Part shown: in pieces, positions 1-64,000 of the stretch
Layout: each line of letters starts with the position of its first letter
How positions within the stretch are numbered: the first letter of the stretch is position 1
NCBI GenBank assembly: GCA_003116975.1
Contig: BGKB01000222.1
Coordinates: 1 to 64,000, forward strand
Length of the DNA: 64,000 nt
From: Aurantiochytrium sp. KH105
Taxonomy: Eukaryota; Sar; Bigyra; Thraustochytrida; Thraustochytriidae
Direction of reading: 5' to 3'
Position numbers and translations under genes: made by a program
Notes under the pieces: model-generated
Database searches by the model: none
Told to the model about the DNA's origin: nothing
The model's input: only the letters and a program-made list of their open reading frames with translations

Positions 1-397
1 TCGCGTTGAGCAGAAAAATGTTGGCGCTGACCGGGACTCAGACAAAGTGTCTTCGATGGCTAGTAAAGGCCGCGTGCCGTAGGTAGCCAGCCAGCCAGCC
101 CTCCAGCCCGCCCGCCCACCCACTAGCAAAAGGATGGAGGTTCCATCGTGGAGTGATGGGGCCTAAGACGCGAGAGAGGCTTTGACAGGCTCAGCAGCAT
201 ACTAGCGAGCAACAACGAGAAAGAAGGGGAAGTAGAATGGGTCGGAAAAATCGTTCCTTCCTGGATGGAGGTATGATATTCAATGTACAATTTCATTTCA
301 GCGGGGCAAGCATGACTGCGATCTCTCGCTTTAAAAGTGTATGCATCCTGCCATGGATATCTCGAAAGCTAAAGTCGCAGCGCCAAGCCACGAGGAT
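1..397. other. spacer downstream of Elongin A
   Basis: No supported gene. It holds a short CCAG/CCCG tetranucleotide run near 84-125. The Elongin A frame ends at its right edge on the minus strand, so this is probably 3' flanking sequence. Confidence 0.4.
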
Positions 398-1093
398 TCA
401 GCGATTCGGTTTCGCGCGAGTTAGATTTGCAGACTTGCCAGCGAGTCGCATCACCTTGGCCATGCGATCCTCTGGAGGTCGCGAAGTACGAATCGTTCGG
501 GATGCCCCGCGTGTGCTCCGCGGACGAGAAACACCAGGGTTCATAAAGCCGTCCTGGAGCTGACGGTTCGATGGCACACGAAGGCCCGAATTCATGGACA
601 TCGGCTTGACACGTTTAGCCTTGCGAGACTTTTCGTCTTCTCGCTTGCGCTTCTCGGCAAGACGTTCTGTGGCTTTCATGCGTTTGTTGAGTTGTTTCTC
701 CAGGTGGCGGTAACGACGACGCCATGTTTTGTGTCTTTCCAAGGCCGTCTCCCAGGAGGTCCGGAACTTGCGTTTGCAGACCTGCTCCCAGAATGGTTCG
801 AGCATGTCGCGCACAGCGGCATCTCCATCGCGGTCTTCATCGATCTTGCGCAGGAGCTCCGGCGAAACCTGCGAGCCCGCAATCTTGAGCACTTCCTCGA
901 GCGCCACGTCCGGCAGGTGCAGCGGCTTCCTCTCATAGTCGCGCAAGCTCGCCACCAGCCACCTTTTGCAAAGCTCCACGAGCGTTGGCACGCCGTCGCT
1001 GTCTTGGGCCTCTTGGCCCGCGCCCAGGAGGTCGTCGTCCCTCTTGGCGTCCTTGTCGTCGCTGGCAAACATGGTCTTTTGCACCACCACCAC
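398..1093 (-). CDS. ELOA: Elongin A (RNA polymerase II elongation factor SIII subunit A)-like
   Basis: 231 aa. Residues about 35-160 follow the Elongin A domain. A helical block starting VPTLVELCKRWL is followed by 'VSPELLRKIDED', then 'FWEQVCKRKF', 'TWRRRYRHLEKQLNKRMK' and a long basic helix. In the family these regions contain the BC-box that binds Elongin C and the W-x5-C-x-R-x-F motif. A C-terminal 'RMAKVMRLAGKSAN' matches the family's usual basic tail. Elongin A stimulates Pol II elongation and can act as substrate receptor of a Cullin ubiquitin ligase. The protein lacks the long N-terminal TFIIS-N region of animal Elongin A, as is common outside animals. Start is M1 (1093) or M8 (1072). 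It is divergent from the ankyrin gene. Family call is by motif reading only. Confidence 0.72.
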   Translation of the reverse strand: MVVVQKTMFASDDKDAKRDDDLLGAGQEAQDSDGVPTLVELCKRWLVASLRDYERKPLHLPDVALEEVLKIAGSQVSPELLRKIDEDRDGDAAVRDMLEPFWEQVCKRKFRTSWETALERHKTWRRRYRHLEKQLNKRMKATERLAEKRKREDEKSRKAKRVKPMSMNSGLRVPSNRQLQDGFMNPGVSRPRSTRGASRTIRTSRPPEDRMAKVMRLAGKSANLTRAKPNR

Positions 1094-1324
1094 CGCCGCC
1101 GCCCGCGTCCTCGGCCTTCTCTTCCTCGGCCGCGTCTACGCGAGCGCCTCGCTCCCTTCGCGATGCGCTTCTGCTCGCCCTCGACCGCAGCAGCGGAGCG
1201 GCGGCGCGCGACGTGAGCTCCGCTTTGCTCGGGCTCCGGAGCCTCGTGTTCTGCGGCGCCTCGCGTGTCGCGTATGCAGAGGAAGACGGACCAGACAGGC
1301 CAAGGAGGAGGAGGAGGGGGGGAA

Positions 1325-1475
1325 CATGGCGGTGCGCAACGAGAAGAACTACGCCACGGCATCCGACTGCATCGACGCATGGACGGAGAGCTGAGCGCCG
1401 GCGGACGTTGTCGTTTGCCGCTGCCGATCGTGAACATGGACGAGGAGCTCGACGAGGAGGAGGAGAAGGAGAGGG
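1325..1475. repeat. direct repeat copy A
   Basis: Shares about 140 bases with 1551-1715, with scattered substitutions and a small indel near the middle. Shared blocks include 'gcatccgactgcat' and 'ctcgacgaggaggagga'. Non-coding by my reading. Confidence 0.7.
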
Positions 1476-1550
1476 GAAAGACGATGAATGAAAAGAAGCC
1501 TCGAATGCCAAGTAAGAAAGACAGTCGTCCAAGAAGGAGGACGAGGAGAT

Positions 1551-1715
1551 CATGGCGGTGCGCAACGAGAAGAATTACGCTACGGCATCCGACTGCATAG
1601 CAATCAATACCTGAAGAATGTTGCAGCGCCGGTGGACGTTGTCCCTTGCCGCTGCCGATCGTGCACATCGACAAGGAACTCGACGAGGAGGAGGAGGAGG
1701 AGGCGGAGAGGGAGG
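1551..1715. repeat. direct repeat copy B
   Basis: Second copy of the 1325-1475 segment. It overlaps the first possible ATG (1646) of the downstream ankyrin frame. That argues for a later start for that gene, because copy A lies in clearly non-coding sequence. Confidence 0.7.
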
Positions 1716-1747
1716 AGACGCTGAAAAGGAGCTTCAGGATCTCGTCC

Positions 1748-3187
1748 ATGTCCATGTTCGAGTCCGAGATCGTCACAGCGGCAGGCCTCGCGCGCCAAGG
1801 CAGTCTACTTTCGCGCGGCGACGCGGAGGGACGCGGAGCGGAGCGCGAGGGGGAGGAGGCGGCGGCGATGGCGGCGGCGACGACGTCGGAGGGCGCCTCG
1901 TCGTGGCTGGCGAAGGCGCTCGGCGAGTACTGCGCGGCGCGGGCCGCGAGAATGATGACCCCGACGACGCAGCTGCAGCAGGAGGCGGGCGGCGACGGCG
2001 ACGGCGGCGGGGGCAGCGGCGTGGCGGGGGCGGAGGAGGAGGTGCTGGAACTCCACGAGGTCGATGAAGAAGAGTCCGAGGCGGCCGTGCAGAACCTGAG
2101 ACGGACGCAGGACTCGCCGTGGTGGGCGAAAGCCGCGCTCGGAAAGCTTCAGGACGCCGGCTTGCCCGAACTGTGCAAGGTGCGCGGCCTGGAGACGATC
2201 TTCTGCGAGGCGGCCAAGCAGGGCCGCGTTGATGCCATGCAAATGCTTCTTGACACCTTTCCCGGCGCCATCAACCCCGGGTGCATGCAGCAGGCTGCGC
2301 TTCGTGAGAGTGCCCGCTTCGGCCATCTTGCGTGCGTGAGACTCTTGCTCGACCTCGGCGCGGATCCGAACCTGAGCGGAGCACTGCGCTTTGCCGCGGT
2401 TCAGGGACATGCCGAGGTGTGTCGTCTCTTGCTCGCCTCGCGCGTCAACTTTGACGAATACAGCCTTGGCGGCGCGCTTCGCCTCGCTTCCGAAGAAGGC
2501 CATCTCGAGTGCGTCAAGCTGCTTTTGGCGCACGGCGCAGACCCGAGCACCATGTACAGTCGTGCATGTCAGCGCGCTGCCATGCAAGGCCACGCTGCAG
2601 TGGTGGCAGTACTTCTCGAGGATCCGCGAACCGACATTCCGGCGTCGCGCGTCGAGGATGTCTTCCGCAAGGCCTGTGTGAACGGCTGGACCGACGTCGT
2701 TCGCGTGCTTTTGCGCCGTTCCAAGCTGTGTCCCTCGTCGGCCATATTTTCTGCCACGCAGGGCGCCCCTTTGGACAGCGACTGCATTCTTGAGCTCTTG
2801 CGCTCCAAGGCTCTCCAGCGTCGCCTCGTCGCGACCGCTCGTATTTTTCAGTCACTTTCATCTTCCTCTTTTTCCTCCTCTGCGGATGACACGGACGATA
2901 TCCAACATGCTCGCGCGGCCAGCGTCGAGGCCATGACTCTCACTCGTGGCTTACAAAGAGTCTATTTGCGCAATCTCGTCAGGCCTGCGCGTCACGAAAC
3001 AGCTGCGCTCGGTAGTGTTTTCGGCCACATGTCTTCGCGAGTCAGCGCGCACCTCGCGGCTCGCATCGTGGCCCTCGGCTTTGCGGACGACTTGCTTGTA
3101 TCCTTTGAGGGTCCAGTCAGCTTGCCACGCCGCATGGACCGATGCTCGCGCTTCTTGCTCTCGCTCTTCGCCCCGCATGCCTCATGA
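1748..3187 (+). CDS. ankyrin-repeat protein
   Basis: 479 aa from the ATG at 1748. In-frame alternatives are 1646 (513 aa, but inside repeat copy B) and 1868. The N-terminal ~150 residues are acidic, Gly/Glu-rich low complexity. Genomic positions about 2190-2740 encode five or six ankyrin repeats. Typical blocks are 'SARFGHLACVRLLLDLGADP', 'AAVQGHAEVCRLLLA' and 'ASEEGHLECVKLLLAHGADP', followed by a more diverged 'ACVNGWTDVVRVLLRR'. The last ~150 residues are Ser/Leu-rich with no recognised domain. No membrane segment or catalytic domain is visible. Ankyrin stacks bind proteins; the partner cannot be told. Intronless as read. Confidence 0.8.
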   Translation: MSMFESEIVTAAGLARQGSLLSRGDAEGRGAEREGEEAAAMAAATTSEGASSWLAKALGEYCAARAARMMTPTTQLQQEAGGDGDGGGGSGVAGAEEEVLELHEVDEEESEAAVQNLRRTQDSPWWAKAALGKLQDAGLPELCKVRGLETIFCEAAKQGRVDAMQMLLDTFPGAINPGCMQQAALRESARFGHLACVRLLLDLGADPNLSGALRFAAVQGHAEVCRLLLASRVNFDEYSLGGALRLASEEGHLECVKLLLAHGADPSTMYSRACQRAAMQGHAAVVAVLLEDPRTDIPASRVEDVFRKACVNGWTDVVRVLLRRSKLCPSSAIFSATQGAPLDSDCILELLRSKALQRRLVATARIFQSLSSSSFSSSADDTDDIQHARAASVEAMTLTRGLQRVYLRNLVRPARHETAALGSVFGHMSSRVSAHLAARIVALGFADDLLVSFEGPVSLPRRMDRCSRFLLSLFAPHAS

Positions 3188-4265
3188 TGAGGGAAAATGA
3201 AAAGGAAAGGGAAAGGAGACGAGAGACGAGGGAGAGAAGAAGGAGCCTGCGCACGCTGCGCTAACGAAGCGAGCGCGCACTTTTCGGTGCTGACTTTCGA
3301 CGGCACCTGTGCCGCCGCTGTCTTCATGAATGTAAGCTATCTATTTTTGTTCTATGTATGGGTACACTTAGCTCTCATATCTCCCTGCCTGCCTTTGAAC
3401 CAGTCTATCCGCCTCATGCTGATTTTTTGCTCCCTCTTCGCCATGCCTCTCCCCCACTCAGAAAGTACGGAAAAGGGAGAAGCTTGCGCCGCCATCGCCC
3501 CCTCGCGACTCCCTTCATCCTCCCTTCGCGGCGCTCCTTTCGTTTCTCGGCCCTCCGCCCCACAGACGGGTCCCCCTGCGGGGCGTTCAGCGCGAGGGCG
3601 GACGCGGCGTGGACCCAGCCTTGGCCGAGGGTCGCCGAGGACCGCGAGAGAAGGAGATTCCTGCGGCGAAACGCGCGCCGAGGCCGAGGCGGGGCGGGGC
3701 GAGAGCTGAGCTGAGCTGAGCTGAGCTGAGCTGAGCTGAGATGTGAAATGAGATGAGATGAGATGAGTCGGGATGGGAGGAAGCCACGGCGAGCAAGCAA
3801 AGCTGAGCAAAGCTGAGCCACGCGAAGCAGGCAAGGCAAAGCCAAGCATAAAGCAAGCGTCACGTGCCGCCAGGCTCTTCTTCGCCGGCGTCATCGGCGG
3901 CAGTGCGAGGAGGCTGGTCTGGTCGGAGAAGGAAAGGAAAGGAAAGGAAAGGAGAGGGAAGGAAGGAAGGAGAAAGGAAAACGAAGGAACGATCGAACGA
4001 ACGCCGCCGCAGCCGCGTTTGCGAAAAGGTCCAAGCTGCAGCTGCACTTGCACTGGCATCGTTCGTTCTTGGTCTTCTTCTTCTTCTTCTTCTGTCTCGT
4101 TGGTCTCCTGCTTCTTGGTCTTGGGACCTCCGACCGACCGCGGACTGACTGTGGCCTCAGCTTACAACCATAAAGAACAAGCGGCGGTGGGGAGAGCCTG
4201 AGGGGAGACGGAGATGACGCTGAGCGCGGCTGGACCAGCGATGCGGGCGGAGGGGAACTCGGCGC
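3188..4265. repeat. gene-free spacer with pentanucleotide microsatellites
   Basis: No supported gene. GCTGA units run 3704-3740 and pass into ATGAG units at 3741-3766. GAGCAAAGCT-type repeats lie near 3789-3815. GGAAA units lie at about 3927-3957, and a TTC run at about 4077-4093. It is upstream of the FSP1-like gene and probably includes its promoter. Confidence 0.7.
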
Positions 4266-5711
4266 ATGCGCGGAGGTGGAGGCCGGTCGATGCAAGCAAA
4301 CCCGGAACGAGCCAAGCGGCAGCAAGCAAACCTCGAACGAGCGCGAGGCCGAGCAAGAGAGGCCAGACAACAGTGGAGTAGAGCCGCGGCAGAGACGAAA
4401 CCCGCGCAGGGCACGACGAGAACCCTTGGCGCATTGGGTGCTGCTGCTGCCGCAGCCTGCGTAGTCCTGGCAGTCGCGCTAAAGTCGTGGGGCAAGACAC
4501 CCGAGCAGACGGAGATGAATCAAGTCAAGACAGCCGCGACAAAGATGCGCGCCGTGGTGATCGGCGGCAGCTACGCAGGTCTCATGGCCTGCAGAGCTCT
4601 CGAGCCCCTCGGCGTGGACGTGACGCTCGTCGAGAGAAACGAGTACTTTTTTCACAAAATTGGCGGCACGCGCGCGTGCGTCAAACCCGGGTACGAGAAC
4701 GAGGCCATCCTGCCTCTCAACCAGGCCCTCAAACGACCGGGATCCCGCCTCGTGCACGGGTCAGCGCTCAAGGTCGACCCTGCGGACAACAAGGTCAAGG
4801 TCGAGCTGGCCAACGGCGAGCAGGAAACGATCGACTATGACAACCTCATTCTCGCCATGGGCCTCAAGCACGGCTATGGCCAGCTCCCGGAACGCATTCT
4901 CTCCAAGGACGACATGCTCAAGTACATGACATCCGAACAGGAGCGTTTGGCCAATGCCGCGGCGGTGGTCGTTGTCGGCGGCGGTGCTCTCGGCGTGGAG
5001 ACCTCGACCCAGATCAAGGCCACCCACCCAGACAAGGAAGTTCACCTGTATCATTCGCGCGATAAGTTCCTCAGTGCTGCCAAGCCTCCCATCGCCGATG
5101 AGACCTCGAATGCCGTTCTCGAGAAGATGGACCAGTATGGTGTCAAGCTTCATCTCGGTGGCGGACGTCTGAGTGAAGAAGAGATTGCCAAAAAGCATCC
5201 GGGCGCAGTGATCATTCCCACGGCTGGCTGCCAACCGAGCGAAACGACTCTTTCGATGCTCCCTAGCGAGTGGCTGCAGCCGGGTACCGGTGAGGTCAAG
5301 GTTCTCCCGACCATGCAAGTCGATGGGGCTCCATCGAATGTGTATGCGGTCGGCGATCTCGCCGCCTCCGGCGACTTCAAGCAGGCAAAGTGGGCAAAAG
5401 ATCACGTTCAAGTCGTCGCCAAGAACATCATGGGCGAAAAGGCAGAGTACGACCCCAGCCGACCAATCCCGTGGTGGTCGCTTCCCTATTCGCTAGCAAA
5501 ATACCCGTACGTGCGGGCACGCACATCTTCCCCTACGATGATCAACATGTACATTGGCGAGACCGACAGCGTCACGCAGGCTTGGGGCATTCTCTTTAAC
5601 GACAAGTTCACCCCAAATGTGAACCATCCTGACAAGGGTGCGAGCAAGGCCAAAATGTTCGTTGGCATGCTCGACGGCAAGAAGAAAGGCGAGAAGAAGT
5701 CCAAGCTCTAA
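4266..5711 (+). CDS. FSP1/AIFM2-like FAD-dependent oxidoreductase, copy 1
   Basis: 481 aa. A two-dinucleotide-fold flavoprotein. The FAD loop is 'VVIGGSYAGLMACRAL' (residues ~96-112), the NAD(P)H loop 'VVVVGGGALGVETS' lies at ~234-247, and the second FAD motif is 'VYAVGDLAASG' near 360. Layout and length match FSP1/AIFM2 and alternative NADH dehydrogenases, which reduce quinones with NAD(P)H. The N-terminal ~93 residues before the fold include a hydrophobic segment (residues ~52-72), which could be a membrane anchor. The tandem copy downstream lacks it. If translation instead starts at 4515 or 4545, the anchor disappears. The C-terminus is Lys-rich. The electron acceptor is unknown. Family call is fairly firm; orthology to FSP1 specifically is inference. 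Confidence 0.8.
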   Translation: MRGGGGRSMQANPERAKRQQANLERARGRAREARQQWSRAAAETKPAQGTTRTLGALGAAAAAACVVLAVALKSWGKTPEQTEMNQVKTAATKMRAVVIGGSYAGLMACRALEPLGVDVTLVERNEYFFHKIGGTRACVKPGYENEAILPLNQALKRPGSRLVHGSALKVDPADNKVKVELANGEQETIDYDNLILAMGLKHGYGQLPERILSKDDMLKYMTSEQERLANAAAVVVVGGGALGVETSTQIKATHPDKEVHLYHSRDKFLSAAKPPIADETSNAVLEKMDQYGVKLHLGGGRLSEEEIAKKHPGAVIIPTAGCQPSETTLSMLPSEWLQPGTGEVKVLPTMQVDGAPSNVYAVGDLAASGDFKQAKWAKDHVQVVAKNIMGEKAEYDPSRPIPWWSLPYSLAKYPYVRARTSSPTMINMYIGETDSVTQAWGILFNDKFTPNVNHPDKGASKAKMFVGMLDGKKKGEKKSKL

Positions 5712-6488
5712 AATCTTATAAAAATCTTTGTCTCTTCTTTTCTCTCTCTCGCTCGTGAACTTCGTGGGCCCTTCACAAAGCTCATCTGAAACTGTTATCT
5801 CCCCTTCCCCGCGGTGCCCTTGTGACACAATTATCTCATCTCCCCCCGTGAACGGAGGCAACTTGTGCACATCGCCATTTTGTGTATACTTGCTTTTCCG
5901 GCTTCTCGTCCCATGTCAGAATTGAGGCCGGCTTGCGTCTCGCTCACATCCGTCGTCCTAGTGGCCATGGTGGATGGTCTTGACCAGCCAGCCGCCAAGG
6001 CCAGCAGTGCCGCCTTCCCGCTCTCCGCCTGGCCTTGCCAAGTACGCACCCCCGCACGCACGCGCGTGCACGCGCTCTGGGGACGCATGCGGCGGAGAAT
6101 GAATGAATGTACGAATGTACGAAAGAAAGAAAGCCTTGGCGGACACTTCTCGGAAGCGCCATTGCGTGGCGACCAAGCGCGCGCGGACAGCCTGACAGAG
6201 TCTGCCAGGTTGGGTTGGGTAGGAGTTGCAGATGGCAGAAGTATACCATGGTATACACCCAAAGACTCGGAAGGTTGGCTGGCCTTGGGACGCCTGCAGC
6301 GGACGAAGGCCATGCTGAGACCTCCGGCAGATTGCAGCTGCAGATGGTGACGGTGAAGGCAAGTCCCAAAAGAACAAGCTGCCGAGCATGGCTGGCTGGC
6401 TGGCTGACTTGGAGCTAGCCCATAGCTGGCGAGGCCTGACAGTGATGAGTCGGCAGCAAAACGGAAAAGCGCAAGGACTCTCAAGACG
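5712..6488. other. spacer between the tandem oxidoreductase genes
   Basis: No supported gene. It holds the 3' flank of copy 1, GT/CA-rich runs near 6050-6075, a perfect 16-base palindrome at 6241-6256, and a GGCT run near 6388-6408 before copy 2 starts. Confidence 0.5.
6241..6256. repeat. perfect 16-bp palindrome
   Basis: 'gtataccatggtatac' equals its own reverse complement. It lies about 230 bases upstream of oxidoreductase copy 2. It could be a dimeric transcription-factor site or chance; there is no second copy in the window that I noticed. Confidence 0.4.
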
Positions 6489-7622
6489 ATGCGAGTCGTA
6501 GTGATTGGAGGCAGCTATGCGGGGATCGCCGCAACGAGGGCGCTAGAGGCCAGCGGCATTGACGTGACCCTCATTGAGAGAAACGAGTGGTTTTTTCATA
6601 AGATTGGCGGCACGCGCGCGTGTGTCAAGCCCGGCTACGAGACAGAAGCCCTCTTGCCACTCACCCGGGCCGTCAAGAGACCTGCGTCGCGGCTCGTGCA
6701 TGGCGCGGCGCTTAATGTCAATGCTGCGGAGAACAAGGTCGAGGTCGAATTGGCCAATGGCGAGCACGAGACGATCGAGTACGATCATCTCATTCTTGCC
6801 ATGGGTCTCTCGCACGGCTTTGGACAGCTCCCGGAAAAGGTCATGTCAAAAGCCGAAATGCTCGAGTACCTTAGGACCGAACAGGAGCGAGTTCGTGCCG
6901 CAAATGTCGTTGTCATCGTAGGCGGAGGCGCGCTCGGAGTTGAGACTTCGACGCAGATCAAAGCCACGCATCCAGACAAGGAGGTCCACCTGTACCACTC
7001 GAAGGAAACATTCCTCAGCGCCGCAACCCCTCCTGTCGCGGATGAGTTCTCGGATGCAGTCCAAGAAAAACTCGAACAAATGGACATTGTATTGCATCTT
7101 GGCGGTGGTCGTCGCACAAGAGAAGATCTCGAAAAGGAACATCCAGGTGCGCTTATCATTTTCACGGCTGGCTGCGCGGCAAGCGCATCGACGCTACAAA
7201 TGCTCCCCGAGGAATGGCTTTCATCGAGTGGCGAGGTCAAGGTGCTTCCGACGCTGCAAGTCGACGGTGCGCCGTCCAACGTCTACGCTGTAGGTGATCT
7301 TGCTGCCAGTGGCGATTTCAAACAGGCAAAGTGCACAAGAGATCATGCCAAGGTCGTCGTCAGTAACATCAACGGTAAGAGAACAGTCTATAACCCAAGT
7401 CGCTCGAATCCATGGTTCGCCTGTCTCGTTCCATATCTCTGCTCTAGCTACGTGCGCGCTCGCACATCATCAACAACTCAGGTGAGCCTGTACATTGGTG
7501 AGACAGACGGAGTTACGCAGGGCTTTGGTCTCGTCTTTTCTGACAAACTTGCCGCCAAAGCAAATCATTCTGACAAGGGAGTCAGCAAGGCGAAAAAGTA
7601 TCTTGGCCTCGGTGAAGTTTAA
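6489..7622 (+). CDS. FSP1/AIFM2-like FAD-dependent oxidoreductase, copy 2
   Basis: 377 aa. It starts directly at the FAD fold ('MRVVVIGGSYAGIAATRAL'), without the N-terminal extension of copy 1. The two proteins align over their whole length with long identical blocks such as 'FFHKIGGTRACVKPGYE' and 'VDGAPSNVYAVGDLAASGDF', so this is a tandem duplication. NAD(P)H loop 'VIVGGGALGVETS' and the second FAD motif are intact, so the enzyme should be active. The C-terminus is shorter ('KKYLGLGEV') and lacks the Lys-rich tail. The two copies probably differ in localisation (membrane anchor versus soluble) more than in chemistry. That is inference from the N-termini. Confidence 0.8.
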   Translation: MRVVVIGGSYAGIAATRALEASGIDVTLIERNEWFFHKIGGTRACVKPGYETEALLPLTRAVKRPASRLVHGAALNVNAAENKVEVELANGEHETIEYDHLILAMGLSHGFGQLPEKVMSKAEMLEYLRTEQERVRAANVVVIVGGGALGVETSTQIKATHPDKEVHLYHSKETFLSAATPPVADEFSDAVQEKLEQMDIVLHLGGGRRTREDLEKEHPGALIIFTAGCAASASTLQMLPEEWLSSSGEVKVLPTLQVDGAPSNVYAVGDLAASGDFKQAKCTRDHAKVVVSNINGKRTVYNPSRSNPWFACLVPYLCSSYVRARTSSTTQVSLYIGETDGVTQGFGLVFSDKLAAKANHSDKGVSKAKKYLGLGEV

Positions 7623-7842
7623 AGTAATGCAAGGTGGAAGAAGTTAAACTTCTTTTCTACTTTGTTTTAGTATGGCAGGATCACCAACCTATGGGCATTT
7701 AGTCTGTTTTCCGAACTTGCCATGGATAGGCACAAATCACGTTGGTGGATCCCTTTCTTTCCAAGAGCACCAAGAAAAATATAAATTTGGTTGAACAAAT
7801 TTTCTTCTTCTTTTGATTCGACCAAACTGGTCAACTCCCATT

Positions 7843-10800
7843 TTACAGATCCAAGACGACACTTGCAGGACATAGACGCCGAATAATATCCAGACATTCC
7901 TCTGAGAACGCATTCTCTGTCAGACAAACTGCCGAAAGTGTACTGTTGGCCGCTTTCTTCTCTAAAACCTTGGCGATGCGAAAGGCAACTTCGTCCGTGA
8001 ACTCGTTGCGAGAAAGGTCCAGGCCGCATAGTCGTGGGCACCCACGAAGCTCGACTGCAGTACAAATTCGCTCAGCGTCCTCGTTATTGAGGTCGCAGCG
8101 CTGCAGCGAAATGTTCTCGAGACAGGGAAGGACCAGCGTTGGAAGCACAAGGCCCGGATTGTTTGAAAGGTTCAAACGACGCAGCCCCGTCAACACAGGC
8201 GGGTCATCAACGGAAGATTCTGGGGCCGCCACAAGCTTCCACAGCGGCTCCACGTGTACGAGACCGCAGTGTGCCAATGCGAGCGTCTCCAGTTTTGCCG
8301 CGAGAGGTCCGGCCCGCAAAGCCTCTGCAAGCGCGTCGAGATCTACATTCTCATTGCCGTCCAAGATGAGCTTGCGGAGCGACTCGTTGACGCAAAGTCC
8401 TACGTCGCAAAACCGAGCAAACCCCGCCTTGCTAAACGCACACTGGTCAATGTAAAGCTTGACAAGGGTACATTCTGGAGAAGCAAGCGCCTTCGCCAAG
8501 CTATCGAGACCAGCATCGCCAATTGGGTTCATGGAGAGCTTGAGGCTCTCGAGTGCAATTGCAGGGTCTGTCTCAAGCGTATCTGCAAGGCCGACCATTA
8601 TAGCAGGCTTCAGATTGCAGCGACGAAGGTCCAGCGAAACGAGTCGCCGCAAGATGACGGTTTCCTTGAGCGCCACGAGTGATAGCTCGCCAAAGTGATT
8701 ACCGGATTTCCAGTCACCGAGATTGAGCTTGCGCAAAGCGACACAATCTTGAAGTCCTGTCAAGACTTCGGCCACCCCGTGGTCCGAAAGCGTTCGCCCT
8801 TGAGGTAGACCGTGAATCTCCACTTTTTTCACCTTGTAGTTACTTGCAATAATTGGCATCAGAGCACAAGCCTGAGTATCGGACAATGACGTCTCTTCAA
8901 CAAACTGAATTGTCTCCATCTCGCGCTGAAGTCTGAAGATGTTCAAATCACCAAAGCCAACATTCAGAGTCTGAATGACAGGGTTCGTTGCAATTCCACA
9001 CCCAATCCGCCTCGCAGCCTGTCGCATGACCTCCTCCTGGACGGCGCTTTCCGCTTCGTGCTGGGGAATGCTCACGCGCTGCACGTGTTGCAAAATGTGA
9101 AGTAGCCCTTCAACCAAAGCCACGCTGCCCGGGTTTTTTTCAAAGTTCGTGACATCGATTTCGGACGTTGCTTCGTGAGCAATACGTTTGTTGTCCAGGT
9201 GCAGGCTCGTCAACGTACAAAAGGGTCCAATACGTTTGAGAGCGAGGCCAACATGTGTGGTGTGCTCCTCCGTGAGACGAAGCTGAAGTTGAAGACGGTG
9301 CGAGAAGAGTCCTGGAGAGCTGCACGCCTCATACAGTAACGCATTCACTCCCCCCTCTGGATCTTCTACGGCACGATACATGCGCTTTGAGATATTGACC
9401 TTGAGTATGGTCAGATCTTGGCCCAAGGAAAGGATCAACGTGCGCTCTTCCGGTGCCAACACAGACTTGTCATGAAAGGTCTCATCCTGACCGACGAAAA
9501 AGTGCACGCTCAAATGACCGCCGCAGTCAAAACGTGTCAGAGGCACCTGCGTCGAATCTTCGCGCGCAGCGGCGATGCGCTTACGCAATAGCAAGCCAAT
9601 CTGTTCGGCGTACTGAATGATATTCAGGTCCGAATGTGGACTCATATAAAAATGGAGAATGGAAGAGCTCCGGCTCAGCGCATCCAGTACGCTCAAAAAT
9701 GTCTCTTTGGACGTTTCAACTGTCTCGCCGAGACGAAGCGTGTGTAACTCGCTCATTGTAGGGATCACGCTTGCGATTCGAGCCAATACCGCATCCTCGA
9801 GAGGAGTTTCGGAAAGATCCCAGACACCGAGTGGTGCAACCATTGTGCTGAGCATCTCTGAAGGGGACCCGCAAAGTGCGAGTCGTCCGGTGGGCTCGCT
9901 CTCCAGTGCAAAGAGCAGATCCGACTTGTTTACGCCAAACGTATCGAGATCAAATGCTGCATTGGCGGTAATCAGCCTTCGAAGCGCGACACCTGCTAGG
10001 GGCTCCTTCTCCGCAATGGCCCCAAGATGTTGCACGAAGTCCTCCACTTTCTGTGCGCGCGGACTTTCGTGCAAAAAAACGCTGACGAGGAAGTCGAGCG
10101 TTACCCGGAGTACGCGCTCTCGAACACTGGCAGCGGGTGACGTGGATAATGCCTGGAATTTGCACGCTTCGATTTGCGCCATCGAGCGACGGCGATTCAG
10201 CCGCAGGCCCATGAGAAAGGGGACCGGCAGGATGCAGCCCGCTATTACGAGTGGCCACGTGCGCCGGTCCTCCCGCGACACCATTGCATTTTGTACAGAG
10301 ATTAGGCTCGCAGCGACACATGCGTAGACCAACATAAGATGAGAGCCAGCGAACACATCATTTGTGAGAGCTGCACGACCCAGAGCAGGCTGCATTCTGC
10401 GTACCTCAAAGAAAAGCTTGAGAAATATGATGCTGCAAATGAAAAGAAGAGGCATCGAGTCTCGTAGGTCGTTCGTAGAATCTACTAGTCCGCTTGACGT
10501 GGACACAGCATATTTGGCTATCGCCATGAGTACACGATACCGCGTGACCGTATTAACGTGCAAAAGGTCGGCATCGCTATCGCGAGCGGCATATTCAAGG
10601 CTCATGTAGTAGTATGCACCTCCAAATACAAGAGAGCCGGCGGAAAGCAAGAGGTGAATCGGGTTGTACCAACACTGCAAATCTGCAGCAAAAAAGTTGC
10701 GCATCACGACCTGGTCCTCGTACTCCAAGTACTCACCGTCGTCATCTGCATATGCGCAGTCCAGAGGTGCAAGCAGAGTCGTGAAAATGGGCACAAATAA

Positions 10801-13443
10801 GATCTCAAAGGCAACAAAGCGCGCCGCACAAGACAGCTCCGCACCTCGTTGCTCCAGGCGGAAGATTCGTAATGCTGCGCCAGTCAAGAGCGCACACCCC
10901 AGCACGGATCCGGCGACAATTGAAGCAGTAAGAAAGCCCATGATGGGCAGCACATGCACTGCAATGAGATGCGTCCACCAAAAGGCAATGTCTTCAGCTG
11001 CGCCTCCAGCGCGCTGGACACTCGGGTTCCATACGAGGAGCGCCAAGAATTGCGCAGGCTCAATGATACGTTGCAAGCGCGAGAGAAGCTTGATCAATTG
11101 TGGCGCGGGCCGTTTGATGAGGGCGCGCACTTCGTACTCTCGAGACCGCCCCGCAAAAAGTAGAAAACATGGTGCCGTGAGCAGCATTCCGACTGTGCAG
11201 AGAGAGCATAAGAGGATGGTCATAAAGCCGCGGAGCGGCGGAACGAGGTACGGAGGTGTCACTTGGAAAATGTCGGATACAACGAGAGCTTCTGAGAGGT
11301 TTCCGCGCGGCATGCGCAAACAGATCACCATATCGCCGTCCAGTGCATCGCGCGGAATGGTCCATCCAAAGCGCGCGGACGAGACGTACGAATCGTTCGC
11401 TGATGTCGCCGGCGAAATGGAGATTTGACCAATCTCCTCGAGCGTGACAGGGGCATCAGTGCCGTTGTTCACATCACAAATATGCACGGTCGCAGAAAAG
11501 AAACCATAAGTGGTCACGTTTACGTTGATTTCCTCCAGACCGCGTACGGGCGCATACGTAACTTCGCTGTACAGCGGGCCATTGTAAGTTGTCTTGTACG
11601 TTTCTTCCATGAAGGCCTCTTCAAGGGTGTACCCCTGATAAAGGTATTGTTGAGCGGCGACTGGGCTATCTTCTTGCCATCGCCGGGCCTTTTCGGGAAG
11701 GGTCTCCAATATAAGCATTCGTGCTCCGTTTTCGTATGCAAAAGGTGAATGAGCGCGCTCAAGGCAATAGAATCCTTCAGCTTCACACAGCAAAGGTTCA
11801 CTGGCACCTTGCGGGCAATAGTGATTAAAAGGACACTTGTTTTGGACCGCAGAGCCAGACCCTGCAGGACAGTAGTATCCGACTGCACAAACACCTCGAA
11901 GCTCACATTCTGGATCCAAGCTGATGTCACACATGCAGTCCTCGAGACGCTGGAGTCCTGTATAGGCGGAGAAGTTTCCGGCAGGACACAAGTATTCCCG
12001 GTCCGAGGTTGTTCCTTCCGGGCAGTACGAGCCGGAGGGGCACAGAGAATCATAGTACAATATCGTGCCAGGTGTGCAAAAGTATGAAGCGGGGCACACG
12101 CCCGAACAATTCGCATACTTGAGTCCTTCTGACCTGCCAAAAGTCCCTCCGGGGCACGGGACACCCGAGGCCACCCCGGGCGGGCAATAGGCTCCTTGCG
12201 GGCAAATAAGATATGGCAGTGGGGTCCCTGGTGCGCACTCGTAGCCTTCCCAGCAAGTGTTGTCCGTATAGTTCGTTGTCCCACGAGGACAATAATAACC
12301 ACCAGGACAAGGTGTCGCTGCTGGGTCTGCGGTCCCTTCTGCGCACCATTGGCCTTCGGGACAAAGGCCAGAGCAGTCTGGGGAGTCAAGACCTTCCTCG
12401 TTTCCGTATGTGCCCGATGGACAGGGCAGCGGAAGCCCAATGCCGGTGCAATAATGACCCAGGGGACAAGGAATGACATCCTCGCTTGGCGTGCTTGAAG
12501 AACCTACGGCGCAAACAAATCCAGGACTTGCCTCGCAAACCGGACATTCTTCAATGGAGGCAAGACCCACCGCATCATTGTATGTTCCAAGGGGACAGCG
12601 AAATGTGTTAGGACCGGGCGTGCCTTCTGGACAGTAGCTTCCTAATGGACAAATTTCTTGTGTGGCCGAAGTGGAGCCGGCAGGGCAATAGTAACCCGGT
12701 GCGCAGGACGCCGAGCAGGTGGATATTGAAAGCGCAGTAACCTCGCCAAAGGTTCCTGCAGGACACAGAAGTGGCATTGCGCTTCCTTCAGGACAATAGG
12801 AACCTTCAGGACATATATGGGCTCTCGAACTCGTGCTTGCCGAGGGACAGTAATATCCTTTTTCGCAAAGCCCTGAGCACGTGCTGTCTGTGAGCCCACT
12901 TGCGTTGCCATATGTTCCGGCGGGACATGGGAATTGAAAGGTCTCACGGAGACAATAGTACCCTGGACTACAGGCCCCAAGCCGTCCACCACTCTTTATA
13001 TCCTGCGCAAAGAAGACGTACGTGCTGGCCAGCGCACCGATGACTACGAGTACAAAGAGACAGCATGCAACTGCTCGCCTTCTGTTCTTTTTGATGAGCC
13101 TTTTCAGCTCCTGTTCGCGTGAGACCTTGCGATGTTGCTCGGCATTTTCTGTGATAGCCTCGGAGTCTGCGGAAGGTCGTGCGTTTTCCACATCTGAGCT
13201 GCTGCCTTCTTTCGCAATGATGCGAACGTTTGCCAACGAAGTTTCGTTGGCAGCGAGTTCATCATGACTTGTGTTTGGTTTCTCAAGCAGCACGCTATCG
13301 CCGCTGCGCGACTCGAGTGCAACTTCTTGCGGAGCGACCTTGCTTGACACGGCACGTGTCATGAGTTGGAGCCGCTCCGCCGTGGTGCGCGCCTGGGCGG
13401 TGTTCCCCCAAGCGCGCCCCTCGCTGCATGAACGGTGATCCAA
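7843..13443 (-). CDS. giant cysteine-rich-repeat / multi-TM / LRR membrane protein
   Basis: 1866 aa, no intron needed. Residues 1-120 are a polar cytosolic-type tail, followed by one TM segment (~124-146). About 154-570 is an array of Cys-rich units of the GCC2/GCC3 (ephrin-receptor-like) type, with recurring 'CPAGTYG', 'GYYCPAGS' and 'CPLGSYCPEG'. There follows a ~150-residue linker and six or seven further hydrophobic segments (~735-760, 820-860, 868-895, 925-950, 995-1015, 1035-1085). After a long soluble stretch the last ~400 residues are RNI-type leucine-rich repeats ('LRKLNLGDW', 'LVSLDLRRCNL', 'LESLKLSMNPIGDAGLDSLA'). The layout suggests a surface receptor or sensor with an ectodomain and a cytosolic LRR. 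Topology and ligand are unknown. Start could also be M28 (13362). Confidence 0.8.
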   Translation of the reverse strand: MDHRSCSEGRAWGNTAQARTTAERLQLMTRAVSSKVAPQEVALESRSGDSVLLEKPNTSHDELAANETSLANVRIIAKEGSSSDVENARPSADSEAITENAEQHRKVSREQELKRLIKKNRRRAVACCLFVLVVIGALASTYVFFAQDIKSGGRLGACSPGYYCLRETFQFPCPAGTYGNASGLTDSTCSGLCEKGYYCPSASTSSRAHICPEGSYCPEGSAMPLLCPAGTFGEVTALSISTCSASCAPGYYCPAGSTSATQEICPLGSYCPEGTPGPNTFRCPLGTYNDAVGLASIEECPVCEASPGFVCAVGSSSTPSEDVIPCPLGHYCTGIGLPLPCPSGTYGNEEGLDSPDCSGLCPEGQWCAEGTADPAATPCPGGYYCPRGTTNYTDNTCWEGYECAPGTPLPYLICPQGAYCPPGVASGVPCPGGTFGRSEGLKYANCSGVCPASYFCTPGTILYYDSLCPSGSYCPEGTTSDREYLCPAGNFSAYTGLQRLEDCMCDISLDPECELRGVCAVGYYCPAGSGSAVQNKCPFNHYCPQGASEPLLCEAEGFYCLERAHSPFAYENGARMLILETLPEKARRWQEDSPVAAQQYLYQGYTLEEAFMEETYKTTYNGPLYSEVTYAPVRGLEEINVNVTTYGFFSATVHICDVNNGTDAPVTLEEIGQISISPATSANDSYVSSARFGWTIPRDALDGDMVICLRMPRGNLSEALVVSDIFQVTPPYLVPPLRGFMTILLCSLCTVGMLLTAPCFLLFAGRSREYEVRALIKRPAPQLIKLLSRLQRIIEPAQFLALLVWNPSVQRAGGAAEDIAFWWTHLIAVHVLPIMGFLTASIVAGSVLGCALLTGAALRIFRLEQRGAELSCAARFVAFEILFVPIFTTLLAPLDCAYADDDGEYLEYEDQVVMRNFFAADLQCWYNPIHLLLSAGSLVFGGAYYYMSLEYAARDSDADLLHVNTVTRYRVLMAIAKYAVSTSSGLVDSTNDLRDSMPLLFICSIIFLKLFFEVRRMQPALGRAALTNDVFAGSHLMLVYACVAASLISVQNAMVSREDRRTWPLVIAGCILPVPFLMGLRLNRRRSMAQIEACKFQALSTSPAASVRERVLRVTLDFLVSVFLHESPRAQKVEDFVQHLGAIAEKEPLAGVALRRLITANAAFDLDTFGVNKSDLLFALESEPTGRLALCGSPSEMLSTMVAPLGVWDLSETPLEDAVLARIASVIPTMSELHTLRLGETVETSKETFLSVLDALSRSSSILHFYMSPHSDLNIIQYAEQIGLLLRKRIAAAREDSTQVPLTRFDCGGHLSVHFFVGQDETFHDKSVLAPEERTLILSLGQDLTILKVNISKRMYRAVEDPEGGVNALLYEACSSPGLFSHRLQLQLRLTEEHTTHVGLALKRIGPFCTLTSLHLDNKRIAHEATSEIDVTNFEKNPGSVALVEGLLHILQHVQRVSIPQHEAESAVQEEVMRQAARRIGCGIATNPVIQTLNVGFGDLNIFRLQREMETIQFVEETSLSDTQACALMPIIASNYKVKKVEIHGLPQGRTLSDHGVAEVLTGLQDCVALRKLNLGDWKSGNHFGELSLVALKETVILRRLVSLDLRRCNLKPAIMVGLADTLETDPAIALESLKLSMNPIGDAGLDSLAKALASPECTLVKLYIDQCAFSKAGFARFCDVGLCVNESLRKLILDGNENVDLDALAEALRAGPLAAKLETLALAHCGLVHVEPLWKLVAAPESSVDDPPVLTGLRRLNLSNNPGLVLPTLVLPCLENISLQRCDLNNEDAERICTAVELRGCPRLCGLDLSRNEFTDEVAFRIAKVLEKKAANSTLSAVCLTENAFSEECLDIIRRLCPASVVLDL

Positions 13444-13952
13444 CTTCTTGTGCGATTTGCGGCTTCACGTCATGACCCGGACTCGGACTCACAACTTGGT
13501 GCCTTGACTTGGCTCGGCTCTTACCCTGCCTCTGACTCACTCTGACTCTGACTCTGACTCTGACTCTGACTCTGACTCTGTCTCTGACTTTGCCTTTCAC
13601 GTGACGCTTTGCACGGCGCACATTCACTTCTTAAGTTAGTCGACGGTGCCCTCCCTTTCCATACATGAATACAAGATATGCCTCGACGTTTGCTGCCTTC
13701 CTGACAGCCTGCGTGCTTTAACGCTTGCTTCCCTCTACCGCTGCCGCTGGCTCATGATGATTGATGACGACGTTGATGATGATGATGAAAATCGATGAAA
13801 GATAGCCGTTGGCAAGGCCTCGGTTATGAAAACGTTGCACAAGATCGGTTTCGTAGCGGTTATCCCATCGGCCCGTTTTTTCCATTGCGACCGTGCCACA
13901 AGGCAGACCAGAGTTGCGTGAACCCAACGACGGAGGTTTGCGCGCGCTCGCG
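13444..13952. promoter_or_regulatory. divergent promoter with TCTGAC hexanucleotide repeat
   Basis: Spacer between the giant membrane protein (-) and CEP162 (+). An almost pure TCTGAC tract spans about 13531-13589. A GATGAT-rich stretch lies near 13757-13785. Both genes must be driven from here. Confidence 0.6.
13531..13589. repeat. TCTGAC hexanucleotide microsatellite
   Basis: About nine to ten units of TCTGAC with one interruption near the start. Non-coding, upstream of two divergent genes. Confidence 0.85.
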
Positions 13953-16900
13953 ATGGAGAAGAGCTTCGAGAACTACCTCGCGCACTCGGACGGGGCCGCG
14001 AGTCTCCTCTCCAGCCGCGCAAACTCGAGGTACGGGGACGCGCACCTGCACGGCGGCCATGGGGCCCATGGCGGCCATGGAGGCCATGGTGGGTCTCCCG
14101 AGTACGCCGCCGACCTCGGGTCGAGCGGGTCGCCGCACGCCGGGATGGACGCCCTGTTGAGCGCCTCCCCCGGCGGTGCCCCGCTCGGAAGCTGGGACGG
14201 CTACATGGACCATCTCGGCCTTGGTGATGACGGCGACCTGGGCGGCAGCGACCTCGACGAGGTGATCGGGGCCGTCGACACGGATGAGGACAGTCTCGGC
14301 ATCTACACCGCTGCCCGCGCAAAGTCGCTTGGGATGGGTATCGCTCCGCAAGGCGACGCCGCATACGACTTTGATCTCGATCTGAGCAAGCCAAACAAGG
14401 ATGCGGACAAGAAGAAAAAGGCCAAGAAGAAGAAAAAACTCAAGCGCGATAAGGAGCAAGAACGCGCAGATCGTGAACGTCGCGAAAGACAACGAGGACT
14501 TAGCACGGAGGAACGTATGCAAGATCTTCTGGGCGAAGTCAAACAAGACTTTGCACGAGAAAGAATGGTCAAGGAAGCGGAAGCCGAGGCACTTGCTCAA
14601 AAGAAGGTAGCACAGGAACAAGAGAAGGCCGCAGCAGTAGCAGCTGCTGCTGCGGATCGTGCTCGACAAGAAAAAGATACTGAAGCAGGTGTTCGAGATG
14701 ACGATGATCTGCTCTCTGACTCGCTCGAAATGTCATCGGCAGACTTTCAGGTCGGTGGCTACTTATCCCGGTCAGCAAAAGACGCCGTGGCGAATGTGGA
14801 ACTTGGTTCCAAATCGGAGCTCGAACACAAGGATTATAGCGTGGACAGCGCCGATGAGGGAGCTCCGGACAAAGGTGTTCGAGGCGAAAGTGCTCCAAAA
14901 GAAGATGCTACGAATGATAATCAAGAGGTTTCGATCCATGATCCAGTGAAAGCACTGCGCGACAAGCTTAGCGAGCACATGAACACCGGCGTCCTACCAG
15001 AGAATCTTGCCAAGGAAATCTCCTTTGGGGACCTTTCGCAGCTCATGCAGGCTTCGCACGAAGAAAGCGAAGAAGACGAGATGAGAAATGCGCAAATGGA
15101 ACCGACATCGAAATTGAGCAGCGGTCTTGAGAATGATTTTGGGAATACAGACAGAGATACCGCCGAGCTTCACAAAGACGACGCACAAGCAGCAGCAGAT
15201 CAAATATATCGCTCATTTGAGGAACACGCTAAAGATGATGATGACGACCCCGACGACGATGACGACAACGACGATGAGGCTTACGAGAGCGCGGAATTTG
15301 ACGCTGAGAGTCCGCGAGGCGAGCCGAACCCCCGCTCTGATGCTGACGAGACCCCAAGTCATCAAGAGCAAAAGTCTTCCGAGAACGACTCAGCAGCGCT
15401 TGAATCCGGTAGCCGTATTCGCGCTCGACTCTTTGATTGGAATCTTTACTATGAGGGCCGTGTTTCCAAGGTCCGAGGGGACGGTCTTGTGGATATTTCT
15501 TTTGATGATGGAGAACATGTCGACGGTGTCGATCCGTCTGACATTCAGGTGATCGACTACTTTCCTCGCCAAGAGCAGAGCGTTTTCGAGGGCGACCGCG
15601 CCAGCGATGTGAATGATGAGCAAGACGAAAAAGGGACGGCCACGATCGACGACGTGCTCAAACAGAGTAAGGAAGAGGCAGTCTTCGAAGCTGGAGACGA
15701 GGGCGCTGCTGAGTCACGAGATGATGCTCCCCGAACTGAGGCCACCTCGTCCTCTAGCCATGTGCAAAGGTCAAACGAGGGTGACGGTATCGCTCAGGTC
15801 AAGGAACCAGACGAAGAAGAAGTATCATTCTTTGGTGATGCGCCCGTCGCCAGGCCCAAGACGCCACCCTCGCCGTCGCAATCGCCATCACCCTCACCAT
15901 TACCACAAGCTATCCAAGAAGGCCAGGTCGATTCCGGTGACAAACAAGGTACGTCGGACTCTGATGAGGACCAGCAAATCTCGTTTGCGGGAGAATCTGA
16001 GGCATTTGTTGCGCAAGATGCGGCTTCCGGAGTCAGGCCAGTCGAAGGGACGCAGAGGAAGTCGCGAGCGGATGAGCTCAAGGCAATGTTTTGGGATCCG
16101 ATCGCATCGCAGCACTCGTCTGCGCCTCCTTCGCCACCACAATCACCGACTCCGCCTCCACCGCCATCGTCGCCTCCATCCCGTAACGTAAAGTCGAATA
16201 AAACCTATGGTGTGCGTCCGCACAGAGGCGCGCGGGTTTTTCGGCGGGAAGATGATGAAAATACTAGTGCTCGCGGTTCGATGAGGCAAATGCGACGACG
16301 GCGACGATCACAGTCGCCACCGCCGCCGCCGCCCTTGGCTCCCCCACCTTTTCGCGCTTCAAGATATGACCACAGCGAGGAAAAATCATACGCGGCAGAC
16401 TTTAATGCCTCTGGCTCGCTTTTGCAACGTGATGGAAGTCTTCAGCACCAAGTGCACGAATTACGCCTGGAACTCGCCGCCTCCAAAGAGGCGCTCCACG
16501 AGACAGAGCGCGCGCTTGCACAATCGAAGATGCGTGAGCGGGAGCTGTCGACGACGGTTGATGCGCAAAAAGCCGAAATTTTCGGGCTTCATGCCGAGCT
16601 CAAAGACACTCGATCGACAAATGCGGTGCGTGCATCGCTTCGATCAGTACTGCGTGAAAGCACGGAGAATACTCTCCCGCGTGAAGAGCTGATGCGCATC
16701 GAACGCGAGATGGCCGAGCAAGATCGACTTCTGACAGGCTACCAAAAGGAGAACGAAAAGCTGGTGGCGCAGCTCGACGCAGCGGAAGCTCGCGCAAAAG
16801 AGGTGCGGGAGTCCTTGTACCGCGCAAACTTGCGTGCGACACGTGACCTCAACTCACAGTCGGGCGCCGAACAAGGTCACAATGACGTAGGCGCTGATCT

Positions 16901-18725
16901 GCGAAGGAGGCTAGCCGCTGATGAGAAAATCCGAGCTCTGGAGGAGGAGGTTGAAGTCCTGGAGCGCAGACTTGCGTCTCGACGCGCGGAAGAGAAGACG
17001 GCGAGCTTGGCCGCTTCTGAATCCCAGACCAGCAACGAAGAGTCCCCACGGGAACTGATTCAAGAATTGCGCAAGGAACTGGCGGAGGCTCGTTTCGAGC
17101 ACTTGCGTGAGGCCAAGGCTCTCAAAGAAAAGCTTGCTTGGTATGTGGAGAATCAACAGCTTCTCGAAGAACATGCTGCGGTCATCGAGGAGCAGCGCGA
17201 ACGCATCCGCGTGCTTGAAACAGGCAAGGAAAATGATGCGTCTTCAAAATCATCGGTCGCGCTTGTTCCCGTTTCGGCTTCTTCACGTCGACCAAAGCAA
17301 TCGCTTCCGAGCGACCTCAAGCGCATTCGCACGCTTGAAAAACAGGTCCGCGAACTCGAGGAAGCCCTCCGTAAGAGAAATCCAGACTGCATTGCAAACC
17401 TCATTTTGGCCGCAGGCCCAACCGATGCAGAAAAAGAGACACGGCGCGAACTTCGGGAGCAAGTGGCGGCCTTGAAGGAAGAGCTTGAAAGCAAAGCCAA
17501 GATGCACGCGTCTCGAATGCGCTCCTTGCGTCAGGAGCACGAGCGCGTAAAAGTGCGCTATGAGCGACTTTTGGACGAGAAGAGGGGCAGCGAAGGAAGG
17601 CCGAGCTCAAGTAGCAGTACAGGCGCTCCGTCGCCAAGCAAGCATTCGCATATGCCCTCGCACCATCAGGACGCGCATCAGGATGAGCCATCAGGTACCT
17701 CGTCACTTTCTGGGGAGGCACGAATTCAACAGCTCGAGCAAGAGCTTGTCCGCGTGCGTGAATTTTACCGAAAGAAGATCGAGGACTTGTCGAAAAAGTC
17801 GAGCACAGCGCTTCGCGCTGCGCGTCGCGAGGGACCTGTTTCGGCCGCGACGGCCTCGGCCCAGCGTGACCTCGATAGACTCCGCGCGGCGAAAACTGCT
17901 CTCGAGGCCCGCGTTGAGGATCTTGAGGCTGTTTTGTCCACTGACAAATCGAGACGCGCGCTTGCTTCTTTGGAGGCCCGTCTGTCCAGCGCTCAAGAGG
18001 AAAATGCTTCTCTCAAGGCAGCACTTGAACGCGTCCGCGGACAGTCCCGGGCACAGCAGGAAGAAAGTCCCGAAGACCCTGCGACAGACCATCCACGACC
18101 CGAACTTGATGATGGCAACGATGTTCGACCTCCTCGCGACACGGGCATGAGCGAGGAGGATGCCAATGATGTTGCCAGCGATGGAGACAACGACGTCGAC
18201 GAGGAGACCTCGGCCCTGGTGGCCTTTCTGCACGATCAAAAACCTGCGCAGCGCAAGCCTGCAGCGGCACGGACACGAGGCAAGGTCGATGACGCCAAAC
18301 CGCAAGATCAGAGTCTTGCGTTGCGCGCCAAAGTGCAGGTCCTCGAAGCGGAGAATGCGCGTGTAGCAGCGCGCTGGACCGCTGCTCTGGACCGATCTGA
18401 GGATGCGGTGCGAAGACTTCGCTTGGCGAACGAGGAGTTGGAGGCGCGTCTACATGAGGCGAAACGCCAGCTTGACGAGCCGCTAACGCCGTCCATGGTC
18501 CAGCAGCAAGCACTTACACGCCGACTCAACGACATGGAGGCTCGTTTTCAAGCGCGGGAGCGGGAGCTTGAACTCATCGTACACAATGTCAAGCATCGGG
18601 CAGAGATCGATCTTCACGCGGCGCAATCTCGCTTTGACGCTGCGCTGGCTACAAAGAATGCAGAAATTCGGCATTTTCGTGCCGAGCTTGACGCACTTCT
18701 TTCTGCTGCCCAAAGCTTAGCCTAG
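13953..18725 (+). CDS. CEP162: CEP162-like centriole/axoneme coiled-coil protein
   Basis: 1590 aa from the ATG at 13953 (1610 aa from 13893). It starts 'MEKSFENYLAHSDG'. The N-terminal half is acidic and disordered, with His-Gly repeats near residue 30-45, a Lys-rich helix and Pro-rich stretches. Genomic 15403-15555 encodes a small Tudor/Agenet-like barrel ('RLFDWNLYYEGRVSKVRGDG'). From about 16430 to the end it is continuous coiled coil. 'ALRKRNPDCIANLILAAGP' (near 17365) and the C-terminal 'AEIRHFRAELDALL' match my memory of CEP162 signature blocks. CEP162 sits at distal centriole ends and promotes transition-zone assembly. The other ciliary genes here (SSNA1, BBS7) fit. The Tudor-like insert is not something I know from animal CEP162. 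Confidence 0.75.
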   Translation: MEKSFENYLAHSDGAASLLSSRANSRYGDAHLHGGHGAHGGHGGHGGSPEYAADLGSSGSPHAGMDALLSASPGGAPLGSWDGYMDHLGLGDDGDLGGSDLDEVIGAVDTDEDSLGIYTAARAKSLGMGIAPQGDAAYDFDLDLSKPNKDADKKKKAKKKKKLKRDKEQERADRERRERQRGLSTEERMQDLLGEVKQDFARERMVKEAEAEALAQKKVAQEQEKAAAVAAAAADRARQEKDTEAGVRDDDDLLSDSLEMSSADFQVGGYLSRSAKDAVANVELGSKSELEHKDYSVDSADEGAPDKGVRGESAPKEDATNDNQEVSIHDPVKALRDKLSEHMNTGVLPENLAKEISFGDLSQLMQASHEESEEDEMRNAQMEPTSKLSSGLENDFGNTDRDTAELHKDDAQAAADQIYRSFEEHAKDDDDDPDDDDDNDDEAYESAEFDAESPRGEPNPRSDADETPSHQEQKSSENDSAALESGSRIRARLFDWNLYYEGRVSKVRGDGLVDISFDDGEHVDGVDPSDIQVIDYFPRQEQSVFEGDRASDVNDEQDEKGTATIDDVLKQSKEEAVFEAGDEGAAESRDDAPRTEATSSSSHVQRSNEGDGIAQVKEPDEEEVSFFGDAPVARPKTPPSPSQSPSPSPLPQAIQEGQVDSGDKQGTSDSDEDQQISFAGESEAFVAQDAASGVRPVEGTQRKSRADELKAMFWDPIASQHSSAPPSPPQSPTPPPPPSSPPSRNVKSNKTYGVRPHRGARVFRREDDENTSARGSMRQMRRRRRSQSPPPPPPLAPPPFRASRYDHSEEKSYAADFNASGSLLQRDGSLQHQVHELRLELAASKEALHETERALAQSKMRERELSTTVDAQKAEIFGLHAELKDTRSTNAVRASLRSVLRESTENTLPREELMRIEREMAEQDRLLTGYQKENEKLVAQLDAAEARAKEVRESLYRANLRATRDLNSQSGAEQGHNDVGADLRRRLAADEKIRALEEEVEVLERRLASRRAEEKTASLAASESQTSNEESPRELIQELRKELAEARFEHLREAKALKEKLAWYVENQQLLEEHAAVIEEQRERIRVLETGKENDASSKSSVALVPVSASSRRPKQSLPSDLKRIRTLEKQVRELEEALRKRNPDCIANLILAAGPTDAEKETRRELREQVAALKEELESKAKMHASRMRSLRQEHERVKVRYERLLDEKRGSEGRPSSSSSTGAPSPSKHSHMPSHHQDAHQDEPSGTSSLSGEARIQQLEQELVRVREFYRKKIEDLSKKSSTALRAARREGPVSAATASAQRDLDRLRAAKTALEARVEDLEAVLSTDKSRRALASLEARLSSAQEENASLKAALERVRGQSRAQQEESPEDPATDHPRPELDDGNDVRPPRDTGMSEEDANDVASDGDNDVDEETSALVAFLHDQKPAQRKPAAARTRGKVDDAKPQDQSLALRAKVQVLEAENARVAARWTAALDRSEDAVRRLRLANEELEARLHEAKRQLDEPLTPSMVQQQALTRRLNDMEARFQARERELELIVHNVKHRAEIDLHAAQSRFDAALATKNAEIRHFRAELDALLSAAQSLA

Positions 18726-19098
18726 TAGTTCGACAAGAATAGAGTGTCACTCGTACTTTGTGAGTTCAATATCTTTTCCTGTCAAGTGTCGACTTGACTT
18801 GTTGATTTTCTGCTGTCAAGAGACGACTGGACCTTTGGATTTCTGCTGTCAAATGTCTGCTCGACTTTTTGATTCTACAGTCAGTCAACAAAGGACAGAC
18901 AAGGAAAGAAAAGAGGAAGAAAATTAGGTCTGGTCAAGTTGCAAAAAAGCGTCGAATTGATCGATGTTAGATTTTTTTCTTTCAGTGAAAGACGGAAAGA
19001 GACACAGAGAGGCCTCACCAAGGTTGATACAAGCAGTAATGCATTAATGCATGCAACGACATCTTGATTTATTGTACGTACGTGATTTTAGATCGCAA
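18726..19098. other. convergent 3' spacer with ~33-bp imperfect repeats
   Basis: Lies between the ends of CEP162 (+) and the Dsn1-like gene (-). It holds three imperfect units beginning 'ctgtcaa' at 18779, 18813 and 18846, and a 14-base perfect palindrome 'atgcattaatgcat' at 19039-19052. No gene is seen. Confidence 0.6.
18779..18878. repeat. three tandem ~33-bp imperfect repeats
   Basis: Units start at 18779, 18813 and 18846. Each begins 'ctgtcaa', has a GACT/GAC core and ends in a 'ttgattt'-like run. They are diverged, so old. They lie in the 3' region shared by two convergent genes. Confidence 0.65.
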
Positions 19099-20217
19099 TT
19101 ACCTTTCATTTTCCGAAGCGAGAGCCCTAATGAGCGAGCTCGGCTTGTCGCGACCCTTATAGGCCTCGAAAGCACCTTTATCAACGCGATGCGCGAGCCT
19201 TTTCGATGTGTTTCTGCCTGCGAGAGCCAACGCTTTGACGCCCCGAAGTCTAGCGTTGAGGACCTGGAGCTGTGCCACGGTTTTGTCAAGCGTCGAGTGA
19301 AAGGCCTCGTCAAAGTCTGATGGCGGTGCCGCTTGCGTCTCCTCGCCAGTGCGGCTGGCCTCCTTGGATGTGGAATCTTTTTCAATAGCGGCTTCCTGAT
19401 GTTTGTTCGCATTATCTGAAAATGCTTGCCGCTTCTGAGCCTGGTCTTTTCTTTGTGTCTTTTGACAGCGCGCCTCCTCGACGCGCTTCCACTCTTCAAG
19501 CTCGCGCCTGTAGTCGTCAATAAGTGCCTTCAATTCCGCCTCACGTTGTCGAAGTTGTTGATTCTTGGGATTTGCTTTCGGCTGCGGGCGTTCCATTTGG
19601 TCGTCAAGCGCGGCACCGCTCTTGCCAGTAAACTCTTTGTGTACTCTACGCAAGACCTTTTCGCTGGATTGCCGCAGATCCTCGAGGACGCTCGAAAAGT
19701 CGCCAGTGTACACATCTTCGAGAGCCTGCAATTCGTTGTTCAAAATTGTCTCGAGAGCCTGATGCACCCATTCGCCGAGCTTTGGGCCATCCGAAATGAG
19801 CATGGCCTCATCGACGGGGAAAGCGATGCCTTTCGGATAGCGAGGTTTTTCCTGCGGCTGCTTTCGTGAGCGCGCTGCCTTGGTCTGGCGCAACACCTCG
19901 GCTGCCGACTTGCGCTTGCGCGAATTTACAGCTGCGGCGCCGCTGTTCTCTTTTATCCCTTCCGAGCTGTTCTTTTTCTTGCAAAGGTGATCATTTGATG
20001 CGGTCTTGATGCCTTCATCCCCGCTGTCGGCCTCGACATCGCTAAAGCTAAACTCCTCGGGTTCACTTTTGCGACGAGAGGTCGTCTTGGGCTTTGTCTT
20101 TGTCTTTGTCGTGTCTACAGAGCTTGTTTTGGCCGCCTTTGCTTCAGGAGCTCGCAGACGCGCCGAGCGCCGCTTCACCTGGACGTTGCCGGGCAGTTTG
20201 ACCACGGTCCCAGGCAT
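19099..20217 (-). CDS. Dsn1/Mis13-like kinetochore protein (tentative)
   Basis: 372 aa from the ATG at 20217 ('MPGTVVKLPGNVQVKRRSAR'); 391 aa from 20274. The N-terminal third is basic, Lys/Ser/Thr-rich and disordered. The middle has 'AFPVDEAMLISDGPKLGEWV', then helices. A coiled coil follows ('ALIDDYRRELEEWKRVEEAR'), and the end is 'FHSTLDKTVAQLQVLNARLR...' with a short helical tail. The order (basic disordered N-terminus, central helical head, coiled coil, C-terminal helix predicted to bundle with partners) resembles Dsn1, the Mis12-complex subunit that links centromere and Ndc80 complex. There is no unmistakable motif, so this is a fold-level guess. It could be another nuclear coiled-coil protein. 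Confidence 0.4.
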   Translation of the reverse strand: MPGTVVKLPGNVQVKRRSARLRAPEAKAAKTSSVDTTKTKTKPKTTSRRKSEPEEFSFSDVEADSGDEGIKTASNDHLCKKKNSSEGIKENSGAAAVNSRKRKSAAEVLRQTKAARSRKQPQEKPRYPKGIAFPVDEAMLISDGPKLGEWVHQALETILNNELQALEDVYTGDFSSVLEDLRQSSEKVLRRVHKEFTGKSGAALDDQMERPQPKANPKNQQLRQREAELKALIDDYRRELEEWKRVEEARCQKTQRKDQAQKRQAFSDNANKHQEAAIEKDSTSKEASRTGEETQAAPPSDFDEAFHSTLDKTVAQLQVLNARLRGVKALALAGRNTSKRLAHRVDKGAFEAYKGRDKPSSLIRALASENER

Positions 20218-20274
20218 GGTTGGGGCTGACAGCCAATCTGACCTCTCTCGCCCTGCGTCTTTCTTGCACTGCAC

Positions 20275-20841
20275 CGCAACGCACTGTAACGCACAGCACT
20301 GCGCACCAGCGCGACGCGCCAGGCCAAACGGCGTGCGACGCGACTACCACGAACGGTCCTTCAGGCCAGCGTAGCGAGAGCCGCGCGAGCGCGCGCGGAG
20401 TTCGAGTTCTGACTGATAGGGAGTGCTCGAGTGTTGGAGTGCAACGGTTGCGCAACCCAAATTCCACACGACGACAGATTCTATGATTCGATGTGGACTT
20501 TACGTGCCAGTGGCACAGGAAAGCGCTTTGGGGCTTGCGAGAAAGCGAATCTGCTCAAATTGACAGACACACGAGGCGCTGATTCGAAAAGGAGAGAAAG
20601 GTTGGTCGAACAGAACTATCCTCGTACGATTTCTTTTTTTTCGGTTCTAGCAAAGATAACGAACGACGCATTTCTGCGCGCCAAATTCAGATCCTTGTCG
20701 CCTTGCTTGCCTCATGGGCGCAAAGCCCCATTGCACAGCTGCTCAACACAAGTGGCCCAAAACTCAAAAGTACTGCATCGTCGCCAGGCCGCTGCCGCCC
20801 CGTATCGTAAAGGCACAGAACACGAACATATTCGCAATTCG
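20275..20841. other. spacer between Dsn1-like and MutS genes
   Basis: Promoter side of the Dsn1-like gene and 3' flank of MutS, both on the minus strand. No repeats or reading frames that I can support. Confidence 0.4.
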
Positions 20842-23800
20842 CTACGACGACGACGTTGACGAAGGCGGCGGTCGCAAGAGCGAGCCGAGATATTCTCGCA
20901 CAGCGCCAATGACGCGATCAGCATCAGCTTTGCTGAGCGCGTGAACGTCGAGCGCATCGAGCTTGGAGGACAGCTGTGGGAGCGAGAGCTGCGACCATTC
21001 TTCGCTGTCGATGTGGATCCCACCAGAGGGCGCTTCCACAGCGCCCGTCATCGGAGAGTTAGTCACAGCATCAGTCGCAGCATCAGCCTCAGCGCCATTG
21101 CGCGAGCTTTGAAGGCGAGTTTGATCGTCGAACTCGAGTAGGAGCTCCTCCGTGCGTCTGAGAACGGCCTCGGGAACATCCGCGAGACGAGCCGCGTGCA
21201 CACCATACGAGTTGTCAGCGATGCCAGTTTCAATCTCGTACATGTAAATGAGTTCGTTGGTTTTCTTGTCGAGAACGGAATTCATTTTGAGGAGTTCCAT
21301 GGCGCTGTCGTCGGGCGCGAGCAACGCGGGAAGCTGATGAAAGTGCGTGGCAAAGAGCGTGCGGCATCCAATGTCCACAAGGGCTTCAAGCACAGATTGC
21401 GCAATAGCGCAACCATCACGCGTTGAGGTTCCGCGACCAATCTCATCAACAATGACAAAGGACCGCGCGGTTGCCCGACGAAGAATTGCAGCGGTTTCCT
21501 CCATTTCGACCATAAAGGTCGATCGATCAGCGATGAGCTCGTCGGATGCGCCAACTCTACAAAAGAGGCGGTCCACGAGCCCGAGCGTTGCCTCTCTGGC
21601 CGGAACAAATGCGCCGATCTGGGCGAGAATAATTATGTGAGCGTTCTGACGGAGGTAGGTGCTCTTGCCCCCCATATTAGGGCCCGTGATGAGCCAAAGT
21701 GCGCGCGCGCTGTCGGCAGCAAGGTTGCCAGACGTCAGCGTCTCGTTTCGCGCAGCAAGCGAGATCGGATTGGGAACAAAGGAGCGTGGGGCGCCTCCAA
21801 ACCCACGACTTTGGCTCTCCACGACAAGGTGTCGACCCTGGGAAACGTGAGCAACGGGGGCGTCCACGATCATAGGTCGCACCAGGTTCATGTCTTCGGC
21901 CAAGACCGCGAAGCTGTTGACCACGTCAATCTCTGCGAGAGCTTCTGCAATCTCACGAATCCTCACTGCATTCATGCGCACCTGCGAAACCAGTTTCTTT
22001 GTGATGGCGGATTCGAGCGCAGCGACCTTGTCTGCTGCACGGAGCATATCGACCTCCAGATTGTTCAGTTCCTGATGGCGGAACCGTGAGCGACCGCGTA
22101 GCTCTTGCAGTTTGCGAAGCTCGGGCAGCTTATCCATGTGCTTGGCTTCCTTTGCAGGTACTTCAATGTAGAGCATGCCGTTGCGACGCATGCCTATTTT
22201 CAGCTGCTCAACCTTGAAGCGCTCCTTGAACTCTTGCTCCTTTTTCTGAACAATGCCGCGCTTGTCCCACTTAAGCTCGCGTGCTTTGTCAAGTTCTTCG
22301 GAATAACCTCGTTGTATATCACCAGGCACGAGATGAAGCAAGCCGTCCTCATTCTCGTCCTCCTCAGCCTTTTCAGTGGCGAACTCGTCGAGTGCGTCGC
22401 TCTTGGTGAAGGCCAACTCGATGGGCTCAATTACGAGGCCGCGGTCAAAGGCGTCAAAGAGATCGGCGTGCGAGGAGCGCAGCGTCCGAATTCGCTCGAC
22501 ACTTGTGAGCAGTGAGGACGTAGGCAGTTCGGCGGCCGAAGACGACAACGCCAGAGTAGAGTCAGCGAAGGGTTCGGCAGGATCTAGCTCGCTCAGCAAC
22601 GGCCACAATTCGTCGGCAAGAGCGCTCGCTTGATGCAAAGCGATCGCAAGGACGGCAAGGTCCCGTTTGAGCCACGTTGAGTCGACGATTCGCTGCAAGC
22701 TCCGGTGTGAATCTGCGAGGAGACCGAGGTGGTCTGAAATAATGTGACGAGCTTCGATCGAGGCCTGCAAGAACTCTACGGCGTCGTGGCGCGCCTGGAT
22801 GTGATCCCCATCGATGTAAGGGGCTCGCAGATTTGTGGCAAGGAGACGCGAGCCGCCAGGTGTAATCGTGCGGTCCACAGTATGTAGCAAGGATCCGCGC
22901 TTTCTGCCTGTCACTGTTTGCAGCACTTCGAGGCTCTTGAGCGCAGCTGGATCGATCTCCATGGCTGAAGCGCGCGCACTAAGAAAGTCGTTGCGCTGAC
23001 ACGCGGAGATGTGCGGCGTTGTGTCGCGCAGGACAAATTTGCCATACTCGAGAGCTCCAGCAAGCGCGCGACGTTCCGCCGTAGTCATGAGATCGAGTGG
23101 TACGAGATCGTGCGCAGCCGTTTGCTCTAAAAGTGAGTCGAGCTTGTCGTCGTGAAAGCTTTCCTCGGGCCGAAAAGACACGCAGCAGTTACCCAGAGAT
23201 GGGCAACGAATTGCATCGAGCTCGTATGGTTGCACATGAAAGATGTAGTCGGCATCGCAGCTATCGTCACTGGAAGTTGGCGATCGATTACGAATGCCTT
23301 CATCGACAGCAAGCACGGGGATGCCCGCGAGCTCGCGCGAGAGGATGACTTCTTTGGCGGAGAAGCGGGAGAGATTGAACTCGAGCTCCTTTGCAGAACC
23401 AAGAGGTGCAAGCGCAATTTCGCCCGTGGAGAGATCCATTTGAACAAGGCCAAAGGATGGCTTGGAGCCTTTGCCGTCGGAGGCGATGGAAACCAGATAG
23501 CTTGGTTCGCTTGAACTGAGAAACTCCTCATCTGTCACGGTGCCTGGTGTGAGGATGCGTCGTATTTCCCGAATCATTACCGTTGACTTTTCGCTGTCCT
23601 TTTTCATGTCCTTGTGCTGTTCGCAGACGGCAACTCGTACCTTTTTGTCGAGTACCTGCTGCAAGTAGCGATTCAAAACAGTGTGCGGGATGCCGCACAT
23701 GTACTCATTGTACCGCCTGCCCAAGGTGATTTGCAAGAGTTCAGAAACAGTTTTGGCGTCATCGAAAAAGCATTCGTAGAAATCGCCCATGCGAAAAAGG

Positions 23801-24228
23801 ATGAGGTGGTCTGGGAGCTCTTCCTTGAGCTCGAGAAATTGCGCTAAAATTGGCTTGGCCAGGGCCTTCTCGCGGCGCGCCTCTGCTCGTATCCTCTCCT
23901 TCTCCTCTTCTTGCAGCTTCAAAACAGCCTCAACAGGGGAAAGTTTTTGAGATTTTCTTCCTCTGCGAGTCGCTGCCGTCTTTGTCGTTTTGCTGGCAGA
24001 CTTTGTCACTTTCCTCGTTGTCGTCGACTCGGTGCGCGTCGAGGGCACGGTCGACGTCGATGCCGAGGTCGATGCCAATGCCGAGGTCGAGGTCGATGCT
24101 TCTGCCACTGCTGCTGCTGCCGACCTTGCTCTGCTTGGTGCTATAGCCGTCCACGCAGGTGTCCACGGAGCGCGCGACCATCTCCGCAGCGCAGCGCGCG
24201 CAGCCCCGCGGCCTGGCGCGCGCATCAT
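20842..24228 (-). CDS. MSH1: MutS homologue, mitochondrial MSH1-type
   Basis: 1128 aa from the ATG at 24228 (1142 aa from 24270). The chosen start gives 'MMRAPGRGAARAALRRWSR', rich in Arg/Ala with no acids, a typical mitochondrial presequence. A ~100-residue Ser/Thr/Lys linker follows. The mismatch-recognition motif is 'RMGDFYECFFDDA', which keeps the Phe-x-Glu used to read mispairs. Connector, lever and clamp regions follow at normal spacing. The ATPase has Walker A 'GPNMGGKST' (residue 863 of the long form), 'STFMVEMEET', Walker B 'FVIVDEIGRGTST' and 'TLFATHFHQL'. The recognition motif and presequence favour an organellar MutS over nuclear MSH2-6. No GIY-YIG domain of plant MSH1 is present. 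Divergent from the CWC24 gene. Confidence 0.88.
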   Translation of the reverse strand: MMRAPGRGAARAALRRWSRAPWTPAWTAIAPSRARSAAAAVAEASTSTSALASTSASTSTVPSTRTESTTTRKVTKSASKTTKTAATRRGRKSQKLSPVEAVLKLQEEEKERIRAEARREKALAKPILAQFLELKEELPDHLILFRMGDFYECFFDDAKTVSELLQITLGRRYNEYMCGIPHTVLNRYLQQVLDKKVRVAVCEQHKDMKKDSEKSTVMIREIRRILTPGTVTDEEFLSSSEPSYLVSIASDGKGSKPSFGLVQMDLSTGEIALAPLGSAKELEFNLSRFSAKEVILSRELAGIPVLAVDEGIRNRSPTSSDDSCDADYIFHVQPYELDAIRCPSLGNCCVSFRPEESFHDDKLDSLLEQTAAHDLVPLDLMTTAERRALAGALEYGKFVLRDTTPHISACQRNDFLSARASAMEIDPAALKSLEVLQTVTGRKRGSLLHTVDRTITPGGSRLLATNLRAPYIDGDHIQARHDAVEFLQASIEARHIISDHLGLLADSHRSLQRIVDSTWLKRDLAVLAIALHQASALADELWPLLSELDPAEPFADSTLALSSSAAELPTSSLLTSVERIRTLRSSHADLFDAFDRGLVIEPIELAFTKSDALDEFATEKAEEDENEDGLLHLVPGDIQRGYSEELDKARELKWDKRGIVQKKEQEFKERFKVEQLKIGMRRNGMLYIEVPAKEAKHMDKLPELRKLQELRGRSRFRHQELNNLEVDMLRAADKVAALESAITKKLVSQVRMNAVRIREIAEALAEIDVVNSFAVLAEDMNLVRPMIVDAPVAHVSQGRHLVVESQSRGFGGAPRSFVPNPISLAARNETLTSGNLAADSARALWLITGPNMGGKSTYLRQNAHIIILAQIGAFVPAREATLGLVDRLFCRVGASDELIADRSTFMVEMEETAAILRRATARSFVIVDEIGRGTSTRDGCAIAQSVLEALVDIGCRTLFATHFHQLPALLAPDDSAMELLKMNSVLDKKTNELIYMYEIETGIADNSYGVHAARLADVPEAVLRRTEELLLEFDDQTRLQSSRNGAEADAATDAVTNSPMTGAVEAPSGGIHIDSEEWSQLSLPQLSSKLDALDVHALSKADADRVIGAVREYLGSLLRPPPSSTSSS

Positions 24229-24270
24229 GACGGTCGTCTCAACGAGAAAGAGTTTGTTGGGTGGCTTCAT

Positions 24271-24350
24271 CGGGAGCGCTGCCGGGACTCGGTCTAACCG
24301 TAAACAAATTTTTTTATAAATAAAAAAATCGAAAAAATATCGAAAAAAAA
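24271..24350. promoter_or_regulatory. compact bidirectional promoter, AT-rich
   Basis: The start codons of MutS (-) and CWC24/RNF113 (+) lie about 80-165 bases apart depending on starts. The gap contains a strikingly AT-rich stretch at about 24301-24350, with a TATA-like 'tttataaataaa' and A-runs, in an otherwise GC-rich region. Confidence 0.5.
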
Positions 24351-24392
24351 ATGCCTTGGCAGACTCGAGTTGAAGCGTGTATCGGCTGCGCG

Positions 24393-25343
24393 ATGTTCAA
24401 GAAGCGCAGGAAGCGCGCGCGCGAGGGCGCGACGGACGCCAGTGGCAGCGAGAGTCGCGCATTCTCGCTAGCAAACGAAGCGCGCGAAGACGCGAACCAG
24501 GATCGCCGCTCCGGCCGCGCGGACGAAGATGACGGACCTGGGAACAAACTCGCCACCACAACAGGCTCGAGGTCACCGTCGCCGCTGCAAGCGGGCGAGC
24601 CGAGACGGCCAGCTACGAAGACAGTCTCCAACGAGGATGACGATGACGATGACGGCGCGGTGCTGGTCCCTGTGAGTAAACTGGGCGGTAACAAAAGGGC
24701 TAGCGCGGGCGCCGGAAGCGTGTCGGCGAGCTCTGGAAAACCAGCCGTCACAGGTCAAGCTTTACGCGAAGCGCAGCAGCAGACCGTGTCTGTAAAATCT
24801 GAGTCAGAAAAGCTGCAAGAGCAAGAGAAACAAGAAGAGGAGCAACGTATGACGAAAACTAAAAAGCCAACGAGTCGCTATGGGCCACGAAGCGCCACAG
24901 CCAATATCAAGACCACTGTCATGATGGACTACCAACCTGATGTCTGCAAAGATTACAAGGAGACGGGATACTGTGGCTTTGGCGACAGTTGCAAGTTCAT
25001 TCATGACCGAGGCGACTACAAGTCTGGCTGGGAGCTAGAGAAAGAGTGGCAAATTTCGGAGCGCAAGCGAAAGGACGATTTGCGGGCAGGCATACTTGGA
25101 GACGACGAAGACGAAGCGGCTGACGCGGATGCGAGCGGTGGAAAGAAACGGAAACGGGATATTCCCTTTGCCTGCCATCTGTGTCGCCAACCTTTCACCA
25201 AGCCAGTCGTTACGCTCTGTGGACATTACTTTTGTCGCAAGTGCGCATTTGCGCACAACGCCAAGAGTGGTCGCTGTGCTGTTTGCGGGAAACCGACCAA
25301 GGGGATTTTCAATGCCGCTGACGAGATCCTCGCAAACACATAA
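24393..25343 (+). CDS. CWC24: CWC24/RNF113 splicing factor (CCCH zinc finger + RING)
   Basis: 316 aa from the ATG at 24393 ('MFKKRRKRAREG', like the family's N-terminal 'FKK' block); 330 aa from 24351. The N-terminal half is disordered. A CCCH finger follows within 'YQPDVCKDYKETGYCGFGDS', with Cys-x8-Cys-x5-Cys-x3-His spacing. The C-terminal RING ('CHLCRQPFTKPVVTLCGHYF', then 'CRKCAF' and 'CAVCGKPTKGIFN') has all eight zinc ligands. CWC24/RNF113A joins the spliceosome around the Bact stage near the 5' splice site, and RNF113A has ubiquitin-ligase activity. Domain order, spacing and linker match human RNF113A closely. Confidence 0.93.
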   Translation: MFKKRRKRAREGATDASGSESRAFSLANEAREDANQDRRSGRADEDDGPGNKLATTTGSRSPSPLQAGEPRRPATKTVSNEDDDDDDGAVLVPVSKLGGNKRASAGAGSVSASSGKPAVTGQALREAQQQTVSVKSESEKLQEQEKQEEEQRMTKTKKPTSRYGPRSATANIKTTVMMDYQPDVCKDYKETGYCGFGDSCKFIHDRGDYKSGWELEKEWQISERKRKDDLRAGILGDDEDEAADADASGGKKRKRDIPFACHLCRQPFTKPVVTLCGHYFCRKCAFAHNAKSGRCAVCGKPTKGIFNAADEILANT

Positions 25344-25487
25344 GTGGTTGCTGGACAAGAACGTGACACATTGCAAGGATTCTTTGCTTGTAAATCATAA
25401 TTTTTAAGGGCAGATGCATCAAGAAACAAAAGAAGCGATAGGTTTCCTTTTGTTTTGGTTTGTTTTTTCCGACGAGAGGGCGGCAAG

Positions 25488-27923
25488 TTAGGCTTTGGTT
25501 TTCTCCTCTTGCTTTGGACCAGGGTCAGCACTGGGGATGGTCTCTTTTGTCACCGCTGCACTCGGCGCTTTTTGCTTTGGAGCCTGCTTCTTGCTGGGCT
25601 GCTGCGAGCGCAGGGTGTTCGGCTGCTCGGTGGCCTTATTAGGGCCTACATTCTCAGCAGGGGCATCTTTGACAGAGGAGGTTACGGGTTTCTGCTTGTT
25701 CGACCCCTTGGCCTTATGGTTGTTTCGCTTGGGCTTGGTGCTGGGCCCCGTGGGCTGGCCCCGCTCCTGCTGCTTTTCAAGAACCGGAGCAGTGGGTGCC
25801 GGCACCTCCTCCGAGGGAGAGGACGACTTGGACGCCTCGCCAGTCGCATCTGTCGCAGCTTTGCTCTTATTTTTACCGCCGCGTTTTCCCTTGGACGATA
25901 CGGACGCCTTTTGTTGCTGCGGAGCAGGACCAGGAGCAGGAACGGCAGCAGGAGCAGCGGCACTCTTTTCAGACTGCGAAGATTGCGCTTCTGGTTGTTT
26001 GCTGGGCTTTGCCGTTTCCCCTTGTTGCGATTTTTGCTGTTTCTTTGACTTCGTTTCACCATTGACGGCCTTGGATTTCGAACCATGTGCAGATTTCGCA
26101 GTAGCTTTTGCAGTTTTTGGCTCAGAAGCAGAGACAGACGAGGACGAGGAAGACGAAGAGGAAGGGGCTTTCTTTGCGGAGGCCTTGGGTGCCTTGGCGT
26201 CGTCACTTGCCGGAGTAGCGCTGGATGTTGACTCGGAAGAGGTCGTTGCCGCGGGCGCAGCGGCAGCCGCTTGCTTACGCTGTTGCTTTCTCTTCGCCTT
26301 CGACTTTGATGCTTTCGAGGGGACTTGCTCCTGAGTCTTTTCCTTTTCCAATTCCGAAGACGCATTGGCGGTCTCTTTTGTCGAGGTCTGCTTCTTTTCT
26401 TTGGGTTCAGAAGCAGGTTTTGGCACGGCTGCCTTGCTGCTTGCAGGAACGGGTGGTTTTGCTTCCGTGGTGGTTTTGCCCTCGTTTGCCTCCTGCGCAG
26501 CAGCAGCCTTGTTGGCCTTGGACTTATTCTTGGATGCTTTTGTCGACTTTGTCGGACCAGAGGTCGTCGCTGACTCCGCCTTTCTCATTTGTGATTTTGC
26601 CCCCTTCTCCTGCTGCGATGAGTCCTTGTCCGAAGAAGGTTTGCTTGCTTTGGCTTTTCCTCCGTTTTCGTTCGTGGCTGTAGCAGCCCCCTTCGACTCG
26701 CTTGCTGGGTCCGCAGCGGCAGCGGCAGTGGTAGCGACAGCGGGAGCCTTTTTCTTTTTCTTGTTGTTATTAGAACTCGATGGGTTGGCGCGAGCTGGCT
26801 GAACCACCTTATCCTTCGCTGATGTTGTTGCATCGTCGCGAACAGCTTGCTGAGACTGCGCTTGCTTGGGGCCCTGTGGCTGGCCTGCCCCACGTGCAGC
26901 GGCAGACGTTCCGGCCTTCGGGGCCTTGTTGTTTGCGACATTGTTGTTCTTGGACCCGTGCTGATGCTCCATTTTGGTCTTGTTTTTATTAGTGTTGTTC
27001 TTGGTGGTGGTCGCGAGTTCGGTCACCTTGACCGAGGACGCGCCGGAGCCACGACTGCGGTTACTGGCGTCGTCGCCCGAGCTCTGAAAGCCATCTCTGC
27101 GCTGCTGCCGAGGACGGGGACCATTGTGCCCAGCAAAGTCGCGGTAGTTGGCATCAATCGCGGACAGCTGGCGTTGAATATTGGCCTCGTTCACGCGGAG
27201 AGAAGACATTTTCTGTTCGTAGTCAAGTTGAGTCTCGACGAGATCTTGCGCGAGCTGCACCGCCTTTTTTGTACCAACAATGCGCAAAAACCTGTCCTTT
27301 TCCACCATAATATTCACGCAGCCAGACTTGCGCATGATCTCCGCGATGTTTCGGCCGCGCTCGCCAATAATCGTTCGGGGCTGACCGGGTTGCAGCGGAA
27401 GCGCAATCTCTTCGTACTCGAGCATGTCGCGCGCACGGCGCACAGCTTCTGGGTCGCGCCCGCGAATTCGGACGACGCGCGTGCGAGCGTCCACGATGAT
27501 GCGCTCCACGCCAGTATCTTCCTTGACCTTGGTCACGCGCGCACCGCCTTTTCCAATAACGAGACCAATGAGGTTTTCTGGGACAGAGAATTCTACGCGC
27601 TGGCCGGTCTCGAACTCAGCATTGGTCGCGCGCAGGTCCTCTTCCATTTTCTCCGTCTGCTGCTTTCGCTGCTGGTACTCAATTTGGAACGAGAGGTGCG
27701 TCTCCAGCAAAGACCGCGCGGCTCTCAAGCAGTCTGCGGACGCGGCCGAGATCTGGAAACTCGCCTTGCCCGGGCGGGCGCTGACGAGGTCAATCGCCGT
27801 GGCATCTGTCTTGCCACGGATCTTCTCTGCGACGGCCTTAGCGTCATCGGATTGAGACCATTGCAAGAGCTCGTACGGAACGCTCACGCCGTCGCGGAGA
27901 TCGCCGCCGCCGGCGCCTGCCAT
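25488..27923 (-). CDS. FMRP/FXR-family KH RNA-binding protein with long low-complexity tail
   Basis: 811 aa. KH1 spans ~111-175 with the GxxG loop 'IGKGG' (123-127). KH2 spans ~176-236 with loop 'GERG' (187-190). Immediately after KH2 comes 'YEQKMSSLRVNEANIQRQL', matching the helix that follows KH2 in FMRP/FXR proteins. The segment before KH1 also resembles the family. Residues ~265-811 are Ala/Lys/Ser/Gln-rich disorder with homopolymeric runs, a likely condensate-forming tail. The N-terminal tandem Tudor/Agenet domains of animal FMRP are absent. FMRP-family proteins bind mRNA and repress translation in granules. The family assignment rests on KH order and flanks; other KH proteins remain possible. 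Confidence 0.75.
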   Translation of the reverse strand: MAGAGGGDLRDGVSVPYELLQWSQSDDAKAVAEKIRGKTDATAIDLVSARPGKASFQISAASADCLRAARSLLETHLSFQIEYQQRKQQTEKMEEDLRATNAEFETGQRVEFSVPENLIGLVIGKGGARVTKVKEDTGVERIIVDARTRVVRIRGRDPEAVRRARDMLEYEEIALPLQPGQPRTIIGERGRNIAEIMRKSGCVNIMVEKDRFLRIVGTKKAVQLAQDLVETQLDYEQKMSSLRVNEANIQRQLSAIDANYRDFAGHNGPRPRQQRRDGFQSSGDDASNRSRGSGASSVKVTELATTTKNNTNKNKTKMEHQHGSKNNNVANNKAPKAGTSAAARGAGQPQGPKQAQSQQAVRDDATTSAKDKVVQPARANPSSSNNNKKKKKAPAVATTAAAAADPASESKGAATATNENGGKAKASKPSSDKDSSQQEKGAKSQMRKAESATTSGPTKSTKASKNKSKANKAAAAQEANEGKTTTEAKPPVPASSKAAVPKPASEPKEKKQTSTKETANASSELEKEKTQEQVPSKASKSKAKRKQQRKQAAAAAPAATTSSESTSSATPASDDAKAPKASAKKAPSSSSSSSSSVSASEPKTAKATAKSAHGSKSKAVNGETKSKKQQKSQQGETAKPSKQPEAQSSQSEKSAAAPAAVPAPGPAPQQQKASVSSKGKRGGKNKSKAATDATGEASKSSSPSEEVPAPTAPVLEKQQERGQPTGPSTKPKRNNHKAKGSNKQKPVTSSVKDAPAENVGPNKATEQPNTLRSQQPSKKQAPKQKAPSAAVTKETIPSADPGPKQEEKTKA

Positions 27924-28531
27924 CTCGCTCCCCCTCCGCTCTCACGCCCGCTCTCGCTCTTTCCGCACGAGGGCCGTCGCCGTTCTGGTCTCTGTCGTCG
28001 ACCTTCTTTTCGCCGCCGGACTTTCTTTCTCCGTTCAGCCTTGGCTTTGCGCGGGAACGAAAGCAAGACCGCGCGCGAAGACCCTGGCTGTCTTTCCGCG
28101 CGGCGTCGCCTGCGCTGCCGCGGCCCCTTCGCGTCCCTGCGCTGCGCTGCGCTGCGCCGTGCCGTACCGCGCCGTGCCGTGCGCCGTGTTGCCCTTTTGG
28201 GATCTGGCGCCGGTTGCCGCCTCGGCCGCGCGCCTTCCGGGTCTGCTTTCATTCGCGCCCGCTCTCCGCTTCTGCCGACCTTCCCCGCCCAACGGACGCT
28301 GCCCACTCCCTACTGCCGCAACCGGCTCGCTCTGGGTCCGGTACGAGATCGCTGCTCCGGGGAAACATGTATCTCCGAAAGAAACCACACTTAAAGTTAT
28401 AGTCTGACTGTGAGAAAGGAAGTCCGTGATTTCCCCGATACGCCGAGAAAGGGTTGTGCGGATAGTGACTGACTGACTGACAGATTGAGCTTGACAAGAC
28501 AGATCGGGGACGTTGGACTCGAGGATGGAGA
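27924..28531. promoter_or_regulatory. GC-rich divergent promoter region
   Basis: Lies between the FXR-like gene (-) and the secreted-protein gene (+). It is very GC-rich. GCGCTGC/GCCGTGCC repeats occur near 28140-28190. No independent gene is supported; long frames here are by-products of GC content. Confidence 0.5.
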
Positions 28532-29374
28532 ATGGCACGACGCTTGGCAGTGGCGGCGGCGCCAGCCAGCGCGCTGCGGGCGACGGTTCTGGCGCTGCTC
28601 ATGTGGATGATTTGCGGAGGTATTGATAGTGATCGCGGTCGCTTTGTGGCAGAGGCTGCGGAATATGCTGGTGCGCGTGAGGTCTGGAACCTTGCGGCAA
28701 AGCTAGAAGCCAAAGGCCTGCCGCACAGCGCTGCGGCGTTGCGGCGAGCAGAAGAGGTATGTCGGGCGTGAGATTCTGTGGTTCTTGGTTCGGGATAATG
28801 CCATCCTTTTCTCCTTGTAGAATAGAAGATCGCTGACATTGGGCTCGTGAAATCTTGACAGGATTGCAACGTGGTCAAGCGAAATCGATATCTCGGATTC
28901 CGCTTTGAAATCTCCAAGTGGATCACCATCGATAATTTGAACGATGCGGTACCGTCTAATCTTGATGAAAACGATCAAGGCATGCAGTCGTGGAGGCTGC
29001 GAAGGGCACAAGCCGCGATCAAACGTAAAGCTGACGAACTTTTCTGCTTTGGCTGGACGCAATTTATCGGCGAGCCACATCCACGTGTTGTCGGAGAAGC
29101 GCGCTGCGGAGTTAGAGCTGGCGACGATTTATTGTACTGGCTCGAAGGGCATGCCGGGAGTGACCTTTACGCGCACGTGTATGATGACACGAAGATCAGC
29201 CTGCACTTTCCAGATTTCGAGATCCTCGAGCCTTCGCGTGAAACCTGTTTTTCCGAGCCTCCACACGCGTGTGAAGATCCGTCTTTGTTCACGCAACGTC
29301 TCGTTTCTCCGGATATCATTTGGCTCACGACGAGAAATTCGGGCCAGTGTTATGTCGATGAAGACGCAGAGTAA
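28532..29374 (+). CDS. unknown secreted/ER protein, two exons
   Basis: Exon 1 is 28532-28756 and exon 2 is 28862-29374, giving 245 aa. The 105-base intron (28757-28861) starts 'gtatgt' and ends 'cttgacag', phase 0. Without splicing the frame stops shortly after 'EEVCRA'; with splicing it reads '...ALRRAEEDCNVVKRNRYL'. The N-terminus 'MARRLAVAAAPASALRATVL' followed by a hydrophobic run to about residue 30 is a signal peptide or membrane anchor. The mature part has several cysteines ('FCFGW', 'ARCGV', 'ETCFSEPPHACEDP', 'GQCY'), consistent with disulfides. I recognise no family. Exon 1 could instead join at 'ttgtag' (28820), but that loses the long frame. Confidence 0.7.
28757..28861 (+). other. 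intron of the unknown secreted-protein gene
   Basis: GT-AG, 105 bases, phase 0, donor 'gtatgt', acceptor 'gacag'. Confidence 0.7.
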
Positions 29375-29636
29375 AAAGAAAAAGCCTACGTCGTCTTTAT
29401 TACTAATTATTATTATTTGGTTTTGGTTTTGCTCTGCTCGACTTTGCTTGTGTGATTGATGTATTCTAAACGAAGCAAGTCTTATACGCACGGTCAACAT
29501 TTTGTAGAAAACTCTGCTTGCTGCTGGCCGATCGCGTTCGCGAATGCGAGGCAAGCTCTGCAACTTCTTGTTGTTGTTTCTTTCTAGTATACTCACTCAT
29601 TGTCAAATCAAGCACCAAAACTCAAATCTATGCATG

Positions 29637-30237
29637 ATGAGCGCCTCTTCTGTCGAGTCGATCCAGAAGCGCCGGCAGCAAGTACAGGCGGCCTTGGAGG
29701 CCGTCCACAAGCAGCTGGGCGACCTCGAGAACCGGTACGTGCATCCGCTCCCGCGCTCTGCTGCCATCGGCCCCGCTCGCGGCAGCGCGCGAGACCAGCC
29801 ATGAGCTCAACGAGACCATCTGCTGACGGTGGCTTCGCTGGTTTATCTTTCGCGCGTGACGATGCTCGTTTGCGCGCGCGCACACGCACGCACGCACGGA
29901 CGCACGCGCGCATGGCGACGTCCTCATTGCTTTTCCTTTTCCCCGACGGCGCAGTTATTTGGAGGAGACCGGGACGACGGGCAACGTTGTGCGCGGCTGG
30001 GAAGGCTATATTGATAGCAAGCCTCGGGCTACGCTGACAAACAAGAAGGAAAAGCGTCTTAAGCCGAGCGAGCGGATATTTTCCTACTCGTCTGCGACAG
30101 CGCCGGACGAGATCACATCCGAGACGGGTCAGACGCAGACTCCGAGCCCTGTACCAAAACGTGGTGCAACGGGTACGGCCACAAGTCGTAAACGTGGACC
30201 CTCAAAACGAAAACGTCTTGCCGAAGAGGAGGATTGA
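29637..30237 (+). CDS. MEAF6: Eaf6/MEAF6, NuA4-type histone acetyltransferase subunit
   Basis: Exon 1 is 29637-29734 and exon 2 is 29955-30237, giving 126 aa. The 220-base intron starts 'gtacgt' and ends 'ggcgcag', phase 2. Splicing creates 'LGDLENRYLEETGTTGNVVR', continuing 'GWEGYIDSKPRA', which is the Eaf6 core (coiled coil, then Y-L-E-T ... G-N-I/V-I/V-x-G-W-x-G-Y). The N-terminal coiled coil is 'SIQKRRQQVQAALEAVHKQL'. The tail ends in a basic nuclear-localisation-like stretch ('KRGPSKRKRLAEEED'). Eaf6 is a small scaffold subunit of NuA4 and MOZ/HBO1 acetyltransferases. An ATG at 29634 would add one Met. Confidence 0.9.
29735..29954 (+). other. intron of the Eaf6 gene
   Basis: GT-AG, 220 bases, phase 2. 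It contains a GCGC/ACGCACGC-rich run near 29870-29910. Confidence 0.85.
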
Positions 30238-31356
30238 TGTCATGCCATAATGTGCAGTTCAACACCTCTGTATACCACCCACCTCAACAGGCGAAATGAG
30301 TTCATGGTGACGCGATCATGCTCTCAGCGCCATGCGCGTGATCGCGCTTTGCATTAATTTTATGGCACGTGCTGCCTTCATGACGCGTTCCTGCGCACAA
30401 GACGTAGGCTATACGGGAATTTTCTCTTCTACTTTTCCTCTCTTCTCGACATTACCTCTACACTACCAAGTCATCGTTCCAGCATACACGTCGCCATCGA
30501 TTTGGGCCAAATCGTCGCAGCAAGATGTGGAAAGACGAACCAGAAATCTCGCTGTCCCACCAGATCCACAAATTTCGACATGTGGATTGATCGCCACATT
30601 CCCAAAAATCAACGATGGCTCAGTGTCTGCCTCGTTAACGTCTTCACCATCCCCGTTTCCCGTGCGTGCGTACCCACCCCATGCGAGTGACTGCCTGCCA
30701 GAGACTGGCAATGGGATAAACCGTCAACGGACAAACTTCTAGCGTCCTCATTCTCGCTTCCCGCCGCCTGCCTCTCTCTCCACTGTCATCTAATTTCCCC
30801 AACAAATATCTCCACTTTCTCTTTTTGCTCCACCTCGCACCGCCTACGCCACTACACTTTCCCCCCACTGCCTCCACTAACGTCGCGGTAGGTCGGAGCT
30901 TTTCCGCCTTTCCCCCGCGCGGACTGCAGTGGCCGCGGTCGCGCGGGCGGCGCAGTGGCGGCGCGGGGGCGGGTCGCACTGGGCCCTGTTCTCGGCGCGT
31001 TTCGCCCCACGTGAAAACACGGATGAAAACAAAACAAAACGAGGCAAATCAGGCGGCAGGCAAAAGCGAGAGCTCGGGAGCAGGAGACGCACGCAGGCGC
31101 GCGCAGACGGCAGCCAGGCAAGCAGCCGCGCGGCAGAGTCCTAGCGAGGTCTGCGGAGCGCCCTCCCTCCTGCCGCCCGCATCCCGACCGGCCAGGCGGC
31201 AGGTGCCTCCTCTGGTTTTCTCAGGGCGGTCGCCAGCGTGCAAACCAACGTGGCTTCGCGTGGAGCCTGCGTGTGTACGTGCGTGAGGTTGGGAGCAAGC
31301 GCTGACGAGGGTCCGGTTGCGGTCGCCGGCAACAACAACAAAAAGAAGAAGGCACC
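30238..31356. other. spacer upstream of SSNA1
   Basis: No supported gene. The first half is of mixed composition with short frames on both strands that I could not assign. The second half (30890-31350) is GC-rich and likely the SSNA1 promoter/5' UTR. Confidence 0.4.
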
Positions 31357-31831
31357 ATGGCACAGCAGGGCGCTTCGCTGCAAAACTACAATAATGAGCT
31401 CGTGAAATGTAAGTGCGCTCGCTGGACAGGGCTCGCTCGGGTCGGGCGACCCGTTAGGCTCTGGACGAGGAATACCGAGACAAATGACAAAGATATACTA
31501 ACGCCGTCCTTTTGCTTGTACTTGGTCTTACCTTCCTTCATAAACAGGTATCGAGGATTTGCGTAGCAAGAGGGAAGAGGTAAACCGCCAGATTCTCAAG
31601 GACGAAGAGCAAAAGGCAACGATCCAAAAGGACCTGAGTATTCTTACCGATCGTCTGTCCAAAGTAAACGAGTCTCTGGCCAAACACGTCCAGGCTCGCA
31701 AGGAGTACGACACGACCATCCAAGAGACCGAAGCGGCATACATGAAGATTCTCGAGTCCTCGCAGACCCTGCTCAACGTTCTCAAGCGCGAGTCGATCAA
31801 CTTGCAAAAGAAGAAGCAGAGCTCGAACTAA
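31357..31831 (+). CDS. SSNA1: SSNA1/NA14/DIP13 microtubule-associated centriolar protein
   Basis: Exon 1 is 31357-31408 and exon 2 is 31548-31831, giving 111 aa. The 139-base intron starts 'gtaagt' and ends 'taaacag', phase 1. The spliced protein begins '[20 protein letters not shown]' and contains '[20 protein letters not shown]' and '[13 protein letters not shown]'. These are near-identical to animal SSNA1 and algal DIP13. It is one long coiled coil that self-assembles and nucleates or branches microtubules at centrioles and basal bodies. Length matches the family (about 110-120 aa). It is very highly conserved, so the call is firm. Confidence 0.97.
31409..31547 (+). other. intron of the SSNA1 gene
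   Basis: GT-AG, 139 bases, phase 1. It interrupts the Cys codon in 'LVKCIEDL'. Confidence 0.92.
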
Positions 31832-32518
31832 TTTTGCACGCTCCACTATGTGTTGCGTGGCAATCGCGAGTGCCTTAGAAGAAGCAAGAGGGTGCGAGCG
31901 AGGCAAACACGCGCCCCGCGCCCCGAATGCTCACTCGCGTGAACGTTGAAAAGGATTGTGGGTCAATCAACGTGGGATGGCCTGCAATGCAAACGCATGT
32001 GCATGCTCAAACATATGGAGGGTGAAAGTCGGTGGGCAAGGGCTTTGCTAGCGCGACTGGCTTGATCATGCGCATGTCTTTCTGTTTGCTTTGAGTTGCT
32101 CAGGAGAAAACAAAGGAGGGGGACGTGAAAAAAAAAGTAAGAACCTTGCATTGAAGAGCTAGCTAGCGTCGCCTGCGCACACGCTTGTCTGGCAGACCGA
32201 CCATCTATCTAATCTATAGGAAATTCAGTCAGTTAGGAGAAAAAACAGCCGGCGAGCTGTTCGACGTCCTGAAGCGGAAAAACAAAAACAAGAAGCATTT
32301 CGGAATTTGTGTGACTCTTTTTTCTTTTCTTTTTTTCTTCTTTTTCGCTTCCTTCCACATTTTCGTGCGACCGACGAAACTGTGCCACTCACTTGGCCAG
32401 AATTTCTACAATCAAAAGGTATCTGCCTTGCATTGACCCTGACAACGCCAGCATGAACGCGCTCTGTGACCTCGAACAAAGTCCAAACAGAAGACATTTC
32501 AAATCATTTGTATAACAT
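31832..32518. other. convergent 3' spacer
   Basis: Lies between SSNA1 (+) and the redox fusion gene (-). It contains T-rich runs near 32318-32352. No gene is seen. Confidence 0.45.
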
Positions 32519-35083
32519 TCACAAGAGCTGAAAGCTACGTGCATACCACGCCAACACACCGCGGGTCTTGGACTTCAATCGAGGGGCCAAAATTGTAGGG
32601 TCAACAGGTCGAAAGGTGACGGTGTAGCGGCTTCCGCGCGTCATTTTAAGAGGAATCGAATGGCACAAGCTTGTCCACTCGGTGATAAGGCTCCGCGGCT
32701 TGACCACTTGCAATGGTTCGGACACTACGACCGCACCAGCTTGCGAGCGCAATTCAATTTCCAGTTGCGGGTTCACAGCGTCTTCCTGGCCGCCCCACAT
32801 GAGTCCCACAATCTTGAGGTACGTTGCGTTCGAGGTGACGTGTCGCCACTGCTCCACACGAGTAGCCGCTGCGGAGAGGCCTTGCTTGGCGTGCCAGCCA
32901 TAGGCCATGGTGGATGGTGCCTTTTGCATATGCACGCGCGTTCTGAACTCGTTCATTTGCCCTGTTGGCTTGACGCGACGCGCATCAACAAATTTGACGA
33001 GTCGCACCCATTTGATACATGTGCACCCATACCAGTTGGGCACCACAAGACGAATGGGAAATCCATGGTCAGGCGGAAGCGGCTCACCATTGAGCTCCGT
33101 GGCAAAGAACATCCCCGTGCTCATAACCTGATCCCACGTAAAAACCCAGCTTGCCCCCTTCGCGCCACCTGCGGTCTTGATGTGCTCGTCGTAGCCCTCG
33201 ACAAGAATGGCGCGGCCGTCGGAAGCAGTGCCGGCCGCAGGAAGGTAATCGTTCAAGAGGTCACGTACCCTGACGCCACGAGTCCACTGTGCTTGTGATA
33301 AAAGGCCAAAGTGCCACACGCGCGTGTTTCCCGAGCACTCCATGACGCCAGTGCCTACGTGCGATCCAACGTCGTGAATCTCCTGAGCCGAGAAAGTGTG
33401 GAGAATTTGACCACTAACAGACTGCACTTGCACCTTCCACGTCTCCCTCGAAAGCGCCATGGCATCCAGTGTACCAGGGAGTCCGGTCCGGATGTAAAAG
33501 GCCGACGCAGGGGTGGTCTGCAAGAGCGGGGGCGTGAGAAGGGCGAGGTCGACAGAGAGTCGCATGGCTAGCTCTGAGCTATGGGGGATTCCAAAGGTTT
33601 TGCTCCGGCCACGAGCATATTTTTCCGAAAAAGGAGCCACAGCGTCAAGTTCCCACTCGCCCTCCCGTGCAAGCTGTGTGGGAGGGCCAAAACACGGTTC
33701 GCCTTGCACAGGTTGACGAAATACGCGTCGCTTGAGCCCGAGGGAGTCTGTCTCGTCCACATCTTCAACACCGTCATCAAGAGGCGCAGACGGCACGATC
33801 TCTCCTGCACGAATGGTGCCGATTCGGTACATGCGCGTCGTTTCGATCGCTACATCTGAATGGCCCTGTTCATCGAATGTTTCCGTAGCATTGTATCCAA
33901 GATACGGTAACATGATCTCTTTCCCGCCAGGATGAAAATCAAGCCAACGCGTCACGTCGAGCACATCGCGACCGAGAACAATCCATGCGTCATGTGCGCT
34001 TTGGTGCTTTGCGACCTCTGCAGCCGAAAAAAGTGCACCTGCAGGAGGCTCGCGTTGACCTGAAGCGTGGGAGAGCGCCCCATTGGAGCTGCTCGTCGCT
34101 TCGTGCACATTAGCGAGGTTACTTTTGGATCCGTGCTGAGACGGCGTTGCAGCTTCTGCAGCGGCGTGCCGCGCAGCGAGTTCGTCCAGAGAAGGACCAA
34201 AGTGACCGTACCCAGTCTCTTGCACTTGACCCATGTAGACTGTAGTAGCAGTTCCGAGCACAAGAACGAACGCGAGAACACGTAAATGGCGACGGCCCCA
34301 CGTCTTTATGGACGCAGCTGCACGAAAAAGAATGCGTGGCATCAAACTCCACAGTCCGCCAACGAGGAAAAACCAGGTGCCCACAAATTTTTGCGGGACG
34401 AGGAGCAAAAGTGCATTGGCAAAGGGATCTGTGTACCCTGAAAGGAATGCAAAGTTGCTTGCAAACGTGGTGTGGTGGACATTGTGATGTGCGTGGGAGA
34501 CAAAGAGCAGATTCAAGAGCGAGGCGGACGCCCACGTCTCGCTCACGTGCGAGTACCAGTGGCCCACGTATGCAAGCTCAAAGAAGGCAGAGATGGCGAG
34601 CGTGCACCAGCGCAGACGAGCATTGGTGCTCGAGGCTGCGAGAAGCACCAATGGAAGGAGAAAGCAGAGCGGCGGAGCAGACAGCTTGGTTGGGTCAATG
34701 TGATGCTCCTGGAAGGAGTCCGCACTTTGACGAAGAATGGGCCATCGATGGAGCACCTCTGGATTATCCAACACGACATGAGAGATGGCGCTGCCCAAAT
34801 CGCCCCATAGATATGCAAAGATAATTGGAAGTGCCATTGTCCACCACCACGACGCGTGTTCTACGGGGACCTTTTCCTTGTTTGCGCGCTGCAAACGCTG
34901 CATGTGGAGATCTTGCCAGTCTCGAACGACGAGAACAGCAAGGTAGAGCAGGATTCCGGCCGTGGTGAAGTCCAGAAACCCGCCTACAAGATCCGAGAAC
35001 GAGAAACCCCAATGTGGACGGGCCTCGCTACCTTGAGCGGCATCTTGATTCGAACCATCACAAGATATACTGTCTGCATCCAC
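32519..35083 (-). CDS. lipid desaturase - cytochrome b5 - molybdopterin oxidoreductase fusion protein
   Basis: 854 aa, one uninterrupted frame. Module 1 (~30-285) is a polytopic membrane domain of the TMEM189/CarF/FAD4 lipid-desaturase family. Its metal-binding histidines are complete: H102 ('SAISH'), 'FQEHHIDPT' (H127, H128), 'HWYSH' (H175, H179) and 'HHNVHH' (H200, H203, H204). Module 2 (~355-425) is cytochrome b5 with heme ligands H384 ('HPGG') and H408. Module 3 (~470-700) is a sulfite-oxidase-type Mo-cofactor domain with ligand C583 ('MECSGNTR'), 'DHGFPIRLVVP' and 'KWVRLV'. The Mo-co dimerisation domain spans ~707-850. Modules 2-3 repeat the order of animal sulfite oxidase. I infer electrons pass from Mo through heme to the di-metal desaturase. 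Substrates (plasmanyl lipid, phosphatidylglycerol or other) are unknown. The usual 'RNH' of sulfite oxidase reads 'RTG' here, so sulfite may not be the donor. Confidence 0.88.
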   Translation of the reverse strand: MDADSISCDGSNQDAAQGSEARPHWGFSFSDLVGGFLDFTTAGILLYLAVLVVRDWQDLHMQRLQRANKEKVPVEHASWWWTMALPIIFAYLWGDLGSAISHVVLDNPEVLHRWPILRQSADSFQEHHIDPTKLSAPPLCFLLPLVLLAASSTNARLRWCTLAISAFFELAYVGHWYSHVSETWASASLLNLLFVSHAHHNVHHTTFASNFAFLSGYTDPFANALLLLVPQKFVGTWFFLVGGLWSLMPRILFRAAASIKTWGRRHLRVLAFVLVLGTATTVYMGQVQETGYGHFGPSLDELAARHAAAEAATPSQHGSKSNLANVHEATSSSNGALSHASGQREPPAGALFSAAEVAKHQSAHDAWIVLGRDVLDVTRWLDFHPGGKEIMLPYLGYNATETFDEQGHSDVAIETTRMYRIGTIRAGEIVPSAPLDDGVEDVDETDSLGLKRRVFRQPVQGEPCFGPPTQLAREGEWELDAVAPFSEKYARGRSKTFGIPHSSELAMRLSVDLALLTPPLLQTTPASAFYIRTGLPGTLDAMALSRETWKVQVQSVSGQILHTFSAQEIHDVGSHVGTGVMECSGNTRVWHFGLLSQAQWTRGVRVRDLLNDYLPAAGTASDGRAILVEGYDEHIKTAGGAKGASWVFTWDQVMSTGMFFATELNGEPLPPDHGFPIRLVVPNWYGCTCIKWVRLVKFVDARRVKPTGQMNEFRTRVHMQKAPSTMAYGWHAKQGLSAAATRVEQWRHVTSNATYLKIVGLMWGGQEDAVNPQLEIELRSQAGAVVVSEPLQVVKPRSLITEWTSLCHSIPLKMTRGSRYTVTFRPVDPTILAPRLKSKTRGVLAWYARSFQLL

Positions 35084-36237
35084 GGAAAGTGACGTCAGCG
35101 AGTCCGCGCGGGAAGGGTCCGAGAGTTGATCGCTGCGCTGGGGCGGGAAGTCATCGTCGGGTTGCCATACGCAACATGGGTCTCCAAGCTCTATTCCATT
35201 CGTCTCGCCATCGCCATCGGAGTCACGTCCACAAAGGCACTCCGACCTGTGAGTTCGTCAACAACAACAACAAAAAACAACAACAGCGGCAACAATAACA
35301 ACAGCAACAGCAAAAAGGAGGAAGGAATGTGCCGTAGCCCGGTTTGTGGTTGGTTAGATGAATCATTTGTTTGTCTGGCTGGTTGGTCTGTCTGTCTGTC
35401 CAACGATCATTGTTTATCATCGTTCTCGTCGTCACCCTGACAACATCATAGGTCGACGTACCATTGCCCATCGCAAGCAAGGAAGTCAATGCCAAAGGGA
35501 GACAAGGGTCCGCCCCCCACGCCCTCGCTATGGCCTGCTGCTGGGAAAGCTCTTCCGTTTGGGATACGTAGCGCGTTCACCGGAAACCCGAGCGCGGTCG
35601 GGCCCTCGGTGGCGACCTTGGCCATGACAAAGACAAGGGCCGTGGCGCGGGCGGCCGGCGAGGTTGCACGGCGTCTCCGCTGGCGCAACAGCTGCGCGCG
35701 CTGCGCACATCCCCTCTCATCTTTGCCCATGGTGTCTTGTCTTTCTTGCACAGGACGTGAAGGTTTTGCTGGCGCTTGCTTGCCCGGCGCGCCGCGTGAC
35801 GGCAAAATATGTCCGATTGAGCGTCCCGCAAGTAGGAAGGAGGTTCGCTCTCACCTTTGTGCTGTGACGATCTTTGTTGCAAATGATGACGAGGGTGGCA
35901 TTGGCGCGAAGAGACAAAGAGAGAGAGAGAGACGGACGGACGGACGGACGAACGGACGACGAAGCCCAATTATTGTTTTTCTTAACTAAAAACACAATCA
36001 AAGTCTGCGTATCGAGAGTTGGTGGCCAATTCTTGAGCGAACTTGTCATGGTTCCGCGTTTTGTTGTGGCTCGGGTTTCGGCGTGGCCAAGAAGACGAAT
36101 TGGAGGACCGCAAATCATGGTGACAAAAAGTAAACATGAGCTTGATAAGAGAGAAATGAAAAAAAATATAAAGGACAGGGTCATGAGGGCAGTCAGGGTT
36201 CAGAATTTCGTAGCCATGTTTTTTGATTTTTGGTTCG
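35084..36237. other. spacer with microsatellites and unassigned splice-like signals
   Basis: Lies between two minus-strand genes. It contains AAC/CAG-rich runs (35260-35315), TGTC and GAGA/GGAC runs (35385-35400, 35920-35955), and an open frame starting at ATG 35489. A 'gtgagt' at 35249, 'catcatag' at 35452 and 'cttgcacag' at 35754 resemble splice sites. No combination gave a protein I recognise. It may contain a small spliced plus-strand gene or only the 5' region of the redox fusion gene. Confidence 0.35.
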
Positions 36238-38191
36238 CTAGCGATTCGCACGTCGCATTGCTGCGCGGGTCTCGCCGAGAATACTGTTTTCTCGCTCGAC
36301 AACCTCCTCGAGCGAGGGCATGGCCATGAGGTTTGGGTACAGGTGACTGACATTTTGGAAACATGTATGCACGGTGTCACCGACGATCTTGTACTTGGAG
36401 CGAGCAATCATGGGTTTGCCTTTATAGGTATTCCCAAAGGATTGCCAGACGAGCTCACCACGCTCCATCAGCATGGGGATAACGTGGACAACGACCATCC
36501 AAAACTGTAGTGGGTGCAAAAACTTTAGCGTTGGACTCCCTGTCACGGCACCCTCAAGAATTGTTCGTGCAGTGTGGTCAGAGGAGATGTACATGAAGGT
36601 ATTGAGGCAGAATATATTTCTGCCGACCGGGTGCGACGGAACGAGGTCAGCGTCTGGAAGGAGGAAAGAGCGTGCAAAGCGCGGGTCTCTCAGATTGACA
36701 GGAAGTCGCGTGACTCTGTCGTCAAAAATGCCTTCAGTCCGTGTTTGATTCGCGATGCCCATGAGACCAAGGAAATGGTGCGGGCGAAAGTACTTTGTCA
36801 TGACGCGAAGGCCTGCAGCGCGTAATGTCAAAGGGATGTGGTCGAGGCGCAAGATGTCTGGGACGCGTTCGATGGAGGGAATGGCTTCGTCCTGAATGGA
36901 CTCGTCGAATTCGCAGAGAGAGATGCCCATCGTCTCACACGCCATGACGACGAGGTTTGGATTTTGCGACCATTCGGTTCTGTTTGCAGGCACGGCGTTT
37001 GGGTCAATCCGCATGCTGGTGTTTACGCCAGCCTCGCTGCAGCTCATTCCGTCTTCGCTACTGCTCACGCTGCCCGCAAAGGGGCTCGGGGCAGCAGCAC
37101 TTCGTGCTCCGGACTGAGCTCGTTTCCGCTTCGAGTCTCTGGGGTCGGCGATTTCCGCATCCGCGATCGAATATTCGGCCTTGAGCGGAGATGGCGAGGT
37201 GGGGTGAGACAGTGGCGTTGTTGCCGTCTCGTTGAGGTTATAGCCAGAAAGTATGGGCAGAGGCGGAGGCGGGCCCGGGATGGGCGGGGGCGCGACGCCA
37301 CCAGGTGCATGATAAGCGTGAGGAAATTGAGGGTGTGGAGGATGAGGAGGATGTTGTTGATGAAGAGCAGGAGGAGGGGCAGCGCGAGGGGCATTCGGTC
37401 GAATATGCGGACCGTTGCCGTCGGAAGTACCCGCGGCGTGGTTTTGCTGCCGAGGGCGCGCAGCGCTGGTGTTGCGACGGGACTTGCGCATGTTTTCCGG
37501 AAGTCGAAGGTTTTCGTGGTAGCCCTGGCCTCGGAAACCGTGCTGGCCAATGTTTATCGGGTCCCCCTTGGCCGTGGTTCGATCTGCAAAACAGGGCCAT
37601 ACATTTTGTCTGCGCAGCTCGACCAAGACGGCGGCCTCGACCTCGCGAAGAAAGGGTTTTCGCCCGTCGGTGCCAGTACAGTGTGCTGTGATGGTTTTCC
37701 GAAAGGCCTCCTCGGGGCGTTTGAGCTGACCTTGGCGCGTCTCAAGCCACTTGGTAAAGCACGGTTTGGTGAGGATTCCGCTTGCGTTGACGTAGACTTC
37801 GCCGGTGTGAAGATTGCGAAAAAAAGCGCAAAACTCCATGAAGACGTCGAGCGAGCTGTTTTCGCCGCTCGGGCGATAGGGGCTTGGCGCGCGTTCCCAG
37901 AGAGGGCTATGCCAAGGGTTGTGGTTGTGCGGAGATTCGCCAGGTCTGCCTGCGTAAGCGTTCGTCGAGCCATGCGCAAACATGGGCTGCGCGAAGCCGC
38001 GGTAGGGAGGGTTTGGGGGCACGGATGTCAGCGGTGCGTCCAGCATGGGCGGCATACCCATGGTGCCTGCGAGGGAGTCTGCGTCGACGGAGGTGTCCCA
38101 GGGGAACTCGAAGTTTTCGGCGACTTCGTATCTGTCGCCGAGATGCGCATACGATTCTGGCGTGCTCTTTTCGCTTTGGGCGTTGTTGTTG

Positions 38192-38232
<41 letters not shown>

Positions 38233-38703
38233 CATTGGGTTTGCAAAATGGAGATTTTGTTGACGGAAGGCGGGCTCCTCCTGCCGAAGCAAGATGGGCG
38301 AGGCTGGCGGGTGTCGCGGCGACGGTGGCAAATACTGCTGGTGCTGCTGGTGCGAATGCTGCTGCTGCTGCTGCATCGTCACTGGTCTTGGCGCCGACAG
38401 AGGCGGCGGCGGCGGCAGCGGTCGCGGCGGCAGTGGCAGCGGTGGTGGCGGCAGCGTCGACGCCGTTTGCGGAAACTGCGACGTCACAGCGCTCCTCTGT
38501 CGGCCGCCGCCATCATCGCGCGTGGCGCTCTCTTCCCGCGCGCTTCCTCCTCCAGCTGCTGCTGCTGCCGCTGACGACGCACCTGCTGCTGCTGCCGCTG
38601 CGGCGCCTCTTCCTCCGGGCGCCCTGCCTTCCAGGGCCCGCTGCGGCGCCTCCGCCTCCTCTCTCGCGCCTGCGTACGGGCCCTGCTTGCCCCGCGCCCA
38701 CGC
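36238..38703 (-). CDS. unknown regulator-like protein with many homopolymer tracts
   Basis: 821 aa if started at the ATG at 38703 ('MAWARGKQGP'). The frame stays open to 38907 (889 aa) through a 14-Arg run, and a later ATG at 38373 starts 'MQQQQQHSHQQHQQ'. The first ~180 residues are Ala-, Pro- and Gln-rich; poly-Ser/Asn follows (GCT/GTT repeats at 38180-38235). Two parts look folded. One spans ~350-470 (long-form numbering) with 'FMEFCAFFRNLHTGEVYVNA' and 'CFTKWLETRQGQLKRPEEAF'. The other spans ~665-889 and includes 'LRVMTKYFRPHHFLGLMG', 'QFWMVVVHVIPMLMERGELV' and 'IVGDTVHTCFQNVSHLYPNL'. No family is recognised. Gln/Ser/Asn tracts with two globular blocks suggest a transcriptional or RNA regulator; that is a guess. 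Confidence 0.7.
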
Positions 38704-39228
38704 CATCCGCGCGCGGCCGCGAGCCCTTTCTTGGTTTGTTGTTTCCTCTCTGCTCGCCTCCTTCCTTCCCTCCCTTCTGCTCCTCGCGCGCCGTCTCCTC
38801 AGGCTCCTCCTCCTCGCTCTCGTTCTCGTTGTTGGTCTTCTTCTTCTCCTTCTCCTCCTCCTTCTTCTTCTTCGCGCCGCTCTTCCACCCTTCGCCCCGC
38901 CCGCCAATCAGGAGCTCCTGCGCCCGCTCCCGCTCCCGCGCCTTACCCGCGCCCTCCTCGTCCTCCTCCCCGCCGCTCTCGCGCGAAAGGGTTCCTCTAC
39001 GACCCGGAAGAGCAGAGCAGAGCAGAGCAAGCAGACCCGGAAGAGCAGAGCGGAGCAGAGCCGAGACGGACGAGACGGCCGAGCCGAGCCGAGACGAGGC
39101 AGACGAAGTCGGCCGGGCTCGGGCGCGGGGCCTGGCCGCGAGGCCGCTCCCCTTCCGCGCCCGAGCCGCCCCGCCTGGACGGGCGAGATTGATGCGGGCG
39201 ATGTCGAGCCCCGATGTCGAGCCCCAGG

Positions 39229-39259
<31 letters not shown>

Positions 39260-39574
39260 CGAGGGCGCCTGGAGCTCGCAGACGGACGCTCGCGTGCTCG
39301 CTCGAGCGAGCGCCTTGCGCGCGTGCGTGCGTGCGTGCGTGCGTGCGCGCGTGCGCGGCAGGGATGCACGCTGCGCTGAGATTGGATGTACGTACGGGGG
39401 CAGGCGCGGGTCCCCGCGTCGCAGTGGCCGGGGGAGCTGAGCTAAGCTTTGCACAAGGGTCTTGGGAACGCGGCGAGGCTCCGCTGCCGCTGCCTGCGAA
39501 CCTGCCCCGACTCGGCTAACCTTGCCTTGCGTTGCCTTGCGTTGCCTTGCGTTGCCTTGCGTGCGTGCAGCTGT

Positions 39575-39605
<31 letters not shown>

Positions 39606-41576
39606 CGCGCGCGCGCCGGCTGCGCGGTCAGACCTCGATCGAAGGCGGCGAGCCGCGGGCAGGCATGCGTGCGCCCTGCTGAAAGATGGTGCTGGCTGCT
39701 GCTTTTCCTCACGTGTCTTCTTCTTGTGCCGAGCGAAAGGCGCCCGCCGCGCAGCCCTTGCCTTGCGCGTTTGCTCGATGCTTTGTACAAGCAAGCCTGC
39801 GCGAGTCCCAAGCTTGCTTTGCTCTCGCTCTTCTTGCCTCGCCCTCCACGACGCAGACGCGTGCCGTCTGCGGTACCAGGTCGCGTGGTTGATCCCGTGG
39901 ACTCCCTCCGCTTCTTCTGGCCAGCCAGATAAAACTCCAGCTCCTGCTCGCGAGCTCTACCTGCCCAGGCAGGTCCTTCTCGCGTGGCGCTCCTCTCGGC
40001 GCCCGACTTTCTGCTCGCTCGATCTCGTTCTGGCTGCCTGCAGCAGCAGCAGCAGCAGCACCAGCAGCTGCTGCTGCCCTTCCGCCCAGCTCTCTCGCGG
40101 CTTCGTCTCGCGCGGCTTCGTCTCGCGGCTTCGTCTCGTTCGTGCGGGACCCGACTCTGATCCGCCCCTGGCAAACCCTCCGCTTCGGACGCGGAGATCG
40201 CCCGCTCGCCCGCTCGCCTTGCGCGCCAAACACGCGCGTTCCAGCTCGCACAGGGCGCCCGCCTGCAGCTCCACGCTCCAGGCCGCTCCTCGCGCTCCGC
40301 CACGCGTCCCACGCGCTCTCCGGGCCCGCCTTTCTCGCAGCCCGCGCAGCCCAGCCCAGCCCAGCCCAGCACAGCACAGCAGAGCTCAGCCCGGCAGAGC
40401 AGGCGGGCAGAGCAGACTCTGGCGCGTTGTCGGTCTGCTCGCCTCGCCTCGCCTCGCCTTTTCTTGCCTCGGCTGTCCATGCCTCGGCTTTTCTCGCCTT
40501 GCTTGGCTGCCTCGCCTTGCTTGGCCGAGCGTGCCTTGGCTTTCCGCGCCTCGCCTCGCCTCGCCTCGCCGGTCCGCGCAGGCGCCGCCGTCGTCAACGC
40601 GGCTCGCCGCCCTGCATTGCGCAGAGGCGGAGAGGAGATACTGCCGCCTGAGTGGTAGTGGACCCAGCCCACGGCGCTGCGGTTCGGACCGCCGCCGCTG
40701 CTCGCTCGCTGCTGGCGCCGCCGGGGCCGGCCACGCGCGGCGCCGAGGCTCGCTCGCGGCGCTGGCCGCCGCTCGGGCCTGTCTCGGCGTCTCCAAGAGG
40801 ACAGACGAACGGCACCTCACCTCATCTCATCTCAGCTTGTCTGATCTCATCTCGTCTCAACTGATCTCGTCTCATCGCATCTCATCTCACGCTATCTCGC
40901 CTCGCCGAGGCTCGCGCTGCGCCTCCGGGAAGCCTGGGCCGCGCCCTCCCTTCCCCTCCCGCTCCCCGCGAGCCGAGACTCGCGACCTGCGCGCTCGCGG
41001 AGGCGGCGCCGCGCCTCCCGGGACTTGCGCGTGGACTTCCTGCGCACATCGTCGCGGCCCCGGGCGCACACGTCGCGCCTCCCGCGCCTCCCGCGCCTCC
41101 TGCGCCTTCTGCTGCGCGGCGCCCGGGACCGCAACGCGTGGCTCTCGCGGCGCGGAGCCTGCGGAGCCTGGGCGCCGAGGCGCGGCGGCTCGGGCGGCTC
41201 GAGCGGCAGCGGCTGGCTGGCTGGCTGGCTGGCGGGCGGGCGGGCGGGCGGGCGGGCGTCACAGCGTTCGTTCGCATAGCGTACAGGGAGGGAGGGAGGG
41301 GCCTACGTACGTGCACACGCACACAGCGACTCTTTTTAGGCCTCGCTGCGTGGAAACCACCGACCAGCCCTGTCGCCAGCCGGCCCGAGGAGTGGAACGT
41401 CCATGACCAGCCGGTCGTCGCCGGCATCCCGGAGAAAGCAAGCCAGCCTCGCCTTGATCGATCGATGCGTTCGTTACCGATGACGACGACGACGACCAAG
41501 ACGACGACGACCAAGAAGTCAATGGCGAAGAAGAGGCCCAGCTGCAGCTGCGAGTAGGTTTGCAGGCAGAGCGCAC
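38704..41576. repeat. 2.9-kb GC-rich, repeat-dense spacer
   Basis: No supported gene. GAGCA-type runs lie at about 39008-39065. A CAG run lies at 39233-39260. CCTTGCG units lie at 39521-39561 and GCCT units at 39577-39605. CCAGC units lie at about 40350-40392 and CTCGC units near 40438-40570. ATCTC/TCATC units lie at about 40814-40910 and GGCT/GGCG units at about 41215-41262. ACG runs (41485-41515) follow. Long frames persist on both strands, as expected where stop codons are scarce. It probably holds 5' sequence of the 36.2-38.7 kb gene and 3' flank of the NEL gene. Confidence 0.65.
40814..40910. repeat. CTCAT/CTCGT pentanucleotide array
   Basis: Degenerate pentamer repeat built from 'tcatc', 'tcgtc' and 'tcaac' variants. 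Non-coding. Confidence 0.7.
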
Positions 41577-44500
41577 TTAGCTCTGGCCGCTGGCGACGTG
41601 CTGACGACGCTCGCGGTCCGCGCGCGGAAGAAGGTGGTCAACGCGCTCGACTTTGGCAGCAGGACCAGTAGGACCGACGGCCACAGCGACGCCATCCAGG
41701 CCCGGCGCGGAAGCAGGGCCGTGCGGACGCGGTACAGAGCGGGCTCTGGTGATCCGGCGGATGTCCGCAGAGGATAGAGGCTTGTTGTGCAGATCCAGAC
41801 CGGTGGCCACCCAGTGCCGAAGCAGGTCGCGCATGCTCCACACGGCGCCCTTGCCGTCGACGCGGACCGGGTCCGCGATGTTGGTGTTGCCGAGAAGATC
41901 CGTCCACGAGGCGCGGAAGCGGCGCGAATTGCGCGGGAGGTTCTCCCAGCGCAAGCGGTGCGAGGTTTCCAGCCGACGCTGCCGCTGCCACTCGGGCCAG
42001 GCGCGCAGCCACAACTCGAACGCCTTGGTGCCGTCCACGACCTTGAGCGCCTCCTCGCGCGCAGCCGCAAGCTCGGCCGCGCTCACCCTCGCGTGCGACG
42101 AGTAGAGCATGTCGCAACTCGACACGGGCAGCTCCAGAACGTCTTTGAGAGCCGTCTCGAACCGCAGATACACGCACGTCTCGTCGGCAGCCTTAAAGCT
42201 GGCCACCTTGCGAGCGCAGTGTTCGTGCACAACCTCGAGCCGCATGGCGCCGCGCCCCACGCGTCGCAGGGCCGCGCGGTCGCCACGCGCGCGCGCGATC
42301 GCCGCAATCAGGTTTATCTGGTTCAACGCCCACACGGGCTTGTCCCCGCACGCGTCGACGGCGTCGCCCATGCGCTCCAGCACCTCCTCGCGCGCGTACT
42401 CGTCATTCGCGACAATATCAAAGGCCTCCACCACGCGCTGCGCGAGCGCGGGTTGCAAGTGCTCCGACTTGAACTCCTTCGAGGCCCGAAGCTTGGACAG
42501 AAACGCCAGCACGCCGCGCTCGTGCGCGGCGGCCACGCACCCTTCCACATCAGGGGCTTCGCCCCCCGCCAAATGAGCCCAATATCGAAGTGCCTTGGAT
42601 AAGGAGGCAAAGTGATCCGCCTCATTTTCCTCCCCAAACCTCGCCATGTCTTGCGGAACCCCCCGCTCCCGACGCCGCTCCCTTCGCAATCGAAACCTAT
42701 TCAAGGCAACCGCTGTCGTGCCCAGCGGCATCGCCGGCGCCTCCCGAGGCCTTGGCGTCACATCGGAACTGGCCTCCACCTGGTGCCGGAGCGCGTCTTT
42801 TCGTCTCGCCGCGCGCGCGTACTTGGAATCAGCCAGCTCTGCCACGACGGCCTCGCTGACGTCTGCCTCACCGTGAACAATTGCGCCCTCTTGTCCGCTG
42901 TACATACTTGATGCCGTGTGAAAGCGTAAATACCGCACCTTGTCGGGCCCGAGCCTGTCTAGCACATCCAGCGGGATGCCCGAGCCCGCAAGGAAAATGT
43001 CGTGCTTGTCACCTCGCTTGGGTGCGCCCCACGTAAAAATGCATGGTGGCAAGGACGTGAGGCCTGTGCAACCTTCGAGCACGAGACTGCCACCCACTTG
43101 AAGTTGCAGTGGCAGCGCGCGCAGCGAGATGCACCCACGCAGATTGAGCGAACCTCCCACGCGGACCCCACCCAAATCTGTGAGCAACGCGCAATTGGCA
43201 AGATTCAGCATGCCGCCCACACGCACGTTGCGTCCAAGCGAGCGAAGTTTGGGACTCCTTGCCAAAACCAGCATGCCAGGGACGTCGAGGTCCACGTTCA
43301 AAGACTCGAGTTCGCCCGAGTCTGACGCAAAAATGCTATCGCGTGCCTTGAGCCCTTTGGGAAACTTGCGCATCACGTTGTGAGTGATCCACACGTCCCC
43401 CTGGACCTCGAGCTCGTCAGGGAGATGAAAGAGTCCTTCATCCTCATGCACAAAGAGGTCACCCCGCACAGACCAGCCCATGGGTAATTCCAATCGAGGG
43501 CAATTCCACAAATAAACACGTTGGCGGACGCGCTTACGCAAATCGTCGGGAATTCGACGCAGACGTGTGCATCCTGCAATGTCAAGATTTCCATTCACAT
43601 TGAGATCCGACGGCAGTTCTTCTAATTGTGCACAGTTTCGTAGGCGCAAGGTTCCCGTGCTCAGCGTCTTTGGCAATTTGCGCAGCTCCGTGCAGCCACT
43701 GAGATTACATTCACCGTTGACTGTGAGATGCGTTTTGGGGAGCCGCGCAAGAGCTGCACATCCGCTGGCATCAAGTTGCCCGACGGTTCGCAACGTACGT
43801 GGCAACGCTTCGAGACAGGGATCGCAGGCTACATTGAGCATTTCCTCCACGACCTCGAGATTTGGCGGCAGACTCTCGAGTTGTGGCATTTGCGCTGCAA
43901 ACAGACTGCCTTTAATGTGTGAGACATCCAAAGGAATAGATTTGATCCCGGTGCACCGACTGATACCCAGGCCATTAACGACGGGCAAGTTCGCAGGCAC
44001 CTTTTGCAGGGCCGTACAACCTTGCACCTCGATGTATGAACCCACCTTGAGCGCGGATCCAAGCTTGCGCAGCCGCTTGCAGTTTCGCGCACTCAGCGAG
44101 CGCCCTATATACAGACCACTTCCAATCTCCTCCAAGTGTTCGCACCTGTCGCAATCCAAGTCGCCAAGAATCTTTACTTTGCAACGTCCCTTGCCATTCA
44201 ATCTCTTTACAGGACTTCCTGTCAGGACGAGGTCCCCACGGACAACGACCCCACTAAGAGCGCGCGATATGCGCAAGTGTTGGCACCGGGAAAGCCAAAG
44301 ATGTCCATCGACTTCGAGGCGCTGCGGAATCTCGCAGATGCCACTCTCCACGAGTGCCAGACTGCCTCGAAAATGCGAATCGCTGGGAAGTCGTTTGAGA
44401 TTTCGCATCCCGCTCGCGTTGAGGTTTCCTCGAAAGACGCCAAAGTCAGGCAAGCTTCGCAGCTCGATAAGGTCGCTAAGGTCCAGTACAGGCGTCCGGG

Positions 44501-44903
44501 AACAGTCTCGCAGCACTCTCGCAAGATCCTCATCGGAGATTACGTCGCCAGGAATTCGTGCATTGACGCGCTCAAGGGCTTCGATCGTGAACGAGCGCAA
44601 GGCATCGATATCGGCATAACCAGCCTGCGCAAGAGCGTCGACGAAAGAACGCACCCTTTCCACCACGCGCGGCAGTGACGTCCCGTGTAGACGCTGCAGG
44701 AGCGTCCACCTGACCTTGGCCTGGTCGCGGCGCGCTCTCGCGGCCTTGTCGCTCACGCGATCTGCAAAGAACTCGAAGACGCGGAAACTTGCTTCTTCAC
44801 GCTGCTGCACTTCCGCCTCGCCGACGCCCGCCTCGTCGACCCACGCCTCGCACAGCTGCAAGACACGACTGCGTTCGTCGCGCAGGGACGTCTTGGTGGA
44901 CAT
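41577..44903 (-). CDS. LRR - NEL-type E3 ubiquitin ligase with U-box-like tail
   Basis: 1108 aa from the ATG at 44903 ('MSTKTSLRDERSRVLQLCEA'); the frame stays open to 45179 (1200 aa, numbering used here). N-terminal helices span ~95-225. About twenty leucine-rich repeats follow (~230-720) of the form 'LPSDLNVNGNLDIAGCTRLR'. They end in a cap ('IFLAGSGIPLDVLDRLG') like that between the LRR and catalytic domain of bacterial NEL ligases. The NEL domain is ~845-1090. It keeps the catalytic Cys-x-Asp: C944 in 'DACGDKPVWALNQI'. It also keeps 'MRLEVVHEHCARKVASF', 'CVYLRFETALKDVLELP' and an 'AFELWLRAWPEWQRQRR' block. ~1090-1142 ('NIADPVRVDGK', 'LLRHWVATG', 'KPLSSADIRRI') resembles a U-box without zinc. 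NEL ligases form a ubiquitin thioester on the Cys; substrates here are unknown. No signal peptide is seen, so cytosolic. Confidence 0.87.
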   Translation of the reverse strand: MSTKTSLRDERSRVLQLCEAWVDEAGVGEAEVQQREEASFRVFEFFADRVSDKAARARRDQAKVRWTLLQRLHGTSLPRVVERVRSFVDALAQAGYADIDALRSFTIEALERVNARIPGDVISDEDLARVLRDCSRTPVLDLSDLIELRSLPDFGVFRGNLNASGMRNLKRLPSDSHFRGSLALVESGICEIPQRLEVDGHLWLSRCQHLRISRALSGVVVRGDLVLTGSPVKRLNGKGRCKVKILGDLDCDRCEHLEEIGSGLYIGRSLSARNCKRLRKLGSALKVGSYIEVQGCTALQKVPANLPVVNGLGISRCTGIKSIPLDVSHIKGSLFAAQMPQLESLPPNLEVVEEMLNVACDPCLEALPRTLRTVGQLDASGCAALARLPKTHLTVNGECNLSGCTELRKLPKTLSTGTLRLRNCAQLEELPSDLNVNGNLDIAGCTRLRRIPDDLRKRVRQRVYLWNCPRLELPMGWSVRGDLFVHEDEGLFHLPDELEVQGDVWITHNVMRKFPKGLKARDSIFASDSGELESLNVDLDVPGMLVLARSPKLRSLGRNVRVGGMLNLANCALLTDLGGVRVGGSLNLRGCISLRALPLQLQVGGSLVLEGCTGLTSLPPCIFTWGAPKRGDKHDIFLAGSGIPLDVLDRLGPDKVRYLRFHTASSMYSGQEGAIVHGEADVSEAVVAELADSKYARAARRKDALRHQVEASSDVTPRPREAPAMPLGTTAVALNRFRLRRERRRERGVPQDMARFGEENEADHFASLSKALRYWAHLAGGEAPDVEGCVAAAHERGVLAFLSKLRASKEFKSEHLQPALAQRVVEAFDIVANDEYAREEVLERMGDAVDACGDKPVWALNQINLIAAIARARGDRAALRRVGRGAMRLEVVHEHCARKVASFKAADETCVYLRFETALKDVLELPVSSCDMLYSSHARVSAAELAAAREEALKVVDGTKAFELWLRAWPEWQRQRRLETSHRLRWENLPRNSRRFRASWTDLLGNTNIADPVRVDGKGAVWSMRDLLRHWVATGLDLHNKPLSSADIRRITRARSVPRPHGPASAPGLDGVAVAVGPTGPAAKVERVDHLLPRADRERRQHVASGQS

Positions 44904-45179
44904 GACGCCCTTGCAAATGATTGCAAGTGCAACCTGCTCGTGCTCGTGCTCGTGCTTTGTGCTTGTGCACGCGCTCGCCCGTTTCACTCGGCCGCGAGCG
45001 CACGTGCGCCGCGCGGACGGAGCCCTGCCGAGGCTAGGCCTTGCGGCCGCGGCGACGCGTGCGCCGCGGGGTGGGTCTGCAGTGGAGGACGTGCGGTTAT
45101 GGTGTAGTCGGTAGGCGTCGGAGATGAGCGTCCCGAAGCCAAGCACTTGCCTTGCACACACCAGGACGGACACTCGCAC

Positions 45180-45583
45180 CCAAGATCAATCATCGTCTGC
45201 ACACACCCGCATCTTGAGGAACCAAAGTTGCGAGCCTTGACGAAAGGGGTCATCGATGGCGGAATGTGGTGTCGCTTGCTTTGGCGGAGAACAGCTAAAA
45301 CGGTGACGTAGTGCGCATTACGTCTGTGCTGCTGGCAAGACGCGGTAGGCGTAGAAGAAGGTAAGTACTAGAGTATGTGGGTAGCACTACCAAGTAGAGA
45401 TAGCCTTGGCCAAGATGAATCACCTCGACGTCAAGCCGCAACGTTGGCAACTATTATACAAAGATAGGATGCATGGAATGCATGGCAAAAAAGGCGTACA
45501 GAGTGCAAGGGACTGAGAGTGACAAGACAGCGAAAGTTTCGTGTTAGTTCCAGGGTTTGTTCACAAAAAAAGAAAAAGTAAAG
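45180..45583. other. spacer upstream of the NEL ligase gene
   Basis: Probably the NEL gene promoter and the 3' flank of the DUF707 gene. No repeats or genes that I can support. Confidence 0.45.
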
Positions 45584-46873
45584 TTAGAGCAGCGGTGCTG
45601 CATTGCGTTGCAATGTTTTCATCTTTTCTTCGTAGGCCGCGACGACTTCGTCGACCTGCAAGATGTCGACGTCAAAGCCGAGGTCTCGTTTGTTAAAGGG
45701 TTGGCAGCCAAACATGCGCAGCGTCATGTCGAACTCCTTGTAAGGACTGATTTTGAAAGTTTCGTAAATGCCTCCCTTGCGCATAGTGTTCTGACTACCC
45801 ACGTGGCGCGCCGGTGTTGCATCGATCGCGGCCATGGGTGGCCAGCGAAGTAGATGCACCCAGAGCCAGTCGAGGCCCCAACCAACATTGGTGTGTTTAC
45901 TCATGATGGTGGGCAGAATGTAAGCAAAGGCATCGACGCGGAGAAAGGGCGCCATGATCTCGACAAAGTTTACATAATGAAGCGCCTTGCCAGGTTTGGC
46001 GCGCAAGTGCGCATAGTGAATGTTCTCTGGATGCAGGGCAGGCTGACCGAGACGAATGTCATGCGCGGCTGCAATCCGGAACATGCGCACAACGCTCTCT
46101 GAAGACATTCTCACGTCGTCATCTGGCATCCAAATGTATTCGTACTGAGACCAGTCAATTGACGGCAAGAATTTCCGGTACACTTGCCACTTGATGCCGG
46201 TCGATTGTAAAAAGTACGTTGCAGACTCTTTGTAGCGAGCCGCGATGGACTTGTCGGAGCCAAAGTAAATTACAGCGAGGTCGACACCGTCGGCCTGGGC
46301 CCATGGGTCTTCGGGGACCGCGTGCGAGGAATTATCGCCTGCTGCAATGATAATTAGGTAGCGACCGTGAACCGCGGCGAGTTCCTGCTGCGTCCACCAC
46401 GTGGGCGGGTCGCTAGCGTCAAAAGGCGCAGGTGGAATGGTCCCCTCGTCGACCCAGAGAGGGTTCCAGTTGTAAATGACGTCCCGAGGCTCGCACCATT
46501 CTTCGCGTTGGTTTGTTTTCCACTTGACGCCATGCGACCGCGTGGGTCGATGTGTCGTGGAAATGTATTGCAAAGCAAGAGATGGCGTGACATCGGCGTC
46601 GCGGTAGAGCGGACGCACGTCTTGATCGTGCAGCATGGCGAGTGCTCTTTGCGCAGAGATTTCCGAGCGCGGAATGGTTGTCCAGAACCTGTATTCAATC
46701 AACAGCAGGTATATGCACAGGACCATGATGGACAAAACAAAGGTTGACCTGAGTTTGCCGGCCAGCACGAGGCGTTTTCGCATGGCTTTGGTCTTGGGGC
46801 TGCGCATGAGCGGCAGCATACTGCCATTTCTGCGCATGCTGACAAGCAAGCAAGTCCACCTCAAGACAAACAC
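45584..46873 (-). CDS. DUF707 family type II membrane protein, glycosyltransferase-like
   Basis: 429 aa. A short basic N-terminus is followed by one TM segment (residues ~43-60, 'STFVLSIMVLCIYLLLIEY'), so a type II Golgi-type topology. The luminal domain contains 'YEYIWMPDDDVRMS' with an Asp triad at 251-253, 'NFVEIMAPFLRVDAF', 'NVGWGLDWLWVHLL' and 'ARHVGSQNT'. These are hallmarks of the DUF707 family. The Asp-rich motif and the fold predicted for the family point to a GT-A glycosyltransferase, but no activity is established that I know of. It ends 'VDEVVAAYEEKMKTLQ'. Intronless, divergent from the CoA-transferase gene. Confidence 0.82.
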   Translation of the reverse strand: MFVLRWTCLLVSMRRNGSMLPLMRSPKTKAMRKRLVLAGKLRSTFVLSIMVLCIYLLLIEYRFWTTIPRSEISAQRALAMLHDQDVRPLYRDADVTPSLALQYISTTHRPTRSHGVKWKTNQREEWCEPRDVIYNWNPLWVDEGTIPPAPFDASDPPTWWTQQELAAVHGRYLIIIAAGDNSSHAVPEDPWAQADGVDLAVIYFGSDKSIAARYKESATYFLQSTGIKWQVYRKFLPSIDWSQYEYIWMPDDDVRMSSESVVRMFRIAAAHDIRLGQPALHPENIHYAHLRAKPGKALHYVNFVEIMAPFLRVDAFAYILPTIMSKHTNVGWGLDWLWVHLLRWPPMAAIDATPARHVGSQNTMRKGGIYETFKISPYKEFDMTLRMFGCQPFNKRDLGFDVDILQVDEVVAAYEEKMKTLQRNAAPLL

Positions 46874-47559
46874 GGGCGGCTGGCCGACTGAGCGAGCCGG
46901 TGAGCGAGCGCTGTTCGTGCGCGGACGTTCGTACTCGCCCGAGCGCTCTCTCTCTCGTCGCCAGCTCTAATCTCGTACGCCGACGCTGTCTCTGGGTCGG
47001 CGGCGTTCACCGGACGTCGGAGAGAGAACCACGATGAAAGAGGAAGAGGGTCTCGGCGCGCTCGCCGTAGGACCCCCGGTCTCGCTGCTCGCCGCGCGCG
47101 CGAGGCGAGCTGGCTTGGTCTCCGATGTGCAGGAGACCAAACACGAGTTTGTCTCACTCTACTACTACACACGCAGCCGCGTGGTTCTCGATGTTGACAT
47201 TGAAGTTTACGTTTTCGCGCCGAGCTTGATCAATCAATCAATCAATCAATCGATCGATCGATCGATCGATCGATTGAGCCAGCAGGCCTTCAATCGCTTT
47301 TTACAAATTGAAAAAGAAACGCTGGCACGGCAAGAAGGCTCGTCCGACGGCTCGTCCGATGTCTGTCTGCAGCTGGCAGCGACTGGCAGAGTGTTTTTTC
47401 TTCTTCAAGTCGCTTCAAGCTTTGTTTTGATCCCATACTACCGCGTCTTCAAGACAAGCCAAGTAGGATCGATTGAACCTGGGGTCAACCAAATCCCAGA
47501 CACACGACAGGATCTCGTGCGCAAGCTCCAAAGGAGAGAAGACTTGCGAGGAAACGGAG
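46874..47559. promoter_or_regulatory. divergent promoter with CAAT/CGAT repeat
   Basis: Lies between DUF707 (-) and the CoA-transferase (+). A pure CAAT tract passes into a CGAT tract at 47229-47277. No gene is seen; a short in-frame ATG upstream (47473) precedes the chosen start of the next gene. Confidence 0.55.
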
Positions 47560-48894
47560 ATGGCGACGGCAACGGCGACGCGCAGACTCTTGGGCGGCCT
47601 TGTGGTCGTGTCGCTCGAGCAAGCGGTGGCGGCGCCGTTCTGCACGAGCAAGCTGGCGGACCAGGGCGCGAGGGTCATCAAGGTCGAACGAAGGCCCGCG
47701 GGAGACTTTGCGCGGCAGTACGACCGTAACGCGTCGGGGGCGAGCAGCTACTTTGCGTGGCTGAACCGCGGCAAGGAGTCCTTCACGGCGGATATCAAAG
47801 CCGACGGCGACCGCGAAGCGCTGCAAAAGCTCATCACCAACAAGGCCGACGTCTTTGTGCAAAACTTGGCGCCCGGCGCTGCAGAGCGCGCAGGCTTCGG
47901 CAGCGAGTACCTGCGTGAACTCAACCCTCGGCTCATTACACTCGATATCTCCGGATACGGCGACGAGGGTCCGCGCAGCTCCTACAAGGCGTATGATCTT
48001 CTTGTCGCCGCCGAGGCTGGTCTCTGCGATGGTACGTGAAGAAAGAAAGCTCACGACGGAGGCTGCAGCGACCGACGGACTGAAGCGATAACGAAGAGGA
48101 GAAGAGGAAAGGGGAAAGAGAGGTCCAAAATATGGTGGGAGATGGACACATGAGTTTGCAAAGCAAAAGTACTGACGGTTCACATTGCGATTGGAAATTC
48201 TTTTGTTCGGAACACAGTGACGGGTTCGCCCGAGGAACCCGGGCGCGTGGGGGTTAGTATTTGCGATATTACGACGGGGATGAACGGTTATGCAGCTATT
48301 CTTCAGGGCCTGTACGAGCGGGAACGCACGGGCAAAGGATCGGGCTATAAAGTTTCAATGTTCGACACTATGGCAGAGATCATGAATGTCCCCTTTATTC
48401 AAACAAAGTACAGTGACAATGTGGTGAAACGCGTGGGCCTCAAGCATCCCAGCATTGCGCCTTATGGCGCGTTCACGGCGATGGATGAGCGCAAGATCCT
48501 CATTTCGATTCAGAACGAGCGCGAATGGGTTAACCTGTGCGCCAAGGTGCTCGGTGACGCTGCGTTGGCGACGGACTCGAGGTTTTCGACGGCAACGGAC
48601 CGTGTGGTCAACCGGCCAGCGCTCGACGCCATCGTACAGGAAGCCTTTGGCAAACAAAAGGCTGACGACCTGACTGCGCTTTTGCTCTCGGCGGGCATTG
48701 CGTTTGGGGAACTCAATTCTGTCAAGGGTCTTGTAGAGCATCCGCAGTTGCGGACGGTCGAGTACAAGACGGAGCAGGGGAAGAGCATTGAGATTCCGGC
48801 CCCGGCAGTGCAGCCGTCGCCACCATCGCTTCGCGATGTTCCTCGGCTTGGCGAGCATGACGAGATCATTCGCGAGGAGATTGGCCAATTGTAG
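47560..48894 (+). CDS. CaiB/BaiF family (class III) CoA-transferase, two exons
   Basis: Exon 1 is 47560-48031 and exon 2 is 48218-48894, giving 382 aa. The 186-base intron starts 'gtacgt' and ends 'aacacag', phase 1. The junction reads 'AEAGLCDVTGSPEEPGRVGV'. The fold starts at 'LGGLVVVSLEQAVAAPFCTS' and 'ADQGARVIKVERRPAGDFAR', the typical CoA-binding N-terminus. The catalytic Asp is D174 in 'VSICDITTGMNGYAAIL'. Also present are 'NPRLITLDISGYGDEGP' and the family's C-terminal 'PPSLRDVPRLGEHDEII'. Class III enzymes move CoA between carboxylic acids through an Asp anhydride. The acid pair (for example glutarate, oxalate or mesaconate) cannot be read here. No clear mitochondrial or PTS1 signal. 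Confidence 0.9.
48032..48217 (+). other. intron of the CoA-transferase gene
   Basis: GT-AG, 186 bases, phase 1, purine-rich in the middle (GAAGAGGAGAAG near 48091-48115). Confidence 0.88.
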
Positions 48895-48976
48895 AAGTTC
48901 GTTTGCATGACTCATTCGCGACTGTAGATGAGAGCGGGGGGATAAACTAGAAAAGAAGAAGAGAGCTCCTGAATGT

Positions 48977-49792
48977 TCACTCGTTGTCTCGGGCGGCCTT
49001 CACTTTTGCGCGAAAAGCGTCTTGGGCCTCGCGCCATGCCTTTGCGAATGCCTGTCCGCCGCCGCTGCCCGTGCTTTGTGCGATTTCGTTGAGGTCGACA
49101 TCCTTCTCGTCGCCGCCCTCAAAGGCGCGAGACCACCAGATGGTCCGCAAAAGGTCGGACCCCGTGAACTTTGTCAGACTGATGCTCACGCATCGTGCGA
49201 ATTCATCGTTTTCCGGACGCATTGGCGGCGGGAGGTCTTGAAGCTCCCAGTCCATGCCGAGGTCTTCAAGTTGGTCCTCATCTTGAGCGTTCTTTTTGCT
49301 GCTAGCGAGAGGCGCGGGTTGACGCGGGGCAGCGCCCCAGACATCACCTGCGAGCTTGCGACAGCAGATACTTTTGCTGCAATAGCGAACACGTAGCTCG
49401 CCGTTCGGCGAGAGCGAGACGACGACGTCTTTGGCGCGCGCCCCGGCGGGCAGAAAGAGGTGAATATGAACGTGGCGCTCGTCCTGGGCCCAGGCAAAGG
49501 TGACTTCGCGAGCGCCGTTCTTGGTAAGAGCTTGCGTTGCTCGCGTCGTTGAAGCAGCAGCACGGCCAGGCGCAGCTTGATTGGCAGCCATGGTTTTGGA
49601 GGTGGTGGCGCCATGGATGCTCAGAACGGGTTCGTGGCCTGCGTTTTCAATGGTGACTGACGACGGGCCTTGAAGCCTTGTGACGCGCGGGGCGGCGCCA
49701 TTTGCGGAATACGATGATGCGTTGCCGCCGCCGCCGTCGTCGCTGTCATCGCTGTCGAGCTCGAGCTTGTCCCACTTTGAGTAGTCAACCAT
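48977..49792 (-). CDS. NudC-like CS (p23/alpha-crystallin type) domain protein
   Basis: 271 aa from the ATG at 49792 ('MVDYSKWDKLELDSDDSDD'), a start typical of CS-domain cochaperones. The frame stays open to 49942 through a poly-Ala run encoded by a GCT/GCA repeat. The CS domain begins at 'FAWAQDERHVHIHLFLPAGA' and 'KDVVVSLSPNGELRVRY'. It is interrupted by a ~25-residue insert, then continues 'MDWELQDL', 'SISLTKFTG' and 'TIWWSRAFEGGDEKDVDLNE', the closing strands and Trp-Trp motif of NudC-type domains. NudC proteins are HSP90-linked cochaperones for WD40 and dynein-related clients. The insert inside the domain and the acidic N-terminus are unusual but plausible. Confidence 0.78.
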   Translation of the reverse strand: MVDYSKWDKLELDSDDSDDGGGGNASSYSANGAAPRVTRLQGPSSVTIENAGHEPVLSIHGATTSKTMAANQAAPGRAAASTTRATQALTKNGAREVTFAWAQDERHVHIHLFLPAGARAKDVVVSLSPNGELRVRYCSKSICCRKLAGDVWGAAPRQPAPLASSKKNAQDEDQLEDLGMDWELQDLPPPMRPENDEFARCVSISLTKFTGSDLLRTIWWSRAFEGGDEKDVDLNEIAQSTGSGGGQAFAKAWREAQDAFRAKVKAARDNE

Positions 49793-49942
49793 TATCTCTT
49801 TTGGATTCGTCCACATTCTGCTTGCTGCTGCTGCTGCTGCTGCTGCCTTTATAAGCTGTGTTTGAGGTGCAAGAAGACGAGCATGGTATCGTTGAACATC
49901 TCTGGCAACGCGCGCCAGAGCACACAAATGTTGAGCGATCAT

Positions 49943-50466
49943 AATTACAGAGCTTGTGAAAGGCCGGCAAGCATGGAAGAGGGTGAGTCATAGCCATTTA
50001 CAATTTTTAGAAAGCTCAAAGTGAAGAAAGAGACGCTTTCCAAGAACAGGATGGTCCACCCAAAGCTGTCGTTTACTACGTGTATTTGTTTTTTTGTTTT
50101 ATCCTAAGTGCATTGTACAATACGCGAGGAATAGATAAGAGGGTTGCGAGACGTGTTGTCAGCGTTGAGAACACGAACCTGCAATAGAGACGAGCAAGCT
50201 TTTAGAAGAAGGCCGGACGAGATTGGTGGTGTGTATGTGTGAGATATTGAAACAAAGTCTTTTCTATCAGTGTGTCGCGTTTTTGTGTTTGGCTGGGTTG
50301 GTTGGTTGGTTGGTTCGTGGAATAGATGAATGTATGTGTACATACTAGATGGACCACGTCTGGAAGAAATTAGCTGGTAGACAGGCAGACAGACAGGCTT
50401 CGACGGGCCCAACGACCAACTCACCCACTTAGCAATTCACCCGTCTTTCGATCCGTAGGCGTTGTA
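49943..50466. other. spacer between NudC-like and two-TM protein genes
   Basis: No supported gene. A TTGG run lies at 50299-50320 and CAGA runs at 50383-50396. A sequence with polypyrimidine and 'tag'/'cag' ends near 50200-50440 could be intron-like if the next gene has a downstream exon, but I found no coding exon. Confidence 0.4.
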
Positions 50467-51213
50467 TTAGACACTGCCAAGGATGCTGTTATCGGCAATA
50501 ACGTGCTCCTCAGCGCCTGCGACGGGAATGTTGAGCTTGCGGCAAGCCTCGAGGAAGGCGTTCGTGTCGCGAAGCACGAATCGGGTGTGCGAATCGCAGA
50601 GGCTGCTGCAGCTCCAGCCCTTTTGCCGGAGCTCGACGCAATAGAGGGCCGCATTGCCGCCTTCGACATCGGACGCCATGGAAAAGTTGCCAATGAAAAA
50701 GGACTGCAGTCTGCTGAGACGCATGATCCGCACCGCGGTTGTCTCCGACCCAAAGTTGCTGACGTGAAAGATGGAGAGGACACCGCCCATTCGGATGCGC
50801 AAAGACGGCTGCTCCGCAGAGGTGAGGTCGAGCTCGAGAACTGGCGGGAATTTGAGGACCAGGATACCCATGAGGCAGTCGAAGGCGAAGATGAAGGCGC
50901 ACAGGAGCGGCATGGACGAGAAGACGCGCCGCATCATGGTGGTTCCGTCCTCTGGCCGAAGAGCGCCCGTGGCGACAAAGATGACATCCTCGAGAGAGAC
51001 GAGGACAAGACCAACGATGACGCCGACAATGCTCGAGACCAGGAGACCAGCCACTGTCTGCCGCAAGTTGCCCAGCAAGAAGGGGAACTTGGTCACGCCG
51101 GCATTGTTGACCCTGGGCTCCTCCGCCGCCGCGGAGGCGCTGCCGGCCGCGGCGGCACCCGTTGTCTCGAGCAGGCCTTTCCTCGCCTCGTCGTCCGCTC
51201 TACCGAGATCCAT
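50467..51213 (-). CDS. unknown two-TM protein, possible PH-like C-terminal domain
   Basis: 248 aa from the ATG at 51213 ('MDLGRADDEARKGLLE'). The upstream open stretch to 51537 is Arg/Lys-rich low complexity and is left out. Residues ~1-50 are an Ala-rich cytosolic tail. TM1 is ~53-73 ('AGLLVSSIVGVIVGLVLVSL') and TM2 is ~97-118 ('MPLLCAFIFAFDCLMGILVL'). The remaining ~125 residues are a beta-rich domain containing 'LRIRMGGVLSIFHVSNFGSE', 'RLQSFFIGNFSMASD' and 'ALYCVELRQKGWSCSSL'. It ends in a helix ('DTNAFLEACRKLNIPVAGAE'). That order resembles membrane-anchored PH-like domains, but I recognise no family. Confidence 0.7.
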   Translation of the reverse strand: MDLGRADDEARKGLLETTGAAAAGSASAAAEEPRVNNAGVTKFPFLLGNLRQTVAGLLVSSIVGVIVGLVLVSLEDVIFVATGALRPEDGTTMMRRVFSSMPLLCAFIFAFDCLMGILVLKFPPVLELDLTSAEQPSLRIRMGGVLSIFHVSNFGSETTAVRIMRLSRLQSFFIGNFSMASDVEGGNAALYCVELRQKGWSCSSLCDSHTRFVLRDTNAFLEACRKLNIPVAGAEEHVIADNSILGSV

Positions 51214-52217
51214 CGTCCCTTTCTCCTTTGCGAGCTTGCGTGCGTGCGTGCGTGCGTGCGTGCGCGCGCGCGTGAACGGCCGACCGATCGAGCGACGCGA
51301 GGCACGAGTTGCAGACTGTCCCGGGTGCACGGGAAGGTGGCCCTGCCTTGTGCACGAGGTTGCGAGTTTGACTGTGCGCGAGCTCCCAGTCCTGCGCCGC
51401 GGCGGCCGTTCTTTCTTTTTCTTTTCTTTTCCTTTTTTTCCTTTCCTTCTTTCATTGCCTCCTTTTGTGTGTAAGTCTACGTTGGGCTCCTCCGGGCAGC
51501 GGAAGCAAACGCACGCCGGGATTGGAAGCGGAGGCAAGCTGGAGCTGCGGCCAGCCAGCTAGCTGCAGCATCGTCCACTTTCGCCACTCGCAGCGGCTCA
51601 GTCGCGCAACGTCCCCATTCTTCTTGAAGTTCCCGTACCGGGCTGCCTCCCTCTTTCGAGGCCTTGGATGGACAGAGAAAAAAGAAAGAAAGAAAGAAAT
51701 CAAGAAATCAAGAAAGAAAGGAAGAAAGAGGGTAAGAGGGAATCGCGATGCCCCCCCCCCCCAGTTCGCGCAAGTCACGGGCCCGCCCAGGGGTATGTGT
51801 GGGGCGAGCGGCGGGAGTGGTGTGGGTTCGCAAGCCTAGCTGCGGCATAGTCGGCCCTACGCCGCGCCGTGGTGGTCTGTGGGAGCGGGTTGATTTGGGT
51901 CAAATTTTGGAGGAGCTCCGCACGGGCCACCGCCGCCGCCGCCGCCATCTGGCTGATCTGGCTGCGCCATTCATATCCCTGTCGCCGGTCTGCTCCGCAG
52001 GCTGCGCTGGCCCAGCCGTCGTGCCTGCCGGCGGCGTGACGGCGGGTTCTTTCCATAGGCGCAGGCGGCCTGCACTGGTGAGCGAGGATATCGACCAGAC
52101 GGACTCACAAATAGATAGACGCACAGACACAGAGACAGAGAGAGGCGCTGGTAGTTAGGTCGAGGGACAGGTAGTTAGCCCCGCGCCGAGTCAACTTGCG
52201 CATAGTCCAAGGCGAAT

Positions 52218-52303
52218 TGCAGCCCAAATATAGCGAGCAAAGCAAAGCAAAGCAAAACAAAGCAAAGCAAAATAAAGCAAAGCAAAGCAAAGCAAAGCAA
52301 AGC
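52218..52303. repeat. GCAAA pentanucleotide microsatellite
   Basis: About 16 units of 'aagca'/'gcaaa' with a few substitutions (aaaac, aataa). Confidence 0.85.
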
Positions 52304-53290
52304 AAGACTTGGCGCAGCGCAGGCAGCGCAGGCAGGGACTCGGAGGCAGCGAGGGACCCAATCCAGTCCGGGCGATCGATCGATCGATCAATCGATCGAT
52401 CGATCGACCCACCGGCAGTTGACTCTTGAATGATCCATCGACCGCTCCAATCACGCGGCCGCCGTTCGCGTCCCGCGGGCGGGTCAACTTTATGGCAGGC
52501 ACTGCTGGCTAGTGCTTCCTGCGCTATCATGTGGTACGGTGGCGCGGCCAGGCGTGTATGGGACGAGCAAGGCCGAGGAGGGCGAGTGTGGGCAGGCAGA
52601 AAGAAAGTCGGCGTGCGCGTGCTGAAGGCAGCGGGGCAAGGGAGAAAGCAGCAACGCATTGCATTGCATCGCATCGCGTTGCTTTGCTTTGCATTGCATT
52701 GCATCGCGCGGGGCGAGAGATAGCGAGGAGTCATCTTGGCGGCTGAGCTCGCCTTGGACCGTCGCACGGTGGATGGACGGATGGATGGATGGCCATGGTA
52801 GGTGGAGGGATGGATGGACGGATGAAGGCGGAGCGTGGATGTGAACTCGTGGCTGTGTAGAGTATGATGCTGCGGCGGCCACCTGGTCAGCGGCACGGCG
52901 GGCTGACTCGCTGCAGACACGAACGCAGCGGCGGCGCAGAGGTGGGCCGCGCGCGATAAGAACAGCCAGGTGAGGTTGAACGCAGGCGCCGAGTCGCGGC
53001 GAGTCGGAGCGGATCGACTTCGAGTCGGGCCGGGCCGGCCACATGGCCGCGCCCTTGCATTGGCAGTTCGATGGGATGTGAGACTCATCGTCATGCGGAT
53101 TACTCGTGTCGCCACGCAGTTGCTGGCAGAATATAGTTACGTGGCGCCATGCATGGGCTGGAAGCGCGCGATCAAAAAGATCGAGTCGGCCGCGAGGCGC
53201 GAGCACGAGTTCCCCTCTCTCCTCATGCGACGCGTTCGCGGCGGTGGCGGGAGCGGTCGCGACAACGGCCTCGGGCACGGGCACGTGCAT

Positions 53291-53414
53291 GCGGTGCGAT
53301 GCGGTGCGATGCGATGCGATGCGATGCGATGCGATGCGATGCGATGCGATGCGATGCGATGCGATGCGATGCGATGCGATGCGATGCGATGCGATGCGAT
53401 GCGATGCGATGCGA
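53291..53414. repeat. GCGAT pentanucleotide array, ~25 units
   Basis: Nearly perfect tandem GCGAT (TGCGA) over 124 bases, with two GCGGT variants at its left end. It is the longest pure repeat in the window. On one strand it could be read as alternating 'RCDAM' pentapeptides, which is an artefact of 5-base periodicity. Confidence 0.95.
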
Positions 53415-54413
53415 GCCTAGCCGGCTCACCGGTCGGTCGCGTGCCAGGGCGGGCTGTTGCCGCAAAGCAGCGGCGCGGGTTTAGCGTAGCCGCGGCTTAG
53501 AGAGGCCTATGGCGCTGGTCCGGTCCAGCACGGAGAGAGAGAAAGAAAGATAGAACCAAGCGCGCCAAGTCCAAGGGCAGCGAGGCCCAGCTCCTCCCAG
53601 CTCCACTCGCGCGCGCTCTCGCGGCGGCCGGACCGGCAGCGCCAGGGCAGGCGAGGATCGCGCCGCGATGGCCGCAAGGCTCGGGGGGCGCGGCCGCTTG
53701 CAGCCTGCAGCCTGCTCGCAGAAGCACAGCAGTGCACGAGAAGGTCTTTCGTCACGTTTTTTTTCTTTTTTCTTCCTTCTCCTCGCCTCGCCTCGCCTTG
53801 GCTTTATCGCGCGAGGTCTTGTATGTGTACGTCATGTAAGAGATAGTCGCTATACGGAACAAGACCCAGTGGCAGCACCTGGGAAACAAATAAAGCAAGG
53901 CTTATTACGGCGTGAAATGGCGCCATCCGTCGTAACTAGTGCCGGGCAAGTGGCGGCGCGGGGCTGCGCGAAAGAACTCGGGGAGGAGAGGAGAGGCCGC
54001 CAGGGAGCGCTTCTGGTCCTCTGCGCGGCCGTCACCACGACGCGGAGGACCAAAAAGCTGCAGCGGAGCGAGGCTTTCCTACGCTTCGTCGCGGACCCAG
54101 CAAGGCTCTCTTTGGAACCCGCATCGAGACCCGAACCCGTACCTGACCATGGTGTGACTAGTGCGCACTAGACATGAAACTGTACGGCGTGACAATATGC
54201 TCCGCAACGCAAAATAGAAGGCGTGGAAAAAAAAAAAAAGGCCCGGGGCGATGGTAAGTCAACGGCCACCTTGCTTGCTTGGTCGCGTCAATCGTGAAGG
54301 CAGAGCCCAGTTCTGCCTACCTTTGAGCGTGCGTGCGTGCCCGTCGTGACGTACCTGCGTGCGTGCGTGCCCAGTCTGTGCACGCGTCGCGCGCGAAATT
54401 AGTCGAGAGCATC

Positions 54414-56191
54414 ATGGAGCTCAGCAGGAGCGACCTCGCCACCGTGGGACCCGTCTCGGGCGTGGACACGCTTAAGGTGCTGCCGTTTGGGAGCAAAAGC
54501 CGGAGGCAAAAGGTCGTCGTCGGCGATAACGCGGGCTTCGTGACCTGCCTGCAGTCCAAACGCGGAGAAACAACGGCCGTCTACAAAACGAGAGTGGCGG
54601 ACGGCGGCAATGCCATCGCGGCACTCGCGCTCGCCCCCAAAGGTGACACCGTCTTCGCCGCCGAAGGTCGAAACGTCCATGGGCTCAACCGCAAGGGCAA
54701 GGTCGCTAAAAGGTTTGAGACCAAACTCTCTGAGGCAATGCAGTGCCTCGTCGCCGGCGATGATGACACCTTTTGGGCCAGCGGCGACCACACCTATACC
54801 GCCTTTCAGCGCGAACGCGAGCTCGACTACATGAGCTTTGGAGATGCCGTCACGAGCCTCGCCGTCGCTGCACCCAACAACAACGGCGAGCATACTGCTC
54901 TTGTCGGCGGACAAGGCCACCAAATTCGAGCCGTCCGTAGCGGCAACATCGGCGCCACGCTCGCCACGACTGGGGCGCCCACCAGTCTCAAAGAATTACA
55001 CGCTCGCGATGGATCCGACAACATCTTTGCTTACGGCACCTTCACCGGAAGTCTCGGCCTCTTGCAGGCCGACACCAAGGCTCAAAATCCCGAACTCCGA
55101 CGTATTTGGGAATCCCAGGGCGACGGCGGCATCAACTGCATTGCCACCCACGACCTCAGCAAGGACGATGTGCCCGACATCATCGTTGGCCGAGATGACG
55201 GCCGCCTTCAGGTCTATAGGCTCCAAGAGGAAGGCAGTGGCTTGATGTCTCTAAATAGCGAGTCAAAGCACGCCCGCGGCGCGCCTGGTCTTGCGTCGCT
55301 GCAATTTGAGCGCTTCGTCGACGAAAGCGTCCGCTCTGTGCAAGCCGGTGTTGTCAGCACGCCGGGCTTTGATGAGGTTGTTCTCTGCACATACTCGGGT
55401 AACATCATTAGCTTCAGCTCCGAGGCCCTCGACGCCGCCGAAGTTGGCGACAAGCAAGGAAGAACGAAGGCTGACATTGATGTTGAAGGTAGAACTGCGC
55501 AGCTCCGTAGCGACCTCAAGGCGGTTCAAAAGCAAATTGACGCCACGCGCGCCAAATTGCTCAAGGTCAGCGGGAAGAATGACCTGCGCACCGAGCAACG
55601 CGGCGGCATCAACTTTGAGCAGCTCCAGGTGAGCCAGCGCTTCGACTTGCTGCCCCGCAAAGGGTATCACGTTCTTGCTCTGCAGATGGCCGTGCCCATG
55701 TCGCTCGTCGTCTTGCACTCGGACCTTCCCATTCGTCTTCTCGACGCCGAGGAAGCTACCGCCAGCGATGCTGGACGTGGCGCGCAGAGCATGGTCATTA
55801 CGAAGACAGAGTCTGCTCAAGGCCTGCACGCTGTATTTCGTCCTCAGGAACCTTGCAAGCGTGTGGAAATTCGCATCGGGACCCTCGAGGGTCAGCATGG
55901 CCAACTCCGGGTTACCGTTGTTGCAGCCACCTCCCCGCCTCTAGGGCGCCAGCTCACAGTCGACGTCAAACCTCTCTCTCTGCACCAACGCTGCGATGCC
56001 ATCGCAAATGTGGACCGCGTGCCTCTCAGCAACGTTAGCTTCTCGGGGTCTTTTTCCTTGCATCAAGCACACGACTGGATCCAATCTTGTCTACCGGATG
56101 TACCCGCCACCGTACCAATGCTGAGTGAGACGTTAGACGCCGCGACCATGTCTTCGAGCCGTCCAGACAGTAACGGCAGCAACAGCAGCCA

Positions 56192-56222
<31 letters not shown>

Positions 56223-56849
56223 GAGGAGAAGGAGCCGAGCCCAGATGGAGGTAGCGCGTCCGACCGCGGCATGCCTCAAGACGAGCCTCCCACTGCATCT
56301 CTGTACTATCGTAGCACACTCGTGGACAGCGTGCTCATCGTACGATACCGTAGCGGCCTCGTGAAAATTGAGTCCGACTCTGTGTCTGCAATCGCAATTG
56401 CGCGAGAAGTCATCACCGCAGAGGCCAACCGACGCAAAGCCAACGTCGCCATGCGCTTCAACATTAGACCAGACACGGTTCCATACTTTTTGCAACATCG
56501 ACTCGACGCCAAGCTCGTCCAATTCTCTGCTCTCGCCAGCCGCGACCTTCTCGTGGATGCGCTGCGCGAGATTTGCAGCGATGCTGACGGGTCCACAAAT
56601 GGCGCTTTTCTGGCCCCCGAGCATCGAAGTCTCTTGGCCGCGCCTGGCGCTTCGGACGCTGCGCAACTCACACAAGCCAAGCTCACGCTCCAAGCGCTGC
56701 ATGGCGTGGTCTCAGACCTGTACGTGGACGTGCAAAAGTTTGCCGGTCGCGATGTGCGCAGCCCGCACGAGCATGCCGCCTTGTCACGTGTTCTCGAGAA
56801 TTACTCGCTCCAGGACCTCGCCGATTTTTTTGCTGGAGGCGCTGCGTAG
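54414..56849 (+). CDS. BBS7: BBS7, BBSome subunit
   Basis: 811 aa from the ATG at 54414 ('MELSRSDLATVG'); an upstream in-frame ATG at 54333 adds 27 residues from GC-rich 5' sequence and is less likely. The N-terminal half is a beta-propeller with 'QKVVVGDNAGFVTCLQSKRG' and 'DVPDIIVGRDDGRLQVYRL'. A coiled coil follows ('LRSDLKAVQKQIDATRAKLL'). The C-terminal GAE, platform and hairpin regions include 'VTVVAATSPPLGRQLTVDVK', 'PLSLHQRCD' and 'TLQALHGVVSDLYVD'. It ends 'LENYSLQDLADFF'. This matches BBS7 along its length. The BBSome moves membrane proteins in and out of cilia. A lineage-specific poly-Asn run (AAC repeats near 56190-56222) interrupts the platform region. Confidence 0.95.
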
Positions 56850-57353
56850 TTGCTATTGTTTTCATTACACGCAAAAGACGAAGAAGAAGAGTCGTGTATT
56901 CTAGATGTGCGTAAGAAAAATGATCGTCGTAACCAAGTACCAACGAAATGAGGGTTTTATTTTCCGGTTAGGAACACAAGTGATGTGCTTTGACTCACTC
57001 GCTCAAGGTCATTCCAAGTAGCCACAGCCAATGTATGACAAAAACGTCGTCCGAGGCGTAAGAATGACTGGAAAAGCAAAAACAAGGATGATCTTTTATT
57101 CTTTTTGTCTTGCGTTTTTGTTTTCTCTGGGTTTTGTTCTCTCTGCAGCGACCCGTCGCAAATACTATTGATGTTGTCGGATCCTATACTAAATTCATCT
57201 CGCCTCGTTCGTGCTTGTGATGTGACCTCTTTTGCGTTTGCGGTCTGGACTGCTGGTCTTTTGACAAAATAAAGCCAACGACAGACACGTCTACCATTCC
57301 TCGAATGCGTTGCGAGTCTTGGCCATTTCGGCTCACTTTGCGGCGTCTACACA
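56850..57353. other. convergent 3' spacer
   Basis: Lies between BBS7 (+) and Rpb4 (-). T-rich runs near 57095-57135. No gene is seen. Confidence 0.5.
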
Positions 57354-57797
57354 TTAGGAGGCAAAAGTACGCCCTGCAGAGCGACTGATCTTTTCCAGTA
57401 CATCGTTCACTTCTTCTTCCGTGAGCTTGCTCTGCAAACTTGGTATGAGCGAACACGCCTCATCATATTCTTCAGGCTTGAGGTTGATGAGCGAAATCAC
57501 CTCAAAGTGGTGGAGCTTGATCGTCTGCGGGTTGCCATTTTCGTCTGTCCTCTCCCACGTTTTGTTTCGCAACTCGTTTTCGAGTTCATCTACAACGCCC
57601 TTGTTGGCGATGGGGTCCTTGATCTGGCTGAAGCGGTTCACGTACGCGAGCGTCTGCTCAAATACCTCGGGAACGGCTTTGTCTTCCTTTTCAAAGTTTG
57701 CCTTGGCTTCTTGCAGCACAATGGCGACAAAGGCATTCGACATGCACTCCTCCTCCTGGAACTCCTCGCCCAGTCGCACCTCGGAAGCGTCCTCCAT
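57354..57797 (-). CDS. POLR2D: RNA polymerase II subunit Rpb4
   Basis: 147 aa, intronless. It begins 'MEDASEVRLGEEFQEEECMS', the usual Rpb4 opening (acidic, then a short strand and 'L.N.E/AF'). The HRDC-like helical core has 'TLAYVNRFSQIKD', 'LHHFEVISLINLKPEEYDEA', 'LIPSLQSKLTEEEVNDVLEK' and a short tail. Rpb4 pairs with Rpb7 to form the Pol II stalk that contacts emerging RNA and initiation factors. Length matches plants, animals and protists. Between the two central helices it has a family-atypical 'KTWERTDENGNPQTIK' loop, possibly a small insertion. Confidence 0.93.
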   Translation of the reverse strand: MEDASEVRLGEEFQEEECMSNAFVAIVLQEAKANFEKEDKAVPEVFEQTLAYVNRFSQIKDPIANKGVVDELENELRNKTWERTDENGNPQTIKLHHFEVISLINLKPEEYDEACSLIPSLQSKLTEEEVNDVLEKISRSAGRTFAS

Positions 57798-58680
57798 GGT
57801 GGCCTCTCCCGCGTGGATAGTTGAGCTTGCCTTTTTTTTTGCTTTTTTGCCTCCGCCAAATCAGCGCTGCGCGAAGCAGGCGCGCGCTGGCGTTAAGAGT
57901 AGTGCGCGCTGCGGATCTGCGCTGCCACAGGCACTACCTAGGTTCGCCCCCGCCGCGACAGTCCGCGTCAGGCGCCTCCAGACACGTACAAGCCGCGATT
58001 CGTTGGCAATCTACTACCCGTGGCCGCGCGAGGTCCCTCATTCTTTGTATCAGGGTACCGAAAATCGGAACATTGACCACGGTCCCATCGGTAGTTGATC
58101 GATCTGGCGGCGGCAAGGGCATTTTGTCTTGACGTTTCGTACGTCGTTGTTGCAAACAATGTCTTGCTTCAAAACCGAAAAGACGCTCTTACTCTTTAAG
58201 TTGATGCTTTGACACCAGACTATTTATAGAATCAGATCAGGAGAGCAAGTCATCGTACTTTGTGCTCCCAAAAATTTAGCTCGGAAAGCATCGCCACGTT
58301 GCCTTTTAGAACAATACAGCCATGAACAGCAGTGCAACCATTTGCTCGGACAGCACAACATATCAAAGGAGAAAACGTCTTCTTTCGAAGGAGGAAGTCA
58401 ATTTGGAAAGATCGTTACGCGAAGATCCTTTTACGGGTGGGTGACCAAAGAAATAATATTGATGACGCGAGAGAGCACTGCTCCTTTCATCTTTTTTAGC
58501 TTTTTAGGGAAAGAGAGAAAAAGAAGAGAAGGGGGGGGGGGGGGGTACGGTCGATAAGTTGATGGGATAAATCTATTTGCGATGCACGCACGATGGCAAG
58601 GAAACAAAGATCCGAGCAGTGCCAGAGGGCATAAGAAAAGGTGGTGGATGCAGGGATGGAAGACGCTCAGGGACTAGAAT
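57798..58680. other. spacer upstream of Rpb4
   Basis: GC-rich near 57850-58000 (Rpb4 promoter side), then mixed sequence. A G15 homopolymer lies at 58531-58545. No gene is seen. Confidence 0.5.
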
Positions 58681-59560
58681 TTACTCGTCAGTGAACTTCT
58701 TGTAGGCCTCCTCGTCGAGGAGGCTGTCGAGCTCCGAGGAATCAGACATGTCCATCTTGATGAACCAAGCGTCGGTCATGGCGTCCGTGTTCACGAGCTC
58801 AGGCTTGTCGCTGAGGAGCTCGTTAACCTCGAGCACCTTGCCAGAGACGGGGGCGTACACGTCCGAAGCGGCCTTGACGGACTCGACAGAGCCAAAGGAG
58901 TCACCCTTGTCAAAGGTGTCGCCGACCTGCGCACGCACGAGACATCAACCACGCACATAGATTGGGAGTTGAAATGGGCAGTATTGAAGATTCATCCACG
59001 AATCAAGCCGCCACGATTTATTTGCACAGGTACGTCAGTCAAGTCAGTCAGTCAATCAGTCAATTTTCCCCTTGCAAACGCGCTCTCCCGCAGGTTCGCT
59101 GCGAGCTTTCACATTTTCAACACTCTTCCTCCTGAGAGCTTGCTTTCTTGTGACATCGTTTTCAGAAAGAGATTCGCTCTCGAAGCTCTGGGGCATTGTC
59201 CTCAAGGAGCTAGCCTCTTCGCTCAACAAAGATCTGTGTCACATTTCACGAAGAAATGGAGAAATTGAGAGACCGAAGGCACCGACGTCACGTCCGTTCA
59301 TGGCGCTCAGGCTCGAGCGGCTCGAGGTCAACTTCACGTACCGAGGGAAGGTCGACGTAGACGACGTCGCCGAGCTGAGTCTGGGCAAAGTCTGAGATGC
59401 CGATGACGGCCTGGCCGTCCTCCACGCGCACGTACTCGTGCGACTCCAAGTACTTGTACGTGGACATGGCGCGCGGGGCGGCGGCGAGCGAGCGCGAGGC
59501 GGGGCCGCGCATCGCGAAGGGCCGCGCGACGCGGGCGCTCTGGCGGGCGAGCTGCATCAT
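58681..59560 (-). CDS. GCSH: glycine cleavage system H protein (mitochondrial), two exons
   Basis: On the minus strand, exon 1 is 59560-59342 and exon 2 is 58926-58681, giving 154 aa. The 415-base intron starts 'gtacgt' and ends 'gcgcag', phase 0. The splice joins '[10 protein letters not shown]' to '[12 protein letters not shown]'. The presequence '[20 protein letters not shown]' is Arg-rich and acid-free. The mature protein starts near '[20 protein letters not shown]'. The lipoyl-carrying lysine is K91 in '[14 protein letters not shown]'. '[20 protein letters not shown]' and '[11 protein letters not shown]' complete the family pattern. The H protein shuttles the aminomethyl group between the P, T and L proteins in mitochondria. 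The second Met (59557) is an equally possible start. Confidence 0.96.
58927..59341 (-). other. intron of the H-protein gene
   Basis: GT-AG on the minus strand, 415 bases, phase 0, the longest intron identified here. It includes TCAG/GTCA repeats near 59035-59065. Confidence 0.92.
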
Positions 59561-60237
59561 CGTGAAGAGAGAAGGACGAGGGCGGGGTGAAGCGGCGGCG
59601 GCTGCTCGGGACGGCGCGCGTACGTGCGTGCGTGCGGGCGGGCGAGGGCGGCGGCTGGCAGCGAAGGTTTTCGAGATTGTCTTTCTTTGCTTCGTCCCGT
59701 TTCAGAGGTTCGCGCGCAGCCACAAGTGAGTCTCTGGCCATTCCCCACTTGCGAGGACGCCCCTGCAAGTGGAACATATCTTCCCGCACAGCTTTTCTTT
59801 CGCTGGCCGCGGCAGCGGGTTTCACCGATTTCCCCGGCCACCCAGGATTCGCCGACAGCCTTCTCGGGGCTTCTCAGGACGGCAACGAGGCCGCCATGAC
59901 GATTGACTTTACAATGACCTTGCACGTGCGTCCGCCAGGTGGAGTTCTACTACGGCCATTGTTCTGCGCCAAGCAGGCTCGGCATGAATGACGATAACGT
60001 CTAAGTTACGGAGTTGGAGATCAAGGCAAGAGGGAGGGAAGGGGCAGTGAATCGTGAACAAAGTGGTGGTAGGTAGTAGGGCCTAGGCTCAAGTAACAAA
60101 GACGCCTTGGGACAGAGTTGTGCTTCACACCCACCGTTCATGGCGGCACGCGCAAGAAGAAAGGTTTCATAAGATAAGAGATGGAGAGAGGTCGCAGATT
60201 GATCATCACCGAAACTGGCAAAGGCGCCCAAGTATCG
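59561..60237. other. spacer upstream of the H-protein gene
   Basis: Promoter side of GCSH and 3' flank of the 60.2-62.3 kb gene. GTGC/GGGC runs near 59621-59650. No gene is supported. Confidence 0.45.
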
Positions 60238-61939
60238 TCATGATGGAGGCGAGGCAGAAGGCGAGGGCGGCGCGGGCGGCAGCGAAGCTTTGGCGAGGTC
60301 AAATATCGACGTTTCTGCAGAGGCGTTCTCCAAGTGGGTGAGTTCGGCAAAGCTGCGCTGCAACTGCTCGAGTCGAAGACAGTGCTCGCTTAAAAGATGA
60401 ACCTGGGCATTGTCGCCTGCAGTGCGAGCTGCGAGCATCACAGCACGCCCCGCCTCGACGGCGCGTTGGAGAGAGCGTCTGAAATCCGTCTGACTGCGCC
60501 TCGTTTCTGCGCGACGCAACATGGCTCGCCGCGTGGCGGCCAAGGTCCCGGGACCCGAAAGGGCCTGCAACGAAACAGCGTGAGCACGTATCTGGGACGC
60601 CAAGGTCTGCAGCTGCGACTTGTCGAGACTGCCAATGATCCACTTTGTTTCGCTCGCAGGTACTTCGAGTGTGAGCTCGTGCTCGAGATTCCGGCCATTG
60701 CGCGTTTCGACCTCGTGCGCTTCCACAACCACTTGCGCAAGATCCTCCAAAAGGGCGCAATGTACAAGTGAATGCTCAAGGTCACTCTCGTACGCGAGGA
60801 GTAGGTGACCCGTACAAACGAGCCAGACGGGTGTCACGCCGGGAGAAGAAATCGTCGAGGAGGGCGACGATGACGAAGAAGATGGTGTCGCAGCCGAAGT
60901 CGCCCCGCGTCGAGCGGCAGCATATGGCGTCGAGTGTTGGCGTGGAGAGTCCATACATTCACTCGCGTCGATACGCGAGGACCGACCTGCGAGCACGACG
61001 CTGCCGAGGGGGATCACCGCAAGCTCGCACCATGCGCGAAAGGATGCTTGTGTCTGCAAATCGAGTGAATCCAAGGCCGGAGAGCTTCGGTCCCCAGAAG
61101 CCTCACCGCGCGCGTTGCGTTTGGCGAGCGCGCTTTCCAGCTTGGCATTTTTTACAGCGAGGCGCTCGTACTCGGAAAGCACGCAGTCCATTTGATCCTC
61201 GAAAAAACTGTGCTCGTCGTAGCGAAGCACTTGCAGCTCTTGCAAGGCGGCAGAAAGCTGCTCCGCATTCAACGTATCGTGATCAACGCCCGAGGCGAAG
61301 GAAGCAGAAGATAACGAAGAAAGTTTGGGAACAGGCGGCAGGGGGAGGTCGCCGCCCGCGTCAGGCCCAGAACTCGCGAAGGAAGGAGGAATCGCAACGA
61401 AGGAGCGATCAAGCACAGACCCCGTCATGAACGAGCGCGGGGACAAGCTGGTATTATCCGTTCGCCCCGAGGTGATGCTGTTGTGCGAGAGCGAGAGTTC
61501 GCGCGCCTTTTTGCGTTCTTTCTTAAGTTTTCGCTTGCGTTCCTTCTTTTCCTTCTTTTCGCGCTTGCGTTCTTTCCTTATCCTTGCATCCTCGGCTTTG
61601 ACGGCTGCGTCTTGCCCCGTTTCGTCTTGGCTCTGTGTTTCCGACATTGCTGCACTCGGCGAGAGGTCTGCAGGGGTGTGATTTTCTGGGTCGCTTGCGG
61701 TGCGTGACCGATGAATGGGGCCGCGGGCATGTCCTGAGGTCGAAGAGCGCAGACCCGACGCACCCGACGGACCCGACGGATGCGGCGGTGGCAGCGGCAA
61801 CGACGACGTCGAGACGTCCCTCGCAATACCTCGTTCACGGTTCTGGCCCACGAAATGTTGTCGTTGCCTCGTTTGTGAGGCGGGTTGCTGCGCCCGCTCT
61901 CCCTGGGCGCTGGATGTGCCATTTTTGACGTTTCTGCTA

Positions 61940-61980
<41 letters not shown>

Positions 61981-62340
61981 GCCTGTTTTGGCGTTGTCAA
62001 ATGATCCTGGCACAGGCAGCTCAAGCTCGACAAGGGAGGGGAATTTTCTATGCGCAGCATTGGAGGGCGAGGGTGTGCTCGTCGCGTTTGAGGACTTCAT
62101 GCTAGGTTCTGCGTCGTCTGCGCTGCCGTCGCTGCTACTTCCGACGCTGCTCGTACTAAGGCCGCGCGCGAGCGTGCTCGCGTTAGTATTCAAGTTCGCG
62201 CCGAGCCTGGCGCCGGCGTCGCCGCCATTCCTTGTTTGGTCTACTGCCGCCGTCTGCGCCGCATATGCTGGAGAAGCTTGGTGCTCGGGCGCGGGCTGAG
62301 ACGAGGGCGGAGGCGTTGCCGACTCGCGCGCTCGCTCCAT
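60238..62340 (-). CDS. unknown protein with basic coiled coil and possible PH-like domain
   Basis: 700 aa, intronless as read. The first ~245 residues are Ser/Pro/Asn-rich disorder with a Ser run from a GCT/AGC repeat (61934-61978). A very basic helix follows near 255-285 ('RKERKREKKEKKERKRKLKK'). A short coiled coil lies near 370-420. At ~500-590 a beta-rich stretch ('VWLVCTGHLLLAYESD', 'LVHCALLEDLAQVVVEAHEV', 'ETKWIIGSLDKSQLQTLASQ') has the strand order and closing helix of a PH domain, split by a Ser-rich insert. The C-terminal ~90 residues are helical ('FRRSLQRAVEAGRAVMLAAR'). A lipid- or cortex-binding scaffold would fit; no family is recognised. Confidence 0.68.
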
Positions 62341-62644
62341 CCCGGTGCCGCCGCCGGGCGGTGGGTTCTTTCTCAGCGCTGCGCTCTACGCTCTCCCGTT
62401 TTGCTCTTTATTGGGCCCTTGAGCGAGCGTTCTCGCGTCGGTCGCGGGCGGCGGCAGCAGCGGGCAGCACCATTTCCATCTAGTACATCCACCAATTCAT
62501 GCGACTCTGCTGGCCGCTGAAAAGACCGAAATGCCTTGCCAGGGCCGCAGAGAATCTGAAGATTGCGAACTTGCTTGGGAGCCAAGCGCCGTGGACGTGT
62601 AATCGGCGTATTTCTCAGAGTACCCTCAAGACCGCCAAAGCTCA

Positions 62645-62725
62645 CTTGCTTGCTTGCTTGCTTGCTTGTTTGCTTGTTTGCTTGTTTGCTTGTTTGCTTG
62701 TTTGCTTGTTTGCTTGTTTGCTTGC
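62645..62725. repeat. CTTG / CTTGTTTG microsatellite
   Basis: Four to five CTTG units pass into a higher-order octamer CTTGTTTG array, suggesting one substitution spread by slippage. Confidence 0.85.
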
Positions 62726-63511
62726 ACTGCGCCTCAGAATCCGTTCCTCCGATCGTCGGCAGTTGTAGCTCACAGCTCTGCAAGATTACTCGTCTCTTCG
62801 TGTCTCCACACGCCCGCGAGATCAGCCCGCCACTACCACTGCCACTCCCAGCTCGGCCACAATATGGCGTGAGACCAGCCGGCCATGTCCATGTGTTCCT
62901 TGCCGGCTCCAGCGACCAAACCGCTGCTGCTGCCGGCCAGGCGCAGCGCGTGTCTCCGCTTCCGCTTCCACGCGGCTTCTGTGCTGCTCCCGGCGGCAGT
63001 GCAGGCAGCTGCAGCTAGTCTGCTCCTGCTCGTCCTGCTCGCTCCGTTCGTTCGCCTTCCGGGGCCGGCCCTGTCAGTGGCGGCACGGAGCGTGGCGGCT
63101 GGCTTCTCCACGTCCCAGCTCCGCTCCCGTCACTTTTTCTGGCCGACGGGACCATCGCGGCACGGCCGCCTCTCGCCGGCGGCCGCGACGCGACAGATCT
63201 GCCGGCAGCGGCCGCCCTGCCGGCCGACCTGGATCTCTCTCCAGCGCTCCGCGAGACGAGCGCTTGCGAGCGTCTGCGTGCGGCGCAGGCCGGCGGCCTG
63301 GGTCGAGAGCGCGCTTGCGTCAAAATACCTTGGCTCTGTCGCAGAACGAGGTCTGCGCTCGCTCGATCTTCTGAAAGAAAGCTAGGTCAAGATCGCGCCG
63401 CCGCTCTCTCTCTCAAAGGCGAGAGAAGTACGTACGATCGACCGACTCGACGGTCGTCTGCTGCTCCCCCAGCAAGCTCGCTCGCTGCGTGCGGCCGGAG
63501 CCGAGGCTCGC

Positions 63512-63575
63512 ACGCAACGCGACGCGACGCGACGCGACGCGACGCATCGCATTCCAACGCAACGCAACGCAGCGC
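63512..63575. repeat. ACGCG/ACGCA pentanucleotide array
   Basis: Tandem GCGAC units pass into GCAAC units, with an interruption near 63545-63555. Confidence 0.75.
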
Positions 63576-64000
63576 TGCTCCGTCGCGGTCGGCAGCGCAA
63601 GAGCGCCTCGCGCGTCCTGATCGATCTGGGCTGGCCTGCGCGCCTCTTCTTTCGTCCCTTCCATGGACCGAGCGTGGCCCGCGCGCGTCGGTTTGGAGGA
63701 TCGCAACTGCGCCACCCTACGGATCCTTGCGTTCCGGCCCGTTCTCCCACCCTCTGCATGCAAGCTGCAGCGCAGACGCTCCCGCAGTCTGCCGCGCCAC
63801 CCTACGCCCGCGTCCGCTGTGGGGCGCCACCCTACGCGCCAGACGCCCCCACCCTCGCTTCGCTCGCTCGCCCCGACTCCTCACCTCGACTCCTCGCCCG
63901 CGTCTCGCGCTGCAGCTCGCTCGCTCGCTGGCTCGCTGCCGCCTCCCCCCGGACCTCCGCGCGGCCCCCGCTCCTGCCAACGCCCGCCCGCCCTCCCGCC

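Follow-up and report, generated by a model that had tools for sequence, protein, structure and literature searches.

A predicted four-module fusion of Temptin_C, a lipid desaturase, cytochrome b5 and a sulfite-oxidase-type molybdenum domain in Aurantiochytrium sp. KH105

The minus strand of a 64,000-nucleotide stretch of the Aurantiochytrium sp. KH105 genome (hereafter the window) carries a gene for which domain searches and structure comparison show four modules in one chain, in the order Temptin_C, Lipid_desat, cytochrome b5 and a sulfite-oxidase-type Mo domain with a dimerisation-type fold. The product may be a membrane enzyme in which a chain running from Mo to haem to a di-metal site powers lipid desaturation, a direction of flow to which we give about an even chance. 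Such a protein would be a His-box desaturase made self-sufficient by a Mo donor, assembled from known modules newly combined, and would be neither PEDS1, FAD4 nor a sulfite oxidase. The author of an earlier note on this DNA knew of no described enzyme with this order; likewise, the matches listed in a search of the open-access literature included no description of the fusion.

Gene model and domain order

The earlier note had read the desaturase, b5 and Mo domains in a single frame. This fusion is real, the frame at 32519-35083 (minus strand) being open over 854 amino acids, and it is larger than was stated, with a fourth module contributed by a 5' exon. The gene, a eukaryotic one, is predicted to have two exons and a 998-amino-acid product, and the open reading frame (ORF) accounts for the greater part of its exon 2. 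In-frame coding sequence is found 5' of the GTG at which the ORF begins (CLCGRDSDGDGETNGIELGDPCC), with a CACAG acceptor before that, and a GTACGT donor closes exon 1; judged from the sequence, this GTG is very probably not the true start. Exon 1 was modelled by comparing the N-termini of two homologous proteins, P0003 and P0006, by eye, and its splicing to exon 2 is predicted from homology to both. The 5' exon, the Temptin_C module and a reversed charge bias across the membrane had been missed in the earlier note. The features of the gene are the following.

35462..35730, minus strand: predicted exon 1, with the ATG in CACCATGGG context, an Arg-rich leader, a weak hydrophobic stretch and the first half of Temptin_C
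35247..35461, minus strand: predicted intron of 215 bp, GTACGT...CACAG (GT-AG), from homology to P0003 and P0006
32519..35246, minus strand: exon 2, comprising the ORF plus 54 codons 5' of its GTG; stop codon at 32519-32521
35111..35571, minus strand: Temptin_C (PF24784), split by the intron and scoring 76.7 bits against a cut-off of 27; residues 54-135 in 998-aa numbering
34421..34813, minus strand: Lipid_desat (PF10520) core, ORF residues 91-221, with D-x6-HxxxD, FQEHH, GHWYSH and HHNVHH
34223..34381, minus strand: two more hydrophobic segments past the second His cluster (379-397 and 413-431 in 998-aa numbering), with a basic loop between them
33812..34024, minus strand: cytochrome b5 domain, haem ligands H384 and H408 (ORF numbering)
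32978..33451, minus strand: Mo domain of sulfite-oxidase type (PF00174), Mo ligand C583
32522..32884, minus strand: C-terminal beta domain with a putative sulfite-oxidase dimerisation-domain fold, from structure comparison, without a Pfam Mo-co_dimer match

In Pfam searches of the ORF, Oxidored_molyb matches residues 545-702 (6.3e-29) and Cyt-b5 residues 354-424 (4.8e-17). The Lipid_desat match (residues 91-221, 9e-6, 26.3 bits) lies just below the cut-off of 26.4, with 25.9 bits for the spliced protein and 28.1 in a six-frame search. Temptin_C is above its cut-off in the spliced window product as well as in P0003 (79.3 bits) and P0006 (71.2 bits), and by eye Cys and a DxDxDG loop can be made out in this module. 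Pfam found no FAD/NAD domain in the chain. Among PDB chains searched with phmmer, sulfite oxidases came top and b5 proteins next, and the desaturase gave no meaningful match to solved structures. Three of the four domains named in the earlier note were thus recovered, Lipid_desat being borderline in the window and clear in the relatives, but the fourth was not: Mo-co_dimer has no Pfam match in the fusion, while the same model matches this genome's own sulfite oxidase and nitrate reductase. On structure comparison, rather than by profile, the C-terminal part appears to have a fold of the sulfite-oxidase dimerisation type.

The b5 axial histidines H384 and H408, in HPGG and GHS contexts, are invariant in the fusion alignments. 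Together with C583, they had been placed correctly in the earlier note: the haem ligands, the Mo Cys and the second His cluster are invariant in an alignment with P0002 and P0003, and also in a four-protein alignment with P0006. In the structural model of the whole protein, confidence is low for the desaturase and for most of b5, and a model of the N-terminal, desaturase-bearing half of the protein has a pLDDT of 44.

Relatives and alleles of the fusion

A whole-length search returned three matches among 7991 scored candidates (P0002, P0003 and one b5-only match), and a profile of the b5-Mo half returned 118 among 7998 candidates, including P0006. P0003 (923 aa) and P0006 (870 aa), which come from JGI data, match the four Pfam models too, arranged as in the window product. 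Three proteins hence have the four modules in one chain, namely these two and the window product as spliced, with the Lipid_desat score of the latter just below the cut-off. Assignment to PF10520 and PF00174 holds: PF00174 is matched at 6.3e-29, and PF10520 exceeds its cut-off of 26.4 in P0003 (40.8 bits) and P0006 (30.2 bits). P0002 (698 aa, MMETSP transcript source) starts inside the desaturase, of which it has the second half without the first His motifs, and continues through b5 and Mo; it has no Temptin_C. The missing 5' part probably reflects a truncated transcript, and P0002 provides RNA-derived evidence, from another organism, for a single message over the desaturase-b5-Mo junctions. 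No viral relative was confirmed in 183 pattern stretches scanned, and a word-limited search gave no stand-alone desaturase relative at E<=1e-3 among 7995 scored candidates.

The contig of the second haplotype (C367) carries an intact copy with identical ATG, splice sites and length, and an intron of 191 bp. The two copies differ at 34 amino acids. Nei-Gojobori dN/dS between them is 0.20 overall, with 0.18 for Temptin, 0.16 for the desaturase, 0.14 for Mo and 0.12 for the C-terminus; the leader (0.56, five differences) and the desaturase-b5 linker (0.70, three differences) are higher. By this measure the gene is shown to be under purifying selection across its modules.

A gene-model artefact, whether from a pair of neighbouring genes or from a join made in assembly, is extremely improbable. 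The Lipid_desat score of the window is just below the Pfam cut-off (26.3 versus 26.4 bits) and the exon 1-exon 2 junction is predicted from homology; however, the desaturase-b5-Mo join is seen on the contigs of both haplotypes, in two independent full-length proteins and in one ORF derived from a transcript, and purifying selection spans the modules. The frameshift considered in the earlier note was not found, as the frame stays open in both haplotypes and in two further full-length proteins. On the combined evidence of both haplotypes, the homologues and dN/dS, an artefact or a pseudogene was rejected.

Affinity and active site of the Mo module

Four SUOX-family genes were found in this 76 Mb genome, each on two contigs: the fusion, a separate ordinary sulfite oxidase (b5-Mo-dimer), a separate nitrate reductase (Mo-dimer-b5-FAD-NAD) and a shorter single-domain protein that looks MsrP-like by eye. 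In a tree of 49 rows, only five of which are sulfite oxidases or nitrate reductases, the Mo module of the fusion groups with neither of these but with exported-looking bacterial proteins, and a clade uniting the fusion with the five is rejected (p-AU 2.99e-5). The bacterial rows were picked with a fusion-derived query, and 28 of the 75 found were used. The Mo module therefore appears to share its ancestry with a bacterial clade, separately from sulfite oxidase and nitrate reductase.

The active site does not agree with that of an animal-type sulfite oxidase. At the equivalents of Y322 and R450, which we take to be active-site positions in chicken sulfite oxidase numbering, all four fusions have Ala at the former and Asp, Asp, Lys and Lys at the latter, whereas this genome's own sulfite oxidase has Tyr and Arg. 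That an animal-type sulfite oxidase was simply joined to a desaturase is rejected on the tree, with its five sulfite oxidase or nitrate reductase rows, the AU test and these residues. What the fusion does share with eukaryotic sulfite oxidase is the succession of b5, Mo domain and dimerisation-type fold, along with the Mo Cys and the equivalents of R138 and R190; it differs in its clade, in having no Pfam Mo-co_dimer match and no Y322 or R450, in a shorter Cys-loop and in the attached desaturase. Nitrate reductase likewise combines a SUOX-fold Mo domain and b5 in one chain, but the enzyme of this genome is ordered Mo-b5-FAD-NAD, and no flavin module was found in the fusion.

The closest relatives found for the Mo module are bacterial proteins of about 400 aa that align over the Mo and C-terminal parts. 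Unlike the fusion, these are stand-alone and exported-looking, with an RR motif in 60 of the 75; many are labelled 'DMSO/TMAO reductase YedYZ catalytic subunit', and they come from Acidobacteriota, Myxococcota, Planctomycetota and others. Because no desaturase or b5 match occurs among the 596 ORFs called in 72 bacterial loci of the Mo clade, these flanking genes lend the fusion no 'Rosetta stone' support. Lipid_desat was found in none of three bacterial genomes with the Mo protein, in a run in which no control gave a signal; the same search was positive in 53 of 188 genomes of the phylum of those three bacteria. By eye, the recurring neighbours at the 72 loci look like TPR and TonB/carboxypeptidase-regulatory proteins, and one weak tblastn match to temptin (E 0.06) was seen at one bacterial locus (L087).

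The desaturase module

HxxxD, FQEHH, HxYSH and HHxxHH are present in the window protein, the second allele, P0003 and P0006. CarF and TMEM189 are reported to need eight His, one Asp and one Phe (PMC9131029), and the fusions keep the eight conserved His, the Asp of HxxxD and the Phe of FxEHH. A ninth His (CarF H113, mouse H131), which plant homologues lack, is described in the same source as essential in CarF, and its mouse mutant as having plasmalogen formation strongly reduced, though not abolished (PMC9131029). The earlier note had credited the desaturase with all histidine motifs, which is true of the eight His but not of the ninth: its position is occupied by Pro, Pro and Val in the window protein, P0003 and P0006. 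It is present in 20 of 21 parsed bacterial references, drawn from 28 loci that were the best 28 of 59 matches; seven of the 28, which the regular expression did not match, were left out of the counts. One of these seven (L137) has, by eye, no His at the ninth place. Since the fusions have Pro, Pro or Val there, a plasmalogen product, suggested in the earlier note as vinyl-ether formation, becomes less likely.

With CarF/TMEM189 (PEDS1) and plant FAD4, the fusions share membership of PF10520, the eight His motifs, the Asp and the Phe, but they differ from all of these by the attached Temptin_C, b5 and Mo modules. They further depart from CarF/TMEM189 (PEDS1) in the replacement of CarF H113 and in a reversed K+R bias, and resemble the plant homologues in the missing ninth His (plant state as reported in PMC9131029). 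In this genome Lipid_desat was found nowhere but in the two fusion alleles, with a near-threshold score at which a diverged second gene could escape. Fatty acid desaturases and hydroxylases fused to b5, such as front-end desaturases and Scs7, also have b5 and a His-box membrane enzyme on one chain and still need NADH-b5 reductase; the fusion differs from them in the Mo module after b5 and in its PF10520-type desaturase.

Membrane orientation and location

CarF is described as having four helices, with all His cytoplasmic (PMC9131029). The His side holds 1-3 K+R in the four fusion rows (three proteins plus the second allele) versus 7-11 in 21 parsed CarF-type references (of 28 loci), and the TM3-TM4 span holds 2-3 versus 0-1, which shows a K+R bias reversed with respect to these 21 proteins. 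Of the loops of the window protein, TM1-TM2 and TM5-TM6 have five K+R each. As the positive-inside rule links K+R to the cytosolic side, the reversed bias suggests that the His cluster lies on the lumenal or exterior side, and perhaps b5, Mo and Temptin with it.

A lumenal side is consistent with the N-terminal Temptin_C, a small domain of secreted type with its Cys and DxDxDG loop, with the exported-looking bacterial Mo relatives, with an NAT sequon at N398 of the b5 domain in four of four fusions and with the N-terminus of P0003, flagged as hydrophobic at residues 5-23 by a segment scan; that of P0006 is signal-like by eye, though not flagged. It is at odds with the Arg-rich leader of the window protein, in which no segment exceeds the scan threshold, with an extra flagged segment directly behind HHxxHH (residues 355-373 of the window protein and 309-327 of P0003), and with where Moco enzymes are known: we know of no eukaryotic Mo enzyme in the secretory lumen, and those known to us avoid the ER lumen. 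By analogy with CarF, the segment after HHxxHH was treated as non-membrane; should it cross the membrane, b5 and Mo would be opposite the His cluster and the chain would fail. The scan is crude: it failed to pick up TM1 of P0003, and two of the segments that it flagged lie within the folded Mo domain.

There is an appreciable, though lesser, chance that the same enzyme faces the mitochondrial intermembrane space or the cytosol and not the secretory lumen, a placement compatible with our preferred direction of electron flow. The Arg-rich leader of the window protein speaks for it, as do the avoidance of the ER lumen by the eukaryotic Moco enzymes that we know and the fact that mitochondrial sulfite oxidase works in the intermembrane space; this last location would ease the objection drawn from known Moco enzymes. 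Such a placement fits less well with the hydrophobic stretch 5-23 of P0003 and the signal-like start of P0006, or with the sole other occurrence of Temptin_C found in this genome, in a Cu2_monooxygen/Cu2_monoox_C protein carried on two contigs, Cu-monooxygenases being a secreted class. Moreover, the charge bias speaks against the cytosolic variant, whereas the intermembrane one keeps the inverted orientation. Somewhat more doubtful is an inside-out, self-powered desaturase with Mo, haem and di-metal site all outside the cytosol, where an extracellular or lumenal reductant, oxidised at Mo, would drive desaturation of the outer or lumenal leaflet without NAD(P)H.

Direction of electron flow

In the mechanism we propose, the Mo module would oxidise a small molecule and release two electrons, the b5 haem would hand these singly to the di-metal His cluster, and the cluster would use O2 to form a double bond in a membrane lipid, with one substrate oxidised per bond. 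One double bond formed with O2 needs two electrons. If the His cluster, b5, Mo and Temptin are on the lumenal/extracellular or mitochondrial intermembrane side, they would be beyond the cytosolic NADH-b5-reductase route, and this would account for the electron source built into the enzyme. As no flavin module was found in the chain, the built-in donor would be the Mo centre, and we infer that desaturation powered by Mo oxidation, as put forward in the earlier note, is the most economical mechanism.

The flow could be reversed, because the SUOX family includes reductases. An external reductase would then feed the b5 haem, from which electrons would go to the desaturase and also to a Mo site that works reductively, like those of nitrate reductase and MsrP, and Mo would not be the power source. 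We regard this as unlikely. It draws support from the existence of SUOX-fold reductases, from this genome's nitrate reductase with its Mo, b5 and FAD/NAD domains (the path in nitrate reductase being FAD to b5 to Mo) and from a Mo site without the Y322 and R450 equivalents of sulfite oxidase; tandem genes for pyridine-nucleotide oxidoreductases are also present in the window (4266-5711 and 6489-7622), though nothing ties them to the fusion. On the other hand, no FAD/NAD domain was found in the chain, the b5-Mo order is that of sulfite oxidase and not of nitrate reductase, and lumenal modules, as the charge bias suggests, would be out of reach for cytosolic reductases. Less probable still is a Mo module acting as a redox sensor or regulator, with desaturation using another oxidant or reductant. 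The peroxiredoxin PRXQ is reported to enhance plant FAD4 activity (PMC12456178), and the ninth His is lost in the fusions as it is reported to be in plant homologues (PMC9131029). However, the fusions retain the Mo ligand and the two haem ligands as well as the core of the Mo domain, which suits catalysis better than sensing.

Implications

Five molybdenum enzymes were counted in eukaryotes in a 2023 review (PMC10637980), and the fusion would be a further one, with a descent distinct from that of sulfite oxidase and nitrate reductase. If electrons do run from Mo through haem to the di-metal site, lipid desaturation would be tied to small-molecule oxidation at a fixed stoichiometry, and the electron source of a PF10520 desaturase would become directly testable on one chain. 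If the proposed topology holds, it raises the question of how the molybdenum cofactor is routed into the lumen. Were all three redox centres outside the cytosol, the protein would represent a sixth kind of eukaryotic molybdenum enzyme, to our knowledge the first in the secretory pathway, and would imply a new route of the molybdenum cofactor into a secretory compartment.

Features of the fusion protein and related genes in the assembly

The predicted 998-aa fusion carries an NAT sequon at residue 542, within the b5 fold, that is found in all four fusions compared. A second sequon, at residue 896 in the same numbering, is present at the aligned position in three of the four.

In the same-organism genome assembly (G000), the searched-for genes are mostly paired, with one copy on each of two contigs, and the two copies of the fusion share 97% protein identity. 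Because of this largely paired arrangement, the assembly appears to include both haplotypes.

Temptin_C also occurs outside the fusion, in a distinct gene (C64:14305-14592, L035, and contig C40) that combines it with a copper type II ascorbate-dependent monooxygenase, both halves of which are present. There are two predicted cases of temptin-redox enzyme linkage within this single genome. In addition, the assembly encodes a eukaryotic single-domain SUOX-fold protein with a membrane-like segment at its N-terminus (C44:851859-852332, L032; C108, L033), which by eye looks similar to the SUOX-fold reductase MsrP.

Other genes in the window

4266-5711 and 6489-7622, plus strand: tandem pair of pyridine-nucleotide oxidoreductases (Pfam family Pyr_redox_2)
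7843-13443, minus strand: 1866-aa ORF; by eye, Cys-rich repeats, membrane segments and a leucine-rich-repeat-like C-terminus
20842-24270, minus strand: member of the MutS family that has the full set of five MutS domains and is extended at its N-terminus
54333-56849, plus strand: BBS7

One member of the Pyr_redox_2 pair has an additional membrane-like extension at its N-terminus. The 1866-aa ORF gave no matches in a Pfam search at 1e-5. Given its BBS7 gene, the organism is probably ciliated or flagellated.
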